This document shows, one piece after another, positions 1-64,000 of a stretch of DNA of 64,000 nucleotides (the stretch's first letter is position 1; every line of letters starts with the position of its first letter). Location: assembly GCF_016756595.1 (NCBI RefSeq), contig NZ_AP023257.1, positions 6,340,001 through 6,404,000 on the forward strand, written 5' to 3'. Below the pieces are notes generated by a model. That model saw only the letters and a program-made list of their open reading frames with translations, made no database searches and was not told the origin of the DNA. Both the position numbers and the translations under genes were made by a program. The DNA comes from Mesorhizobium sp. L-2-11. Its GTDB lineage: Bacteria > Pseudomonadota > Alphaproteobacteria > Rhizobiales > Rhizobiaceae.

Positions 1-675
1 GCCGCGACATCAATGTCGACCGCAGCATTAATGATTACCTGTCGGGTGACTAGGTAATGTCGTAGTCGTGGTTGTTGTTGAGCGAGCCGCGGGCCCCCCG
101 GGGTCACTCCGGCTGCGATAATTTAGTCGATAGTGACCGGGGTGACTTCCCGAGAGGTTGTGAGCAGGAAGATCCGGCGATGTCAGCGTCCAAAAAGCCC
201 CGTATCGTTTCCGGTCATTGGGACGAAGGGTTGCTGCCACCCGATGCAATTCCTGCTCGAGCTTCTTCCGAGAAATGATTGCGGGACTAAAGGTGCATGC
301 ATAAGCGAAAACGCGGATCAGATCCGGCGGGTCGAGCAATGCCGCCGCGCAGTATGCCAGCTACATGCCTGCGCAGGTTCTCGACTGTAACCGGGGTTCC
401 AGTTTTCAAATGCGCGTAGCGGATATCGTGACATCAGCCGGGAGCATCATGCGAAGTTCGAACTCGGTCAACGTGTCCGTGGAAAGCATAATAAAGGCCA
501 ATCGTAACCGGTTATCGATATCGCTTTCAAACCTTGGCCGATATGCCTGATGAATGTCGTGGACTTCGCGTCCACGACATTGCCTCTTTCCGCCTGATGA
601 TTGGATCGACGGTTTAGACCCAGAAAGGTGTCCGCCCTCCGGTTCACTTGGCCGGCGACCGGACACGATTGCCCG
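1..675. other. No supported gene
   Basis: I see no convincing coding region here. Short open frames exist on both strands but none resembles a known family or has a good ribosome site. The first 53 bases could be the last codons of a gene entering from the left (a frame ending in TAG at 51-53), but 16 residues are too few to identify. Confidence 0.5.
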
Positions 676-1845
676 TCAGATTTCGAAGATCTTCCGTGGC
701 GTATTTGTGAGGACCTCAGCGCCGCTGCCAGATACCCTGAATGTCTCGCTGATCACGTAACCGAAGTCGTCTTCAATCCAGTTGCCCAGCATCAAATGAA
801 AGGTCATGTTCGGTTTCAGTTCAGTCGTGTCGCCGTCCTTGAGGCTTGCGGTCGGTTCGAGCCAGCCGATGCCGTGCGCATAGCCGCAGCGCGTTTCCTT
901 ATCGAAACCGTGTTTGCGGAGCGTCGCGTAAAATGAATTCGCTACCTCGCTGCAAGTTGATCCAGGCCGGACCGCGTCGAGTGCCGCCTCGAGGCCTTCG
1001 ACCTGGGCCTCATGAATGCGGCGCAGGCGTTCGGACGGGGCGCCGATCGAGAAAGTACGCATGAGGCCCGCGGAATATCCGTGGCGAGTGCCGCCGAGTT
1101 CCAGATTGATCTGAGACCCGTCTCGGAAAACGTCGCCCGTCCAGGGAATATGACAGGTACCTATCCGAGGGGAGGCGCAGAGATAGAATGACTTCAGCGC
1201 CGTACCCGGCTTGCCATTCGCCCCCCGGATTAACGCCGCCGCAATCTCTGCCGCTGCGTCCGCTTCCGTCACACCGGGGCGTATGACTTCGCTGGCACGT
1301 TTCATCGTCGCGTCGGATATGGCGGCTGCTTCCCGCATGACTTCGATTTCGAGATCGGATTTGACAAGGCGGAGCCAAGTGACAAGCTTGGTACAGTCCA
1401 CAACGCGAGCCTCGGGTAGCCGCGACTTAAACTTTTCCAGTGTCGCTGCAGGCAGGCTCGCCACCTCGATCCCCAGGCTGCGTCTAGCAAGGCCAGCTTC
1501 ATTCAAGAAGCCGATGACGGCGTCGTATCCGTCCTTGTCTGGATTGCCAATGAGCACTTCCGGGTAACCGATGATCTTATGCTGTTCCATAAAGCATTCG
1601 TGCATGGCGGCCGGCGCGTCGCAGCGACGAAGGATGAATATCGGCTCCTCAGCTTCCGCGTCAACCACGAGGGCCTGAGGAACATATCCGGAGGGAATGG
1701 TATAGCCCGAGAGATAAGTGATATTTGAGGCGTCCAGAACGAGGAGTACGCCCACGTTGCGACTCTCCATTTCTGTCTTCACGGCGGACAGCCGGCGCAG
1801 GTATTCAGCGCGTGGAAACGCCTGGCTCCCTTTTGGGATCGTCAT
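676..1845 (-). CDS. M24-family metallopeptidase-like hydrolase (Xaa-Pro peptidase / ectoine hydrolase type)
   Basis: The 389-residue protein has the two-domain layout of the creatinase/prolidase (M24) family: an N-terminal creatinase-like domain (about residues 10-150) and a C-terminal pita-bread domain. Visible landmarks are the start of the pita-bread domain (VRLVKSDLEIEVMREAA type), a GYSAGLMRTFSIG segment, a GYAHGIGW segment with the family histidine, and a late ISETF segment with a metal-binding glutamate. Several positions where aminopeptidase P carries Asp ligands look changed (LELGGTRHGYSAG), so the reaction may be C-N hydrolysis of a small metabolite, as in DoeA ectoine hydrolases or creatinase, rather than peptide cleavage. 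The ATG at 1845 is chosen because family homology starts there; an upstream in-frame extension looks spurious. It lies on the same strand as the ATP-grasp gene but 840 bp away. Confidence 0.75.
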   Translation of the reverse strand: MTIPKGSQAFPRAEYLRRLSAVKTEMESRNVGVLLVLDASNITYLSGYTIPSGYVPQALVVDAEAEEPIFILRRCDAPAAMHECFMEQHKIIGYPEVLIGNPDKDGYDAVIGFLNEAGLARRSLGIEVASLPAATLEKFKSRLPEARVVDCTKLVTWLRLVKSDLEIEVMREAAAISDATMKRASEVIRPGVTEADAAAEIAAALIRGANGKPGTALKSFYLCASPRIGTCHIPWTGDVFRDGSQINLELGGTRHGYSAGLMRTFSIGAPSERLRRIHEAQVEGLEAALDAVRPGSTCSEVANSFYATLRKHGFDKETRCGYAHGIGWLEPTASLKDGDTTELKPNMTFHLMLGNWIEDDFGYVISETFRVSGSGAEVLTNTPRKIFEI

Positions 1846-2685
1846 GGGTCTACTCCATTCATTTTGAAATGTGCATTCGTGCAACAAGGACACAGCCGCC
1901 GCTAAGACTCGCCAGCACCAAAATCCGATTGTTGAAGGATAGTGCTGTGCTTGCTTCTCAACTCGCGGCGACGAAGTCAGACGATTGAACGCCCGGCGGC
2001 CATGGTCAAATGCAGTTTCTATATCGGCGCCATCTGGCTGCAAGATGTCTCGGAGAGCCCTGTTTAGGCGGTGGCGGCCTCAAGCGAAGCCTCTTTAGCT
2101 CGCGAAGGTCCCTTTTTTGAGCGTCGGTAGCTGAAGGGGAACACAACCTCTTCTGCTCGTTGTCACCGATGGAAATCCCCTCGTCGACGCCCATCTCAGC
2201 TTTCGGCCAGCATGATGTCGGCCTGAGTAGCCACCGCTGTAGTGACTGAGGCCATGGCCGACCGATCGGAGAGATCCACGACATGAGGATCCAAGCCAGT
2301 CTTACGGCCGCGACCGTGAACCTTAAGCGGGCGGGCATCCGTACATTTGGTCCGATACTCTGACTGCTGTGGATGGAACCGTAGGCAGCGGGAATGGCAG
2401 CTTGACGGTCGCGCAACTTGTTACGGGAAGCGGGATCGCACCTTGTATCAAAAGCATCCCTCCGAAGAGGCTTTCACGGCCCCACATAGCAGCGCTGCGA
2501 GCTACGCTGCGACCCAGGTCGGCCCTCGGTACCGTCGCCACTCACGATCGTGTCGCAGACAGCAAAGCTCGAGGCTTCTGTGGCTCAGCAAATATCAACC
2601 AATCGCGATTCTCCACGGATCGCAAAGTATAACTGTGGGTCCGCATCTCTTTCGTGCTCTCAATCGCACCCATGTTCGGCAACGA
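1846..2685. other. Gene-free spacer
   Basis: About 840 bases between the M24 gene and the ATP-grasp gene. Several overlapping open frames occur on both strands; none shows family motifs, a good ribosome site or homology to the duplicated ATP-grasp neighbourhood. Probably decayed sequence. Confidence 0.4.
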
Positions 2686-3969
2686 TCACTCTTGGGCTGC
2701 GGATATCTGCGTTGGTGCGGAGAGACGAGGAACCGCTGATTGTTCCAGTTCAGTCGGAAATGGTGTAATCGACCAATCGATTAGTTCGGTGGCTCGCTGA
2801 AGTGCCGACTTTGTCCGAGAACGGTAGGATGAAACGGCGATGACATATTCCATAGAGTCTCGGTAATCGCCTCTCCTGACGATCGACGTCTTGGGCCCAA
2901 CATAAAATTTGACTTCGGCGACACCTGGTATAGCAGCAGCCCGACTTTCGCCATCTATCCACTCGAGGATGCCATCGCGATCAGGAAGTAACGACCGCCA
3001 GGCCGGGACGTGCGAATGGCTTCTGCGCAGGTTAGCTTCGCGACCGATGACAAGCTTGATGTGCTCGGTGACGAGGTCGATTCCGTAAGCCAGATGAACC
3101 GGTTGAGGACCGCCGCCAAGTCGCGGGTTAGCTTCAATGACGACTGGGCCACGTTCCGTCCGACGAAATTGGATACACGTTGGCCCCCAGCCGAGGCCGA
3201 GAGCTTGCAAGCAGCTCAGCGAAATATCCGCGATAAGTCTATACTCGTCATCAGTGAGCGGGGCCGGGAAGGTGCCTTCACTGCAGACGAAATGAGGCTG
3301 GCAGTTATATTCAGCGGACTCTATCCCGATTATTTCATTTCCCATTATGTAAGCGCCGTAGTCTGGGCCATTTGCAAACTCTTCGACAAGTATCCTCGGC
3401 GAAGATCGCCATATGTGCTTCTCGCTAAACAGGTAAGTGGTATGTTCGGCTACCTCTTCGAAGGTGCGGCACAATCGGACACCGATGCTGCCGCTGCCTA
3501 CAGCTGGCTTCAGAATCACCGGCAGGCCGATCTCCGCGGCAGAGCTTTCAACCTCCGACGCATTCGCTGCCAGGCGATAAGCAGGTATTGGAACGCCGGC
3601 CTCCGCTAGGAGCTGACGTTGAGTGAATTTATCGCAGCATCGTTCAACCGATGCTGGGTTCGGTCCCGGTAGATCGAAATGCCGGCAGAGCTTGCCAACT
3701 GTCGCATAGATCGACTCGTCGTCGCCCGCAAAGCCAGTAATGCCAGCAATTTCATACGTCCCAGCTAGCCGGGAGCATTCGTGAATCAGCGCATCGAGAT
3801 TGTCTGTATCGACACGGATTGTCTCAATGCTTTCTGCTGCAAGATAGTCGTAGCGAGCTGGATCAGCCGATAGGGTAATTGGATGAAGACCAAGACTCCG
3901 GGCTGCTTGGACGTACCGCAGACCAATTCCCCTATGACCTTCAATTAGGATAAGCGCTCTTCTTGTCAT
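2686..3969 (-). CDS. ATP-grasp ligase, copy A
   Basis: A 427-residue ATP-grasp protein of the carboxylate-amine ligase type. The preATP-grasp Rossmann part (about 1-95) begins RRALILIEGH. The ATP-binding lobe carries ILKPAVGSGSIGVRL (glycine-rich loop) and ILVEEF. The late VIEANPRLGGG segment supplies the Mg/ATP-binding Glu and Asn. The family joins an acyl-phosphate intermediate to an amine; the substrate cannot be read from sequence. The ATG at 3969 aligns with the start of copy B (6925); a longer frame to 4008 lacks support. Residues about 16-195 are identical to copy B, while the C-terminal half is clearly diverged and extended by about 20 residues. The gene is transcribed away from an IS5-type relic that separates it from copy B. 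Confidence 0.8.
   Translation of the reverse strand: MTRRALILIEGHRGIGLRYVQAARSLGLHPITLSADPARYDYLAAESIETIRVDTDNLDALIHECSRLAGTYEIAGITGFAGDDESIYATVGKLCRHFDLPGPNPASVERCCDKFTQRQLLAEAGVPIPAYRLAANASEVESSAAEIGLPVILKPAVGSGSIGVRLCRTFEEVAEHTTYLFSEKHIWRSSPRILVEEFANGPDYGAYIMGNEIIGIESAEYNCQPHFVCSEGTFPAPLTDDEYRLIADISLSCLQALGLGWGPTCIQFRRTERGPVVIEANPRLGGGPQPVHLAYGIDLVTEHIKLVIGREANLRRSHSHVPAWRSLLPDRDGILEWIDGESRAAAIPGVAEVKFYVGPKTSIVRRGDYRDSMEYVIAVSSYRSRTKSALQRATELIDWSITPFPTELEQSAVPRLSAPTQISAAQE
3390..3925 (-). repeat. Inverted near-identical tract, copy A (with 6969-7504)
   Basis: About 536 bases inside ATP-grasp copy A match 6969-7504 in inverted orientation. I spotted two mismatches (opposite + strand positions near 7222 and 7488). 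Outside the tract both coding sequences diverge abruptly. The upstream leaders (about 3970-4090 here, 6783-6924 in the other copy) are also related but visibly diverged, so the whole gene was duplicated and the tract was homogenised later. Confidence 0.85.
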
Positions 3970-4424
3970 ACGTTGACACTCCGTTGTGGTCTGAGCGCAA
4001 ACAGGCATCGCCTTTTTTCAGTACTGACCTCAGATGTTGGGACGAACATACCCCCTTTCGGAGCTTTCTCTCGCAAATATTCTATAAATTTACTTTGAAG
4101 ATCCGTTACAACGTGCCGGTAGCTCGACATGTGGCATCATGAATTTTACATGGGGTAACCAGTGCTAGCCGCAAACATGATCACTGAGCCGGCAGGAAAC
4201 TGGATAAGACGAAAACGGAACTTGCAGTCCAGCTCCGCGATTTAACGAGGTGTTCGGCAGCACCTTAAACGAAAGATCGGCTCACCTCCTTCTCCGCTGC
4301 GGTACAGTCGATGAAGGCGAATGTAAAGGCGATCGAGCTCCGCCATCGCCAACTAAGCAGTCGACCCGTGAACAATCTTGATCGCTAAGCGGCAAGCTGC
4401 TTCGGCCGGTTCGGAACGCGGCGA
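3970..4424. other. Leader of ATP-grasp copy A and spacer
   Basis: The first 120 bases upstream of copy A are a diverged duplicate of the leader of copy B. Both carry an ACATCTGAGGTCAG block and a GCCTGTTTGCGCTCAGAC block, which probably contain the promoter and untranslated leader. No NifA site or -24/-12 element was found. The remainder up to the transposase relic holds no recognisable gene. Confidence 0.5.
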
Positions 4425-5470
4425 TCAAGAGCCAAAAATCGCCTTCAGCCACTTGAGAAGGAGGGAGAAGTTGTAACCGGCTGCGGCCAGGGTGGCGTTG
4501 ATCGCATTGCCTTGGGTGTGAGCGAGGTAATTGCGGCCCATTCTGTGTTTGTTCTTGATGCGGCCGATCACCGGCTCGACCGCCGATCGCCGCCGCATCT
4601 AGCGCTTGATGGCCGATGTCAGGCGGCGCTTTTGACCAGCGGTGAAAACCCTGAACTTATGACTTTGCGGCGCATTCTGGCCGCGGTAGCCGGCATCCGC
4701 GAGGATGCGCTGCGTTTCGTATCCGATGATCCGTTGCATGTCCGGGATGACCGCTGCCAGGGGTATGGCCGTCATACGGGTTCCCGGGAAGCGCCATGGC
4801 GTGCAGGGCGAACTGACCGCCCTTTGAACGCTTCAGCATCGTCGCCACGGACACCTTTACCCCGAACTCGAAGGACGCGTGCGCCTTGCCCTTGCCGATG
4901 CACTCGACCTCATGGCGTGCAGGCGGTAGATCTTGCGGCCGCGCTGGCGCTGCCTCTGTTCAAGAACGGTGGAGGCCTGGTAGAGCGGCCACTTGAAGAT
5001 CGCGTCCAGCTCCGGGTCGCCGGCGATCTGACGGGAGATGTCGCGGACGGTGCGCCCCAGATACGTCCTGAGCCTGCGCAAGGTCTTGTTGGCCCGCTTG
5101 AATTGCTTGGCGTGGGCGTAGCGCTGATACAGGTCGAGGAGCGGTCGAACGGCAGCTCGTGGTGGAAGAACTCCTCGCCGCACAGGTACTGGAAATACGG
5201 GTTCTCGACCCAGCGTGCGCACAGCACCTCGTCTGACAGGTTGAAGGTGTGCTTGAGGATAGCCAGCTTCGGCATCAGCCGGGTCGGTAGCGGCCATGCC
5301 CGGCCCGTCGCAATAGACCTCGCCGAAGCGCGCCTCCAGCACCGGCCAGTCGATGGTGCGGGCCAGCCGCACCAGCTCGTGGTTCATCTTGAGGATCTGA
5401 TCAAGGCGGGCGGCGCGGAACAGATTCCTAAGCGATATCAGCGGCTCCCGAATTCTTCACGGCCGACTGA
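4425..5470 (-). pseudogene. IS5-family transposase relic
   Basis: Pieces of one transposase are spread over several frames. The N-terminal part reads MNHELVRLARTIDWPVLEARFGEVY from 5387. A shifted frame continues LAILKHTFNLSDEVLCARWVENPYFQYLCGEEFFHHELPFDRSS. A C-terminal piece (SVATMLKRSKGGQFALHA near 4854) ends with LKWLKAIFGS and a stop at 4425-4427. This is the pattern of IS5-type DDE transposases, broken by several frameshifts and therefore inactive. It sits exactly between the two inverted ATP-grasp genes. Terminal repeats were not located. Confidence 0.75.
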
Positions 5471-6782
5471 GCAGTCCGAGCAGGTCTCATTGACTTGGCG
5501 CAGCCCACTGTTCTCCCGCTTCCAGAGCATCAGCTTCTCGGCGACTTGGATGAAGATGCCTACCAGCATGTCGCCCGTCCACCTCTACCTTCTTGCCCAT
5601 TTTCGCGGTGCGTCTGCGTTGTGCAGCTGATCTTGGCCAAGATCGACGAAACGGCGGCGCAGTGCGACGGGGTTCCCCTCATGAGCTTTTGACCTGACGG
5701 TCTGGCTACCGCCGTGGAGACGTCAAGTCCATTCGCGCCTGGAAATAAGTTCGCTGGGTGCACGGTGCGGTCAACATCGGTCGCCGGCTGGCGCGCCACA
5801 GCTAACGCAGCTCTTTTCAAGCCCATCTTTTGCAGGCTGGAAACCCCATAACCCGCAGGGTGCTCTCGTTGAGGTACGCGTCACACCGACGCCGGTTCGT
5901 AGAGAAGCCCTCGCAAGTGGCGGTCGCCACGTGGGATAATGGCCATCACAATTGGCTTCTCCGGATTGGTAGAGAGCGCGCCCTGTGATGTACATCATTG
6001 TCACCGGCGCTCGCGGGGAGCTTGAAGCCGATCGGCGGCGGCGGGCTGCGCCCGAAGCCGACTGTTTGCTCTGTGCGTTCTGGCGATCCTGGAATGGCTT
6101 CAGCCGCGGTCCGGCGCGACCCGCCAAGCGACTTTTTGATAACCCTAGGTGTGCGCTTTCAGGAGATTGTCCATTTGGAACGGACCGAGGAGACTGGTGT
6201 TATCAAGCTTCAGCGGTGACGGGATGGCCCGAATGTACATCCATAAGGATACCCCTTGCACCTACTACGTTGGGCGTGATAGAGGATGGTTTTTCCACGC
6301 CCGTGCGGCGCGCCTTTATGGCGCTTAAAATCCGCTTCAGCAGGCGCCATGCTATCGGCCGGTGATAAGTTCCCGGTTGCCTCGCAGACCACAGGGCGAT
6401 TGTACACCGCAGCACTTCGACCAGATGGTCGTGATTAGCACGGTGTTGAGGACCACAAGGCGGAGCGCCTCATCTAGGCGGCGCTCGCGAATGGCCTACC
6501 CCATCGCATATCGGACTTCAGACCAGCTCGCCGCCGAACTGCCTGTTGGCGTCGTTACACAGCAGCTTAGAGTCAAATCACCTAACACTCGCATCGCCCT
6601 GGTCGAGGACACGATTGAGGCTCCGCACCTAGCCAATTAGCGCGTCTTGATTTCTGATGCAAAACAGAGGCGAGAAGCGATAGTCCAGCCGTGGTGTCGC
6701 CACCCGCAATGGCTCGCTCACCCTTGAAGATGCCTTCACCGAAGGTGTTAAGACGCTCCACTAATACCTGCAACTGATCCTT
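5471..6782. other. Decayed sequence with a possible second transposase scrap
   Basis: No intact gene. On the minus strand around 6210-6407 a frame reads ILYHAQRSRCKGYPYGCTFGPSR, which resembles the cysteine-rich region of IS1182/IS4-like transposases (C..C.....C), but the match is short. The rest shows only short open frames on both strands. Confidence 0.35.
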
Positions 6783-6924
6783 AAACTAAATGTATAGAAT
6801 CTTTGCGAGCGCAAATCCCGAAAGGTTGTACGTTCATCCCGACATCTGAGGTCAGGCACTAACAAAAAAACAATGCCTGTTTGCGCTCAGACTGCCGTAC
6901 AGCCCGCAACGGAGGTCGACGCCA
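6783..6924 (+). promoter_or_regulatory. Duplicated leader of ATP-grasp copy B
   Basis: This leader matches, with divergence, the region upstream of copy A. Shared blocks include TAGAATNTTTGCGAG, ACATCTGAGGTCAG and TGCCTGTTTGCGCTCAGAC. Conservation of the blocks upstream of two diverged paralogues suggests they hold the promoter or a regulator site. No known operator consensus was recognised. Confidence 0.45.
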
Positions 6925-8154
6925 ATGGCAAAAAGAGCGCTCATCCTGGTTGAAGGCCATGCGCGTACTGGTCTGCGGTACGTCCAAGCAGCCCGGAGTC
7001 TTGGTCTTCATCCAATTACCCTATCGGCTGATCCAGCTCGCTACGACTATCTTGCAGCAGAAAGCATTGAGACAATCCGTGTCGATACAGACAATCTCGA
7101 TGCGCTGATTCACGAATGCTCCCGGCTAGCTGGGACGTATGAAATTGCTGGCATTACTGGCTTTGCGGGCGACGACGAGTCGATCTATGCGACAGTTGGC
7201 AAGCTCTGCCGGCATTTCGATCTACCAGGACCGAACCCAGCATCGGTTGAACGATGCTGCGATAAATTCACTCAACGTCAGCTCCTAGCGGAGGCCGGCG
7301 TTCCAATACCTGCTTATCGCCTGGCAGCGAATGCGTCGGAGGTTGAAAGCTCTGCCGCGGAGATCGGCCTGCCGGTGATTCTGAAGCCAGCTGTAGGCAG
7401 CGGCAGCATCGGTGTCCGATTGTGCCGCACCTTCGAAGAGGTAGCCGAACATACCACTTACCTGTTTAGCGAGAAGCACATATGGCGGTCTTCGCCGAGG
7501 ATACTCGTCGAAGAATTCGTACAAGGCCCCCATTATATCGCTCAGATAATGGGAAATGAGATCATTGCGATTGGCGCCGCTGACTATGGCCCCCCACCAC
7601 ATTTCGTTTTCCATAGCGGCTTCCAGCCAGCCCCGCTGACAGATGACGAGCACGAGCGTATCGCCGATGTTTCGCTGAGCGGCTTGCGAGTTCTCGGCCT
7701 TGGCTGGGGTCCCTCGAACATTGAACTCCGGTGGACGAAGCTTGGCCCAGTCGTCATTGAAGTCAATCCGCGACTTTTAGGTGGGACGGGTCCTCAATTG
7801 GTTCAGCTGGCTTACGGTGTCGATCTCGTCACCGAACACATCAAGCTTGTCGCCGGCTACGAATGGGATTTGCGCAAAAAACATTCGCACATTGTGGCCG
7901 TGCGGGTCCTAGTTCCTGATCGCGATGGCATCCTCGATTGGATCGAGGGCGACAGTCGGGCGGCCGCTGTACCAGGTGTCGTCGAGGTGAAATTGTGTGT
8001 CGAGCCCAACATGCCGATCGTCAGAAAAGGCGACTATCGAGATCGCATGGGACATGTCATCGCGGTTTCACCCGAGCGTGCCCGGACCGAGGCGATACTT
8101 CAGCGTGCGGTCGACTTAATCAGTTGGTCGATTTCTCCAGTTCGGACCTGGTGA
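6925..8154 (+). CDS. ATP-grasp ligase, copy B
   Basis: A 409-residue ATP-grasp ligase, paralogue of the gene at 2686-3969 and in opposite orientation. It has KRALILVEGH at the N-terminus, the glycine-rich ATP loop ILKPAVGSGSIGVRL, the VEEF segment and VIEVNPRLLGGTGPQ with the metal-binding Glu/Asn. The ATG at 6925 follows a good ribosome site (GGAGGTCG). Residues up to about 195 are identical to copy A. After the VEEF segment identity drops sharply, including in the substrate-facing lobe, so the two enzymes may share ATP chemistry but take different substrates. It ends 285 bp before the aminotransferase-ThDP-SDR operon on the same strand and may supply or use its product. Confidence 0.82.
   Translation: MAKRALILVEGHARTGLRYVQAARSLGLHPITLSADPARYDYLAAESIETIRVDTDNLDALIHECSRLAGTYEIAGITGFAGDDESIYATVGKLCRHFDLPGPNPASVERCCDKFTQRQLLAEAGVPIPAYRLAANASEVESSAAEIGLPVILKPAVGSGSIGVRLCRTFEEVAEHTTYLFSEKHIWRSSPRILVEEFVQGPHYIAQIMGNEIIAIGAADYGPPPHFVFHSGFQPAPLTDDEHERIADVSLSGLRVLGLGWGPSNIELRWTKLGPVVIEVNPRLLGGTGPQLVQLAYGVDLVTEHIKLVAGYEWDLRKKHSHIVAVRVLVPDRDGILDWIEGDSRAAAVPGVVEVKLCVEPNMPIVRKGDYRDRMGHVIAVSPERARTEAILQRAVDLISWSISPVRTW
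6969..7504 (+). repeat. Inverted near-identical tract, copy B (with 3390-3925)
   Basis: Partner of the tract at 3390-3925. The two arms are about 3 kb apart and inverted, and could recombine to invert the intervening IS relic or to exchange 5' halves of the two genes. Sharp borders with diverged flanks point to recent gene conversion. Confidence 0.85.
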
Positions 8155-8178
8155 ACAAGGACAATCAGCAGCCCCTCA

Positions 8179-8200
8179 CCTTCCCGCACCAGCGGGAGGG
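8179..8200 (+). terminator. Hairpin after ATP-grasp copy B
   Basis: CCTTCCCGC and GCGGGAGGG form a 9-bp stem (one G-T pair) around a 4-base loop, 25 bp after the stop codon. No T-run follows, so it may be a Rho-type end or an intergenic palindrome rather than a classical terminator. Confidence 0.45.
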
Positions 8201-8439
8201 GGGCGCTACGGAGAAGCAACTTGATCAACATTGGTGCAAACCGAAAGCGGGAGGGTCGCAAAATGAATGATACACTTGGTTTTATTTCAGGAAACCTTTT
8301 GTCCATGAAGACAATAAGGAGAGTGCTACTTGAACTGTAATGCATACTACTTTTATGCAAAGGACTAATGTCTTCTGCTTTATCGCGACGTCTACGTCGT
8401 CCGAGCAATTCCCAGGCCTTCAGCAAGAGGAGAGCCGCG

Positions 8440-9798
8440 ATGTTAGAGCAAGCAGCCCTGCCCCCCCCTCCGCTCACCGGGCCCCGTTCGGCCGAGACTT
8501 TCGGCCGGGCGCGCAGGGTTTTCCCGGGCGGCACCACGCGGGTCACGATCGAGCGCGATCCCATTCCCCGCTACATGCATCACGGAGAGAGTGCGTTTCT
8601 TGTCGACGTCGATGGCCGCCGCCTCCTCGACCTTAACGGCAACTTCACGACCCTCATCCACGGCCATGCCTTCCCGCCCGTGATCGAGGCCGTGACGCAG
8701 CAGCTCAGAAGCGGATGCTGCTTCGCCAACCCGACCGAGATCGAAATCGCGCTCGCCGAGCTTCTCTGCGCCCGCATTCCGCATCTTGACCGCATCCGCT
8801 TCGTCAATACCGGTACCGAGGCGGTCATGTTCGCGATAAAGGCGGCGCGGGCGTTCACGGGGCGTCCCGCGATTGCCAAGATCGAGGGGGCCTATCACGG
8901 CGCCTACGACTGGGTGGAGGTCAGCCAAGCTGCAACGCCTCAAACGTGGGGCGATCCCGAAAATCCCGCGCCCACTCTTCATTATCGCGGCATGCCGCGA
9001 GCCGTGCTCGATGACGTCGTGATTTTGCGATTCAACAACGCCGAGGGTGCGCGCCGGCTGATCACGGAACATGCAGGGCGTCTCGCAGCCGTCCTTGTCG
9101 ATCCCATGCCGAGCCGCGGTGGGCTCATTTCGCCCACGCCGGATTTCGTATCCGCCATCCAAGAGACGGCCCGTCGTCACGGTATCCTTGTTATCAGCGA
9201 CGAGATTCTCAACCTCCGACAGGGTTATGAAGGCGCCTCTGCGCTCTATGGGCTCGCCCCCGATCTCTTCGCGCTCGGCAAGATCATTGGCGGCGGGCTC
9301 CCCATCGGCGCGATCGGCGGCCGCAGCGAAGTGATGGCAGTCTTCGAATCCGCATCAGGCCGTCCTGCTCTGCCGCAGGGCGGCACCTTTTCAGCCAATC
9401 CGCTCTCGATGGCGGCAGGTCTCGCCGCGATGGAGGCCCTCGACCGCGCTGCCTTCGATCACCTCGAGCTGCTGGGGGACAAACTGCGAAACGGGCTCGA
9501 ACGCATCATCGCGCGGCACGGCGCCCCCCTGAGCGTCACAGGCGCCGCCTCGCTCTTTCGCCTCCACCCGCGGCGCAAGCCGCCGCAAGAGTTCCGCGAA
9601 ACTTTCCTTACCCCACGGGAGGTGGCCGTAATGACGGAACTCACTCGTTTCTTCGCCACGGAAGGCATTGTTCTGCCCAATGCGGCCGCCGCTTGCCTCT
9701 CGACACCCATGGACGAGGATGACATCGCCCTCGTCGCAAACGTCTTCGACCGTTTCCTCAATCAGCGCGCGGCGCTCCTCGACACGATAAAGGGTTAG
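8440..9798 (+). CDS. Class III aminotransferase, glutamate-1-semialdehyde aminomutase-like
   Basis: A PLP enzyme of aminotransferase class III with the GSA-aminomutase look: RVFPGGTTR near the N-terminus, NTGTEAVMFAIKAARAFTGRPAIAK (phosphate site), EGAYHG, ISDEI (Asp contacting the PLP ring), and ALGKIIGGGLPIGAIGG with the catalytic Lys. About 452 residues. The start at 8440 follows a GAGGAGAG ribosome site; an upstream in-frame ATG at 8368 looks less likely. It is the first gene of an operon (3-bp gap to the ThDP gene). A role in tetrapyrrole synthesis is unlikely in this setting; it more likely moves or installs an amino group on a small acid. Local GC is visibly higher than in the spacers around it. 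Relics of related aminotransferases lie near 13.1 kb and 29.7 kb. Confidence 0.85.
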   Translation: MLEQAALPPPPLTGPRSAETFGRARRVFPGGTTRVTIERDPIPRYMHHGESAFLVDVDGRRLLDLNGNFTTLIHGHAFPPVIEAVTQQLRSGCCFANPTEIEIALAELLCARIPHLDRIRFVNTGTEAVMFAIKAARAFTGRPAIAKIEGAYHGAYDWVEVSQAATPQTWGDPENPAPTLHYRGMPRAVLDDVVILRFNNAEGARRLITEHAGRLAAVLVDPMPSRGGLISPTPDFVSAIQETARRHGILVISDEILNLRQGYEGASALYGLAPDLFALGKIIGGGLPIGAIGGRSEVMAVFESASGRPALPQGGTFSANPLSMAAGLAAMEALDRAAFDHLELLGDKLRNGLERIIARHGAPLSVTGAASLFRLHPRRKPPQEFRETFLTPREVAVMTELTRFFATEGIVLPNAAAACLSTPMDEDDIALVANVFDRFLNQRAALLDTIKG

Positions 9799-9801
9799 AT
9801 C

Positions 9802-11529
9802 ATGGGAGAGACCGTCGCACAGGCGATCGCGCGTGCGTTGAAGCGCCACGGCGTCCAAGTGGTCTTTGGCCAAAGCCTGCCGTCCGCCGTCCTCCTCGCC
9901 TGCGAGACGATCGGCATCCGCCAGCTCGCCTACCGGCAGGAGAACATGGGTGGCGCCATGGCAGACGGCTTTGCCCGCGTCTCGCGCAGTATTGCAGTGG
10001 TTGCTGCACAAAACGGGCCGGCCGCGACACTCCTTGTGCCACCACTTGCCGAGGCCTTCAAGGCGAGCGTGCCCATCGTCGCTCTCGTGCAGGAGGTCGA
10101 ACGGCCGCAGATCGACCGCAACGCCTTCCAGGAAGTCGACCACTTCGCCCTCTTCTCGTCCTGCGCCAAATGGGTGCGTCGTATCATCACCGCCGACCGA
10201 GCAGATGACTATGTTGATCAGGCCTTCGTCGCGGCCGGCAGCGGCCGGCCGGGTCCGGCGGTGCTCCTGCTCCCGGCAGACCTTCTGCGCGAAAGAGCGA
10301 TCGCACCGAGGCATACCCGCAGAGTGAGCTTAGATCGCTGGCCGATCGACCGATCGCGGCCGGAAGACAGCGTCCTGCGCGAGGCGGCTGACTTCATCGC
10401 TGCAGCCGACGCACCCGTGGCGGTGGCCGGCGGAGGCACGACCTCGCCCGCGGCTTCCGCGGCAATCTCTCGCCTGCAGGAGACGGCTCACCTGCCTGTC
10501 TTCACGACCAATATGGGCAAGGGCGCTGTCGACGAATGCCATCCCCTTTCGTGCGGCGTGCTCGGCTCGCTCACGGGCGCGCGCTCGCTCGGCCGACGGA
10601 CGAAGCCGATCCTTGGCGAGGCCGACCTCGTCCTCCTCGTAGGCACGCGCACCAACCAGAATGGAACGGACAGTTGGCGCCAGATCACACCTGGCGCGCG
10701 TATCATCCATATCGACGTCGACCCAACCGAGGTCGGTCGCAACTACGAGGCGCTGCGCCTCGTGGGCGATGCTGCGGTGACGCTGAATGCCCTTTGCGAA
10801 ACCCTCGAACGCCTCGACCTGTCGCGCCGCCGCACCGCGCGAGCGCAGGCTGAAAAGCGCATAGCGGCCGCCTGGGCCGCCTTCGAAGTGGACCGTGCAT
10901 CGCTAGCGGGCAGCAACAATAGCCCCATACGGCCCGAGCGCGTGATGAGGGAACTGCAGGCGCGCCTGACGCCCAAGACGATCGTCGTGGCGGATGCTAG
11001 CTATTCGTCGATGTGGATCATCGGTCAGTTACGTGCGCAGCGCGCCGGCCACCGCTTCCTCACGCCGCGCGGGCTCGCGGGACTCGGCTGGGGGCTGCCT
11101 CTGGCTATCGGAGCGAAGGTAGCGCGACCGGACGCACCAGTCGTCGCGGTCGCTGGCGATGGCGGTTTCGCGCACAGCTGGGCGGAACTCGAGACGATGG
11201 TACGCAGCTGCGTGTCCGTCGTCGTGATCGTCCTAAACAATGGCGTGCTCGGCTTCCAAAAGTATGCCGAGACGATAAAGTTCGGGGCCTATACGAGCGC
11301 CTGCCATTTCGCTCCAGTCGACCACGCCGCGATCGCCCGGGCATGCGGTTGCGGCGCGACCGTGGTTAGGGCACCGGGCGACATAGGGCCTGCTCTCGAC
11401 GAGGCGCTCGCCTCTGGAAGGCCCTGGCTCGTCGAGGTCGTCGCCGATCCCGACGCCCATCCTGCTCTTTCCCTTTTCGACGGCACGGTTGACCAGAACG
11501 CCGTTCGCGACGTGGGGTCCGTCGGATGA
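9802..11529 (+). CDS. ThDP-dependent acetolactate-synthase-like enzyme
   Basis: A 575-residue protein with the three-domain order of the acetohydroxyacid synthase/oxalyl-CoA decarboxylase family: Pyr domain with the catalytic Glu in YRQENMGGAMADGFAR (about residue 50), a central domain, and a PP domain with the ThDP motif GDGGFAHSWAELETMVR followed by VIVLNN. Family members decarboxylate a 2-oxo acid and either release an aldehyde or condense it with an acceptor. With an aminotransferase before and an SDR after, it may make a C-C bond in an amino-ketone or amino-alcohol pathway. This is inference. Its stop overlaps the SDR start by 4 bp (ATGA), showing translational coupling. Confidence 0.85.
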   Translation: MGETVAQAIARALKRHGVQVVFGQSLPSAVLLACETIGIRQLAYRQENMGGAMADGFARVSRSIAVVAAQNGPAATLLVPPLAEAFKASVPIVALVQEVERPQIDRNAFQEVDHFALFSSCAKWVRRIITADRADDYVDQAFVAAGSGRPGPAVLLLPADLLRERAIAPRHTRRVSLDRWPIDRSRPEDSVLREAADFIAAADAPVAVAGGGTTSPAASAAISRLQETAHLPVFTTNMGKGAVDECHPLSCGVLGSLTGARSLGRRTKPILGEADLVLLVGTRTNQNGTDSWRQITPGARIIHIDVDPTEVGRNYEALRLVGDAAVTLNALCETLERLDLSRRRTARAQAEKRIAAAWAAFEVDRASLAGSNNSPIRPERVMRELQARLTPKTIVVADASYSSMWIIGQLRAQRAGHRFLTPRGLAGLGWGLPLAIGAKVARPDAPVVAVAGDGGFAHSWAELETMVRSCVSVVVIVLNNGVLGFQKYAETIKFGAYTSACHFAPVDHAAIARACGCGATVVRAPGDIGPALDEALASGRPWLVEVVADPDAHPALSLFDGTVDQNAVRDVGSVG

Positions 11530-12311
11530 CGGAAGAAAACAGCGAATCAATGGGCGTTGCGGTCGTCACCGGCGGGGCAACCGGGATCGGGTTTGCGACC
11601 GTCGCGCACCTAATCGAGGCTGGCTGGCGCGTCGCTTTCTTCAGCCAGACGAGAGAGCGGGTCGAGGCTGCCGCTGTCGATCTACGCGCCCATTTTCCAG
11701 CTTGGAAGATCCACGCCGACACGGTCGACCTACGTGACGAAGGCGGCCTCTGCCGCTTCTTCGCCAATGTCCGCGAGCGCTGGGGAACAGTGTCCGCGCT
11801 CGTCTGCAATGCTGGCTATTCGCCGAAAGGTCCAGACGATCAACGACTCGCTCTCGGCAAGATGCCGCTTGCTAAATGGGATGACGTTATCCGGGTGAAC
11901 CTCACGGGCGCCTTCCTCTGTTGCCGCGAAGTGCTGCTCGGTATGGCGGAAGCCCGGCAAGGCCGTATCGTCCTGATCGGCTCACTCGCGGCGCGTACGC
12001 AGCCGAAGATCGCGGGTGCGAGCTACGTCGCCTCGAAGAGCGCGCTCGCGGGGCTCGCCCGCTCGATCGTGAGCGAATACGCAGGGCTCGGCATCACCGT
12101 GAACACGATCTGCCCTGGCCGTATCCTAAGCAATATGACGGGACCGCCCGAGACGCCCGGGAACCGCGCTGCACTCGCGCGGATCCCGATCGGACGGCTC
12201 GGCGGGCCCGAAGACATCAGCCGCGTCATTGAGTTCCTCGTCCGCCCGGATTCCGACTTCATCAACGGAGCCATCATCGACGTCAACGGCGGGGAGTTCG
12301 CCCCCTCCTAG
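11526..12311 (+). CDS. Short-chain dehydrogenase/reductase
   Basis: A classical SDR of 261 residues: cofactor motif TGGATGIG at the start, NAG, catalytic Ser in IGSLAAR, YVASK (Tyr and Lys), and INGAIIDVNGG at the C-terminus. It is the last gene of the 8.4-12.3 kb operon, coupled to the ThDP gene by an ATGA overlap. It probably reduces a keto intermediate, or oxidises an alcohol, made by the two upstream enzymes. An internal ATG at 11550 is an alternative start but the overlap favours 11526. Confidence 0.85.
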   Translation: MTEENSESMGVAVVTGGATGIGFATVAHLIEAGWRVAFFSQTRERVEAAAVDLRAHFPAWKIHADTVDLRDEGGLCRFFANVRERWGTVSALVCNAGYSPKGPDDQRLALGKMPLAKWDDVIRVNLTGAFLCCREVLLGMAEARQGRIVLIGSLAARTQPKIAGASYVASKSALAGLARSIVSEYAGLGITVNTICPGRILSNMTGPPETPGNRAALARIPIGRLGGPEDISRVIEFLVRPDSDFINGAIIDVNGGEFAPS

Positions 12312-12369
12312 CCTGTCGGCCGGCGGCAAAGCCTCTATGACGAGGGCCCGCGCGCAGCCCACTCCCGCA

Positions 12370-13060
12370 CAGGCTGCGCATGTGCAAAGAGGTGCAAATT
12401 GGTTCACCGGGCCTACTGCACTGGCAGTCATGGCAGATTGCTGGCGAACGCCTGGAACACGCTGGCTTGGGGACAGGCGGCGGCGAAGGCCAGGCGGATG
12501 CGCGAGACAGTTTTGATGTCCCGGGCGCCGATTTGAGCAGCTTGAGCCGCAGCGTGCGAACTCGGTCCTGCTCACTTAATGGGACCTTGGCACGGCGTCG
12601 CGCAGGGTGAGCAGGAGCCAATATGCGACGGTGTGCAGTTCGAGGTGGACTTGGTTGCGATTGGTGAGCGCAGGAGGTGCGGTCGGAGGCGAGTTGGCTC
12701 TTGCGCATCTTGATAGGTGGCCACGGGCGCAGTAGATCCCGTCGTAGTGGTGCCCGGCCGAGCCGCTGTCGAGATTGGGGACGAAGCGGATGTCGAGGCC
12801 GATCGCAGTCGCCTCGATGCGGCGCAGGGGCGGCGTTTGGCTTTCAGGATTGCGACTTGTAGCGGGTCTCGGCATGGACGCGCAGAACAGACTTGCGCTT
12901 GAGCGCGCTTCGCACCATGCAATGACTTGCACCGGCCGTAATGGCCGTCGCCGCGCACCAGGATGTGGGGGTCGGCCAGCAGGTGCGGATGCGTACAAGA
13001 GGCGGCGCAGATGGCCGCATCTCTTTGCCCGTTGGAGTCTTGCCGGGGCGCAGGATCATA
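12370..13060 (-). pseudogene. IS1380-family transposase relic
   Basis: Frame-broken pieces of an IS1380-type DDE transposase on the minus strand: ATAIGLDIRFVPNLDSGSAGHHYDGIYCARGHL around 12.75 kb, KSQLASDRTSC around 12.69 kb, AYWLLLTLRDAVP around 12.6 kb and RTLRLKLLKSAPG around 12.56 kb. Multiple frameshifts make it inactive. It abuts an aminotransferase relic on the same strand. Confidence 0.7.
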
Positions 13061-13079
13061 GCGACCGGGCGCCCGGTGG

Positions 13080-13375
13080 CGGGGACTGCCAGAATTCTTC
13101 CAACGGGCCTTGCGGCACGTCGGGGAAGAACACCAGCCGAACGAGATCGAAGCCACTCCCATCGTAATTGCCCGTGATAAGCGCCTTCGCACTTCGCCAT
13201 TTTCGGACGTCTTTTGAAAGCGCGCGCGACCGTGATGGCCATCATCACCACCTCCGAACCTGTAGTTGTTGAAGCGTACCTGCTCGCAGAAAGGCACTCT
13301 TTCACAAACAACGTCGGCGAATTCGATCTCGCACTCGGCCAGATTGGCTAAGCTGAGCTCGATGCCGATTCGCCT
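13080..13375 (-). pseudogene. Class III aminotransferase relic
   Basis: Two frames together read LANLAECEIEFADVVCERVPFCEQVRF, then TGSEVVMMAITVARAFKRRPKMAKCEGAYHG. This is the phosphate-site region of a GSA-aminomutase-like aminotransferase, homologous to the intact gene at 8440 (TGTEAVMFAIKAARAF, EGAYHG). Only about 100 residues survive, with at least one frameshift. Confidence 0.7.
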
Positions 13376-13603
13376 CATGGGAGGCCATTTATATCGGGGT
13401 GGCCATAACAATGTATCGGAGCAGTGAAATTGTTCTGGAAATCCAAATTGAACTTATCGTCGACCCCTGTTACTAGGCTGCCTTTTCGGATTTCAAACAA
13501 GTGGAAGAAGCGCCTGATAGACACTCTAACCCGTATTGTCCAGGGCATGAACTTTTTGTGCGCTCGTGCGCAAGGCGGGAGATGCTGAGGTGATCATGGC
13601 TGA

Positions 13604-14905
13604 TCATGATCCGAAACTCCGCTCCTTGGTATTTCTGTGAGGCTCCTCTGGTGCGGTAAACACGGATTGTCCATAGATCTGAATCTTGTTGCAGAGCCGC
13701 GCCAAGTCTGACAGATCGTGACTTGCGGTAAGGCAGATGCGTATGCCCGCATGGCCGCGGGCGACCGTCGGAAAGAACGTGACGGATGTGTAAAAGCCAT
13801 CATCTAACAGGTGCGCTGCGAAATCAATGGCCGCAAATTCGTCGCCCACGTTGATCATGCGAATCGGCAGAGGAGCGCCTCGCTGATCTGTCTGGATGAG
13901 CTCGTCGAAAAGGGCAATGCGCTCGACCAATTGACCTCGGCGAACCTTGAGCTCGCTCGTCCGGTGAATTTCCGCCGAGGCTATAGCGGCACCGACAGCT
14001 GCGACGTTGGGCGAAGCCGAGAAGGCATGCGGAATGGAGTAGCAACGAAATAGCTCTTCCTGATACGCTGTTCCAAGCATGAGCATGCCGCCCGACGCGC
14101 CGAAGCCCTTGGCGAGGGACGCCGCGACGATCGTGCGCTGACCTAGCTCAGGGGGCAATTGCGAGCGCGCAAAGCCTTCACCATTTTCGCCAAAGAGGGA
14201 AATTCCGTGCGCGTCGTCGATGTAAAGAAAAAGGCCATACTTTTCCTGCAACTGGAGAAGCCCTTCGATCGGCGCGAAGCCGCCCATCGAATAGACGCCA
14301 TCGCACACATAGGCGACGATTGGATGCTTGCGGCAAATCTGCTCCAAAGCATCGAGGTCATTGTGAGGAATTGTCTCGACTTGGGTCTCCTCGGCCACAA
14401 CTGGCTTATGAAAGGCGAGGGAGGCGTGGGCCAGATGGTCGAATACCATGACAGGTCTTTGACCTTCCGTTAGATGTCCGGAGGCGATGATTGGCAATGC
14501 GCCCATGTTGGCAATCATGACTGACGAATAAGCAATAACGTGCGCCCCAAAAAGTTGGGAAAGTACGCCCTCAAGATTACCAATGAGCCCGAAATTCAGC
14601 CGCGTGCGTGCACATGACCAGTGGAGTGATCCGTATTCCTCCATTGCGGCAACCGCGCCGGCAACGATAGCTGGATGATTGTCCAGGCCGAGGTAGCAAC
14701 AACGCACATAGTCGGCAACGGTAACGCCTTGTAGCTCGCCTCTCGTGAGCCTGACCGTCCTCCCCTCCATCGACCGTCCGTAAACGGCCATGAGACCACG
14801 TTGGTGAGCCCGTTCGAAATGCATTCGCGTCCGATCAATGACCGAAGCGGTGTTGCGGAAACGACCGGCGCTCACAACGCTTGCTGCGGGTTCTACTGCA
14901 GACAT
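13604..14905 (-). CDS. Alpha-oxoamine synthase (KAPA synthase / serine palmitoyltransferase-like)
   Basis: A 433-residue PLP enzyme of fold type I in the alpha-oxoamine synthase family. Visible landmarks are YLGLDNHPAIVAGA, GSLHWSCARTRLNFGLIGNLEG, FDHLAHASL, CDGVYSMGG, YIDDAHGISLFGENGEG (Asp and His of the active site) and AASLAKGFGASGG with the PLP lysine. These enzymes condense an amino acid (Gly, Ala, Ser) with an acyl thioester and release CO2. A good ribosome site (AAAGGA) precedes the ATG at 14905. No bio genes are adjacent, so biotin synthesis is unlikely. Candidates are sphingoid-like lipids or amino-ketone signals of the CqsA type. It is divergent from a LuxR-type regulator across a 794-bp AT-rich spacer. 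Confidence 0.82.
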   Translation of the reverse strand: MSAVEPAASVVSAGRFRNTASVIDRTRMHFERAHQRGLMAVYGRSMEGRTVRLTRGELQGVTVADYVRCCYLGLDNHPAIVAGAVAAMEEYGSLHWSCARTRLNFGLIGNLEGVLSQLFGAHVIAYSSVMIANMGALPIIASGHLTEGQRPVMVFDHLAHASLAFHKPVVAEETQVETIPHNDLDALEQICRKHPIVAYVCDGVYSMGGFAPIEGLLQLQEKYGLFLYIDDAHGISLFGENGEGFARSQLPPELGQRTIVAASLAKGFGASGGMLMLGTAYQEELFRCYSIPHAFSASPNVAAVGAAIASAEIHRTSELKVRRGQLVERIALFDELIQTDQRGAPLPIRMINVGDEFAAIDFAAHLLDDGFYTSVTFFPTVARGHAGIRICLTASHDLSDLARLCNKIQIYGQSVFTAPEEPHRNTKERSFGS

Positions 14906-15699
14906 CAGGACGTCCTTTCACAAGTAAGGCTTTGATTAGACTTGGGTTTTCATGTCTAGTTGCATTATCAAAAGTGGTGATACCCACCAGATTTCCCAGT
15001 AATACCAACATACATAGATTTATTATGTGAATAATTATTAATAATTCTTGATTGTGAATTTAAATAATCATGGCTGCATGGTAATATTTCCTCGTAAAAA
15101 AGAGGCGGGCTGACGCCCCCCGTGTGGACGTGACGAAAGCTGTTCGCGGAAAAAGACGAGATGGATCAGAGTACGGCGGAGTTCGCAGCGGTGGCCAGCG
15201 CTGCAGGTTTCATGACACAACCGCGAAATCCAACAACGTCATCGCGCCGAAGCTTTCGACGATCGACGACTGCTCCGGCAGCATCGATGCCAATGAACCT
15301 GAAAAACCTCCTTGGCGATATCCGAACCGATTGTGGCAATCTCTTCGATGGATGGCTCTCCCTCATGTGACTTTGACACACACCATGGCACTTCGATGCC
15401 GGGAGCGGAGGCTGTCCACCTCTACGGCGGCACGCCGGCCAACTGACGTAGTCTGGAGAGCGCCTGCAGACATTGACATAATATGGCGATCAATTTGTAG
15501 AAAACGTCATTTATGAGGGTTATACCTTCAGAAATATTTCGTAACCGACATTTAACTCGATGATAATCTTACGGCCTCGGGGACGTGTTACAGCTTTGGC
15601 GATGCCGGCCGAGAACGGCGCGCAGAGTTGCAGCCTTACAGCCGGCAGCTTTGTCCACCAGTGACACATCCGGCGCAAGATGCCTGTGGAGCCGAGACT
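14906..15699. promoter_or_regulatory. Divergent spacer between alpha-oxoamine synthase and LuxR genes
   Basis: About 0.8 kb without a supported gene. The stretch 14940-15090 is markedly AT-rich compared with its surroundings and likely carries the promoters. A short interrupted dyad GTGG-TGATAC-CCAC lies near 14976-14989, which might be a regulator site; this is weak evidence. Confidence 0.4.
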
Positions 15700-16545
15700 A
15701 TGGAACGTCTGCCGATGACTGCGGTACCTCAGCCTCGAGGGCTGGCAACCAGAGTTTCAGACCAGTTTTATTTGGTCCCGTCGATGCATCTCCCGGCAGC
15801 AGCCGGGGAGGCGTTTGCGGTCGAATTCGCCCGATTTCTCGACCAGACTGATGGCGTTGGTCAATCCGAGCAGTTGTTCGACGTGTTATCTGCTTTTGCC
15901 CTGAATTTTGATTGCCCATGGATCTCATATGGCTCTCTTACACCTGACCAAAGAATTTCAAAGCCGGCCCCACGCGATCGAGAGGTCATGGTGAATTATC
16001 CTGATGAATGGCAGGAGCGCTATTTCGAAATGAGCTATGATAGAATTGACCCCATCATCAAGACGAGTCGAAAACGCGCGGGCGCCTTTCGATGGAGTGA
16101 GGTGTACAACGATACAAGCACGACTGAAGACGAACGGCGCGTTTTCGATGAGGCTGCGACGTTCGGCTTAAGGTCAGGAATCAGCGTTCCATTGCACTGC
16201 CCCGATGGCAACTTTGCGATCATGAGCTTTGCTCAACCCCGGAATCGCGAATTCCAGAATAGAACAGTCACATACTTGGAGCTTGCCGCGTTTCATTTCC
16301 ATCTGAGAGTTGCGAAGTTCGCGAATTCGAGGGGCAGCGAGGAAGCTCCTGACCTTTCTTTAAGAGAAAGGGAGTGTATTCTGTGGACAGCGAGAGGGAA
16401 ATCGTCATGGGAAATAGGAAAAATTTTGGGAATTTCCGTAAACACCGTCAATTTCCATATAAAAAACGTAATGCGAAAAATGGATACTGCGAGCAGAACG
16501 GTCGCTGCTATAAAAGCCGTAAACTTTGGAATTATCGAATTGTAA
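15700..16545 (+). CDS. LuxR-family autoinducer-binding transcription factor (solo)
   Basis: A 281-residue protein with an N-terminal autoinducer-binding domain and a C-terminal LuxR-type HTH (about residues 215-275: LSLRERECILWTARGKSSWEIGKILGISVNTVNFHIKNVMRK). The ligand-pocket signature is present: Trp and Tyr in CPWISYGSL, Tyr and Asp in MSYDRIDPI, and Trp in FRWSEV. This supports binding of an acyl-homoserine lactone or similar signal. The ATG at 15700 has a GGAG site upstream; ATG 15715 is an alternative. No luxI-type gene is in the window, so it is a solo or pairs with a synthase elsewhere. The divergent alpha-oxoamine synthase is a possible target. Confidence 0.85.
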   Translation: MERLPMTAVPQPRGLATRVSDQFYLVPSMHLPAAAGEAFAVEFARFLDQTDGVGQSEQLFDVLSAFALNFDCPWISYGSLTPDQRISKPAPRDREVMVNYPDEWQERYFEMSYDRIDPIIKTSRKRAGAFRWSEVYNDTSTTEDERRVFDEAATFGLRSGISVPLHCPDGNFAIMSFAQPRNREFQNRTVTYLELAAFHFHLRVAKFANSRGSEEAPDLSLRERECILWTARGKSSWEIGKILGISVNTVNFHIKNVMRKMDTASRTVAAIKAVNFGIIEL

Positions 16546-16604
16546 GAATCGGCTAACATACCACTGCTTCCCTCCGGCGGCGATCAGAGTCTCGGCCCTT
16601 TCTG

Positions 16605-16970
16605 TTACCCGTAGAGCGCGCGTTGAGCAACCGACGAAGGCGCGGAGCCTTCAATCAGTGTAGCGTCGGAGCCGGTTGCGGTGATGATTCCGGCATAGGC
16701 TGATATTGTGATCCTACGCCCAGTCTGAGATGGCGCAGCGTTCGAGGAACTCGTGGCGCATCGGGCCGTCGAAGCTCTCGATGTAGGGCGTTCTGCATCG
16801 GCTTGCCTGGTGCTATGTAATGCCACGCGACGATCCTTCGACCAGGCGAGGATAGCGTTCGAGGTGAACTCGGTGCCATGGTCGGAGCCGATCATGCCCG
16901 GCTTTCCACGGCCGGCGATCAACCCGTCCGTTCGCGCGCGACCCGTAGGCGCCTGTGAATGAGCGACTAT
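16605..16970 (-). pseudogene. IS3-family transposase relic, C-terminal half
   Basis: The minus strand reads GLIAGRGKPGMIGSDHGTEFTSNAILAWSKDRRV (second catalytic Asp region of an IS3 orfB integrase domain), then continues in shifted frames and ends VAQRALYG. The N-terminal part of a matching orfB lies 5.7 kb away at about 22720-23090, beyond the IS110 nest, so one IS3 copy may have been split. Confidence 0.7.
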
Positions 16971-16978
16971 CTGGGGTG

Positions 16979-17597
16979 TCAAGTTGCATTTCCGAACTCT
17001 TTGCGCGCATCGCGTGCTTTTGCATTGAGAACGACGAGCAGCTTTCTGGCGAGTGCGATGCGAATGACCATCTTTTCCTTTCCGGCGGCTTGCAACCGTT
17101 GATGGAAGGCGCCGAAGTGAGGATCGTAGCGGGCAACGCCACGGGCAATGAGGAAGAGGATGGAGCGCGGTCCTGCTCGTCCGCCTCGCACCGGCCGTCG
17201 GCCACTGCGCTTGCCGCTGTCGTTGGCGATCGGCGCCAGGCCGGCCAGCTTGGCGATGGCCTTGTTGGAGAGGACGCCGATCTCAGGCAGTTCCGCTATC
17301 AGCCGCGCCACGGTGCGGGAGGCGACGCCCTTGAGCGAGCGGAAGGCCTGATCGAGGCATGCCCACAGGGGATCATCATCGATCAGCGAGGCGATCTCGC
17401 CCTCGAGCCGGCGGCTCTGACGCTTGAACACAATGATGACCTCATCGAGGCTGGCAATGGTCTCGGCATCGGCGGCAGCGCTCCTGCGCTGCTTCTGGAC
17501 TGTGAGATCGCCGGTCACCTGGGAGAGTCGGGCCACCAGCGCCTTGAGCCGCTGCTGGGCCGCGCTCGGCGGCTGTGTCGGCTGCAGCCGCTTGACC
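16979..17597 (-). pseudogene. IS110-family transposase, C-terminal segment
   Basis: The minus strand reads KRLQPTQPPSAAQQRLKALVARLSQVTGDL, then the C-terminal IS116/IS110/IS902 domain (FRSLKGVASRTVARLIAELPEIGVLSNKAIAKLAGLAPI). The frame is cut at 17597 by the IS66 element. It resumes at 20128-20264 (GMVNARSVRRFADSMGFLEKTDRIDAAVIARYGEVK) and again at about 22320-22511 for the N-terminus. The gene is therefore one IS110 transposase interrupted twice. Confidence 0.85.
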
Positions 17598-17605
17598 GTA
17601 AGCGG

Positions 17606-19255
17606 TCAGCCGATAACGTCAGGCCTAAAGTTCCAAGGCATGAGCATTTCGATTTCGGATGCCGGCCAGCCTTGAGCGATGCGGGTCAAGGTCTGCGAGA
17701 GCCAGTCGAGCGGATCGACGCTGTTCATTTTGCAGGTTTGCAGCAAGGTGGCTACCGTCGCCCAGGTTCGTCCACCGCCGTGGCTGCCGGCGAATAGACT
17801 ATTCTTTCGCGTGATCGTCTGGGGCCTGATTGCACGCTCGACGATATTGGAGTCGATTTCGATGCGACCGTCCATCAGAAAGCGTTCCAGCGCCTCCCGC
17901 CGGGTGAGCGCGTAGCGGATCGCCTCGGCGGTCTTGGATTTTCCGGAGACCTTGCCCAGTTCCGCTTCCCATAGATCGAAGAGGCTCGCGACAATGGCCA
18001 CGGACTTTTCCTGACGTAGCGCGGCGCGGCTTCCGGCATCCTTGCCGCGGACCTCGTCCTCGACCTTCCACAATTCGGTCATGGCGATGATCGAATCCGT
18101 CGCGGCCTGCGAGACCCCGCTGATGTGCAGGTCGTAGAATTTGCGCCGCAGGTGAGCCCAGCACCCGGCGAGCCGGATTGTTTCATTGCTGCCGGCTTTG
18201 GCCCGTGCCTTGACCAGGTTGGTATAGGCCGAGTAGCCATCCACTTGCAGGATACCGCTGAATCCGGCGAGGTGGCGCGCCACGCAATCCGCACCTCTGC
18301 TGTCTTCAAAACGATAGGCAACCATTGGCGGACTGGTTCCGCCATAGGGTCGGTCATCCCGTGCGTAGGCCCACAACCAGGCTTTCGTGGTTTTCCCGGA
18401 ACCAGGGGCAAGGGTGGGCAAGGTCGTCTCGTCGGCGAAGACCCTTTCGCCCTCCTTGATGCGCTCCAGTATGTAATCAGCAAGCATCTGCAGCTCGAAG
18501 CCCAGATGCCCCATCCACTGCGCCATCAACGACCGGCTGATCTCGACGCCGTCGCGCAGATAGATCGCCTCCTGCCGATAAAGCGGGAGGCCGTCGGCGT
18601 ATTTGGAGACGGCGATATAGGCGAGCAGCCGCTCCGTCGGCAGCCCGCTTTCGATGATGTGCGCCGGCGCCAGAGCCTGGACCACGCCGTCACGGCCCCG
18701 GAAGGCGTATTTGGGACGGCGCGTGACGATGACCTGGAACTTCGGCGGCACGACGTCCAGCCGCTCGGATCGATCCTCGCCGATCAGAACCTTTTCAAGC
18801 CCCTCGCAGTCGGCCGGGATTTCCGGCTCGACGACCTCCTCGATGCGTTCGAGGTGGGCAGCAAAGCCCTTGCGCGGACGCGGGGCGCGCTTCGGCTTGT
18901 TCCCGACCGCGCGGTCGAGTTCGCTCCGGATTTCCGAAAGGCCGGTCTCGACCTCTTCGAAGGCAAAGGAGGCCTGCTCGTCGTCGATGGCCAGGCGTAG
19001 CCGCTCGGAACGCGTGCCATGTTGCGTGCGCTGTAAAACTTTCAGGATTGACGTGAGATTGGCGATCCGCTCGCTGGCGCTTTTCTCGACAGCTTTCAGC
19101 CGGGCGACCTCCGCCTCAGATGCTGCGATCCGAGCGTCGGCGACTGCGATCCGGGCCTCGCTTGCAGCCTGCTCGCGAGCCATGGAAAGGATCATCGCCT
19201 TCAGCGCATCAACGTCGTCGGGAAGGGCAAGACCCGGTAGAACCATGGCAAGCAA
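17606..19255 (-). CDS. tnpC: IS66 transposase TnpC
   Basis: A 549-residue IS66 transposase. It has an N-terminal coiled-coil-like stretch (about 15-65, Ala/Glu/Arg-rich), a zinc-finger-like and HTH region, the DDE catalytic core (FADETTLPTLAPGSGKTTKAWLW, LQVDGYSAY, LAGCWAHLRRKF) and the C-terminal SNIVERAIRPQTITRKNSLFAGSHGGG block. No disruption was seen. It stops within 9 bp of the left end of the element. Confidence 0.93.
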   Translation of the reverse strand: MLAMVLPGLALPDDVDALKAMILSMAREQAASEARIAVADARIAASEAEVARLKAVEKSASERIANLTSILKVLQRTQHGTRSERLRLAIDDEQASFAFEEVETGLSEIRSELDRAVGNKPKRAPRPRKGFAAHLERIEEVVEPEIPADCEGLEKVLIGEDRSERLDVVPPKFQVIVTRRPKYAFRGRDGVVQALAPAHIIESGLPTERLLAYIAVSKYADGLPLYRQEAIYLRDGVEISRSLMAQWMGHLGFELQMLADYILERIKEGERVFADETTLPTLAPGSGKTTKAWLWAYARDDRPYGGTSPPMVAYRFEDSRGADCVARHLAGFSGILQVDGYSAYTNLVKARAKAGSNETIRLAGCWAHLRRKFYDLHISGVSQAATDSIIAMTELWKVEDEVRGKDAGSRAALRQEKSVAIVASLFDLWEAELGKVSGKSKTAEAIRYALTRREALERFLMDGRIEIDSNIVERAIRPQTITRKNSLFAGSHGGGRTWATVATLLQTCKMNSVDPLDWLSQTLTRIAQGWPASEIEMLMPWNFRPDVIG

Positions 19256-19322
19256 CAGAGCACAAAAACAGCCGCTTTCCCAACCGTTCCAGCCGCATGA
19301 TTCATCTTGCCGCAGGCCGGTT

Positions 19323-19667
19323 TCAGCCCGTCGATAACGGCCGCCTGACCCTGGCCGGACGAATCTTTTTCCAGTCCAGTCCGGCCAGAAGCGCCATCAA
19401 CTGGGCGTGGTCGAGACGCATGCGCGCGGCCGATATCCCCGGCCAGCAGAAGCTGTGATCTTCCAGAGTCTTCGAATAAAGACAAACCCCGCTGCCGTCC
19501 CACCACACGATGCGAACCCGGTCCGCACGCTTCGAACGGAATACGTGAAGTGCCCCCGAGAATGGGTCCAGGCCGCCATCCCTGACCAGCGCCATCAAAG
19601 ATGCCGCGCCCTTGCGGAAGTCGACCGGCTGGCACGACACGTAAACCACCACACCGGAAGCGATCAT
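19323..19667 (-). CDS. tnpB: IS66 accessory protein TnpB
   Basis: A 114-residue protein of the IS66 Orf2 family, beginning MIASGVVVYVSCQPVDFRKG and containing FRSKRADRVRIVWWDGSGVCLYSKTLE. It overlaps the end of tnpA by 4 bp and precedes tnpC, the standard IS66 order. TnpB is needed for efficient IS66 transposition; its biochemical role is not settled. Confidence 0.92.
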   Translation of the reverse strand: MIASGVVVYVSCQPVDFRKGAASLMALVRDGGLDPFSGALHVFRSKRADRVRIVWWDGSGVCLYSKTLEDHSFCWPGISAARMRLDHAQLMALLAGLDWKKIRPARVRRPLSTG

Positions 19668-20071
19668 GCCTTACGAACCGCGCGGATGATCCTCGCCAGG
19701 CGATCGGGATCGACATCGCCGCCGGCGCGCACCACTGCGTCGCCAATGACGATTTCCACCGTGTCGCTGCCCACCGCTTCAAAGCGCGTGAACTTCGCCG
19801 GCTTGCTCGCTCCCTCCGTCAGTGGCGCAACCATGCCCGACGAAAGCGCCTTGCGGCGCCACGCATAGAGCTGCGAGGGGTCCAGCCCCTCGGAACGCGC
19901 AACCGCCGAGACATTGCCCCCTGGCGAGAACGCTTCGGCGACAAGCCGTGCCTTCTCTTCGTCCGACCGATGGCGCGGCTTGCGTCGGGACGGCACAGGC
20001 TCCGCCGTCAAAATCTCGAATGTTCGATGATGGCTCATACTGTCGCTCATAGGATTCTCCGCATGATTCAT
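19664..20071 (-). CDS. tnpA: IS66 protein TnpA (HTH)
   Basis: A 135-residue IS66 Orf1. The central RRKPRHRSDEEKARLVAEAFSPGGNVSAVARSEGLDPSQLYAWRRK is a transposase-8 type helix-turn-helix that probably binds the element ends. The gene is intact and is the first of the tnpABC operon. Confidence 0.92.
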   Translation of the reverse strand: MNHAENPMSDSMSHHRTFEILTAEPVPSRRKPRHRSDEEKARLVAEAFSPGGNVSAVARSEGLDPSQLYAWRRKALSSGMVAPLTEGASKPAKFTRFEAVGSDTVEIVIGDAVVRAGGDVDPDRLARIIRAVRKA

Positions 20072-20127
20072 GCTGAAAATGAGCGATCAACCGCCTGCAC
20101 GCTACGTGGGGACGCCTACGCGCTTAC

Positions 20128-20264
20128 GCTTGACCTCGCCATAGCGAGCGATGACCGCGGCGTCGATCCTGTCGGTCTTCTCCAGGAAGCCCATCGAATC
20201 GGCGAAGCGGCGGACGCTCCTGGCATTGACCATGCCGCAAGCCACACCCACTCCCACAGCTGTC
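20128..20264 (-). pseudogene. IS110-family transposase, middle segment
   Basis: On the minus strand this reads GMVNARSVRRFADSMGFLEKTDRIDAAVIARYGEVK, the conserved central part of IS110 transposases with the acidic Asp of TDRIDA. It joins in frame with the segment ending at 17597 once the IS66 and its 8-bp duplication are removed. Confidence 0.85.
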
Positions 20265-20266
20265 GT

Positions 20267-22318
20267 GTTGCCTCACGTAATTTTGTTACCGGCTGCCTCA
20301 CCAAGGATGTTACCCGCTCGCCAGACGTGCGGAATCTGAAGCGACATACGGCGCTAGGCGGCTGACCTCGCCGATGAGCCGCTGCACGGCTTGTTGTCGC
20401 CACGCCCTTACTCGCTTCTGCAACGTGTGAAGCTGGTGCAAGCTGTATCGTCCAGGATAACGGACCTGGAACTCGACGAGAAGTTCAAGTGCGGTCTGAT
20501 CCGGACGCTCTTCAAGGCATCGTGCCATCTCTTCCCAATGGTCCTTGAAGATGTCGGGACGTCGGCCGCGCGGTTTGTCGTTGAGCCGACGATAAGTCTT
20601 TGGCCCAACGACAACACCGCGGGCGCGAGCCGCTTGGCGCCAGAGATTGACCCGTCGAACGAGTGTTTTGTACTGCTTGCGGGTAAATCGACCTGGAAAC
20701 TGGACACACAGCTCCTCGAAGAGCTGCGTGGCGTTGATGTTGGGGAATTCCTCCAATCGGCGACAAACGATCGGCCACACCATGCGGAGCGCCTGGACGC
20801 GGGCTTGGCCAGGCTCGGCGTAGACCGGCTTCGGCTTCTCCTGCATCTTCGCGGCTGTCACGGGAGGAGTGGGTGGGATCACCGGTTTGAGCGTGGCGGT
20901 GGGACTCGCAATAAGGGTTTGTGTCGAGACCTTTTGTAGACTTCGCAGGTAACGCGGTTTGGCCTCAATGGAGAAGGTCGGACGTATCTCGCCCGCATGC
21001 CAGGCGCTCGATAGGCTGGCTACGAACGCGGCCAGGTTGGGCGGTTCCGATGTCGCCGGTGGCGGTGTTTCGCCGTCAGCCAGCGCCGCCAGATAAGCCT
21101 GGACAGCTCGCATCTCCTCCAGCAGCTTCAGCGGATCGAGGTCGCCGGCGATCTCGCGCAGCTTGTTCTTGGCGGTCATCGGGATAGCCTCCGCCTGCAG
21201 GAGACGCTCGCAGGGCGTCTGCGGCGGATGATAGCGCTTGGCCACCTTCGCACCGTCACGCTGTTTGGCAGCCAGCTTGAACGAGGGCTGGAAGAAGTTC
21301 ACGAACAGCCGGGATGCCGCGTAGAGGCGCGTGATCGCTCTGGCCGCCGCCAAGCCCTCGAAGCGCCGATACCCCAGGAGCTTCCGTACAACGGCGCCAT
21401 TTTTCTGCTCTATCCACGCTTGGTCGTTCTTACGGTAAGGCCGCGAGCGAGTGAGTTCGATGCCGTGACCAAGGCAATATTCGATCAGCCTGTTGTTGAC
21501 GAACTCGCTGCCATTATCCACATCCAGCGCTCTCAGGGCAAAGGGCAAGCCCGTGCGGATCCGGTCGAGTGTCTCGACCACGAGGGTACCTTCTCGGACC
21601 ACGATGGGCGCGGCCTCCGTCCATCCGCTCGCGATGTCGGTCAGAACCAGGCTGTGAACGTAGCTACCGCGGTTGACTCCCCCGCAATGAGCGACCAGGT
21701 CCATCTCCATGCTGCCGGGCAGCGGCTCGTTCCAGTCGGCAAAGGTGCGCATTTTGATGCGCCGCCGGGGCTCTGGCACAACCCTTGGCGGCTTTTTCGT
21801 ACGCATGGTGCGCCTTGGCATCTGGAGCAAGCGGTCGATCGTGGCGGCGCTCATCGACAGGATCTTGTGGCGTATCTCCTCCTCGAGCTTCAAATGTCGA
21901 TTGCGTTCCAGCGCCGGCAACAGAATGGGCAGCAGTGCCTTGAGGCGCTTGCCGCAGACTCGATCTGAAGCTTCCCACAGCACAATCAAGGCGGCCCGAG
22001 CGGCCTCATCATAGAGCGACAGGCGTTGGCGGGTCTGACGGTGCTTCGGCTCCGGGTGGCTGTTCAGGACACGGATTGCGGACTTTTCGTGATACCCCGT
22101 CGCCGCAATGAACTCCTCCAAGATCCGGCGCTTGTCCTTGGTCGTCGCGGCCGCATAGCGATCCCTGACTGCATTGGCCAGTTCCATACGCATGGCATGT
22201 GTCATCTTCGTCTTCATGTTGCCTCCCTGGTGGTGAAGGCACCATGGCGACATGCGCCTTCACGGGTAACATTTTAGGTGAGGCAACGAACCCGCGCGGT
22301 AACATTTTCCTTGAGGCA
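20267..22318 (-). mobile_element. DDE insertion sequence with paired terminal repeats
   Basis: Each end carries two copies of a TTGCCTCA...TGTTACC motif in inverted orientation relative to the other end: left near 20267-20312, right near 22263-22318 as its complement. Between them lies one intact transposase gene. It interrupts the same IS110 gene as the IS66. I could not see an unambiguous target duplication, so the exact limits are approximate. Confidence 0.75.
20310..22217 (-). CDS. Integrase-core (DDE) transposase
   Basis: A 635-residue transposase from the ATG at 22217 (an upstream in-frame ATG at 22253 is in the terminal region). The core carries EMDLVAHCGG (first Asp), RALDVDNGSEFVNNRLIEYC (second Asp) and NDQAWIEQKNGAVVRKLLGY (Glu), a normal rve fold. 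The N-terminal 100 residues look like a DNA-binding region. The C-terminus has repeated LYSLHQLHTLQKRVRAWR-like arginine-rich segments. The size suggests the ISNCY/IS1202 kind of element, but I cannot assign the family firmly. Confidence 0.8.
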   Translation of the reverse strand: MKTKMTHAMRMELANAVRDRYAAATTKDKRRILEEFIAATGYHEKSAIRVLNSHPEPKHRQTRQRLSLYDEAARAALIVLWEASDRVCGKRLKALLPILLPALERNRHLKLEEEIRHKILSMSAATIDRLLQMPRRTMRTKKPPRVVPEPRRRIKMRTFADWNEPLPGSMEMDLVAHCGGVNRGSYVHSLVLTDIASGWTEAAPIVVREGTLVVETLDRIRTGLPFALRALDVDNGSEFVNNRLIEYCLGHGIELTRSRPYRKNDQAWIEQKNGAVVRKLLGYRRFEGLAAARAITRLYAASRLFVNFFQPSFKLAAKQRDGAKVAKRYHPPQTPCERLLQAEAIPMTAKNKLREIAGDLDPLKLLEEMRAVQAYLAALADGETPPPATSEPPNLAAFVASLSSAWHAGEIRPTFSIEAKPRYLRSLQKVSTQTLIASPTATLKPVIPPTPPVTAAKMQEKPKPVYAEPGQARVQALRMVWPIVCRRLEEFPNINATQLFEELCVQFPGRFTRKQYKTLVRRVNLWRQAARARGVVVGPKTYRRLNDKPRGRRPDIFKDHWEEMARCLEERPDQTALELLVEFQVRYPGRYSLHQLHTLQKRVRAWRQQAVQRLIGEVSRLAPYVASDSARLASG

Positions 22319-22319
22319 A

Positions 22320-22511
22320 TGCGACACACAGCAACAGGAAGGGCAAGCGCTCATAGCCGCCACTGGCCTCCATAACGACGAGCTCGACGCCATTGGCCTG
22401 ACACCAGGCGGCGAGCTCGGCTATGCCTGCCGCATCATTGCGGAAGCGGCCCGCCGCTCCGCCCGGCACGACATGGGTATCGAGGCCAGTCCTTCGAAAT
22501 ATCCACTCCAC
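22320..22511 (-). pseudogene. IS110-family transposase, N-terminal segment
   Basis: Reads GLDTHVVPGGAAGRFRNDAAGIAELAAWCQANGVELVVMEASGGYERLPFLLL on the minus strand, the RuvC-like start of an IS110 transposase (MEASGGYE holds a catalytic acidic residue). It is cut after YERLPFLLL by the DDE element; the rest of the gene is at 20128-20264 and 16979-17597. Confidence 0.85.
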
Positions 22512-22719
22512 AGATAGTCTTGTTCACGGTAACCTGCCTTGTGCGTGCGATTGGAGCCAAGCGACTATTCGGTCGTACGTGACGAAGGCGAAGATCCCAA
22601 GCTCATCCACGGTTGTAACCGGAGGGGTAACGGGCGACTTCGCCAAGCCTCGAACCGGATGGCCATCTGGTTCGAGGCTCAGTCGCTTACATCGCACAAA
22701 AAACCTTCCGTGCAGTACA

Positions 22720-23090
22720 AGGGGTATCGCGGCCAGGCACTCAAGTGTCACATCGTTGACGATGTTGAGCACGCGGCACCGCCGGACGCAGGCGACCTGG
22801 TCGTGCACGAGATCCAGCGAACAACGTGCGTTCGGCCGCGTCTTGACCAGGATCGGTGCCCGTGTGCCGACTGCCCGTCGCTGTGATCGCTTGCGCGCCG
22901 CCAGCTTGATCCCGACCGTTCGCCCTCGCGGATGAGCAGGATGAACAGCCGAAGACAGCTGAAGCGCCGGCGCTCGCTGGGCAGGTCGAGCAGCCGGGCA
23001 CGCAGATCCGTCTCCGGAGGCCGACGGGACCCGGAAGCGGAGCATCTTGCCGTCAGCGGTGATAATCGAACAGGCCCGCCATTCCAACCC
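22720..23090 (-). pseudogene. IS3-family transposase relic, N-terminal half of orfB
   Basis: Two minus-strand frames give RRLFILLIREGERSG, then RRAVGTRAPILVKTRPNARCSLDLVHDQVACVRRCRVLNIVNDVTLECLAAIP, which is the HTH_21 plus first-Asp region of IS3/IS407-group orfB proteins. It carries frameshifts and ends at about 22720. The complementary C-terminal piece is at 16605-16970. Confidence 0.7.
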
Positions 23091-23256
23091 ACGGCGAGCC
23101 GCAGCTTCGCCACCCCTTCGCGCTTGGCGCGCGCTCGCGCAAAACCGCGATGACCTGCTATTCCGAAGGAAATTACCCGCGGCAGGTCACCCGTTAGCAA
23201 GGATGTTGAAGCCTTGACCTTCGGCGGAATCCGGTCAGTCGCTGCGACATCCAACT

Positions 23257-24099
23257 TCAAGTCCACCAGAGAACAAGATCTGGCCGCGCAAATCCGAAAA
23301 AGCAATTCAGCAGCACGCGACGCTTTCCGTTGCCTGCTTGACCGGTAACCCCATGAACGAAACCGCCGTCAAGTAGCGCGATATCCCCGGCCTTGAGCTG
23401 GATTTCGCGACTAGGCACGGCCTCGAGATAAGCTGCCGAATAGGGATATCCCGTGGTCTCCACACCCTGCGACTTTCGGTCGTCAACTGTCGGCTTGTGG
23501 CTCCAGAGCCGCAGATTGCCGCCTTCCTCGGACATACTAGGGTAGAAGTTGAGCGCGGCGACGGTATTGTGCGCCACCGCAGAGAGCTCGTAGTCGTTCC
23601 CAGCACGTAGCACTTGAGCGACATCGTCGTGGGGGTCCAAGGAAAATGTGCCGCTGCCGGTCCAACTGAGAGCCCGACAAACGTTAGCCTGACCGTGTTC
23701 TGAACGCGCCAACCGCAATTCAATGCCTTGTTTGTGAAGCTCGCGCTTCAATGCGTCGAATACGGCTCGGACCGGGTCAACTAAATTGCCAAAAAGGGCG
23801 TCAACGTGCGGCCGCGCATTTTCCGCCTCCTTGAAATAGGTGGCTGCATCCTTCCTGTAGTGGGATGCACCGACATATTGCCCCGGCACGCCATCTTTGC
23901 GCTCGTTGAGACCGGGACTGCCAAAAAACTTCGCGGTGATCTCCTCGGCTATTTCGGTGCTGAAAGCTTGGCTGATGTGCAGAGCCGTGATCTCACCTTT
24001 TAGGACTGAGATGATCTCCGCAGTGCTGATCGAGCCGGTTCGTTCTTTGATCGTAAGAGGCGAGATGGCCGGCGTTTGAGCTACTTGGTTAGTCGCCAT
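23257..24099 (-). CDS. 2-oxoglutarate/Fe(II)-dependent oxygenase
   Basis: A 280-residue protein with the jelly-roll oxygenase pattern. The proximal Fe ligands are His and Asp in DPHDDVAQVL (about residue 160), the distal His is in FVHGVTG, and a following Arg (KRRVLLNCFFGF) is placed to bind 2-oxoglutarate. Start at 24099 because it overlaps the end of the upstream aminotransferase by 11 bp, so the pair is translationally coupled. The substrate is probably the diamine or diamino acid made by that aminotransferase; hydroxylation is the most likely reaction. It does not look like the PhyH-type EctD. Confidence 0.75.
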   Translation of the reverse strand: MATNQVAQTPAISPLTIKERTGSISTAEIISVLKGEITALHISQAFSTEIAEEITAKFFGSPGLNERKDGVPGQYVGASHYRKDAATYFKEAENARPHVDALFGNLVDPVRAVFDALKRELHKQGIELRLARSEHGQANVCRALSWTGSGTFSLDPHDDVAQVLRAGNDYELSAVAHNTVAALNFYPSMSEEGGNLRLWSHKPTVDDRKSQGVETTGYPYSAAYLEAVPSREIQLKAGDIALLDGGFVHGVTGQAGNGKRRVLLNCFFGFARPDLVLWWT

Positions 24100-25348
24100 T
24101 GGTTTTCTCCTGTAGTGCCTGATCGAGGATGGCAATGCCGTGATCAAGTTCGTCATCTGAGATTGTTATCGGCGGAAGGACTTTGATGACGTCGCGATTT
24201 GGCCCGGAGGATTCGATCAGCAGGCCCTTTTCGAACGCGACATCGTGCACACGGCCAACAACGGCCTGTGACCGGCACTTAAGGCCGGCCATCAGACCAC
24301 GGCCGCGCTTTTGTTCGATGCACTTGGGAAATTTCGCAACGAGGCGATCAAGGTGCTCTTGCAGTTTGACGGCCGTCCCCTCGACGGCTTTAGTAAACCG
24401 CCTATCGGACCACATTTTGCACATGGCCGCGGAAGTCACAAAGGCGAGATTATTGCCTCTAAAGGTCCCGCTGTGTTCTCCCGGTTTCCATATATCCATG
24501 TCGGGGCGAATCAGAACTATGGACAACGGATTACCTGAACCGCTTAGCGATTTCGAAAGACACACGATGTCGGGCTCGATTTTCGCGAACTCGAACGAGA
24601 AGAAATCGCCCGTTCGTCCCGAACCTGCCTGAATGTCATCGACGATGAAAACAACGTCGTGCTTACGGCAAATGCGCTGAATTTCTGCAAGCCAAGGTGC
24701 GGATGCAGTGTTCATGCCGCCTTCTGCCTGGATGGGCTCCAGGATGATTGCGGCCGGCTTTTCTATCCCGCTGCCTGGGTCGCCCAACACGTGATCAATG
24801 TAACTCGCGGAATCGAAAGTTTGGTTCGGGTAGTTCTCGTAAGGGACACGGATCACATCGTGGCGAGCAACGCCGCCAAGCTGTCTGGTTGACGCTGAAC
24901 CCGACACCGCCAAGGAGCCGAGCGACATGCCATGGTACGAATTTGTGAAGGCCATGACACTCGAGCGGCCGGTATATTTTCGCGCCAGCGCCAACGCCGC
25001 TTCGTTAGCGTTTGTCCCGGTTGGCCCAGGAAACTGTATCTTGTAAGAAAGGCCCCGGGGCTTCAGGATCGAATTGACGAACACTTCGATGAAATCACGC
25101 TTTGCAGCTGTATACATATCAAGCGACAAGACAATATTTTGATCGGCGAGATATTGAATTGCCGGCGCAATGATATCCGGGTTGTTATGACCGTAATTGA
25201 GCGCGCCGGACCCTACAAGGAAATCAATATATGGCTTTCCGGACTCGTCCCAGATTGTCGCCCCAAGTGACTTTTTGAAGACTGTTGGAAATGATCGTCC
25301 ATAGCGACGAACGTTAGACTCGTAAGCGTCGAAAATGTCGATATCCAT
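24089..25348 (-). CDS. EctB-like class III aminotransferase (diaminobutyrate-2-oxoglutarate type)
   Basis: A 419-residue PLP enzyme with strong EctB character: DIFDAYESNVRRYGRSFPTVF at the start, FLVGSGALNYGHNNP, FPGPTGTNANEAALALARKYTGR, NSYHGMSLGSLAVSG, IILEPIQAEGGMN, FIVDDIQAGSGRTGDFFSFE and LSKSLSGSGNPLSIVLI with the PLP lysine, then HSGTFRGNNLAF. EctB makes 2,4-diaminobutyrate from aspartate semialdehyde. No ectA or ectC is in the window, so the product is probably not ectoine. The ATG at 25348 has a GAGG site; longer frames upstream lack homology. It is coupled to a 2OG oxygenase. Confidence 0.85.
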   Translation of the reverse strand: MDIDIFDAYESNVRRYGRSFPTVFKKSLGATIWDESGKPYIDFLVGSGALNYGHNNPDIIAPAIQYLADQNIVLSLDMYTAAKRDFIEVFVNSILKPRGLSYKIQFPGPTGTNANEAALALARKYTGRSSVMAFTNSYHGMSLGSLAVSGSASTRQLGGVARHDVIRVPYENYPNQTFDSASYIDHVLGDPGSGIEKPAAIILEPIQAEGGMNTASAPWLAEIQRICRKHDVVFIVDDIQAGSGRTGDFFSFEFAKIEPDIVCLSKSLSGSGNPLSIVLIRPDMDIWKPGEHSGTFRGNNLAFVTSAAMCKMWSDRRFTKAVEGTAVKLQEHLDRLVAKFPKCIEQKRGRGLMAGLKCRSQAVVGRVHDVAFEKGLLIESSGPNRDVIKVLPPITISDDELDHGIAILDQALQEKTNGD

Positions 25349-26211
25349 TAAAGGGCCTCTCATGAGTCTTGCGATCCACGTTGCAGGTTCTTGTCGGACG
25401 CATTCCAAACCATTGATTTCTACGATTAGCTGCGGCCAATCTCTGACTTAAAGCGAACCTATCATGGTCAGCGACTTGCATTCGCAAAGAGTCTGTAAAC
25501 TTGTTTGACGAATCTGTTGCAACGCTTGGGATAGCGATAGCGTGACAGTCAGTACCCGCCTTGCGGCAACGCTATCGGCGGCGTTGTTGGCGGGGGCAAC
25601 TGACATAGCCGCACCGGTTTTTCCAAGCATGACTGCAATCACGATGCTTGGGTATTTCTCTATGTCGGCCGTGACGGGATCCTTGCCGACGAGTAGCTGT
25701 GACAGATAGCGATTTCTCTGCTTCGATGTGACGGCGAGACCGATGCTCGCTCGAGTTTCGTTTTGGAACGCGGACGAGCCAGACCGCGAACTGGCGACAA
25801 AACTGGAACTGACCGCGGCCTCTAATCGCGGCCGTGGCCGCCGGCGGTGATGGGGCCGTTCGCTGGGCGGCGCGTTGGCCAACCCCTGGCTTCGCGGCGT
25901 CTACAATGCCTCAGTCGGCCCTCGCGAGGTGACGGCCGCACTGCAGGCCACGGGCCGACCACGCGAGTGGTGTTCGCCACCCACGAGCTGACGCAGACGG
26001 CGCTGCTTCGAGAAGGCGCCATCGTAGCGGTATCGACAACCCCGGTGTTCGCCTCCGCACTGGTAGTGACGATGGCGCGGCTTTTGGAGCGCACCACGAC
26101 TAAGAGTTCCCACCCTTACACTGGTCAACATTCATACGATCGAAAACGCTGGCTCTGGCGACGCCGCTGGCGATGTGTCCGATGCCGCTTTTTCTACGCA
26201 AGGTTTCACTC
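25349..26211. other. Decayed region, possible sugar-regulator/transporter scraps
   Basis: No intact gene. A plus-strand frame from about 25541 starts with a signal-peptide-like stretch (STRLAATLSAALLAGATDIAAP) and soon stops. Another around 25970-26040 reads RVVFATHELTQTALLREGAI, which resembles the C-terminal ligand-binding part of LacI-type regulators. Both are too short to name with confidence. Confidence 0.3.
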
Positions 26212-26245
26212 TGTCCGACATCCGACAATTGTTGGATGTGAGACA
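26212..26245 (+). promoter_or_regulatory. Two tandem NifA upstream activator sites
   Basis: Two perfect TGT-N10-ACA motifs lie at 26212-26227 and 26230-26245, 50-80 bp upstream of a -24/-12 promoter. This is the NifA enhancer consensus, and the pair strongly indicates NifA-dependent expression of the iscN transcript. Confidence 0.88.
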
Positions 26246-26291
26246 GGGCGTCAAATCCGCTAACCCGGTGTTTTAATCCAATCTTCCTCTC

Positions 26292-26307
26292 TGGCACGTT
26301 CTGTGCT
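26292..26307 (+). promoter_or_regulatory. Sigma-54 -24/-12 promoter of iscN
   Basis: TGGCACGTTCTGTGCT fits the -24/-12 layout with the invariant GG (26293-26294) and GC (26305-26306) exactly 10 bases apart; the -12 box reads GTGC rather than TTGC. The start codon is about 40 bp downstream. Confidence 0.85.
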
Positions 26308-26344
26308 GCGCGACTTGCGAACGCATCAGCAAGAAAATAGTCCC

Positions 26345-26665
26345 ATGATCACACTCACTGAAAACGCCGTCGCTGCCGTCAAGACCGCGCTTGCCCGCGC
26401 CGACGAACCGGCGGAAGGCTTTCGCATCATGGTCGAGGCGGGCGGCTGCGCCGGCCTCAAATACCTGATGGGTCTGGAAAGCGTCTCGCGCGAGGGGGAT
26501 GCCATCATGGAGACGGACGGGGTCAAGGTGTTCGTCGACGCAAGCTCCCAGCCCCATCTCGCCGGCACGACCGTTGACTTCGTCACGGGCCTGGAGTCCT
26601 CGGGCTTTGTCTTCGACAATCCCAATGCGCGGGACAAATGCGCCTGCGGCAAGTCCTTCGGCTAG
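26345..26665 (+). CDS. iscN: IscA/HesB-type Fe-S assembly protein (nif-associated)
   Basis: A 106-residue A-type carrier. It begins ITLTENAVAAVKTAL and has the three conserved cysteines: Cys in EAGGCAGLKY, and the Cys-x-Cys pair in KCACGKSFG at the C-terminus. It probably receives or delivers [Fe-S] clusters during nitrogenase maturation. The ATG at 26345 is preceded by a NifA/sigma-54 promoter at the proper distance. The next gene is a decayed nifU, the usual partner in rhizobial iscN-nifU-nifS operons. Confidence 0.88.
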   Translation: MITLTENAVAAVKTALARADEPAEGFRIMVEAGGCAGLKYLMGLESVSREGDAIMETDGVKVFVDASSQPHLAGTTVDFVTGLESSGFVFDNPNARDKCACGKSFG

Positions 26666-26691
26666 CCGCCATCACGACAAGGATAGGCGCC

Positions 26692-27153
26692 GTGCGGGAT
26701 AATACCGAAAACGTCTACCTCTTCAGCGACAAGCTCTATTTCATCAACCCGCACAATGTCGGCGCTTTGGACACCCCCAATGCGGCCGGCGAGGTCGGCG
26801 CCGTCGCCTGCGGCGACGGGCTTAAATTAATAATGGGTTTCGACCCCAGGACCGAGACGATTACTGCCGCAACGTTCCAGACCTTCGGCCGCGGCTCGGC
26901 CATAACCGCTTCCTCGACATTTACCGAATTCATCGTCGGCAAGACCATCGATGAAGCCCTTCAGATCACCGATCGGGACATAGCGGATTTTCTCGGCGCC
27001 CTGCCGCCGCACACGATCTACTCATCGCTCGACCGCCTCATCCTGGAGCGCGGCTTGCGGCTGATGAGCGAGTTTTTCCGTGCGGTTAGGAAGGCTTTCG
27101 AGGAGACACCAGGATTCTCACGCCTCGTGCTCGTCAAGGCATCCTCGCGATGA
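26692..27153 (+). pseudogene. nifU: Degenerate nifU (IscU-like scaffold)
   Basis: Clearly derived from the N-terminal scaffold domain of NifU (PHNVGALDTPNAAGEVGAVACGDGLKL; FQTFGRGSAI; VGKTIDEALQITDRDIADFLGALPP). Of the three cluster-binding cysteines only the first (VACGD) remains. The second is Arg (FQTFGRGSAI instead of FQTFGCGSAI), and the third is lost because sequence after ALPP no longer matches (a frameshift or replacement). The ferredoxin-like middle and C-terminal domains are missing. The probable start is GTG at 26692. It cannot work as a normal scaffold. Confidence 0.8.
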
Positions 27154-27386
27154 GCGGCGAGATCGAGGCGTTTCTCTTGGTGATAGGCTTCGAGGAGCGA
27201 AAGGCCCCCCGCAATCTCCACCCGCTGAAACCTAATTCTGCGTGGAGTTCGAGCGAGTGGGTTTGCGGTAACGAGCCTCGACGGTCGAACGCGCTGCAAA
27301 ACGTGCAGTGGCACATTTCCCACCTTTTGCCGCGTCTCGTAAGCCAGCAGAGGCGCTCCCTTGCTCAGTCGAAGGCCGCGTAAGCA
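27154..27386. other. Spacer between nifU relic and queE
   Basis: No gene supported. No sigma-54 element or NifA site was found, so the que genes may be read from a separate weak promoter or from the iscN promoter. Confidence 0.4.
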
Positions 27387-28022
27387 ATGTCATATGCGGT
27401 CAAGGAAATTTTCTACACCCTTCAAGGCGAAGGACGAAATGCCGGGCGGGCTGCCGTATTTTGTCGTTTCGCCGGCTGTAACCTTTGGTCGGGACGTGAA
27501 GGCGACCGGGCAAGAGCATTCTGCGGATTCTGCGACACCGATTTCGTTGGGGTAGATGGCCCCGGTGGCGGACATTTTGCCACCGCACGGGAGCTTGCGT
27601 TGGCGGTCGAACAGGCCTGGCGCGGGTCGGGAACTGGGCAGCGTCTTGTCGTGCTCACCGGAGGGGAACCCCTCCTCCAGATCGATGAAGAACTCCTGGA
27701 AGCGCTGCATTTCCTGGCGTTTGAAATTGCCGTGGAGACCAACGGTACCATTCCCACACTCGCCGGCATCGACTGGCTGTGCGTCAGTCCGAAATGCAAT
27801 GCACGCCTCGTGGTGATGGCAGGGGACGAGCTAAAGCTTGTATATCCTCAGATTGGCGCGGAGCCTGAACATTTCGAAGTTCTCGCGTTTGAGCACCTTT
27901 TGCTTCAGCCGATGGATGGGCCCGAGCGCGAGGCGAATACGGCCGCCGCAATGGCCTATTGTCTTGCCAACCCACGTTGGCGCCTGAGCCTGCAAACCCA
28001 CAAACTTCTCGGGATCCCATGA
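27387..28022 (+). CDS. queE: 7-carboxy-7-deazaguanine synthase (radical SAM)
   Basis: A 211-residue QueE. It starts SYAVKEIFYTLQGEGRNAGRAAVFCRFAGCNLW and carries the radical SAM cysteines in a spaced form typical of QueE (Cys in FAGCNLW, then FCGFCDTDF). VVLTGGEPLLQ and VETNGT bind SAM and substrate. QueE rearranges 6-carboxy-tetrahydropterin to 7-carboxy-7-deazaguanine, step three to preQ0. It overlaps queD by 4 bp (ATGA). Confidence 0.9.
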   Translation: MSYAVKEIFYTLQGEGRNAGRAAVFCRFAGCNLWSGREGDRARAFCGFCDTDFVGVDGPGGGHFATARELALAVEQAWRGSGTGQRLVVLTGGEPLLQIDEELLEALHFLAFEIAVETNGTIPTLAGIDWLCVSPKCNARLVVMAGDELKLVYPQIGAEPEHFEVLAFEHLLLQPMDGPEREANTAAAMAYCLANPRWRLSLQTHKLLGIP

Positions 28023-28371
28023 AAATTACGCAAGCTTTCACCTTCGAGGCAGCGCACTGTCTTCCGCGCGTGCCAAAGACCCATCGCTGTCACCGCATGC
28101 ATGGCCACTCATACCGTGTGGAACTGTGTCTGGAAGGCCCGTCGATCCAGATACGGGCTTTGTCATCGATTTCTTCGATGTCAAGGCTGTGTTCGGACCG
28201 CTTCTACAACGTCTCGACCATCAGTATCTGAATGAGATTGAGGGTCTCGACAATCCGACCGCGGAAAAAATTGCGGTCTGGATTTGGAACCAAACCAAGC
28301 CGCTTCTTGGCCAAATGTGCTCGGTAACAGTCTATGAGACACCGCTGTGCTGGGCTGAATACGAGGGTTGA
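28019..28371 (+). pseudogene. queD: 6-carboxytetrahydropterin synthase with a frameshift
   Basis: Frame one begins MKITQAFTFEAAHCLPRVPKTHRCHRMHGHSYRVELCLEGP, including the zinc histidines (HRMHGHSY) and a catalytic Cys (HRCHRMHGH). Near 28141 the homology jumps to another frame (VDPDTGFVIDFFDVK...LLQRLDHQYLNEIEGLDNPTAEKIAVWIW...[13 protein letters not shown]) through the end. A single missing base (expected ...GGCCCGGTCGAT..., seen ...GGCCCGTCGAT...) explains it. Apart from that base the gene is well preserved, so the break is recent or a sequencing error. Confidence 0.85.
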
Positions 28372-28375
28372 CCCG

Positions 28376-29113
28376 ATGCAACGAGATCCGGGAACCGCAC
28401 TCGTCCTTTTCTCCGGCGGCCAGGATTCGACAACCTGCCTGGCTTGGGCGCTGGAGAACTTCGAGCGCGTCGAGACAATCGGCTTCGACTATGGGCAGCG
28501 GCATCGGATCGAGCTCGATGTGCGGCCTTACCTGATCGAGCGCATTCGAACAGACTTTCCGGCCTGGCGTGGTCGACTGGGCGAGGACCACATGATTGAC
28601 ATGGCCGTGCTCGGTCAAATCAGTGATACCGCGCTCACGCGCGACGTCGAGATCGCACTGAACGCGAACGGCATAACAAATACCTTCGTGCCTGGCCGCA
28701 ACCTTCTGTTCCTCGGCTTTGCGGCCGCGATAGCTTACCGGATGGGCGCGAATCACCTCGTAATCGGCGTGTCCGAGAGGGATCGTTTCAGCTACCCGGA
28801 TTGTCGAGATGACGCAGTTAAGGCGATGCAACTTGCCCTGAACCTTGGAATGGAAACGCGTTTCGTCATTCACACACCCCTCACGCAGTGTGACAAGGCG
28901 CAGACCTGGGCGCTGGCGGATTGGCTGGGCGGCGAGGCGCTGGTGAAGCTCATCTGCGAAGGAAGTCACACCTGCTATAGCGGAGACCGCGAGCATAGAC
29001 ATAGCTGGGGTTTCGGTTGCGGTACTTGCGTCGAGTGTAATCTTCGCGCAGCAGGATGGGAGCAATTCCGATCCTGCAAAGAGGCACCCGTGACCGCCCA
29101 TGAAATGACGTGA
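28376..29113 (+). CDS. queC: 7-cyano-7-deazaguanine synthase
   Basis: A 245-residue Que[19 protein letters not shown] is the ATP-pyrophosphatase loop, and [11 protein letters not shown] and [17 protein letters not shown] are family segments. The zinc site is CysxxxxxxxxCysxxCysxxCys in [10 protein letters not shown].. [16 protein letters not shown]. It converts 7-carboxy-7-deazaguanine to preQ0 using ATP and ammonia. The ATG at 28376, 5 bp after queD, is chosen over an upstream in-frame ATG at 28334. queF, tgt and a GTP cyclohydrolase are not in the window, so the end product (tRNA queuosine, DNA base modification or a metabolite) is unknown. Confidence 0.9.
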
Positions 29114-29593
29114 GCGCCATGATCCAGGCTGACGGTGGCAATCTGTTCCATAGATCGTTTCCTTCTCTTTGTGATGTTCAGCACGACCAGGTACGCGCCT
29201 TCGATGCCGTTTCGAAGGGCTGTTCCATACCATCGACTTTGATGATCTTCGCCGTTCGCATGGTGCTGTTTCGTGGGGGAGTTCAGCACCACGGCGAGCA
29301 GGCTGCGGTTGTTATCCTGGATCCCGGTCGGATTTGATCGTGGAGCGTACTGCCAAGAAAAAAGGGGGAGGTTGTGGTTTCGACGAGAGGCAGTTGATGC
29401 CCGAGCCTGCCCTTATGTGGAGGATCGTCCATGCAGTCCATCACCAGCATGGCCGCACCACTGGCATCATTGAACGAAGAATGACGACCTCATCGGCAAT
29501 CGATGCCAGCGCCTGCGTGAGCTGGCACGGGCGCAGACGCCTGCGGCGACGCGATGTTGCGGATATCCCTCCCCTGGCCCCGCCTCGGGCCAA

Positions 29594-29968
29594 TCAAAGG
29601 ATTCCTGATAGCGCCTTCGATCTGGCAATGCTCGTGCGTTCAGTGAATGCGCGCGCCGCCTTGATGGCGATCATCACAGCCTCAGTGTCGATTGACGAAA
29701 TGGATCTGCTCGACCGCCGGAAGACAATCGAGCAGGTAGCCCAGCAAGGTCGACTCATGTGCCGTCGAATTGAAAGGCGGCTGCCGTCATGAAGGATACG
29801 CGCGACCGCATCAAGCGCCGGGGCAAAGCCCCCCAATGAATCAGAATGGCGAAAGTATTGATTGAGGTCCAGAAAGCAGCGCCCATTGATGTCACACAGA
29901 TTGGCGCCTTCGCGTTGCAGCGCGCGACGCGGCTTCGGATCGCACAGCCGCGGCGCGGGTGGCGCCAT
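29594..29968 (-). pseudogene. Class III aminotransferase relic
   Basis: The minus strand reads REGANLCDINGRCFLDLNQYFRHSDSLGGFAPALDAVARIL, then out of frame material, then DTEAVMIAIKAARAFTERTSIAR. These are the substrate-binding and phosphate-site regions of a GSA-aminomutase-like aminotransferase, as in the intact gene at 8440. Only a quarter of the gene is left. The surrounding bases (29114-30127) contain nothing else recognisable. Confidence 0.7.
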
Positions 29969-30127
29969 CGGAAAAAACCGGGCTCCGATTGGGCGTCAGG
30001 CTGCGCGGAGATTCGTGCAATATGTCAGGCCTCCCTCGAAGAATCCGGAGACCTACGCCTCTTTCGCCGGTGACATGGCATTTGCACTTCGAAGGCGTCA
30101 TTCACGAATCACATATGGAGGCGGCTG

Positions 30128-31220
30128 ATGAACAGGCCAACGATCGCCGATCTGGCGAAAGCCGCGGGCGTAAGTGTTTCCACGGTCAATAGGCTCTTGC
30201 ACGGTACTGGCACACTGCGACCGCAGACGGCCGACCTCATCTTGAGCGCAGCGCAGCAGATCGGCTTCCGCAGTTCGGGGCCGCTGCACGAACGCAGGCG
30301 GGACAATCTCCCGCATCGGCGCTTGAGCTTTCTCATGCAGCAATCAAACCGGCCGCTCTGTCAGATCTGGGCCGAGGCGCTTCTCAGTGCCTGCGCGCGA
30401 CGCACAGATGCGGTTATTGAGCCAGACGTTCTGTTCGAGGACGACCCTTCCCCCGAAGCGGTTGCTGCCAATCTGCTCAAGATAGGCGGAAGCGCCAATG
30501 CAATCGCGGTGATCTCGGCCGATCACCCGCTCGTCGGCCAGACGATTGACGAGTTGCGCGTCAAGGGCGTTCCGGTGATCGCCTACGTCACCGACCTGTC
30601 CGCCGCCAGCCGGGCCGGCTTTGTGGGAACCGACAACTGGAAGGCCGGCCGCACGCACCGCCGCATGGTTTATCAGCCAGACGTCCGGTCGGCCCGGCAA
30701 GGTCTTTCCTCTCATCGGCAGCAACCGTTATCAGTTCCAAGACATCTCGGATGCGAGCTTTCGCTCCTACATGCGCGAGCACGCGCCCGAGTTCCACGTC
30801 AGCGAAACCCTCCTGACCCATGAGGCGCCGGAGAACGCCTATGCAATCGTTCGTAGGCTGATAGCGGAGGAGCCCGAGCTCAGGGGCATCTCCGTCAATG
30901 GCGGCGGCATTTCCGGCGTCCTGCGTGCTATGCGCGAACTCGCTGTGGAGCAGCAGTGCAAAATCCGGCTCGTCTGCCGCGACATCGGGCCCGAGGCACG
31001 CAAGGGATTGAGCGAAGGCTTGATTACTGCTTCCTTGTGCCATCCGGTCGACAGGATGCCTGAAGAACTCATCAATGTGATGCTGCGCATGAGCGCCCGG
31101 GCGATGGCAATGGCCAGATGCGACTTCCCGTTGCGGGCCACCAATCAACACGCCATTGGACAAATGCCATTAAGGGCATCTCACCGCCGGGCGGCGGCGA
31201 ACAAGAAGGAGAGGAAGTGA
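30128..31220 (+). pseudogene. LacI-family regulator with a frameshift
   Basis: The N-terminus is a textbook LacI HTH (PTIADLAKAAGVSVSTVNRLLHGTGTLRPQTADLILSAAQQIGF), followed by a periplasmic-binding-protein-like sensor domain. Near 30655 homology shifts one frame: NWKAGRT is followed, in the other frame, by AAWFISQTSGRPGKVFPLIGSNRYQFQDISDASFRSYM and continues to CRDIGPEARKGLSEGLI. The last 35 residues do not look like the family, so the 3' end may be replaced. It is most likely inactive. Sugar-type ligands are typical, but no transport genes are adjacent. Confidence 0.8.
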
Positions 31221-31540
31221 TGGAACGCAGGCTTGATGGCGTGATCGCAGCCCTCCCTGAGGAGCGTCGGGAGCGTGTCGACGCACGTTTCGAAGAGTTA
31301 AAAGGACAGAGGTCGAGAGCCTCGGCGAGCTGCGCCATGCGGCTGGCAAGGCCAGGCAGAGATTGCCACGACCCTCAAGATCAAGCAGCCCTTTGTCTCG
31401 AAGATCGAGCAACAGGCCGATATGTATCTGTCGACACTTAGAGCTGCGTAGAGGCGATCGGGGGACAACTCGACCTCATCGTCGCCTCGCCTCGCGCGCC
31501 CCTCCGTATAGAGCGGCTCAGCTACGTCGTAGCCCCCAAC
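31220..31540 (+). pseudogene. XRE-type HTH (antitoxin-like) protein, frameshifted
   Basis: Starts MERRLDGVIAALPEERRERVDARFEELKG, after which the homology moves to other frames: GELRHAAGKARQ, IKQPFVSKIEQQADMYLSTLR, EAIGGQLDLIV. This is the layout of small XRE/HipB-like antitoxins with a helical N-terminal extension. At least one frameshift breaks it. The ATG overlaps the preceding stop and has a strong AAGGAGAGG site. No partner toxin was recognised nearby. Confidence 0.6.
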
Positions 31541-32129
31541 TCCTCCGCACGTAGTGCTAAAAGAGCGCCAGGTGGAGGAACCCGCCCGAAGGCAACGCGC
31601 CGGCTGAACGCGCCGTTTCGGTCAAAATTGCCGAAGGGACGACAGTCTCGTCGACGCTCGCAATAGGTATGAGCAAGCCCTCGTTAAGCCGGATACCGAC
31701 TGCCCGCTGTCACGCTCGCGGAGGACGGCTCTTCCCTCCCCCATGCTGGCCCAGTTCACTGCCGCGCTGAGGGTGTCCGGCGATGTGCTCGCCGACGACG
31801 ACCCGCTCGAGCACGCTTGGTCACAGCTTCCATACCTGCTCAAGTACCACGCGCCTGCGGATATCTTCGGTGGCTTACAATTTATCAAATTTAGGGCGAT
31901 TATCGCCGCACCGCAAAATGACAAAAAAGTCAAACGGCCATGTCTTCTCCCTTCTTATGCGGCTTCAGGACACATTGAGCACAGGCAAATGCTGCCAAGC
32001 ATGCCAGCACCACGACCCCACGTCGTGGCGGCAGTTAACAACTGCCCGCTGAAGTTTGCCAACGTGCCCTCGGTCAAACTTGGCGCAGCGCTGTTACGGC
32101 AGGCACAGCACGTGGAGATCTGTCGAGCA
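31541..32129. other. Spacer without a supported gene
   Basis: A plus-strand frame around 31743-31900 (MLAQFTAALRVSGDVLADDDPLEHAWSQLPYLLKYHAPADIF) looks protein-like but I do not recognise it and its continuation is not coherent. The stretch just before 32130 (about 32075-32129) has a diverged partner near 44690-44745. Confidence 0.35.
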
Positions 32130-33143
32130 TCAGCCATTGCGAAAGGTGTAGCCATAACCGTTGATGGCCGGCGCGCCGCCGAGATGCGCGTAAAGGATCC
32201 TCGAGCCCGCTGGAAAAAAGCCTTTTTGAACGAGGTCGATCATCCCTTGCATCGATTTGCCCTCATAGACGGGATCGGTAATCATACCCTCGAGCCGCGC
32301 ACACAGACGGATCGCCTCCTTAGTTTCCTCGGATGGAATGCCGTACCGCGGGTACGCGTAGTCTTCGAGCAGCACCACGTCATCCTCGACAGGTTCCGTG
32401 CCGAGCTCGACGAGGGTCGCTGTATGTCGGGCAATCCCAAGCACCTGCGGCTTGGTTTTTGCAGGCGTGGCAGAGGCATCGATACCGATCACGTTGCGCT
32501 GCCGACCGTCCTTGGCGAATCCGACGAGCATGCCGGCATGCGTTGAACCGGTGACCGTGCAAACGACCATGTAGTCGAAGGCAAACCCAAGCTGTTCCTC
32601 CTGGGCGCGCACTTCCTCCGCGAACCCCACATAGCCGAGGCCCCCATTCGGGTGAACAGATGCCCCGGCCGGTATCGCATAGGGCCTGCCGCCCCTTGCC
32701 TTGACCTCATAGAGCGCTTTTTCCCAGCTGCGGCGGATACCGATGTCAAAGCCATCGTCGACCAGACGCACCTCTGCGCCCAAGATGCGGCTCAAGAGAA
32801 TGTTGCCGACCCGGTCGTAGACGACATCCTCATGTGGAACCCAGCTCTCCTGGACCAGGAGACATTTCATGCCGATCTTGGCGGCAACGGCGGCGACCAT
32901 CCGCGTATGGTTGGACTGCACGCCGCCCACGGTGACAAGGGTATCGGCATCTGACGCGATCGCGTCGGGGATGATGTATTCGAGCTTGCGCAGCTTGTTG
33001 CCGCCGAACGCCAGACCGGAGTTGCAGTCCTCGCGTTTGGCGTAGATTTCGACCTTGCCACCCAGATGCTTGCCGAGCCGGTCGAGCTTCTCGATGGGTG
33101 TGGGTCCAAAGGTGAGCGGGTAACGCTCGAATTTTTTTAGCAT
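32130..33143 (-). CDS. acdS: 1-aminocyclopropane-1-carboxylate deaminase
   Basis: A 337-residue AcdS starting [23 protein letters not shown]. It has the PLP lysine in [11 protein letters not shown], the VQSNHTR segment, [12 protein letters not shown] and the C-terminal [12 protein letters not shown], all typical of ACC deaminase rather than D-cysteine desulfhydrase. It breaks the ethylene precursor ACC into 2-oxobutyrate and ammonia, which lowers ethylene in nodules and helps nodulation. A -24/-12 promoter lies upstream (33181-33196), in line with the known NifA2-dependent expression of acdS in Mesorhizobium. Start at 33143; an in-frame ATG 21 bp upstream is possible. Confidence 0.93.
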
Positions 33144-33180
33144 ATTCTCTCCGGCGATGATCATTCAGCTGAAATAGCCA

Positions 33181-33196
33181 CGCAAAACTCGTTCCA
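33181..33196 (-). promoter_or_regulatory. Sigma-54 -24/-12 promoter of acdS
   Basis: On the minus strand the sequence is TGGAACGAGTTTTGCG: invariant GG and GC separated by 10 bases and a good -12 box (TTGC). It lies about 40 bp upstream of the acdS start. No perfect TGT-N10-ACA site was found in the next 250 bp by eye (TGT-N10-ACC near 33430 is the nearest). Confidence 0.8.
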
Positions 33197-34377
33197 TAAG
33201 CGCTGCTTGGATTGGTCGGCCGCGCTATCCGAACCCATCAGAGCTTTGGGGATTTCCAGCGCTCTCCTTGCGATTGTGACGAAGCGATCCACACGTCGCC
33301 ATGCTGCGATGAGGCGACCATCGCCTAGGAAACCTACGACGACACGCGGTCGGCATCTGCGTTTTTGCCAGCTTTGCAAGTGCAGCCAGACCGCCAAACC
33401 AACAGACTTCGATAAAAACGCAGTGGCTCTTGTTTGCGATTGGACCGGCAGGAACTGTACGGTTGCCGAGCCGAATTCCGCGAGGCGATTTTTGTGGCGC
33501 TCAACGCCTCACATAGGTTTCAGATGCTCGATCGAAGTGCTCGTCTACCTGATCGAAACGGGTGCCAATGCCCTCGAAAGGCTGGCCTCGCCGCGGCCGT
33601 AAGTCGTCGGATTGTGGTTGACGAGCGTGTCGGTCCTAGCGGTATCCAGCAACTGATTAGTAATCTGTGTCGGTGTTGCTGACGTGAACTCGCTGCTGTT
33701 CTGAACGCGAGTCGTCTGAAAGGCATGCCCGGCAGAGACGGAGCTCCCTGCCGGGCCGGGTTCGCCTTGGGAGGTGGCGTAAGCTAGCGACTTTCGTGGC
33801 GGTGGGACCACTCAATCCGTGCGTTTTGCGCAATAACGAGCATGTACCGTGCCATGCCAAAAAGCATTTAACACCCAAGAGTCAGCTTCCTCTGCGTTGC
33901 ATGACATTGTCGGTTATCGGACAATGCCGAACGTGCCTCTCGGCATCGACCTACGCCTGAACCCGAGCGCCCCCGCAAGGTCGTTCGCTGCCATTTCGAC
34001 CTGGCTGTTATCCGGCTGACGGACAGGGCGGATGTCGCTTTTAAAAGAGGAACTGTCTGTACCTTCAATTCAAGAGGGCGCGGCCACGAGAGACGGCGCG
34101 GCGAATGCGGTCGCGCAGATGATCGCGAGGATCAACACATCCGGCAGACTGGCAAATCAGCAGCCTGATATCTGTCCACCCTCAGGGGCGCACTCCATCA
34201 GGTGTCAAAATCGCACGCCGAAACACAGGACCGTCATCGGCGAATCCGCCCGGAGAACCGAAACTGCATTCCCCTGGCGTTAGAACGATGAGAATGCCGT
34301 CGCCTTCGATCATACCAGGGGACAATGACCTCAATAATCAAACTTGAACAAAGCGATGAATCTGAGCTCAGATCTTG
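33197..34377. other. Gene-poor stretch upstream of acdS
   Basis: About 1.2 kb with no gene I can support. A minus-strand frame around 33545-33700 (LLDTARTDTLVNHNPTTYGRGEASLSRALAPVSIR) looks like a fragment of a real protein, possibly transposon-derived, but I do not recognise it. The remainder has only short open frames. Confidence 0.4.
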
Positions 34378-34710
34378 TTACGGCGCCTCACGGGAGTAGC
34401 AGCGATATGCCGAGCGTTTGACTGCGCTGGGCCCCATCTTGAGTTTCATTCCTACCCTCATCATCGTCAGGCGACTGGTACCGAACTTCCTGGGACCTAT
34501 CGAAAAGCTCAGCCCTTGCCCGGCTTTGCCAGCGCAGCTGGATCGCCAAATCAGAAAGAGCACACTTGCGAAATAAACCATCTGGAGCAGCAGCGAGCAG
34601 GCCAGCGTGGCGACGACGGTTAGACGGATCGACTGCGAAGCGAAGTAAACGGTAGCAGCGGTGCCGCACAAGAGCAGCCCTAGGAGCCGACAAAAGATCA
34701 TGAAGTTCAA
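34378..34710 (-). CDS. Small membrane protein, ExoX/Psi-like exopolysaccharide repressor
   Basis: A 110-residue protein. Two predicted membrane segments (about residues 4-26 and 32-55: IFCRLLGLLLCGTAATVYF and TVVATLACSLLLQMVYFASVLF) are followed by IWRSS and a basic C-terminus. This matches the layout of rhizobial ExoX/PsiA-type proteins, which lower exopolysaccharide production by acting on the ExoY-type sugar transferase. It follows fdxB by 38 bp on the same strand and is probably co-expressed with the nif tail genes. The family call is from pattern only. Confidence 0.55.
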   Translation of the reverse strand: MNFMIFCRLLGLLLCGTAATVYFASQSIRLTVVATLACSLLLQMVYFASVLFLIWRSSCAGKAGQGLSFSIGPRKFGTSRLTMMRVGMKLKMGPSAVKRSAYRCYSREAP

Positions 34711-34748
34711 CGCCGTTCTCCTGATTTTGTCTCGTCAAATCATGTAGC

Positions 34749-35066
34749 TCATGCTGCGATCTGGTCGGCCGCGACATGGGTCTGGCAGTTCTTTGGGCAG
34801 ACGCGGCCGCAGGCTCCGCAGCCAATGCAGCGGCCCGCATGGTCAACGACCATGATCATGCGATTGAGCTCACCATCGAAGTCGTCGTCACCGCCATCGC
34901 AGGCGCCGAGGATTTCGCCCGCGTCGTCGACGCCGTAAAGATGCATGACCTCGCGCGAGCAGACTTTGAAACAGCGGCCGCAGCCGATACAGATCTTGCC
35001 ATCTATAGCGACCAGATATTCCGGCACCCATATGGAGCCGTCGCGGCTGATGAATGTGCTCCTCAT
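34749..35066 (-). CDS. fdxB: Nif-associated ferredoxin, 2[4Fe-4S]
   Basis: A 105-residue ferredoxin of the FdxB (ferredoxin III) type. Cluster one is CIGCGRCFKVC (about residues 26-36) and cluster two is CIGCGACGRVCPKNC near the C-terminus. The long acidic insert between them (GACDGGDDDFDGELNRM) is typical of this nif-linked group. It is thought to carry electrons for cofactor assembly or nitrogenase. It overlaps the DUF683 gene by 4 bp. Usually it sits at the end of nifENX-DUF269-DUF683; here it is 17 kb away from nifX. Confidence 0.9.
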   Translation of the reverse strand: MRSTFISRDGSIWVPEYLVAIDGKICIGCGRCFKVCSREVMHLYGVDDAGEILGACDGGDDDFDGELNRMIMVVDHAGRCIGCGACGRVCPKNCQTHVAADQIAA

Positions 35067-35266
35067 CGCAAAGTCTTCATTTTGGCGAGCTCTCTCCTGG
35101 CACCATCCAACTCGGCATAAACGGCATGCGTTTTCTCGGCGACTTCCTCTATCTCAATCCATTTGACTGGAAGACCCTCGGCAAGGTCGCGCAAGTTCGT
35201 CTTGGCAATTGCCGCGCGCAGTTGAAGCTTTCGGACTTTCTTCGCCATCTCATCCAGGTTTGACAT
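35063..35266 (-). CDS. CCE_0567-family (DUF683) nif-associated protein
   Basis: A 67-residue helical protein (SNLDEMAKKVRKLQLRAAIAKTNLRDLAEGLPVKWIEIEEVAEKTHAVYAELDGARRELAKM). Two long amphipathic helices are expected. Members are found almost only in nif clusters between DUF269 and fdxB and are small metal-binding proteins of unsettled role. The ATG at 35266 has a GAAGGATC leader that is shared with the region just before the response regulator at 51.7 kb, marking an old recombination point. Confidence 0.85.
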   Translation of the reverse strand: MSNLDEMAKKVRKLQLRAAIAKTNLRDLAEGLPVKWIEIEEVAEKTHAVYAELDGARRELAKMKTLR

Positions 35267-35291
35267 GATCCTTCCTCGAAAATCGGTTTCT

Positions 35292-35756
35292 TCACGCCCG
35301 CGCCACGACGGGATAGGCAATAGCTGCAGTCGCATCGCCGACCAGTTTCGCGCCGGTATCCGCGAGTTTCCGGAGAGTCTCGAGGCCGAACCGGTAGTCG
35401 CCTCGACAGAGCGGCGAACTGCCCGACAGTGAAAGCCCGCCCCCGGAGCACCGGTCGGTTTCGTTTCTGTTGTTGCCTATGTCATCTCGCCTGAGCGCTC
35501 CTCGATTGCACGCTCCACTACGGTCTAAAACATGTCGAGCCTCCACAGCGCGTCCGGATTGGGATTGCCACTGATTGGATATTCCGGCGCAGTTCCTTAG
35601 TGATGAGGAAATCGGCCACCAGTCCGGTATCCGATTTCCCTGGCATGGGCGATGGAAGTCCTGAGCACGGACCAGCCGAAGGAGGCATTCGACGAAGCGG
35701 CGGGCAAGGGCCTCTCCGTCCTTGTTGACGGCAGGGCCAAGCGCTGCGTGCGACAT
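35292..35756 (-). pseudogene. DUF269 (NifX-associated) relic
   Basis: A decayed copy of the gene at 51799-52278. Shared segments are LGPAVNKDGEALARRFVECLLRLVRAQDFH at the start and YRFGLETLRKLADTGAKLVGDATAAIAYPVVARA at the end; the middle is scrambled by frameshifts. It precedes intact DUF683 and fdxB. Confidence 0.82.
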
Positions 35757-35870
35757 TTCGTTTCCTCAATTTCAGGTCTCGTCCTCGACGGAGGATTTCT
35801 CTTTCGGTTACGCCGACTTCGGGCCCGCTTACGCAGCAGACGTCCGGCCTTGCCAGGCCCATTCCACCTA
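35757..35870 (-). pseudogene. nifX 3' end relic
   Basis: Directly before the DUF269 relic the minus strand matches the last 25 codons of nifX plus the nifX-DUF269 junction of the main cluster (GAAGTCGGCGTAACCGAAAG... corresponding to the EAGVAEKKPSFEDED region), with changes. The duplicated block therefore began inside nifX. Confidence 0.65.
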
Positions 35871-36098
35871 AGTGCTGCCCCTGTGGCCGATCTTGAACAC
35901 GTCCTGGACTGTGACGTCTTCAACGACGGGCCAAATTCGCATCGAATATCGCGGCCGCGGCGACTCGGTTGGAGGTCCCTAAGGTCCGAGCCTTGACTTG
36001 CAGCAAACGATCGACCCTGTGCTCCATGGATACAGTTACTGCGGGCGCGCCGCAGAAAGGGGGCGTATTTACTGGGGTTCGATTCCACTTGGTCATCC

Positions 36099-36203
36099 CT
36101 ACACGTTGCCCGGCTGAAAGTTCGTAAGGGGTTCGCCACGTAGCCACTCGTCCACTTTGATCGGAGGAGCCGGGGACTCGCTAGGCAGTATGTTGCTCTC
36201 CAT
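36099..36203 (-). pseudogene. FixW-like redoxin, N-terminal stub
   Basis: Reads MESNILPSESPAPPIKVDEWLRGEPLTNFQPGNV and stops (34 codons). This is the N-terminal extension of thioredoxin-fold FixW-like proteins, which continue with a WATWCGPC active site. Here the active-site part is missing after a premature TAG, with only a weak resemblance in the next bases. Inactive. Confidence 0.5.
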
Positions 36204-36282
36204 TCCCACACCTTTCCTGACGTTTATGCGCGAGTTGGCTCGTCTCTCAGAAACGGAACACACCGGTTAGGATCAATGTCTT

Positions 36283-36556
36283 GCGTGTTCCCATGCGCTC
36301 AGCCTTCACTCAGTATTGCCGATCTCAACCAGCAAACGTCATGCCAGCGCTTTGCCCGCAGTAAATGGGTGAATGGCCTCGAAAACCTCGCAAGCCCAAG
36401 ACGGCCGGTTGTTTTGAACCCGACAGTTTTCTGTCGCTGTCAGCTTTTGGACAAGCATCTTGCGTCAGACGCTTGAAGGCGAGAGCCGCTTGCCTGCGCC
36501 CTTGCGGTAAAGTTGGCGTCGGCTCATCTAGTATCATTCGGAGCCGGCGATGCGCG
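36283..36556 (+). repeat. Dispersed repeat, copy 1 (with 44828-45104)
   Basis: About 275 bases related to 44828-45104 in the same orientation. Matching blocks include GGCCGGTTGTTTTG, TCTGTCGCTGTCAGCTTTTGGACA-like, GTCAGACGCTTGA and TTGGCGTCGGCTCATC. The copies are diverged, with small indels. No open frame spans both, so it is a non-coding or decayed element. Confidence 0.75.
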
Positions 36557-37132
36557 GGCGATCGGCGTTGAGCGCTGACAAAATGCAGTGCTACACCACG
36601 GTACGGTTCTTCTGCGCTGGCTCCCCTTCTCCAGTCAGGAATCGAGCGACACCATCGGCCCACGTTCGAGCGCGGCCATACTAAATCTGCGCCATAGATG
36701 GCCCGTCGTCCCTGGAAGCTCAATTGGGTCGAATAGGCATTCGGCCAGCAAATAGCGGCCGGTCATTCCTCTAGACGAGAGGCGTGATCCCGCCAGGCAT
36801 TATTCAGGGCGCGCTATGCTGACCCAGCGCCCCGACCGCATCACCTTTATTGACCAGTTGGCAATTGGTCGGAATTCCGCGATTCCGAAAAAGTTGGTCA
36901 GGGCAGTGGAGCCCACTCGGCATTTTGCGGCACGAATGGCAAGCGCTGGAAAGCTGTCAATCGAGCGATCCTCCAAGGCGCGGGCCAGCTCCTCGACGAT
37001 ATGTTGGTTAAGGCCGGCCAGTGTTTGTGTCTATGGTCTGCGAGTGGCCTTCGGCACCAGTGGTAGCGAGTAAAGCTTCGGCATCATCGGCTTTGATTGC
37101 CGGCCAAATCTGGTCGAAATTACGATAGGCTA
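36557..37132. other. Spacer downstream of the cupin-MetRS gene
   Basis: No gene supported. A short dyad GACCA-N9-TGGTC lies near 36853-36871; it could be an operator or chance. Confidence 0.35.
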
Positions 37133-39133
37133 TTATGCCTCCCCCTGATTGAGAACAGGAATGTCTGCTCTGGCATAGAACGGCAACATGGGTCCGAGAT
37201 CAAAGGTCGTTGCGGGCGCAAGCCTCTGGACCGACCGCGGCCATGTCTCGGTCGAGACGCCATCGATACCTCGCGCCAGCGTGCTGGCGAATCGGGGCAT
37301 CAGCGGTGCGAGCGTCTGTGCCAGGATCGCAGCGGCCGTCGTCTGAAGGGCGAGCGACGTGCGGGTGCGGGCGGAATAGAGACGTCGCGCCGCCTCATAG
37401 TCTTGCGCCCGTCGGTAGACTACGCAATCGCTGACGAAATCGCAGGCCTGCGCGGCCGCTTGCCGGACCGAGAAGCCATCGTCCGAATAGACGCGTTCCA
37501 TCGCCGCGCGATGGATCTCTATCCGAGCAAAGAAAGCGCGATCGGCGGGGGCCCAGTCGCCTGCGTCGGGCACACAGCCGCCAAAGTCCCGCTTGATTTC
37601 CCGATGCAGCGCACCAAGCCAATTCAGCCAGATCCCTTGGAACACCTCGTTCTCGGTGCGGCGTAGCGCGTCCAGCGTGAAGTTCGTTCGCTCACCTTCC
37701 GGGCGCGTCAGGCCCAAATTTAGACGGACGACATCGACTCTCTTTGGTCCCAGAACTTCTTTGCCCCAGACCGCATGGCCGCGGCTGGTCGAGAACTTCT
37801 GGCCGTCGAGTAGGTAGAACTCGTTCACATAATACCGCATGCGCGGGGTCCAGTGGGAGAAGACCTCAGCATAAAGCGCCGGATAAAGCAGGGCGTGATA
37901 GAAGGAATTATCGAAGCCGAAGAAATGGACAATCTGCCAGTCATTGCTGGGCAGGGTCGCGTCCCAGTCTCGACCGAGCGATGTAGCTAGCGCCTGGATG
38001 TTGTAAAGAAAACCAAACGCCATCTCTGGCCAGACCCAGATCACCTGCCCCGGGAGCCCCTCGGCTGGCAGGCCCCAGTCCGAGGGGTGGGTGATGGGCA
38101 CGGAAAAGTCGCCACGTTGGCGTAGACGCGCGAAGAGGTCCATGATCCGAACTGGGGCGCCCGACGCCCTTAAATGCCGGTCGATATTGTCGTAGCACCG
38201 TTCCAGCGCAAGTTCGGGACGGCGCACGGATCCGACCACCGGCGCCTCGGCCGAGTGCCGCGACCGGACTGCATCTAGGTCGTGGCATAGGTTCGGTGCG
38301 CCGCATTCCTCGCAGATGTTGCCACCAGCGGAGCTGCCGCAATCGGGGCAGAGGCCGCTTACATCCGGCTCGTAAAGGTAGTCGCCTGTCACAGCATCGA
38401 AGAGCGCAGGGCTCTGGCGCAGATCTACCGCCGTGCTGCTCAGAAGACTACGGAAACACGCGGCTTGAAACTCTGCATAAGCGCTATCGCCCAAAGTCGG
38501 GAGGAAGCTGTGGACCTCACAGTCGAGAAGCGCAAGCGTGGCTCGAATCTCATGGGCGTAGTGGCGCGCCACCTTTGCGGGCGTCGATTGCTCGGCATCG
38601 GCACGCGTGGCCACGTAGCTCTGGTAATCGTCGCTTCCAGTCAGGTGATAGGCTTCGACCCCTTTCATGCGCAGGAAACGCGTGTAGACATCGGCGCCAA
38701 GATAAGGGCCAGAAAGATGCCCCAGATGCAGATCGCCATTCGGCGTCGGCGGCGTGGAGAAGACGAAGATCGGCCCGCGGGGAATCGCGACCAGGGCAGC
38801 AGCTTCGAGGGCGGCCTTGCCGTCGCGCCAGTAGACATCGACGAAGTTTAGGTTTTCGAGCCCATCGTTGTGCAGCACATGCGCTTCAAAAGGATGGAAC
38901 AGAACGACATCGCCGGCTGCGACCGAGATTTCCCCAAGGTCGGTCCTGACCTTGCCCGCTCCAGACAGGACCACGAAGGCCTCGATTTCGTCGTGCCGAT
39001 GGGGCTCGGATGTGACGCCTGGTGCCACCTTGCCAAATGAAAACCCGGTGCCCGCGCTTCCCGTCCCAAGCGCAGCCATGTCGATACCGAACACCCGCGA
39101 CAGCTGCGTTCGAGAAAACGTGGATTTCCGCAT
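37133..39133 (-). CDS. Cupin/methionyl-tRNA-synthetase-like fusion enzyme (hydrazine-forming type)
   Basis: A 666-residue two-domain protein. Residues 1-115 are a cupin with metal ligands His45, His47, Glu51 (HRHDEIE) and His85. From about 120 a class I aminoacyl-tRNA synthetase core of MetRS type follows: HLGH at 136-139 in PPTPNGDLHLGHL, a zinc knuckle with Cys262, 265, 274 and 277, and KFSTS at 446-450 as the KMSKS loop. A reduced helical C-terminal part follows. This fusion is known from actinomycete pathways (Spb40 of s56-p1, Tri28 of triacsin), where it joins N6-hydroxylysine and glycine to form an N-N bond. A role as a second MetRS is unlikely given the cupin and neighbours. The start at 39133 has a GAGG site. 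The FAD N-hydroxylase and FAD-oxidase genes it needs lie upstream on the same strand. Confidence 0.88.
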   Translation of the reverse strand: MRKSTFSRTQLSRVFGIDMAALGTGSAGTGFSFGKVAPGVTSEPHRHDEIEAFVVLSGAGKVRTDLGEISVAAGDVVLFHPFEAHVLHNDGLENLNFVDVYWRDGKAALEAAALVAIPRGPIFVFSTPPTPNGDLHLGHLSGPYLGADVYTRFLRMKGVEAYHLTGSDDYQSYVATRADAEQSTPAKVARHYAHEIRATLALLDCEVHSFLPTLGDSAYAEFQAACFRSLLSSTAVDLRQSPALFDAVTGDYLYEPDVSGLCPDCGSSAGGNICEECGAPNLCHDLDAVRSRHSAEAPVVGSVRRPELALERCYDNIDRHLRASGAPVRIMDLFARLRQRGDFSVPITHPSDWGLPAEGLPGQVIWVWPEMAFGFLYNIQALATSLGRDWDATLPSNDWQIVHFFGFDNSFYHALLYPALYAEVFSHWTPRMRYYVNEFYLLDGQKFSTSRGHAVWGKEVLGPKRVDVVRLNLGLTRPEGERTNFTLDALRRTENEVFQGIWLNWLGALHREIKRDFGGCVPDAGDWAPADRAFFARIEIHRAAMERVYSDDGFSVRQAAAQACDFVSDCVVYRRAQDYEAARRLYSARTRTSLALQTTAAAILAQTLAPLMPRFASTLARGIDGVSTETWPRSVQRLAPATTFDLGPMLPFYARADIPVLNQGEA

Positions 39134-39452
39134 GACGAACCTCAGCTGTCGAAACAGTGGTCTCTTCGGCTGCCGACGCAACAGCATCTGCTGCAAGTTG
39201 CGAAGGCAGCCCGACACGTTGGCCCCCCGTCAGAATAGTCCGGCTCTGGGCCCCAGGCGGGCGAAACTACGGGCGCCAGGAGGGCTTTAGGCGTCAGAGA
39301 AGAGCGCCCGGCGACACCTTCACATCGACATACCGAAGCGTCGTGACGGACTGCAGGCGATGCTCCAGTAGCCGGCAATCAAAACCATGCTCTCCGCGCA
39401 TTTTTTTGGCGGCCGATCAGTTTCGTTTGCATTCCCGCCTGGTTCCGTGAGC
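39134..39452. other. Spacer between the dioxygenase and cupin-MetRS genes
   Basis: About 320 bases without a supported gene. No -24/-12 element or NifA site was found. The gap suggests a separate promoter for the cupin-MetRS gene or loss of an intervening gene. Confidence 0.4.
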
Positions 39453-40232
39453 TCAATCGCGATAGAAAATGCCGTTTGGGAGCTTGAGGTTGTCGAGATC
39501 AGCCACTTTGCCCTCTGGCGGATTAAGGGCGCGCTTAAGCACGTTATATTCAGCGCGGGTCGGTCCACCGGTTGAAGCACGCTGGAACACCAAGTAGAGC
39601 GTCCGCCGCGAACGATTGCTTTTATTCGGCTTCGAGTAATGCGGTGCATAATCGTCGAAGATGAAGATGTCGCCAGCCTTCCATACTACGGGTTCCCAGG
39701 AGAATGTTTCGGCGACCTCAGGATCAATCACCCCGCCGGCATCCATGGGAAATACCCCCTTCTTGTGGTTGCCGGGGCTGAAGAAAAGGCCACCATTGTC
39801 CGGGTCGGAATCGTCAATGCCTATGGCAACGATCGCATGGACCATCCGGTCGGGCAGCCTGTGTGGAATGTGATAAATGTCCTGATGCGGGCGATAACCG
39901 CCGCTATCGGGATAGTGGAAGATCAGCAACTCCTTGAGTCTGCGCGAATCTTCGCCAAGCAAATCCTCGACCGCAGAGTTTATGCGCTGATCTTCTAGGA
40001 GGAGAAGACGCAATGGGTCATGGAAGTCCAGAAAATTCTCGGCCTTAGAGGTGATCTTTCGATCATCAGTCGTCTTCTCGAACCACATGAGCCATTTATC
40101 ATCGCTAACATCCCAGCGTGATATGTCTTCAACAGATCTGGAAATACCTTCCAGAGTCGCGGGATCGAAGAACCTCTCGAGCCTGACGTATCCGTCTTTC
40201 TTCCACTTTTCTCTTTGTGCATCGGTCAACAT
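39453..40232 (-). CDS. Phytanoyl-CoA dioxygenase (PhyH) family oxygenase
   Basis: A 259-residue Fe(II)/2-oxoglutarate enzyme of the PhyH family: LTDAQREKWKKDGYVRLERFFDP at the start, Fe ligands His and Asp in YRPHQDIYHIPHR (about residue 120), the distal His in DDYAPHYSKPN, and a 2OG-binding Arg in RSRRTLYLVFQ. The family hydroxylates small molecules and amino acids. The ATG at 40232 follows GGAGG at ideal spacing; 40268 is an alternative. It sits between the FAD fragment and the cupin-MetRS gene and could tailor their product. Confidence 0.82.
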   Translation of the reverse strand: MLTDAQREKWKKDGYVRLERFFDPATLEGISRSVEDISRWDVSDDKWLMWFEKTTDDRKITSKAENFLDFHDPLRLLLLEDQRINSAVEDLLGEDSRRLKELLIFHYPDSGGYRPHQDIYHIPHRLPDRMVHAIVAIGIDDSDPDNGGLFFSPGNHKKGVFPMDAGGVIDPEVAETFSWEPVVWKAGDIFIFDDYAPHYSKPNKSNRSRRTLYLVFQRASTGGPTRAEYNVLKRALNPPEGKVADLDNLKLPNGIFYRD

Positions 40233-40428
40233 GCGAAAAGCCTCCTGTTGGAAAGAGTGGTTGGTCAAACATTCCGGTTAGAGGCAGTCGGGCGCCGTCA
40301 GGGTGTGGGCCCACGGAGACGATACTCCACGGCATGCAGACGGCGACGCAAAGTGCGTTCCGCTCCGGGTGGATTGCAAGGCTTTGTTGTCCCTCCTCAA
40401 TGGAGAGATCGCCCAGGCCCGTAAAGAT

Positions 40429-41001
40429 CTATCGATCCGGTACGTCTGCATGGTAGTCACGGCCGAGCATGCTGTTGATGGTACGACTGCCCGATAAGAC
40501 GACCTTTCGTGCAGCCTGACGCAACGCAAGTCGTGCGCCGCGAAAATTTTTGCGACAAGTTCCCGTTCCGGTCGGGCGATCAGGGAGGCACGTCGCTGGC
40601 ATCGGGTCCATCGATGCTCCAAAAACGAGTATTGTCCGCACAAGTTCGGCGCTAGACTGACCCATCCGAGGCCAAGCCGGGCCCAGGGCTTCCCTAAGCT
40701 CGTCCCGATCATTTACCTCACCCGGCCCAGCCACCACACGCATCGCTACGGGCCGGAAGCCTCCGCTGACGGCCGACGCAGCCATGGCCGTCAGGGCCAT
40801 TGCACACTTTCGAGTGAGCGACCTGGTACGGTTTCGACGACCGTGGGGCAAATCCTCGCCCGCAGAATAAAGCGATGCGCCCATAGGTCCAAGGGCATGT
40901 TCAGTCACGATGAGTTCGGAGCGGACTCCGGCCGTCGCCGCAGCGGAGGCGGATAAAATTCCTTGGATGCCACCGCCGATGATCAGTAGTCGCTGAGTCA
41001 T
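40429..41001 (-). pseudogene. FAD-dependent amine/amino-acid oxidase fragment
   Basis: The start is a clear FAD-binding Rossmann motif (QRLLIIGGGIQGILSASAAATAGV) followed by ALGPMGASLYSAGEDLPHGR, as in D-amino-acid/glycine oxidase-like proteins. After about residue 75 the sequence stops resembling the family. At 40711-40745 it contains a repeat also seen at 49011-49045, so it is probably interrupted and truncated (190 residues instead of about 370). It overlaps the N-hydroxylase stop by 4 bp. In hydrazine pathways an oxidase of this type releases hydrazinoacetate from the N-N-linked lysine intermediate, so its loss would block the pathway. Confidence 0.65.
40711..40745 (+). repeat. Short dispersed repeat (with 49011-49045)
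   Basis: CTCACCCGGCCCAGCCACCA and following GCATCGC closely match CTCACCCGGTCCAGCCACGA...GCATCGC at 49011-49045 in the same orientation. It lies inside the broken FAD gene here and in non-coding DNA next to another truncated FAD-oxidase gene at 49 kb. Confidence 0.6.
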
Positions 41002-42490
41002 ATCCCGCTGCCCATTTCTTCGGCTACCGGGTCGGGCCAGCTCTCGACGGTGGTACGGCTGATAAAGCCAGGATGCTCAGGGTTCGCGCACGGCGCGCGC
41101 TGTAGAAGGCTGTCAAGAATGCGGCGAGCTCGCCAAGCCAGCAGGCTTAGGTTCGGATCGGCCAGCCCGCGCTGCCCGGGATTGGCGTTCTGTACGAAGA
41201 TGCGTCTGTCACGCGGTCCGTCCCAGCACACCGAAAAATCCGCGTTGATGACCAACTCATTGTCGGTCTGTTGCAGCCGATCCGCCATCGGTTCCAAAAA
41301 GCTTGGCACGGCGTTCTCGTAACCGGTGGCCAGGATGACGATGTCGGCCGTGACTTCTTCGACGTCGCCCAAGCCGCGCTGCAGCGTCAAGTTGTGACCC
41401 GCGCCGGCGTTGATGCAGCGCGAAACGTTGCAACCCGGCCGCAGTGCGATGTCACATAGGTCTGGCTCAAGAAATTCGTGGCGATACAGCGCCTGGTAGA
41501 CGGCGCGCAAAGTGCGATCCGAAATACCATCCGAGGCGAGCACGAAACGCCGCAGGAACAGCTTGCGCTGCGGCTCGCTCATTGCCGCGAAACGATCCGA
41601 AAAACAGGGCATGAACAACTCGTTTGTGAACGGGCTGTTGTCGAGGGGCAGGTAGTTTTCGCGCTGCGAGACCCAGGTGATCGAGGCAGGCCGCCGTTCT
41701 CTTGGCCCACCGACCAAATGCAACAGTACCTCGGCTCTCCCGACTGGCCTCCACCAACGACGCAAACATGTTTTTGCCGCACCTCAGGATGGATGTGCAG
41801 CAAATCGGATGAATGGAACAGGTTGCGTCCGATCCAGCCCTGAAATTGAGGTGGAATCCACGCTTGCTTGCCGATGCCGACCACCAGGTCTCTGGCACTA
41901 AGCACCGCGTCGTCCGTCCGCACCCGAAACTCGCCATCATAGCGTATTTCGCGGACGGTCTCGCCGCCGCGCACAAGTGGGTTCCTGCGGAACGCCCAGT
42001 TCAGGTATTGCTCGAACTCAGCCCTGAGCACAGCATCGAACTGTGCATTCAGGAAGTGGTACAGACGCCCGTTCTCGTGCAGGTAGTTTATGAAAGTGTA
42101 GGCGGATCGCGGATTCACCAGCGTTACCAGATCCTTGACGTGGCTGACCTGGAGTTCTGAAGAGTCGAATGCGCTGCCTGGATGCCAGCGGAAGTCAACT
42201 TGCCGATCCAAGAACAATGCCCCGTGCCCGATTTGCTCGTGTATCTGACACGCAAGGCTCAAATTGGACGGGCCAGCACCGATCCCAATGCAAGAGAGAT
42301 CCAGTTGTCCTGCTCCTGCTGACGCCTCCCAATCAGGCGCTATATGCGGCGAATGTCGGCCATGGCCGCTGGGCTTGCCCTTCCCGCACGCATCGTCGAC
42401 ACCGCAGGACTTGCAACAGTTTGTCCGCGCGTTCGTAGTATCGGGTGTGACGCCCGCGGATGCCGGCTCCGTGATGAGATCGGCACTCAT
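40998..42490 (-). pseudogene. Lysine/ornithine N-monooxygenase (frameshifted)
   Basis: Related to IucD/PvdA/SidA. FAD site GIGAGPSNLSLA, then LDRQVDFRWHPGS, VKDLVTLVNPRSAYTFINYL, EFEQYLNWAFRRNP and the NADPH site HVCVVGGGQSG occupy one frame. From about 41733 homology continues in the next frame (AEVLLHLVG, SITWVSQRENYLPLDNSPFTNELFMP, ALYRHEFLEPDLCDIALRPG, ILATGYENAVPSFL) to 40998. One missing base explains the break. Otherwise it is well preserved, so the mutation is recent or an assembly error. Such enzymes make N-hydroxylysine or N-hydroxyornithine. No siderophore synthetase is near; the cupin-MetRS downstream needs exactly this product. The N-terminus has an unusual Cys-rich extension (CCKSCGVDDACGKGKP). 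Confidence 0.85.
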
Positions 42491-42763
42491 GCCGGCGATA
42501 TGTTGCGCGTGGCTGGCATCGAGAACCCCGCCTCGATGACCCCCGCGTGGTCAGTGACATGCTTTCGCAGCCTATCCCTCATTGCAATTGGGCTCAGTTG
42601 CCCGCCTCGACCGTGATGAGCCGACCTTCGGCCTGCTTGGCGACCAGCGAGGGCGCGGTCATGAGTGCGGCGACAGCATTTTCCCGTGGGTTTGATCATA
42701 GAAGACATCCGCTGCTGCGTTCGGGAGGGTCCCATGCATCGAACGTGCCAGAGCAAAACATGA

Positions 42764-43607
<844 letters not shown>

Positions 43608-43692
43608 CGTGAAAACACGATGACTTCGCGGGCATGTGCATCTTGCCGTTTCAGGGACGTCGGCATTTCAGGCCCGCCGCGGTCAGCCGGCG

Positions 43693-44571
43693 TCAGTCAG
43701 TTCTATCGTTTGGATCGGCAAACTCACACATCCTGCAAAGCAGAAAACCAGCCGCTCCATTCATGCGATCGACGATTTCGCAAAAAACTGGGCTTTTAAA
43801 GAGATCGCCATATTCGTCGCATAGAAGGTTGCCCAATACGTGACGCCGCTCAAAATCCATGGAGCAGAGAGTGACCTCGCCGTTTGGAAGGAGTACATTC
43901 CGATACTGCCGTTCGTCCACGCATATCAGCGCTCCGACGACTGGCTGCCGTGGTTCTACAATCTTAGGGTCTACGCTTCCACCCCTGCTGCTCACCGGTC
44001 GCGCGCGAACTAGGGCTTGGGCAGGGATAATGTCGGCGATATCGGGATGGGGCTCACCCAAAACCACGAATCGGATCGAAGGGATGTCGGCGTCGACGAG
44101 TTGACCAACCAAATCGCGATACTTGGCTCCGACAAGGCGGCTATTCATGTGGGCGCCATCATCAAAAACATGAACCACGAATACCCCCAACCGCAGCGCC
44201 TGCAAGCGTTGTAGATCCTGCCCCTTCATTCCCACAAGCGTCGTGAAAATCCTGATGCCGTGGCCTTTGGCGGAAGCGTGCTCGACCATTTCGGTGCAAT
44301 CCGGATTGAGCCATGGCTCAGAATACCCGGCAAAACTAATGTCGACGGAGGCTGGTACGCGCGCCAGACAGCGCTTGAAATCTCCAAGACTAAGATGCTT
44401 CGTATCAGATACCTTTGTTTGCCGGTCAGCGAACTTGTCCTGCGGACAATATGAACATCCCACGATGCACCCTGTGGTCGTCGTTATCTCCAAAACTCTG
44501 CCGGCTGGGATAGCAGAGCGCAGTTCCGGTAAAATCATTCGTTGTGACTCCCACTCGTCTTGGTCATGCAT
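43693..44571 (-). CDS. Radical SAM protein with C-terminal cysteine-rich region
   Basis: A 292-residue radical SAM enzyme. The cluster motif CxxxCxxC is GCIVGCSYC (about residue 24 from the ATG at 44571), preceded by ITTTT. ISFAGYSEPWLNPD replaces the usual GGEP segment. The C-terminal part has ICVDERQYRNVLLPNGEVTLCSMDFERRHVLGNLL and ends FLLCRMCEFA, a SPASM/twitch-like auxiliary cluster region. Relatives modify peptides or small molecules; no precursor peptide was found. The frame is open to 44739, but the ATG at 44571 fits the family length. Neighbours are relics, so its partner genes may be lost, or it belongs with the cupin-MetRS set on the same strand. Confidence 0.78.
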   Translation of the reverse strand: MHDQDEWESQRMILPELRSAIPAGRVLEITTTTGCIVGCSYCPQDKFADRQTKVSDTKHLSLGDFKRCLARVPASVDISFAGYSEPWLNPDCTEMVEHASAKGHGIRIFTTLVGMKGQDLQRLQALRLGVFVVHVFDDGAHMNSRLVGAKYRDLVGQLVDADIPSIRFVVLGEPHPDIADIIPAQALVRARPVSSRGGSVDPKIVEPRQPVVGALICVDERQYRNVLLPNGEVTLCSMDFERRHVLGNLLCDEYGDLFKSPVFCEIVDRMNGAAGFLLCRMCEFADPNDRTD

Positions 44572-44744
44572 AACGTCCAGTATGGTGTCTTTGGCTTCAT
44601 GACACCGACGGTCAAGACAGTCCGAATGAGCCCAGCCATCTCCGCCTTGGCAGCAGTCAACAGCCGGTTTCCTCAATCGGCCGAGCGGACTATCAACGAA
44701 CTTTGGGCGCATCGGCGCGGCAGGGCGGCGCAACCGCAAAGTCG

Positions 44745-44805
44745 CGCGTCAGCCATTGCCAAGGTGTAGCCGTGACCGTTGAGCGGGCGCGCCGCCGAGA
44801 TGGCG
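44745..44805 (-). pseudogene. acdS 3' end fragment
   Basis: CAGCCATTGC-AAGGTGTAGCC-T-ACCGTTGA... GGCGCGCCGCCGAGATG closely matches the end of acdS at 32129-32192 (codons for [13 protein letters not shown]). Only about 60 bp remain, followed by the dispersed repeat at 44828. It marks a rearranged second acdS neighbourhood. Confidence 0.7.
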
Positions 44806-44827
44806 CAGCAGACCATCAATCGTCTCG

Positions 44828-45104
44828 CGTTCTTATGCGGTCAGCCCCCACTCAACATTGCCGCATCTCCAGCAAAGGCCGTGCCAGCGCGCTTAGCCGC
44901 AGCAACTGCACGAGTAGGCTTCGAGAAACCTCACGCCCAAGGCGGCCGGTTGTTTTGGACCAGACATGTTTTTTGTCGCTGTCAGCTTTTGGACATGCAT
45001 TTCAGACGCTTGAGGACAGACTTGGCTGTCTCCCCTGCGGTAATGTTGGCGTCGGCTCATCATCTAGACTAGCATCATTTCGGCGCCGGCTGTGTGCGCG
45101 GAAG
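44828..45104 (+). repeat. Dispersed repeat, copy 2 (with 36283-36556)
   Basis: Partner of 36283-36556 in the same orientation. Here it follows an acdS tail fragment by about 20 bp, whereas copy 1 lies between the nif-tail block and the cupin-MetRS gene. Confidence 0.75.
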
Positions 45105-45761
45105 ATCTACACGACCTGACCGCCGCGTGCAGCGACTGCCTGCCGGCTCATAGCTGATCTTTTCTCCTGAAGCCGGCGATGGGCCAGGCTGTCGAGTGCG
45201 TGTTGCCGGATGCTGCGTATGCTGTTTCGCTAGACGGCGGATACCGCGTCACCTCCATATTTTCGCGACAGAGGTTTGGTGGCGTCGCGGGCCTTGCTGC
45301 TACATCACCGCAGTGCTCGGGAATTCGTATCTGATCCGCGTGAGGCGAAGACCTTCTCTCTCGACTGGCTCGCCGAGGCCGTCTGTCCTGCTAGCCTCGA
45401 ACGATTTCTCATTTGGCATGGCGCATGCGCGTCGATCCGCAAACCCCGTCGAGGAGAAATCGGACCTGGCCGCCACTCCACCTCCTCCTACCACGAGGGC
45501 AGACGGGAAGCAGCGCCTTCAAATGAGGAACAAAATCACCTTACCTCGAATCTTGCCTCCCTCGATCACAACCGGAGCCATGGAACCGCGTGCGCGACCA
45601 TCGCCAATGATCGCGCCCCAAGGCAATTGCCCAGCGCAAAATGGCTACGCGCGATTACGCCATGCATCCCTTACGAGGCTGCGACAGCACCTCGGAGAGC
45701 CTCGCCGCCATCATGCAGACCGAGCTAAGCCCACTTGATCCAGCACAAAGGAATTTCAAAC
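45105..45761. other. Spacer upstream of acetoacetate decarboxylase
   Basis: Overlapping short open frames on both strands without family features. A frame from 45641 to 45750 ([32 protein letters not shown]) could be a gene remnant. No sigma-54 or NifA motif was noticed. Confidence 0.35.
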
Positions 45762-46505
45762 ATGCACCAAGATACCGTCCGGGCGACCGCATTCGCCATG
45801 CCCCTGACCAGCCCGGCCTTCCCGGCCGGCCCATATCGCTTCGGCAACCGGGAGTATCTGATCATCACATATCGCACCGATCCGCAGAAACTGCGCGACC
45901 TTGTGCCGGAGCCGCTTCAGGTGTGCGAGCCTCTGGTCAAATTCGAGTTCATTCGCATGCCGGACTCGACCGGCTTTGGCGACTACACTGAAAGCGGGCA
46001 GGTCATCCCGGTCTCCTTCCGAGGCCGCAAGGGCAGCTACACCCACTGCATGTTTCTCGACGACCATCCGCCGATAGCGGGCGGACGCGAGTTGTGGGGC
46101 TTTCCCAAGAAGCTCGCTAGCCCAACGCTCCGAACCGAGACGGATACCCTTGCTGGCACGCTGGACTACGGGCCGGTCCGCGTCGCGACGGGTACCATGG
46201 GCTACAAGCACCGAGCCGCCGACCTCGCGAGCGTCAGGGCCTCGCTCGCTGAACCGAACTTCCTCCTCAAAATCATCCCGCATGTCGACGGTACGCCGCG
46301 CATCTGTGAGCTCGTGGAATATCATCTAGAGGACGTCCATCTGAGGGGCGCCTGGACCGGGCCGGCAGCCCTGAACCTCTGGTCGCATGCGCTTGCCCCC
46401 GTCGCCGAACTGCCGGTGCTGGAAGTAGTCTCGGCCGTCCACTTCGTCGCAGATCTCACGCTCGCGCTCGGGAAGGTCGTCCACGACTATCTCGCGAAAG
46501 CCTAG
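45762..46505 (+). CDS. adc: Acetoacetate decarboxylase
   Basis: A 247-residue Adc. [33 protein letters not shown] at the N-terminus and [15 protein letters not shown] with the Schiff-base lysine (adjacent Lys lowers its pKa) identify the family. It converts acetoacetate to acetone and CO2 and in rhizobia is often paired with 3-hydroxybutyrate dehydrogenase. Such a gene follows directly but is dead. AAGGA lies 9 bp before the ATG at 45762. Confidence 0.9.
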
Positions 46506-46529
46506 CCTCGCCATCGGAAAGGAAGAAAC

Positions 46530-46920
46530 CATGAACTTTTACAGTGATATCTCATTGAACCAACGCCATGGGGAGCCGGTGGCCGGCTTCTCGACAAGGT
46601 GGCGCTGATCACCGAAGCCGCGAGCGGGGTCGGCAAGGATAGCGCGGTTCGCCCGCGAGGGAGCAAGAGTGGTCCGCGGATCTTGATCACAGCGAAGTCC
46701 AACAACGGCGTCCGGGATCGATCGGTTGACAGAAAATGGTTGCCAGCGAGAGGGGCAGGTGGAAAGCAGCTGATGCAGGCGATCGAAACCTTCGGGCGCC
46801 TCGATGTCCTGGTCAGCAACGCCGGCGTCCAGAACGTAGCGCCGCTTGTCGAGTTCTGCCACCAGGCACTTCCCGCCCGTTATAGGCTCCATGTCACGGT
46901 GTCGGCGAACTCAATGCCAC
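46530..46920 (+). pseudogene. 3-hydroxybutyrate dehydrogenase (SDR) relic
   Basis: After the adc stop a frame-broken SDR follows: LLDKVALITEAASGVGKD (cofactor motif, first Gly changed) and later AIETFGRLDVLVSNAGVQNVAPLVEF (NAG motif region). The catalytic YxxxK part is absent. The fragments fit BdhA, the usual partner of Adc in polyhydroxybutyrate use. Confidence 0.75.
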
Positions 46921-46934
46921 CAAAATCAGTGTAA

Positions 46935-47575
46935 GGCTCGGTCTGCTGTTCGGCGTCTGCCTCAGAGGCAGACGCTCGCCCTGTCGCCGATATCGCGTCG
47001 AGACTCGGCCTGCAGGGGAGGTGGACTACGGCCTACCTTGGACTTTGCTGCTGGCTTTTACCGTCGTCAGACGAAGCGAGCCGAATGTTGCGCCGCGGTG
47101 CTGATGAACGAAATTCTCGGCGACTCGACCTTTACCTCGCCTTTACGAGGAGTTTGCACGAAAAGCGCGGCCTTGCCCACTCGTACCACAAGAGTGACAC
47201 GGGGCCGACATGGCGGCCGAAACGCTCACCTCATGCGCAACCTGGTTAAGAAGCTGGCGCAAACGGGGCCGAGCGTGGCGGAACTCGAGGGGACGAGGAT
47301 GAAACGCCCAAATCCTCAAAGAGACGGCCCGCGTCGAAAAAACCCGTGCCTAGCCGAGATTGGGCAAGGGCCGGGAGCCAAGGCTACCCAGCCGTAGCGA
47401 AGCCCGTGATCACGCTTTAGGCACCCAACAACGATAATGGAAAAATCTGCGCGAAACGGTCGCACCGGTATTGACATTAATTGACACACCCCGCGAACAC
47501 TTGCATAAGCCACATAGCGGTAGTGACTAGGTGCATGCCGCAGCCAATTTTTTCCCTACGGGCGAGGTCTGATCT
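46935..47575. other. Spacer without a supported gene
   Basis: No family-like frame was recognised. A frame near 47100 (VLMNEILGDSTFTSPL) looks protein-derived but is too short. Confidence 0.35.
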
Positions 47576-48172
47576 ATGGCGGCACTGGCGAAATTCAGAC
47601 CAGTTGATTCCGGCCAACACGACAAGGACGAACTCCGCGAGATTGTCCGTGAGCGCTCTTTTCGATTCGGACGCTACACGCTCTCGTCGGGCATAGAGAG
47701 CGACATCTATTTCAATATGAAGCCTACCATGATGGTGGCGCGAGGCGCGCAACTTGCCGCTCTTGAATTCCTAAAAATAGCTGAGCAAGTGAAAGCAGAG
47801 TACGTCGGCGGTCTTGAAATGGGAGCGGTCCCCGTAATCGGATCGATGGCGGCTGTCAGCTCGATGATGAACAAACCCATAAACACGATCTTCGTTCGCA
47901 AAGTTCCAAAGGCCCATGGCACAAGGGACGTGATTGAAGGACTTGGGCCTAAAGAAGATCTCGAGGGAAAAGTGGTCCTGATCGTTGACGACGTTGCCAC
48001 AAGCGGCAAGTCGATATTGAAGGCGATTGAAGAGGTTCGCCGCGTCGGCGGCATTGTGGGTGACGCTGCTTGCCTCGTGGACCGTGACGAGGGAGCTACG
48101 GCGCTGCTAGCCCAACATGGCGTCACGCTGCACTCCGTACTGCATGCGAGCGAATTTGTGGAACGCCACTGA
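47576..48172 (+). CDS. pyrE: Orotate phosphoribosyltransferase homologue
   Basis: A 198-residue type I phosphoribosyltransferase. [22 protein letters not shown] is the PyrE N-terminal signature, [19 protein letters not shown] the flexible loop with catalytic Lys/His, and [15 protein letters not shown] the PRPP-binding loop. It makes OMP from orotate and PRPP. As an accessory-region copy it may act in pyrimidine supply or on another base. It overlaps the next small gene. Confidence 0.85.
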
Positions 48173-48488
48173 CAATCTCATACAACGTCTTTCCGGCGAC
48201 CTAGAGGACATTCCGCCGCTTTGCAGCGAGTGCAGGCGCCTCGCGAGTAAGAGCGATTGCCCCTGCCCATCCTCCCTGCTTTTGGTGCAACATATGCTCG
48301 CTGCCGTTCACCAGCGGCTTGACGCCATTGACTACCTCTCAGAGCAAGGCGCCATAAGACTGAAGGCTTTTACCGATTATCTGGCGGCGGTCGTTCGAAT
48401 AGCTTCAGAGAGCGGCGACGCGGTACCCTGGATTGATCTAGCAACCCGGTTTAGCGCTCTTTTCGGTCCCGACGAGGTTGCCCATTGA
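48144..48488 (+). CDS. Small Cys-containing protein of unknown function
   Basis: A 114-residue protein that overlaps the end of the pyrE homologue by 29 bp, so the two are probably co-translated. It has four closely spaced cysteines ([17 protein letters not shown], about residues 23-38) that could bind zinc or an Fe-S cluster, followed by a mostly helical region. I do not recognise the family. Confidence 0.6.
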
Positions 48489-49010
48489 TCTCGCGCTTAT
48501 TGCTTTTTCGTGGAACGAGCAGCCTCGTCGGCAAATGCGTCATCGATCGCCAGCGGCGTGCCGGCGCATATGCGAGCGAAAAGCGCCGAGCTGCCGGTGA
48601 TGAATCTCGAACGTGACGACGCCGATTGGCGCGATGCGCGTTGGCTCGGGGCCCTCGTACCCAAGTATGGGTGCGTTCCCATTCCGCGGCATCATGCTCG
48701 CGATCCCGTCTGTGCCGTTCTCAAGCAAGCGAGCTCGAGCGAACCGCCCCGGGTTGCGGATTTCGACAATCGTTGGTGGAGTTGGCTGGCGAATTGGCGC
48801 GTTCGGCCTTCGGTTGGAAGACCGGCTTGAGGCGGGCCAACGAACGGAATTGGCGAAGCCACGCTGGAGTATGCCTTCACTGGGGTCGCGTCCCTGCACG
48901 TGCTGTAACGTAGCTTTAGCGAAGCCGCTCGCGAGCGCGCCCTCATAGCGCCGAGCGGGCGAGCGGCTTCGGGGCGGGCGCAGAGGCTGGGTAGACGGGC
49001 CGGACTCACC

Positions 49011-49045
49011 TCACCCGGTCCAGCCACGACATGCATCGCCAAAGG
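49011..49045 (+). repeat. Short dispersed repeat (with 40711-40745)
   Basis: About 35 bases closely matching 40711-40745 in the same orientation. Confidence 0.6.
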
Positions 49046-49067
49046 CAAGGACCCCGCTGACCGCGCC

Positions 49068-49200
49068 CGCAAGGGGGGAGATTGGCCGTCATCGCTGCCT
49101 TCGCCAATCTCCAAGGCTAGAAGTTTGGAGCCGCCAGGGAAGCTGCCGGTCTCCCCCCTTGCGGGGGAGATGGCCGGCAGGCCAGAGAGGGGGCTGTCCC
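49068..49200. repeat. Intergenic palindromic repeat cluster
   Basis: Two related blocks with AAGGGGGGAGATTGGCCGTC and TTGCGGGGGAGATGGCCGGC. The second contains a CTCCCCC-N4-GGGGGAG hairpin (about 49151-49170). Such GC-rich palindromes are scattered between genes in rhizobia. Confidence 0.65.
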
Positions 49201-49207
49201 GCCAGCG

Positions 49208-49888
49208 TTAGATCACATTCAATTCCCTGAACGCCCGCCCTTCAGCGACACGGCTGTACCCAAACGCCGAGCAGTCCACCGTGCGGTAGCCGCCGTGCAC
49301 GATCAGCTCGGCCAGCGCCTTGCCGACCGCCGGCGCCTGCTGCAGGCCGTGGCCGGAAAAACCATTGGCGAAGAGGAAACTCTTAACCTGCGGATGCGGG
49401 CCGATCACCGCGTTCTGGTCGAGCGTGTTGTAGTCGTAATGGCCGGCCCAGGCGCGTGTCGGCTTGATCGCCTCGAAGGCGGGAATGCGGGTCGCCAGCA
49501 CCGGCCAGATCACCTCTTCGAACAGCGGCCAGTCGACCTCGAAATCGGTGGGGTCGGCCGGGCCGTCGCCTTCTTCCGGTTCGGCGCCGCCAGTGAGATA
49601 GACCGAGCCTTCCGGCCGGACATAGATGCCGGAGGGATCGACCAGCAGCGGCATATCAGAATATTTGTCGCGCGCCTCGAAGACGAAGACGTTGCGCTTG
49701 CGCGGCTCGACCGGCAACACCAGCCCCGCCATGGCAGCCACCGTGCCGGCATTCGGCCCGGCTGAGTTGACGACGATGCCGACTTCCAGCCTGTCGCCAT
49801 TGTCGAGGCTGACACTGGTCACGCTCTGGCCGTTCCACGCCTTGCGCATGACTGGAGAGATTTCCGGCGGGCGTCGCCTCCCGAGCAA
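49208..49888 (-). pseudogene. N-truncated FAD-dependent oxidoreductase (glycine/sarcosine oxidase-like)
   Basis: About 215 residues of the C-terminal two thirds of a DAO-family flavoprotein: VSLDNGDRLEVGIVVNSAGPNAGTVAAMAG, FEARDKYSDMPLLVDPSGIYVRPEGS, and GHYDYNTLDQNAVIGPHPQVKSFLFANGFSGHGLQQAPAVGKALAELI, which binds FAD at the end. The N-terminal GxGxxG nucleotide-binding region is missing, and only non-homologous sequence is found upstream. It cannot bind FAD normally and is probably dead. Confidence 0.75.
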
Positions 49889-50003
49889 TGCTTTTCATGT
49901 TCGTTACTCTTCGTAAGATCGATTATTTCGATGGAGCCCATCTACGTATGAATGCAGGCGTCACAGTAGAGCTTTGAACAGCATCGGTGCGGGTCCGGAA
50001 CCG

Positions 50004-50819
50004 TCATCGAGCCAAAAACAGCGGCAATGTCGGCTTTTCAAAGATCCATCTGGTCACACCGCCAAAGAGCCGCTCACGCAGCCGGCGGCTGCCATAGGCG
50101 CCCATGACGATCATGTCGGCAGAAATGTCGATTGCGTGCTGCGCAAGCACCGTGGCCGCCGATTTGCCGGCACTTGGCAGGAGGTCAACCGACACCCGAG
50201 CACCGTGCCGAGTGAGATAGGCAGCGATGTCGGTTCCAGGCTCCGCGCCGTTCCCGTTGTAGTTGGCCTTCGGATCGACCAGGGCGACACGAACTTCCTC
50301 AGCAACGCATAGGAGGCCCAGCGCTTCTCGAACCGCACGGGACGCCTCGACTCGCGAATCCCAACCGACCAGGACGCGCCGTGGCCACAGCGTCGCCTCA
50401 GCCCCCTTCGGCACAACGAGCACCGGCTTTCCCGTATCGAACAAGCAGCCGTTGACCACAGGAGGTCCGAGATTCTCGTCGTTGAGGAGCCCCGGTCCGA
50501 TGATCGTGAGGTCGGCGCAGAGCGCCCGCTGTCGTGCCACTTCACCGAGGCTGGCCGGATCGTAATAGTCGGTGTCAACGTCATAGGCGAGCGACATAGA
50601 TTCCAGCAGTTTCTGAATATCTCTGGAGCGTTTTTCCAGTCTGACCGCGTTCTGTGTAAATCGATCGATTTGCCGAAACCGATCGTTCAATCTGGCAATT
50701 GCCTGTCCACGTGCTACCGGCCACTCTGGGACACCATCTCCGATCCGCCGATGCGACATAAGGAGCATCGGAGCGGGTATAATCAGTACGGAAAGGTGCG
50801 CGCCGATCTCCGCACACAA
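50004..50819 (-). CDS. Universal stress protein, tandem UspA domains
   Basis: A 271-residue (from TTG 50819) protein with an N-terminal UspA-like half (LCAEIGAHLSVLIIPAPM...LTIIGPGLL) and a C-terminal half with VLVGWDSRVEASRAVREAL and an ATP-binding pattern DMIVMGAYGSRRLRERLFGG. A better start, ATG at 50890 (MGFKTV), is one base out of frame with LSTGADHSDRDVRTAAGLCAEIG, so the 5' end carries a frameshift. The gene may be translated from a weak internal start or be damaged. It is the last gene of the nif-side minus-strand series and such proteins are often linked to low-oxygen or nitrogen-fixing life. Confidence 0.75.
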   Translation of the reverse strand: MCAEIGAHLSVLIIPAPMLLMSHRRIGDGVPEWPVARGQAIARLNDRFRQIDRFTQNAVRLEKRSRDIQKLLESMSLAYDVDTDYYDPASLGEVARQRALCADLTIIGPGLLNDENLGPPVVNGCLFDTGKPVLVVPKGAEATLWPRRVLVGWDSRVEASRAVREALGLLCVAEEVRVALVDPKANYNGNGAEPGTDIAAYLTRHGARVSVDLLPSAGKSAATVLAQHAIDISADMIVMGAYGSRRLRERLFGGVTRWIFEKPTLPLFLAR

Positions 50820-50988
50820 GCCGGCAGCAGTTCTGACGTCCCGATCGGAATGGTCAGCGCCGGTCGACAGAGTACCGTTTTAAAGCCCATTTTCCTGCTT
50901 CTTCCTGAGTGTTCGATGAGGGCGTTTCAGGCCGCAAGACCGGCTCACAGCGCGAGGAAAGGGAGTGGAACCACACTCGGCACTCAAT

Positions 50989-51693
50989 TCAGCCGTCCAG
51001 CTTCTCGAGCGAGTAGCCGGCCGACCTGACGGTACGGATGACGATACCCGTCGAGGCCGCCTCCAGAGCCCTTCTGAGCCGACTGATGTGGACGTCGACT
51101 GTGCGTACACCGACATGGATATTGGCCGGCCAGGCCCCGCCGATCAGCTCGTCCCTACTGAAGACCTTGCCGGGCGCCTCGAGCAAATGCCGCAGCACGT
51201 TGAACTCGATCGGTCCGAGATGGATGTCATGGCCATTGCCGCAAACCCGGTGGGCATCGAGCTTCATCTCAAGGCTGCCATAGGAAAGCCAGCTGTTGTT
51301 TTCAATCGCGTTTGAACCCGGCTTCGGCAGCGCCAGCCTCGTCCGCAGACAATCGAGCAGCTTGGCCGGCGCCACAGGCCGCACAAAGCTCTCGTCGATG
51401 CCGGCCTTCAACAGATCGAGGTGCTGGTTCTCGGCGCCGGGCGCGATCAGGGCAATGATGGGCAGGCCGCCGGTCCGGGGTTCCCGCTTGAGCCGGGCGC
51501 AGATTGCGGACCCGGTAAGGCTCGTTGGACCGCAGTCCAGCACCACGGCCTGGAATTCCCGTTCGTCGGCCTTTGCAAGTGCTTCCTTGGCGCCGCCTGC
51601 CGGCTCACTGACGAAGCCGTCCACCTCCAGTATGTGGCTGAGGAACAGATAGAACTCCGCATCTTGCGAACAGATCAGGACGAGTGGCTTCAT
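50989..51693 (-). CDS. OmpR/PhoB-type response regulator
   Basis: About 234 residues. The receiver domain (1-120) has the phospho-acceptor in AVVLDCGP, but the usual acidic pair at the start is replaced (LICSQDAEF) and the conserved Lys is Arg (SFVRPVAPAKL), so phosphorylation may be altered. The winged-helix DNA-binding domain is complete (LGPIEFNVLRHLLEAPGKVFSRDELIGGAWPANIHVGVRTVDVHISRLRRAL). The frame is open upstream to 51774, where its first codons coincide with the start of a DUF683-type gene; the ATG at 51693 fits the family better. No histidine kinase is adjacent. It follows the nif operon on the same strand. Confidence 0.8.
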   Translation of the reverse strand: MKPLVLICSQDAEFYLFLSHILEVDGFVSEPAGGAKEALAKADEREFQAVVLDCGPTSLTGSAICARLKREPRTGGLPIIALIAPGAENQHLDLLKAGIDESFVRPVAPAKLLDCLRTRLALPKPGSNAIENNSWLSYGSLEMKLDAHRVCGNGHDIHLGPIEFNVLRHLLEAPGKVFSRDELIGGAWPANIHVGVRTVDVHISRLRRALEAASTGIVIRTVRSAGYSLEKLDG

Positions 51694-51798
51694 CAGCGCT
51701 ACCCCGAGAACCACATTGGCCTCGACCGCGTCGGCCGCGTGGGCTGGCCATCGCGGCTCCTCAAGGCCTGACATGATCCTCTTGCTCGAAAATTGGTT

Positions 51799-52278
51799 TC
51801 ATGCCCGTGCCACCTCGGGATAGGCGTCGATAGCTGCGATGGCATCGTCGACCAGTTTCGTACCGGCGGCGGCGAGTTTGCAGAACGTCTCGAAGCCGAA
51901 CCGATGGACGTCGCGCACGGTCTTGGACAAAACGACCAGCCGCCCGGCGGTGAAAAGCACGCGCCCGAACCCCTCATGGCTCATTTCGATCATCGGCGAT
52001 GCCATCAGGCCGGAGCGCTCCTCGATCGCAAGGGCGACGGCAGTGTAAAACTTGTCGAGCCTCCACAGCACGTCCGGATCGGGATCGCCGATGATTGGGA
52101 TCGTACGACGCCGTTCCTTGCTGACGATGAAGTCGGCCAGCAACTCGGCATCCGCTGTGCCGTCCCATGACCCGTGGGTATCCTGAGCACGGATCAGCCG
52201 CACGAGGCATTTGACGAATGGGCTGGCAAGGGCGGCCTCGTCATCGTTGACAGCAGGGCTGATCGCGACTTCAAACAT
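51799..52278 (-). CDS. NifX-associated protein (DUF269)
   Basis: A 159-residue member of the DUF269 family: FVKCLVRLIRAQDTHGSWDG, LADFIVSKERRRTIPIIGDPDPDVLWRLDKFYTAVALAIEERSG and VVLSKTVRDVHRFGFETFCKLAAAGTKLVDDAI. Found nearly always next to nifX and thought to act in FeMo-cofactor assembly or storage. It follows nifX by 16 bp. The DUF683 and fdxB genes expected next are at 35 kb, behind a decayed second copy of this gene. Confidence 0.88.
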   Translation of the reverse strand: MFEVAISPAVNDDEAALASPFVKCLVRLIRAQDTHGSWDGTADAELLADFIVSKERRRTIPIIGDPDPDVLWRLDKFYTAVALAIEERSGLMASPMIEMSHEGFGRVLFTAGRLVVLSKTVRDVHRFGFETFCKLAAAGTKLVDDAIAAIDAYPEVARA

Positions 52279-52294
52279 TTTGCACTTCCTCGTT

Positions 52295-52792
52295 TTAGTC
52301 CTCGTCCTCGAAGGAGGGTTTCTTTTCGGCGACACCAGCTTCGGCCAGCACCTTGCGCAGCCAGGGCGGAGGACACGTTCTCAGCATCATCTGCGTGCGC
52401 AACAGCACCTCTTGGATGGTTTGTGGCTGCGGCACCTTGATTGGATGGATTTTTGCCGAAATAACCTTGGCTGCCGAAGGCCCGCCGATGGCCAGACAAA
52501 ACAGCAGATGGCAGCCCTTCAGCGCCTCCACCTTCGGCGTGACGCGGTCATCGCCCTCGGTCCGACGCTTCCCGCTCTCATCGGAAACGTCATCGAAGGC
52601 CACGGCTTCCACGAGATGCCACTCCTCGCGCGTCACGTCGTAGACAGCAAAGCGCTTGGCCGACCCGAAATGAGCATTGAGATTCGTCATGTCTTGCGTG
52701 GCGATGGCTACGCGCAATGCGCCTACTCGTCGTTCCGGCATTGGTGCGTGAACCTCGTCAGTGACGAGTGAGAGGCGACGAACGGAGCTCAT
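52295..52792 (-). CDS. nifX: Nitrogenase cofactor carrier NifX
   Basis: A 165-residue NifX: LRVAIATQDMTNLNAHFGSAKRFAVYDV at the start of the NifX/NifB-C fold, then KVEALKGCHLLFCLAIGGPSAAKVISAKIHPIKVPQPQTIQEVL. It binds NifB-co and VK-cluster intermediates and hands them to NifEN. The ATG at 52792 overlaps the last 35 bp of nifN, so the two are coupled. Confidence 0.92.
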   Translation of the reverse strand: MSSVRRLSLVTDEVHAPMPERRVGALRVAIATQDMTNLNAHFGSAKRFAVYDVTREEWHLVEAVAFDDVSDESGKRRTEGDDRVTPKVEALKGCHLLFCLAIGGPSAAKVISAKIHPIKVPQPQTIQEVLLRTQMMLRTCPPPWLRKVLAEAGVAEKKPSFEDED

Positions 52793-54140
52793 CTGGCATT
52801 TCTCGTTTCCGGAATGGATCAAGCGCCTCAGGCGTCGGCGCGTGCTGGTTGGCCTGAAAGATATTGGCAACATCGAAGATCAGGTCGCGGGTCCCCCGAT
52901 AGAGGATTGTGAGCTTGTGCTGGCTGCCAAGCCGGTCGAAGATCGGGAAGCCGACGCGCATGAGCGGAATGCCAAGGCGTCGCGACGCGTGGCGACCGTG
53001 GGAATGTGTTACGAGAAGATCCGCGCCCGCTGCAAGAGCTTCCAAATCGCCGAGATCGCCGATCTGAACCCACTCCGCCGGTACTTTCTGCAGAATCTTC
53101 GACAGATCGGTCGTCGTGACCGCCGCCGCGATGTCACAGCCCATGCCGGTGAAGAAGGTTGCGAGTTGATAGAGTTGGTCTGGGTCAGCAGCGATCGCAA
53201 TTTTCTTGCCTCCGAAATGGAAATGTCCGTCGAGCAATGCATCCTCCAATTGCGCCCGGTGACGGCGAACCCGGGCCGGCACCGCCGCGCCCGAAACCGC
53301 CGATAGCAGCGAGACGAACCGGTCGACGGCCTTCAATCCGGTCAGCGACTGGAACACCGCGTAAGGCACGCCGGTCAACCCGTGCAGCGTTTTCGCCGGG
53401 TGGCGCATGTGCTCGCCGATGACGATGCATTGCGCGGCCGTGCCAAGCTCGCGGATTTCCTCGACGCTGGTGCCGCCATAGGTAGTGGTTACCCAGCGGT
53501 CAGGAACCGTGCCGTCGAGTGAGCCGGAGACGTCCGGAAGAATAACCGGCCTGAGACCAAAACTTTCAACCATGTCACGCAAATGCTCGACGTCAGCGAC
53601 AGTGAGGTTGCATCCGGGCAGGATCGCGATCTTCTTCGGCTGCCGCGTCCGTTCGCCCGACCGTGTAATCCCTTCGATCATCGCCGCGACAGCCTTGGCC
53701 CAGCCCTCTTCGATCGCGCCGTCAAAATCGGGCGTGTTGGCGAGCACGACCTCCGTACCCGCGAGCTCTTCCACGTGCTTCAGCTTGACGTTGGCGATAT
53801 CACTCGCGCAATCTTCGCCACGGGTCTCCACCAGCGCGGTCGTGCACACCCCTATCAGCTTTGGCTTTGTGCGGGTTTTGAGGTTGAGGATCGCCTCTTC
53901 CAGATGGTCCGCTCCGCCGAGTATGGTTGCCACCTCGTCCAACGCCGTTGTCTGCAAGGGGATCGCTTCCTTGAAATGCCGCACGAAGAGCACGAGCGCG
54001 AAGCTGGTGCAGCCCTGGCTGCCGTGGAACAGGGGCATCGCACCGTCGACTCCAAGAAAAGCAAAGGCGGCACCCAGTGGCTGCGACGACTTCAGCGGAT
54101 TGACCGCCGCTGATTTGGTATTGCGAAGGATGCGGACCAT
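52758..54140 (-). CDS. nifN: Nitrogenase FeMo-cofactor scaffold subunit NifN
   Basis: A 460-residue NifN. It begins VNPLKSSQPLGAAFAFLGVDGAMPLFHGSQGCTSFALVLFVRHFKEAIPLQTTAL, which keeps the P-cluster-side Cys (GSQGCTSF). NKLTVADVEHL-like and PDVSGSLDG segments follow. It pairs with NifE to make the scaffold on which the FeMo-cofactor is matured. It lies 9 bp after nifE and overlaps nifX. Confidence 0.94.
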   Translation of the reverse strand: MVRILRNTKSAAVNPLKSSQPLGAAFAFLGVDGAMPLFHGSQGCTSFALVLFVRHFKEAIPLQTTALDEVATILGGADHLEEAILNLKTRTKPKLIGVCTTALVETRGEDCASDIANVKLKHVEELAGTEVVLANTPDFDGAIEEGWAKAVAAMIEGITRSGERTRQPKKIAILPGCNLTVADVEHLRDMVESFGLRPVILPDVSGSLDGTVPDRWVTTTYGGTSVEEIRELGTAAQCIVIGEHMRHPAKTLHGLTGVPYAVFQSLTGLKAVDRFVSLLSAVSGAAVPARVRRHRAQLEDALLDGHFHFGGKKIAIAADPDQLYQLATFFTGMGCDIAAAVTTTDLSKILQKVPAEWVQIGDLGDLEALAAGADLLVTHSHGRHASRRLGIPLMRVGFPIFDRLGSQHKLTILYRGTRDLIFDVANIFQANQHAPTPEALDPFRKREMPDELRSSPLTRH

Positions 54141-54149
54141 CGGATTTCC

Positions 54150-55640
54150 TCAACGGTCGCCGAAGCGGTGAGCCGTCGCGCCGGCGAATTCATTGAAGGC
54201 GTTCACAGTCGCGGTCCCGTTCTTCGTGCTCGCCAGATCGTCCTCCAAGTCAGGCTGGCAATCCCACGGCGCCGACTCCCGCACCTGGCCCCAGATCGGG
54301 TTATGAATGGCGAGGTCGATCTGCCGGACAAGTTCCACCATGCCATCATAGCCGGCATAAGGATGTTGGCGCTCCTGGTTGATATCGAGCCAGGGTGTCT
54401 TGGCCTTCAGGGCGACGAATTGCGTGCGCCCGCCCGACAGCATGATGTCGGCCTTCTGTTTTGAGAGCATGGCGTAAAGATCGCGCGCTGCCATCTGCTC
54501 GAACATGTGGTTTTCGTCCTTGAGGATCCGTTTGATCCGCTCCTTGTCTTCGACTGTGGATTTCTTGACCGAGGTGCCGACGATCTCCATGCCGATCTCC
54601 ATCAGCGCGTGGACGACCGACCAGGACTTCACACCGCCCGTGTTGAGCAGCACGCGCTTGCCTTGAAGCCGCCGGCGGTAGGCCTCGAGGTTCTTCCACG
54701 CAATCGCCTCCTGCTCAGCAATCAGCGTCTCCGTGCGATCGAGGATCTCCGCATCGGCGCCCTTCCTCACCAGCAGCTCAGCAATATTGCGAAGTGCTTC
54801 CGAGGTATCGGTTATGCCGTAGAAAGAGCCCTCGAAGTACGGGATGTCCCAGCGCTCCTCCATCTTGCGGGCCAGATTGATCAGTGCGCTCGAGCACACC
54901 ATCATAGCCGCCCGGGCGCGGTGCGCGGATGCAACGTCGATGTAACGCGCATCGCCCGGTATGCAAGCGCGCACCCGGATGCCAAGCCGATCAAGCAGCG
55001 GCTTGACCAGCCAGAATTCGCCGGAGAGGTTGAATTCGCCAAGGATGTTGATGTCGTAGGGCCCGGCGTCGTCGGGTTCCACCGTGCCGATGACATGATC
55101 GAGCAACGCTTCGGCGGCGAGTTTGTTGCCGAGGTTCTTGGAGCCGGCCAGGCCCGGCGCATTGATCGGCACCACGGCCAGTCCGAATTTTTCGGCCGCG
55201 CGTTTGCACACGGCCTCGATGTCGTCGCCGATCAGCGCCGTCACGCAGGTCGAATAGACGAAGACTGCCGGCGGCGCATATGTTTCCTTGATCTCGCGGA
55301 TCGCCTTGAATAGCTTCCGCTCGCCCTGCCCCATCACGATGTCGAGTTCGGTGAGGTCTGTTGTGAAGCTTGTCCGCCACAGGGTTGGCCCGGACGAAGC
55401 TGCGCCTCTGTTGTCCCAGGAATTGCCCTCGCAGGCGAGCGGCGCATGGACCAGGTGCGCAACGTCGGTGATCGGCTGCAGGACGATCTTGGCGCCGTCA
55501 AAGGCGCAGCCGCCGGCTGACGCCCCGGGGGTCAGCGGCTTCGAGCAGCCCTCCTTGCGCGCCTTGGCATCCTTGCCGCGGTTGGTATCGCAGGCGGGCT
55601 CGTCGAAAACGTCCTGGATCTTGGCACTGAGCGAGGTCAT
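54150..55640 (-). CDS. nifE: Nitrogenase FeMo-cofactor scaffold subunit NifE
   Basis: A 496-residue NifE. N-terminal Cys-rich start (EGCSKPLTPGASAGGCAFDGAKIVLQPITDVAHLVHAPLACEGNSWDNRG), [26 protein letters not shown], and later the cofactor-site region (LNTGGVKSWSVVHALMEIGMEIVGTSVKKSTVEDKERI). It forms the alpha2beta2 NifEN complex with NifN. It starts 59 bp after nifK in one transcript. Confidence 0.95.
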   Translation of the reverse strand: MTSLSAKIQDVFDEPACDTNRGKDAKARKEGCSKPLTPGASAGGCAFDGAKIVLQPITDVAHLVHAPLACEGNSWDNRGAASSGPTLWRTSFTTDLTELDIVMGQGERKLFKAIREIKETYAPPAVFVYSTCVTALIGDDIEAVCKRAAEKFGLAVVPINAPGLAGSKNLGNKLAAEALLDHVIGTVEPDDAGPYDINILGEFNLSGEFWLVKPLLDRLGIRVRACIPGDARYIDVASAHRARAAMMVCSSALINLARKMEERWDIPYFEGSFYGITDTSEALRNIAELLVRKGADAEILDRTETLIAEQEAIAWKNLEAYRRRLQGKRVLLNTGGVKSWSVVHALMEIGMEIVGTSVKKSTVEDKERIKRILKDENHMFEQMAARDLYAMLSKQKADIMLSGGRTQFVALKAKTPWLDINQERQHPYAGYDGMVELVRQIDLAIHNPIWGQVRESAPWDCQPDLEDDLASTKNGTATVNAFNEFAGATAHRFGDR

Positions 55641-55699
55641 TGCGTCAGTCTCCGAAGTCCATTGGGCATGGGCGGCCTCGGCGAAAGGCCGGCACGGGC

Positions 55700-57241
55700 T
55701 TAGCGGGTGAGGTCATAGGAATAGTCCGTCACGCCTGTTTCGCTCGTCTCGCGATCGAGCTTGTCGAATATCTTGTCGAGGATCGTCGTCAGCACGCGTA
55801 ATCCACCCTGGTAGCCCATGAGGGGAAAGCGATGGTGATGGTGCCGGTCGAAGATTGGAAACATCAGCCGGATCAGCGGCGTGCCGGTGTCGCGCTCCAG
55901 ATACTTGCCATAGGAATTGCCGATCAGCAGGTCCACCGGCTCTGTAAACAGCAGCGAACGCATCGCCCAGAGATCCTTGCCCGCCCAGATCTGGGCATCC
56001 TGGCCGAAGGACGAGGATGCAAGCAATTCCTTCATCTCGGCCTCCCAGGCCGATGTCCCGTTGGTCGCGAGGCAATGTGTCGGCTCGCCACCGGTCTCCA
56101 TGACGAAGCGGGCCGTGGCGTAGACGAAGTCCGGATCCCCATAGATTGCGTACTTCTTGCCGTGCAGCCATGACTGGCTGTCCGCCACGGCGTCAACCAG
56201 TCGGCCGCGCTCCATCCGGATTGTCTCGGGGATCTCCTGGCCGGAAATCGCCGAGACCTTCATCAGGAATTCGTCGGTCGCCTGGACACCCAGCGGATAG
56301 TGGAAGGATGCCGTCGCTTGCCCGACCTCGTCGCAATATTCCAGCGTCTTGCGGGTGTTGTAATGCTGCAGCGACAGTGTCGCCTCCGCGTTGAGTGCGC
56401 CTTTCAAGTCTTCGATCTTCGTGCCACCGTCATACATGCGGTATTCGCCGTCAGACGGCGTGTCGAACTGGTCTGAGGCGTCTTGAATGACGGTATAAGT
56501 GACACCCATCAGGTCGAGGAGGCGCTTGAGTTCTCGGTTGTTTCCGACGCAGAATCCGTCGAAGCCTGGAATGATGTTGATGGTCCCAGCGGCTTGCGAG
56601 CGCTCGCTGCCCTTCCAGAAATGCTCCAGCACGCCCTTCACCATGCCGTCATAGCCATCGATATGGCTGCCGACGAAGGCAGGCGTATGCGCGAAAGGCA
56701 CGTCGAAGTCGCTCGGGACCGAGCCTTCGTTCTTGGCGTTCTCGATGAAGCTCCGCAGGTCGTCGCCAATGACTTCAGCCATGCAGGTGGTCGAGACGGC
56801 GATCATCTTGGGGTCGTAGAGCTTGTAGGTATTGGCGAGTCCGTCGACCATGTTCTTCAGGCCGCCAAACACTGCCGCGTCCTCGGTCATCGAGGAGGAA
56901 ACCGCTGACGAAGGCTCCTTGAAATGTCGCGACAGATGCGAGCGGTAGTAGGCAACGCAGCCCTGGCTACCGTGGACGAAAGACATGGTGCGCTCGAAGC
57001 CCGCGGCCGCGAACACCGCACCGAGCGGCTGGCAGGCCTTGGCGGGGTTTATGACAAGCGCCTCGCGAGCGAGGTTCTTTTCGCGGTATTCCCAAGTCTT
57101 GGTCAATTCGCCTTGATCGGTGACGATCTGATCAGGGTGCGGACATTCGAAATTCAGTTTCTTGTCGGCAAGCATTTGTCTGTATTCCGGCTCGCGGAAC
57201 AGGGGAGCATGGTCGAGAACTTTTTCGGCCGATTGCGGCAT
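55700..57241 (-). CDS. nifK: Nitrogenase MoFe protein beta subunit
   Basis: A 513-residue NifK from the ATG at 57241 (AAGGTG site; a longer frame from 57259 adds six residues). P-cluster cysteines are seen in [46 protein letters not shown] and [38 protein letters not shown] is near the C-terminus. It binds the P-cluster with NifD. It is fourth from the nifH promoter counting intergenic leaders: nifH, nifD, nifK in standard order. Confidence 0.96.
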
Positions 57242-57372
57242 GGTGGTCACCTTTTCCATCTGGCTGCGGCAAGCGGCAGCACAGAGACATCAAAGCGTTA
57301 AAGGGCATCCCGCGTGGATCGAGCGCGCCCCAAGCATTTATCGGCCTCCCTGCCAGGGAGGCAGGCCAGTCC

Positions 57373-58878
57373 TCATTCGGCGGCGACCGCCGTCGGCGGC
57401 GCGTCCTTCATCTTTTTCCACGGCGCGCGGTAGAGATCCCAGACCGGGTTGTTGATGGCCAAATCCATGTCGCGGGCGAAAATGGCGAAGCCGTCATAGC
57501 CGTGATACGGGCCGGAATAGTCCCAGGAGTGCATCTGGCGGAACGGGATGCCCATCTTCTGTACCGGGTACTTCTCCTTGATACCGGAGCCAACGAGATC
57601 CGGGCGGATGCCTTCGATGAACTTCTCCAGCTCATAACCGGTGACGTCGTCATAGACGAGCGTGCCACTCTTCACGTAATGGCCGGTGCGCTGATAGTCG
57701 TCGTTGTGGGCGAATTCGTAGCCGGTGCCAACGATCACCATACCGAGGTCTTCGTAAGCAGTGATGACGTGACGGGGGCGCAGGCCGCCGACATAGAGCA
57801 TCACCGTCCTGCCTTCGAGGCGCGGTTGGTACTTGGCGATGACGGCATCGACCAAGGGCCGGTACTTGGCGATGACCTTTTCGGTCTTCTCCTCGATTTC
57901 CGGGCCGAAGTGTTTGGCGATGTTGCGCAAGGAGGCCTCGATCTGGGAGGGGCCGAAGAAATTGTATTCCATCCAGGCGATGCCGTACTTTTCCTCCATG
58001 TGCCGGCAGATGTAGTTCATCGACCGGTAGCAGTGGATCAAATTGAGCTTGGCCTTGGGCGCGCGCTCTATCTCGGCGAGCGTGGCGTCGCCCGACCAGT
58101 TGCCGACCACCCGAAGTCCAATCTCCTCAAGCAGGATTCGCGAAGCCCAGGCATCGCCGCCAATGTTGTAGTCGCCAACGACGTTGACGTCGTAAGGGCC
58201 GGACTCGAACGCGACATCGTCCTTGTCGAAGACCCAATCGCGGATCGCATCATTGGCAATGTGGTGGCCGAGCGATTGTGAAACGCCGCGGAAACCTTCG
58301 CAGCGCACCGGTACAATCGTCTTTTCGTGCTCCTTGGCCTTCTTGCGCGACACTGCCTCGATATCGTCCCCGATCAGGCCGATCGGGCATTCGGACTGCA
58401 CCGAGATGCCCCCACTGAGCGGAAACAAGTCCTCGACCTCGTCGATGATCTTTTCCAGCTTCTTGTCGCCGCCGAAAACGATGTCCTTCTCCTGGAAGTC
58501 GGAGGTGAACTGCATTGTCACGAATGTGTCGATGCCCGTCGTGCCGACGTAATAGTTGCGGCGTTGCGACCAGGAATATTGCCCACAGCCGACCGGCCCG
58601 TGCGAGATGTGGACCATATCCTTGACCGGACCCCACACCACGCCCTTGGAGCCGGCATAGGCGCAGCCGCGGATTGTCATCACGCCCGGAATGGATTTGA
58701 TGTTCGATTTGACGTCGCATTCGGAAAGGCCCTTGTCCTCCCCTCCGGCCTCGTCCTTGCTCGTTGCGACACTGAGGTGCTTCTTGCGACGCTTCGCCGC
58801 CTTGTCTGGATATTGGGACAGCACGTCTTCGATAAGCTTCGCATGCAAGGCGCCGTCATTCTCATAGTCGAGGCCCAT
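57373..58878 (-). CDS. nifD: Nitrogenase MoFe protein alpha subunit
   Basis: A 501-residue NifD starting [16 protein letters not shown] after a strong AAAGGGGCAGG site. Conserved features are [34 protein letters not shown] (P-cluster Cys), [15 protein letters not shown], the FeMo-co Cys in [14 protein letters not shown] [12 protein letters not shown], and the FeMo-co His region [29 protein letters not shown]. It carries the substrate-reducing FeMo-cofactor. Confidence 0.96.
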
Positions 58879-58982
58879 GGGACCTGCCCCTTTCAAGGTT
58901 CGGGTAACGCCTCGCCAACGAGGCCTTGTTTCGTAGAAAGGGGCGTCAGGTCACGGTCTGCGCCCCCTGTCGGTAGCGGCGA

Positions 58983-60005
<1,023 letters not shown>

Positions 60006-60067
60006 TTATGATTGCTTTTCAGCTGTTTAACATTTGGCAAAAATATTAAATTGGCTAAATAAACTTG

Positions 60068-60083
60068 TGTCGCGGGCCCGACA
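60068..60083 (-). promoter_or_regulatory. NifA upstream activator site of nifH
   Basis: TGTCGCGGGCCCGACA is a perfect TGT-N10-ACA palindrome about 92-120 bp upstream of the -24/-12 element, the normal NifA spacing. The surrounding leader (60000-60065) is AT-rich, as expected for an IHF-assisted loop. Confidence 0.9.
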
Positions 60084-60350
60084 AAGGCGACAGGAGATGT
60101 CGGACGGCGTTGAGTGAGACGTCGGCCGCGGAGCCCGGAAAGAAGCTAGTTGTCAAAATCTGATGGAGTAGATGCCCCCTCGCGTCTTCACCCCGATTTG
60201 GTCGGTTTGCCCGTCGGGATTGTAGCTCGGCCATCGGGCGCCACGTCGGATAATTTCGCGGGTCAGGCCTGGACTAAAGCAAGGGTCGTATGGCAGCCAC
60301 AGCGGTCTGGTCGCTGAAAAGGGGACATTCTTGGAAAGGATCAGAATTGT
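60084..60350. other. Spacer between nifH control region and AbiH gene
   Basis: No gene supported. The defence-like operon on the same strand ends here, so its transcript could run toward nifH; no clear terminator was seen. Confidence 0.4.
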
Positions 60351-61247
60351 TCAGAAATCGATCAAACGTGCGAGGCTTATAAGACCAGGATCAATTCCCA
60401 GCTCCGACATTGGAGCCTGCGCCGCCGCTGGATTACTGTGATAACTAACCTTCCACGTCACCGTTGTTGCATCGATGTGCTTGGTTATTTCCTCGAGATA
60501 TGGCGCGTCCACCTCCGAAAGGGAGTGTCCCATGACGAGGATTCGACGCACTGATCTCAGGCTATGGAAGAACGGCTGCTGCTGCAGGATGATTTTGTCG
60601 GTCGGCTTGAACGTCGCCGAAAAATAGTCGTCGACGATCCTGTTGCCCTCAAGGACGCGTGTGTCCGCAGCCTCGACATCGACGCCGTGATTGAGGGAGT
60701 CCGCCAAAGTGCGCTGCCATGCATGGCCGAGCACGAGTTGGTCAGTAGAGCTACTGGCTTGCCCGTGAATGTGCAGAACCTGGCTATCGGCAATTCCATA
60801 AGCCTTCTGAAGTGTCGGCGTATAATTGAAGTTGAGATAACGCGCGGTCGGGTCGAGTGGTAAAGGTTTGCCGGTGAATGAATTGGCTGCGGGGATGCGA
60901 AGCTGTCGAATCCAATCGGCGAACCGTCCACGCATTGTAGAAGAAATAGCCTCGACGACGCGGTTCAGTTCACACTGATAGTCGTGATGGCCTGAATCAC
61001 TCCAGTCCTCCACTCCATAGGACATGAGAAATTGAGAGGCATAGTCAATAACCGTGTCGACATCGAAGTCGGCCAGCCTCGCCTCGAATTCCCACCAGAA
61101 CGCGTCGTCGACTGCAAAATATGTCTCGACTTCGCGATAGGTGGCCAGATCGACTTCCTTGAGATATCGGCCGAAGTCCAGGTAATCCGATGGAATATCG
61201 TGATAGCGGTCAAAGCCATTGCCGATGATGTATAACGTGTCGCTCAT
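60351..61247 (-). CDS. AbiH-family abortive-infection protein
   Basis: A 298-residue AbiH-like protein. The family start LYIIGNGFDRYHDIPSDYLDF is clear, with a WWEFEARLADFD segment, YLNFNYTPTLQKAYG, VLHIHGQA (with LVLGH following) and VMGHSLSEVDAPYLEEI. AbiH proteins are linked to phage exclusion by abortive infection; the mechanism is unknown. It is the last gene of a four-gene minus-strand series and starts 9 bp after the preceding stop. Confidence 0.85.
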   Translation of the reverse strand: MSDTLYIIGNGFDRYHDIPSDYLDFGRYLKEVDLATYREVETYFAVDDAFWWEFEARLADFDVDTVIDYASQFLMSYGVEDWSDSGHHDYQCELNRVVEAISSTMRGRFADWIRQLRIPAANSFTGKPLPLDPTARYLNFNYTPTLQKAYGIADSQVLHIHGQASSSTDQLVLGHAWQRTLADSLNHGVDVEAADTRVLEGNRIVDDYFSATFKPTDKIILQQQPFFHSLRSVRRILVMGHSLSEVDAPYLEEITKHIDATTVTWKVSYHSNPAAAQAPMSELGIDPGLISLARLIDF

Positions 61248-61256
61248 CAGCCTGCT

Positions 61257-62198
61257 TTATTCCAGAGTTACGCTGAAGCTCGGATATGGCTTTCGAAATG
61301 CAGTAAGGACGCGATCGCGGGCGTGGTCCATTTCCCGGGCAGCGGCATCGGTCAACATGAAGGTCGGACAGGACGGATCGCCACAGCCGCACGGCCTGAT
61401 CGCACCGATTGAAAGCAAGGTTTTATAGCGGCGACGAAGGTGATCTAGTTCACGCACCGTCGCTTCGAGGGCCGATCGGACGCTTGGATCACGGATGTGA
61501 TGCAACGAGGGAAGGCGATGGATTTCTACGCCTTCACGGGTTTGCCAGATGCCGGTGCTAAGCACGCGAATGGTGTCTTCGACGGCCTGTAGGAAGGCTG
61601 GAAGGTTACTCTCCTGCTGAAAGGGTGTTCGAAAGGCCGGTCTATCGAAGGCCCGCGCAAGCATCGCCAGTGTCTGGTCATCGGTAATAGCCGAGAACCG
61701 GTCAACGAAATCGCGCAGTTCAGCCGCGGTGTCGGGAAAGGGGACCCCTTCGACCAAACGTCGAAGGAGGAACTCGGCGCGGAGCCTCAGATGTTCTTCA
61801 AACTCTGAGCCCGACCAAATCGTGACGCGAGCCACTCCCAGCTTGTTGGCCGCAGCTTTCACTTCGTCCCGCCGCTGAGCGGAGACGCTGCATCGACAAA
61901 CAAACTTAAAGGTCGCCGGGCGCCCGAACGCAGCACCGATTGCCGCTGACATATCCTTCTCGGCCTTTGTCTGAGTAAGACTTGCGCGGTTTACGCATTG
62001 AATGACAGTCCGTTCGTCCGGCCGGTCGTCGAATGGCCGAGTGCCGACGATGTCTCGCCCTTGATCGCTGCCGGTCTGGCCGTACCAGGCGAGGTCGGTC
62101 CATCCCTCACAGAGGTGATAGGCAAAGACAAGTCGTTCGAACTCGGACCCACTGAAATCCTCGAAATGAATCGGTCGAACTGTCTGGGCGATACTCAT
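61257..62198 (-). CDS. Restriction-endonuclease-like protein (Mrr/PD-(D/E)xK type)
   Basis: A 313-residue protein. The N-terminal 130 residues look like a PD-(D/E)xK nuclease: FEDFSGSEFERLVFAYHL (Glu), GQTGSDQGRDIVG (Asp), and RTVIQCVNRAS as the usual QxK strand, here with Asn at the Lys position, so activity may be altered. The C-terminal 180 residues are helical and end with a CGCGDPSCPTFML cysteine cluster that may bind zinc. Family assignment is by motif only. It sits between a second nuclease-like gene and AbiH. Confidence 0.6.
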   Translation of the reverse strand: MSIAQTVRPIHFEDFSGSEFERLVFAYHLCEGWTDLAWYGQTGSDQGRDIVGTRPFDDRPDERTVIQCVNRASLTQTKAEKDMSAAIGAAFGRPATFKFVCRCSVSAQRRDEVKAAANKLGVARVTIWSGSEFEEHLRLRAEFLLRRLVEGVPFPDTAAELRDFVDRFSAITDDQTLAMLARAFDRPAFRTPFQQESNLPAFLQAVEDTIRVLSTGIWQTREGVEIHRLPSLHHIRDPSVRSALEATVRELDHLRRRYKTLLSIGAIRPCGCGDPSCPTFMLTDAAAREMDHARDRVLTAFRKPYPSFSVTLE

Positions 62199-62326
62199 AG
62201 AGATCCCTTCCTGGGACGCACGCCCCTAGCCAGGACCCTCACAGCAGATTGTCCGATTGCTGCGCATTTGCAGGGTCGGGCGGGGGCACAAACTGGTCGA
62301 TGTTTTTCAAAAGGCAATGTGTGTTG

Positions 62327-63283
62327 CTATTTCTCGGCATCAAGCCAATTGCTTCCTGTTCGCAGATCGGCGGGATCCTCGGAGTCTTTTGGGATCTGGA
62401 GGGAGATGCGCCAATCGTTCGTTTTTCGCCGGCGCGAGGCGAATTCGACGCGCTGGATCGCGGCCATCTCGTCGGATGCGTACTCGACCTTGTGCGCCGC
62501 ATCGAGAGTGATCTGCTCGGCCTCTATCCAAAGCGCGACCGTCAGTAGGACGTCACCGAGCACGCAGGGGCCGTCGGCGGTGGTGAGGGTGACTGAGCCG
62601 GGATAAGGAAAGCATGCGGTGCGGAACGCAGGCGGTTGCGCCTTTTGAATGCCGTCAAACGGATCTGCAGCCCCTTGGATTTGGTGCCACAGATCAGTTA
62701 GAGACCAAGTTGTGTCGGACTCGGTGTTGCGAAAGATCGGCGCGAGCGGGTCAGTATCCTCCGGTAAAGTAAAATCCACGTCCTGCGGACTGGGAACTTT
62801 CCAATCGAGCGAACGGAATCTCCGGATGCCGATCCGTGCAATGCCGCAGGCCCTATGCCAAAAGAGCACAAAGTCCAGTCGCAACAAGATCGAGTTGATT
62901 TCCGCAACCGTAATTTCCGAAATTTTCCGCAGGGAAATGCCCGCATGAGACGCGGCAATCTGAGCCTCCGGGGAAAAGCCAGATGCGGTGACGGCAATGG
63001 TTCGATCCGCGCCAATCGAAGACTTCTTTGTGGCTAGCTGCTCGATCCAGGTGACATCCTGCAGCCTTGATCTGCGTCGACATTCGATTGTGACAAGCAT
63101 TTCGGTCGTGCCGACTTTGGCACGAATGCTGGCATCCACTTCCCTCAGCCGACCTGTGAGCTTGCAACGCAGACGATCCGGTGACTTGACGATCAGCCCC
63201 CGGGGGCCTGCGTCGGCCTCGATCCGCGCGATCAGGCGTTCGAATTCGCGCCATTCGGGATCCCGATGTCGGTTCGCGGTCAT
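62327..63283 (-). CDS. Restriction-endonuclease-like protein (Mrr type)
   Basis: A 318-residue protein. The nuclease core is REVDASIRAKVGTTEMLVTIECRRRSRLQDVTWIEQLATKKSSIGADRTIAVTASGFSPEAQIAA. The Asp of REVDA and Glu-Cys-Arg of IECRRR fit the D...ExK pattern of Mrr-like enzymes, and the later strand-helix (AVTASGFSPEA) is characteristic. The rest is unassigned. Its ATG overlaps the stop of the TcmP gene by 4 bp, so both are translated together. Confidence 0.7.
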   Translation of the reverse strand: MTANRHRDPEWREFERLIARIEADAGPRGLIVKSPDRLRCKLTGRLREVDASIRAKVGTTEMLVTIECRRRSRLQDVTWIEQLATKKSSIGADRTIAVTASGFSPEAQIAASHAGISLRKISEITVAEINSILLRLDFVLFWHRACGIARIGIRRFRSLDWKVPSPQDVDFTLPEDTDPLAPIFRNTESDTTWSLTDLWHQIQGAADPFDGIQKAQPPAFRTACFPYPGSVTLTTADGPCVLGDVLLTVALWIEAEQITLDAAHKVEYASDEMAAIQRVEFASRRRKTNDWRISLQIPKDSEDPADLRTGSNWLDAEK

Positions 63284-64000
63284 TCTTTTGGACCGCCTCT
63301 TGTTCCGGCATTCAGGAACATTGGGAAGAAGCTGATCTGCTTCTTCATTTTGATGACGTCATCAACGCCAATCGTATTGGCCTTCCGTCGCTCCCCGCCG
63401 GCGGGTGTTATCACCTCAAGGTCTGGGTTTTCGATGATCGCTGCATGGACATCGTCGGCGTGCGCCGGGGTAATGTTGTATATGCTTTCGTAGAAGTCCA
63501 TGACAGGCATGGCGTCTCCGCATTCCATGATCAGGCGCGGAATGTCTCCGAGAAGCTGGTTCTTTGCCGATACGCGACCGCTGATGTCGAAGAGGTAGAG
63601 CATGCCTTCATCATGCTTTGGATCGTAGGAGAGCATGTTGAGGCCGGATCGACCGAAGTGTGCCTGTAAGCTGGCGTTGTCGTGAAGAATGTTGTTGTAG
63701 ACCTGCCTTGCCCGATAGGCATTCGCAAAGTGGATCAGCCAGTACCGCCACCCGCCGGGATTATTGATCGAGAACGGGCTGACATAGGGGGCGCACAATC
63801 GGAAAGCGTCAAAGACGATTTTCTCGGCTGTGCCGAGCCAGTCCTTTTGGCTCATTAACGCATCGAGCGCCTGGATATCGTTGCTCGTCAGCCCGAGATG
63901 ATCGAGCTGGGCGCGAAGCCGCTCCGGCTGGTCCTTTTGAAGGAATGCGAGCAGCGAACTGATGACGAAGGTGTAGAAAATCTCAGCCGCGGGATAAGAG
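63280..64000 (-). CDS. tcmP: Three-Cys-motif partner protein TcmP (5' end outside window)
   Basis: The reading frame is open to the window edge (SYPAAEIFYTFVISSLLAFLQKDQ...), so the start lies beyond 64000; the visible ATG at 63855 is internal. The visible part has the TcmP-like WRYWLIHFANAYRARQVYNNILHDNASLQAHFG and FDISGRVSAKNQLLGDIPRL segments. TcmP proteins accompany three-Cys-motif phage Gp37/Gp68-like proteins and cluster with restriction and Abi genes. Here it heads a defence-like operon. Confidence 0.75.
   Translation of the reverse strand, partial: SYPAAEIFYTFVISSLLAFLQKDQPERLRAQLDHLGLTSNDIQALDALMSQKDWLGTAEKIVFDAFRLCAPYVSPFSINNPGGWRYWLIHFANAYRARQVYNNILHDNASLQAHFGRSGLNMLSYDPKHDEGMLYLFDISGRVSAKNQLLGDIPRLIMECGDAMPVMDFYESIYNITPAHADDVHAAIIENPDLEVITPAGGERRKANTIGVDDVIKMKKQISFFPMFLNAGTRGGPKE

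Follow-up and report, generated by a model that had tools for sequence, protein, structure and literature searches.

A candidate NifA-controlled hydrazine operon in a Mesorhizobium symbiosis island, with apparent displacement of its flavin oxidase by a PhyH-family oxygenase

The hydrazinoacetate modules of s56-p1 (Spb38/Spb39/Spb40), triacsin and azaserine biosynthesis have in common with the rhizobial operon described here an amine N-hydroxylase (NMO) and a fusion of a cupin to a methionyl-tRNA synthetase (MetRS)-like domain. The rhizobial operon appears formerly to have had a DAO-type FAD oxidase too, which two loci (L012 and L017) still carry intact. It differs from these modules in that DAO appears to be displaced by a PhyH-family oxygenase in 33 of 35 loci, and in having a NifA/RpoN promoter.

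Known counterparts also occur in Mesorhizobium japonicum R7A. Q8KGM6 of this strain is among the identified hydrazine synthetases (Zhao et al. 2021, in PMC11705231) and is, by inference, an ortholog of our fusion; it is published as an enzyme only, the accessible parts of the text do not mention NifA, DAO or PhyH, and its amino-acid substrate was not found in those of PMC8664883. The msi280 operon belongs to the NifA-RpoN regulon of ICEMlSymR7A, and its promoter sequence and its neighbours acdS and fdxB are the same as in our window. The msi280 product is annotated as an L-lysine 6-monooxygenase, which the accessible parts of that report do not connect with hydrazines (Sullivan et al. 2013). 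An R7A hydrazine synthetase and NifA control of the R7A monooxygenase are already in print; in the open-licence PMC literature we found no link of Q8KGM6 to an msi number, and none of hydrazine to rhizobia and a cupin. What looks new from comparison of the sequences is the history of the operon, with DAO displaced by PhyH. We consider it reasonably probable that this is a NifA-controlled hydrazine operon in a symbiosis island, in which the DAO step has been taken over by PhyH, a 2-oxoglutarate oxygenase.

The hydrazine synthetase and the N-hydroxylase

The window is a stretch of 64,000 nucleotides from Mesorhizobium sp. L-2-11 (contig NZ_AP023257.1, positions 6,340,001 to 6,404,000), and its relevant features are as follows.

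37133..39217, minus strand: cupin-MetRS-like fusion (putative hydrazine synthetase), intact; from Pfam/NCBIfam, a 72-row tree, and cupin and ATP-motif residues
39453..40268, minus strand: PhyH-family 2-oxoglutarate/Fe(II) oxygenase, intact (Pfam 3.4e-41)
40429..41001, minus strand: remnant of a DAO-type FAD oxidase, aligning (40591-41001) to residues 1-139 of intact DAO
40998..41765, minus strand: C-terminal piece of NMO (Pfam 6.7e-21, second half of Lys_Orn_oxgnase)
41579..42490, minus strand: N-terminal piece of NMO (Pfam 2.2e-59, first half of Lys_Orn_oxgnase), its frame lost at ~41.7 kb
42735..42751, minus strand: -24/-12 (RpoN) promoter CTGGCACGTTCGATGCA, all 17 bases identical to the printed R7A msi280 promoter
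42793..42808, minus strand: NifA upstream activator sequence (UAS) TGTCGGATACTCGACA, a motif match
43693..44739, minus strand: neighbouring radical SAM/SPASM gene, with a second NifA-type promoter at 44872-44886 (Pfam and motif)

The fusion frame of 694 aa matches Pfam Cupin_2 (5e-12) and tRNA-synt_1g (1.4e-51), and contains the HLGH and KFSTS ATP motifs as well as CPDC...CEEC, in agreement with the preliminary description of a cupin-MetRS fusion with a zinc Cys4. It likely starts at the ATG at residue 29 (~39133), since most of the close homologs listed are 666-671 aa long. The zinc-cupin residues of PyrN (H50, H52, E56 and H90) correspond to H73, H75, E79 and H113, and of 65 fusion rows 60 keep the cupin Glu while five have a gap at this position. 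The fusion clusters with the hydrazine-synthetase loci in the tree (45-52% identity) whereas it shares only 26-30% identity with MetRS of its own genome, and it scores 239 bits on a MetRS model with a cut-off of 553. The scores, the identities and the tree all separate it from canonical MetRS, which is thereby ruled out. Annotation of its homologs labels the fusion a tRNA ligase. By its presumed orthology to Q8KGM6, the fusion would be an ATP-dependent N-N bond former.

It is very improbable that these genes form a siderophore operon, or are an ordinary MetRS with chance neighbours. The NMO family is common to siderophore enzymes and the fusion bears the annotation just given, but its MetRS score is below the cut-off and the cupin residues of hydrazine synthetases are present. 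Moreover, annotation of 18.8 kb around an intact relative (L088, the one region so annotated) gave 13 features, with no siderophore synthetase or N-acyltransferase, and on this one region we reject the siderophore operon; no NRPS or polyketide genes were seen among the features.

The two NMO frames overlap and each matches its own half of Lys_Orn_oxgnase, pointing to one frameshift near 41.7 kb, as had been proposed for an IucD/PvdA-like enzyme. Against the unbroken L005 protein the two pieces show 100% and 99% identity, and NMO, broken in the window, is intact in 32 of 35 rhizobial cassette loci. No backup NMO was found elsewhere in the genome at E <= 0.001, and judging from the sequence the hydroxylation step is probably lost and the operon dead in this strain. 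The DAO start, also noted in the preliminary description, is an ATG at 41001 on the same strand that overlaps the NMO stop as ATGA. An intact DAO adjoining the synthetase, as in hydrazinoacetate pathways of the Spb39/Tri27 type, is absent from the window, where only the remnant lies, and the genome yielded no second DAO of the same type at E <= 0.001.

In the pathway that we propose, NMO would hydroxylate a basic amino acid, most likely lysine, on its side-chain amine; the MetRS-like domain would activate a small amino acid, for which glycine is the likeliest candidate, and esterify it onto the hydroxylamine; and the zinc cupin would rearrange the ester to a hydrazine. The enzymes could be correctly assigned and the substrates be others, with ornithine or diaminobutyrate for lysine and another amino acid for glycine, which we regard as unlikely. 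The best solved relatives of NMO include ornithine, lysine and putrescine hydroxylases, and a diaminobutyrate transaminase is encoded in the window (24089-25408); the R7A msi260 transaminase is NifA2-dependent according to the accessible parts of Sullivan et al. 2013, and a diaminobutyrate/alanine hydrazine synthetase is reported in those of the review PMC11705231. However, nine pocket positions of the fusion match those of azaserine-producer synthetases, bar one Ala/Ser, and the published screen, in its accessible text, used N6-hydroxylysine with what is by inference the R7A enzyme.

Promoter and nodule expression

The exact 17-base promoter occurs once in this genome. Its core, TGGCA[CT]N5[AT]TGC, is kept in position in 32 of 34 NMO-bearing loci and the UAS is present in 31 of the 34; NMO, PhyH and the fusion would be expressed as one transcript. 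The accessible parts of the R7A study report that expression of msi280 in nodules is NifA2-dependent, and that an msi280 insertion mutant has normal nitrogen fixation (Sullivan et al. 2013). This Fix+ phenotype counts against the explanation that we prefer.

Exchange of DAO for PhyH

Among the loci fetched, DAO lies beside the synthetase in 37 of 38 non-rhizobial loci, and PhyH in none. The rhizobial set of 35 loci comprises 33 genomes, one plasmid and the window, some near-identical and not independent; fusion fragments were left out, namely L108 (in G145, without PhyH, NMO or DAO) and those of G080 and G100 (without PhyH). PhyH is present in 33 of these loci, with DAO decayed or gone in all 33, and the two lacking PhyH (L012 and L017) both have an intact DAO. 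The truncated FAD gene had been taken as a sign that the pathway may be recently broken here; recent loss in this strain is ruled out, since none of the 33 PhyH loci has an intact DAO, and with DAO intact in 2/35 its part in a working pathway is unsupported. The proposal that the symbiosis island carries an N-N pathway resembling those of s56-p1 and triacsin, and that relatives have it intact, is supported: NMO, PhyH and fusion are all intact in 24 of the 35 loci. The complete set is missing in ten, including the window strain.

C-terminal DAO scraps are found downstream of PhyH in 11 of the 33 loci, and in eight of these N-terminal scraps lie upstream as well, indicating that PhyH was inserted within DAO. 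Because PhyH sits inside DAO remains and DAO is intact in only two loci, PhyH looks like a replacement and not a late addition, and it should not be taken for granted that DAO releases hydrazinoacetate. Several DAO remnants retain open frames of 240-313 codons, which counts against our preferred explanation. The fusion tree places four of the PhyH loci outside the pair with intact DAO (support 80-87, not starred), and for this reason we do not claim that PhyH was inserted only once. The DAO-intact loci are themselves atypical: NMO is broken in L017, L012 has a poor promoter and no UAS, and both synthetases differ in the pocket. The tree, these anomalies and the ten incomplete loci likewise weigh against the preferred explanation.

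Median dN/dS is 0.18 for NMO, 0.15 for PhyH and 0.21 for the fusion, and 0.85 for the DAO scraps; the two intact DAOs, compared with each other, give 0.26-0.30. These values derive from 23 loci plus the window out of the 35, using the longest alignment piece per gene. The main set excludes L009, L010, L022 and L060 as well as the DAO-intact pair, so that NMO, PhyH and fusion are each represented by 18 loci and DAO by 15. The full set gives medians of 0.171 (NMO), 0.156 (PhyH), 0.220 (fusion) and 0.825 (DAO). We think it quite improbable that the operon is a relic in decay that no longer serves any function. It is broken here, the ten incomplete loci and the Fix+ R7A mutant are in keeping with decay, but the intact sets, the low dN/dS of their three genes and the conserved promoter argue otherwise, as does the activity of the R7A promoter in nodules described in the accessible text.

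PhyH and the fate of the hydrazine

PhyH likely starts at the ATG at residue 13 (~40232). Its facial triad HxD...H (H128, D130 and H210) shows no variation across the 22 sequences aligned. In PhyH-type halogenases Gly or Ala replaces the triad Asp, and the invariance of D130 does not fit such an activity. The predicted structure is closest to amino-acid hydroxylases, the nearest solved folds being C-hydroxylases of proline, leucine and ectoine. Among 146 genomes of the genus, all 31 with PhyH also have a hydrazine synthetase. R. leguminosarum has a phytanoyl-CoA dioxygenase that is specific to pea bacteroids and, according to the accessible text of PMC7950203, chromosomal.

PhyH relatives also belong to what would be a second rhizobial hydrazine cassette. 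They occur on 37 plasmid records, of which seven were examined and Dietzia and Rhodococcus records (32-33% identity) left out. On nod plasmids (L084-L087 and L116) a split cassette of NMO, PhyH, cupin and MetRS has the same functional set as the window, with PhyH 72-81% identical to ours; the cupin and MetRS are separate proteins, ~31% identical to the fusion, and the pocket differs. An MFS exporter lies upstream in L085-L087, and in L084 and L116, both from bean symbionts, the cassette sits between nodA and nodD2. NifA-type motif matches occur in L084, L086 and L087, some within coding sequence, for which reason NifA control of the split cassette is not claimed.

Our best guess is that PhyH would hydroxylate a carbon adjoining the hydrazine nitrogen, such that the conjugate splits as with DAO, by oxidative N-dealkylation. 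Almost equally likely is a hydroxylation that leaves the conjugate whole. PhyH would then not do the job of DAO, but hydroxylate the conjugate or a precursor to give a hydroxylated hydrazino-dipeptide, DAO having become useless; we hold this possible, albeit short of an even chance. The C-hydroxylases that are its nearest solved folds are consistent with it, as is the pairing of split-cassette PhyH with a synthetase of different pocket, from which PhyH could be acting on the amine half common to both conjugates. Perfect exclusivity with intact DAO across the 35 loci suggests instead the same step, although kinship among the loci means that they are not independent cases. Both PhyH and NMO require O2, which is scarce in nodules, and this counts against the explanation that we favour.

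The comparison joins two literatures between which we found no connection, that of hydrazine synthetases in natural products and that of a NifA-controlled lysine monooxygenase in the model Lotus symbiont, and leads us to expect an N-N metabolite in nodules that fix nitrogen. Sister operons with oxidase or oxygenase offer a natural experiment on how PhyH acts upon a hydrazine, and since intact gene sets are present in legume symbionts, the question is directly testable. Rhizopines are NifA-controlled, and a similar logic could apply to the proposed nodule metabolite. We suggest, tentatively, that bacteroids make a dedicated N-N small molecule under the nitrogenase switch, by a pathway that rhizobia would have recruited at least twice, as the fusion cassette of symbiosis islands and the split cassette of nod plasmids. 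PhyH would then be a new hydrazine-processing class that displaced a flavin oxidase, and the nodule metabolite so produced could feed kin or be directed at the plant.

A cupin-MetRS fusion in a probably broken gene cassette

The window (6,340,001–6,404,000 of contig 1, in a genome of 7.4 Mb whose closest relatives are Mesorhizobium and Aminobacter) holds the following genes:

42490 to 40998, minus strand: amine N-hydroxylase (NMO), split over two overlapping frames, first in transcription order
from 41001, minus strand: DAO-type FAD oxidase (DAO), start only, with an ATGA overlap with the NMO stop
40268–39453, minus strand: 2-oxoglutarate/Fe(II) oxygenase (PhyH), intact, third in transcription order
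39217–37133, minus strand: cupin-MetRS fusion (predicted hydrazine synthetase), intact, fourth in transcription order

The gene set of the preliminary description, which proposed a hydrazine (N-N) pathway with a frameshifted hydroxylase and a shortened FAD gene, is real, and both lesions are seen in the window. Because NMO lies in two frames and no further copy was found in the genome, the pathway is blocked at this first step unless the assembly is wrong.

Against the best MetRS model (cut-off 553) the fusion reaches 239 bits, and its identity to the remaining MetRS-like stretches in the same genome is 26–30%. Its identity to other rhizobial proteins is 81–96%, with the exception of a broken copy (locus L060, 53%), and falls to about 45–52% in Streptomyces, Chromobacterium, Stappia and others. 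By tblastn (E <= 1e-5) on 38 fetched non-rhizobial loci, the synthetase is accompanied by NMO in all 38, by DAO in 37 and by PhyH in none, with gene order differing in a few. These loci include S. fragilis and G. harbinensis, named in the excerpted review (PMC11705231) as producers of azaserine that have hydrazine synthetases. For PyrN, the excerpt of PMC8664883 gives H50, H52, E56 and H90 as the zinc-cupin residues. Their counterparts in the window fusion are H73, H75, E79 and H113. Nine pocket positions, picked by E. coli MetRS numbering, read TPTDWAFNH in the window fusion; S. fragilis and G. harbinensis share TPTDWSFNH, a likeness that hints at glycine as the substrate; among rhizobial variants, Trp is replaced by Ser in both loci with an intact DAO, and one of them (L017) additionally has His replaced by Leu.

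Genome G027, apparently M. loti CJ3sym, a strain that carries the R7A island, shows just two strong matches to the MetRS family, the housekeeping MetRS and the ortholog of the window fusion. We therefore infer that Q8KGM6 of M. japonicum R7A, identified as a hydrazine synthetase by Zhao et al. 2021 (PMC8664883) according to the excerpt of PMC11705231, is the ortholog of the window fusion.

Two PDB entries named methionine-tRNA ligase, 9l8v and 9vq4, match the MetRS-like part at E about 6e-58 (the next, an ordinary MetRS, at 1e-34), have the KFST motif in common with it, and may be misnamed split hydrazine enzymes. A distant second cupin-MetRS family, 26–28% identical along most of the fusion, is found in 15 of 146 Mesorhizobium genomes (G002, G004, G039, G045, G046, G056–G058, G064, G069, G071, G089, G117, G136 and G140).

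Decay of the oxidase and distribution of PhyH

PhyH, whole or broken, is present in 33 of 35 rhizobial cassette loci, and DAO is intact in exactly the two without it, S. terangae (L017) and M. caraganae (L012). Of the 33 PhyH loci, 25 have remains of the DAO N terminus upstream of PhyH, and 11 (L005–L009, L011, L013, L018, L031, L088 and L105) have C-terminal remains (about residues 288–346) between PhyH and the fusion. Eight of these 11 have DAO scraps on both sides; PhyH was therefore inserted into the DAO gene, possibly in one single event. In pairwise comparisons with dS above 0.1, median dN/dS is 0.18 for NMO, 0.15 for PhyH and 0.21 for the fusion (18 loci), and 0.85 for the DAO scraps (15 loci; 10–90% range 0.66–1.04); the intact DAOs of L012 and L017 give 0.26–0.30. 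On these sequence estimates NMO, PhyH and the fusion are kept, with DAO drifting.

Several observations speak against our reading of the cassette, a hydrazine operon under NifA control with PhyH in the role of DAO. Some DAO remnants are still open over 240–313 codons, and in the fusion tree, built by a quick method, four PhyH loci branch outside the DAO-intact pair, albeit with weak support. The DAO-intact loci are themselves flawed, with a poor promoter and no UAS in L012 and a broken NMO in L017. Across the 35 loci, NMO is intact in 32, PhyH in 28 and the fusion in 32; all three are intact in 24 loci, and the NMO-DAO-fusion set of M. caraganae is intact as well. Ten loci lack a complete set.

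A protein search returned 28 PhyH relatives; 37 plasmid records carry such relatives, and gene context was examined in seven. One (L088) has cassette A, the fusion cassette as in the window, and six have a second, B-type cassette, with separate cupin and MetRS genes (a split synthetase) behind PhyH. This second cassette has MFS and NMO genes upstream in M. amorphae, Rhizobium CB3090 and CCGE531, sits between nodA and nodD2 in R. etli CIAT 652 and R. phaseoli S3, and has decayed in R. etli IE4803. The 12 Rhizobium plasmids that are among the matches listed for both PhyH and the synthetase all have the synthetase directly behind PhyH, and two further genomes of the same family also have the second cassette. 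Across the genus, PhyH occurs in 31 of 146 genomes, with the fusion in 29 and a split synthetase in two. Four split-MetRS relatives, from Paraburkholderia bryophila, Collimonas pratensis, Bradyrhizobium 1.29L and Mesorhizobium SARCC-RB16n, come from contigs equal in length to those of the like-named PhyH relatives, which suggests that the two genes are linked.

Cassette-A PhyHs group in a single clade (100/98), which joins the rhizobial B-type PhyHs with moderate support (91/85). In the NMO tree a fully supported branch parts cassette-A NMO from B-type NMOs; the identity of cassette-A NMO is 45% to a DAO-cluster NMO and 35% to B-type NMOs. Since the PhyHs join while the NMOs stay apart, PhyH alone seems to have moved between cassettes, in a direction suggested by the DAO scraps and the drawn root. 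The pocket of the second cassette differs from that of the fusion, a further point against our reading, and the two cassettes may make different compounds.

We note that the annotation of plasmid pB of R. etli CIAT 652 has no NMO gene before PhyH, yet an alignment there (L084, 6651–7934) spans most of NMO. Complete NMO-DAO-fusion sets lie on the accessory plasmids pSmeSM11b of S. meliloti (L089), adjoining NRPS genes, and pC5.7b of R. rhizogenes (L093), adjoining a PEP-mutase-family gene and two oxygenase genes.

Predicted nitrogen-fixation promoters and neighbouring genes

The excerpted report of Sullivan et al. 2013 (PMC3538637) describes msi280 of the R7A island as an L-lysine 6-monooxygenase gene near acdS (msi273) and fdxB (msi275), with the promoter CTGGCACGTTCGATGCA and nodule lacZ activities of 371.6 Miller units in the wild type, 268.9 in a nifA1 mutant and 7.3 in a nifA2 mutant. 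The same excerpt gives the msi280 insertion mutant as Fix+, which again argues against our reading. The numbers left free for the next genes, msi279–277, would fit the DAO remnant, PhyH and fusion. The 17 bases of the msi280 promoter occur once in the genome, at window 42735–42751, with a UAS at 42793–42808. Among the 34 cassette loci with NMO, 19 have the exact 17-mer, 32 have the core TGGCA[CT]N5[AT]TGC in the same place (missing in L010 and L012) and 31 have a TGTN10ACA site (missing in L012, L102 and L105); S. terangae, of another genus, has both core and site.

Further genes in the window are:

43693–44739, minus strand: radical SAM/SPASM gene, with a second NifA-type promoter at 44872–44886 and UAS at 44951 and 44980
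24089–25408, minus strand: diaminobutyrate-2-oxoglutarate transaminase (NCBIfam 646 bits, above cut-off), with a -24/-12 motif at 26292–26306
2686–14905: ATP-grasp ligase-like, PLP aminomutase-like, acetolactate-synthase-like, SDR and BioF-like genes
15628–16545: TraR-like regulator, adjoining the 2686–14905 genes

Between the two NifA-type promoters lie broken remains (42547–43550) of a putative GDP-mannose dehydratase gene. The radical SAM/SPASM gene is slightly below the Pfam cut-off for Radical_SAM and slightly above that for SPASM. Because CJ3sym (L021) has a full-length copy of 98% identity, it may have been overlooked in R7A, where the counterpart promoter faces, in the excerpt of PMC3538637, a 2.3-kb region with no complete annotated gene and a noeL fragment, probably the same remains. 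The transaminase could be the source of another amine substrate, and msi260 of R7A, of the same kind, is NifA2-dependent (PMC3538637, in excerpt). The 2686–14905 genes are a further predicted biosynthetic cluster.

The cassette is ordinary in its synthetase; what is unusual is its nitrogen-fixation promoter, the swap from oxidase to oxygenase, and its recurrence in symbionts.
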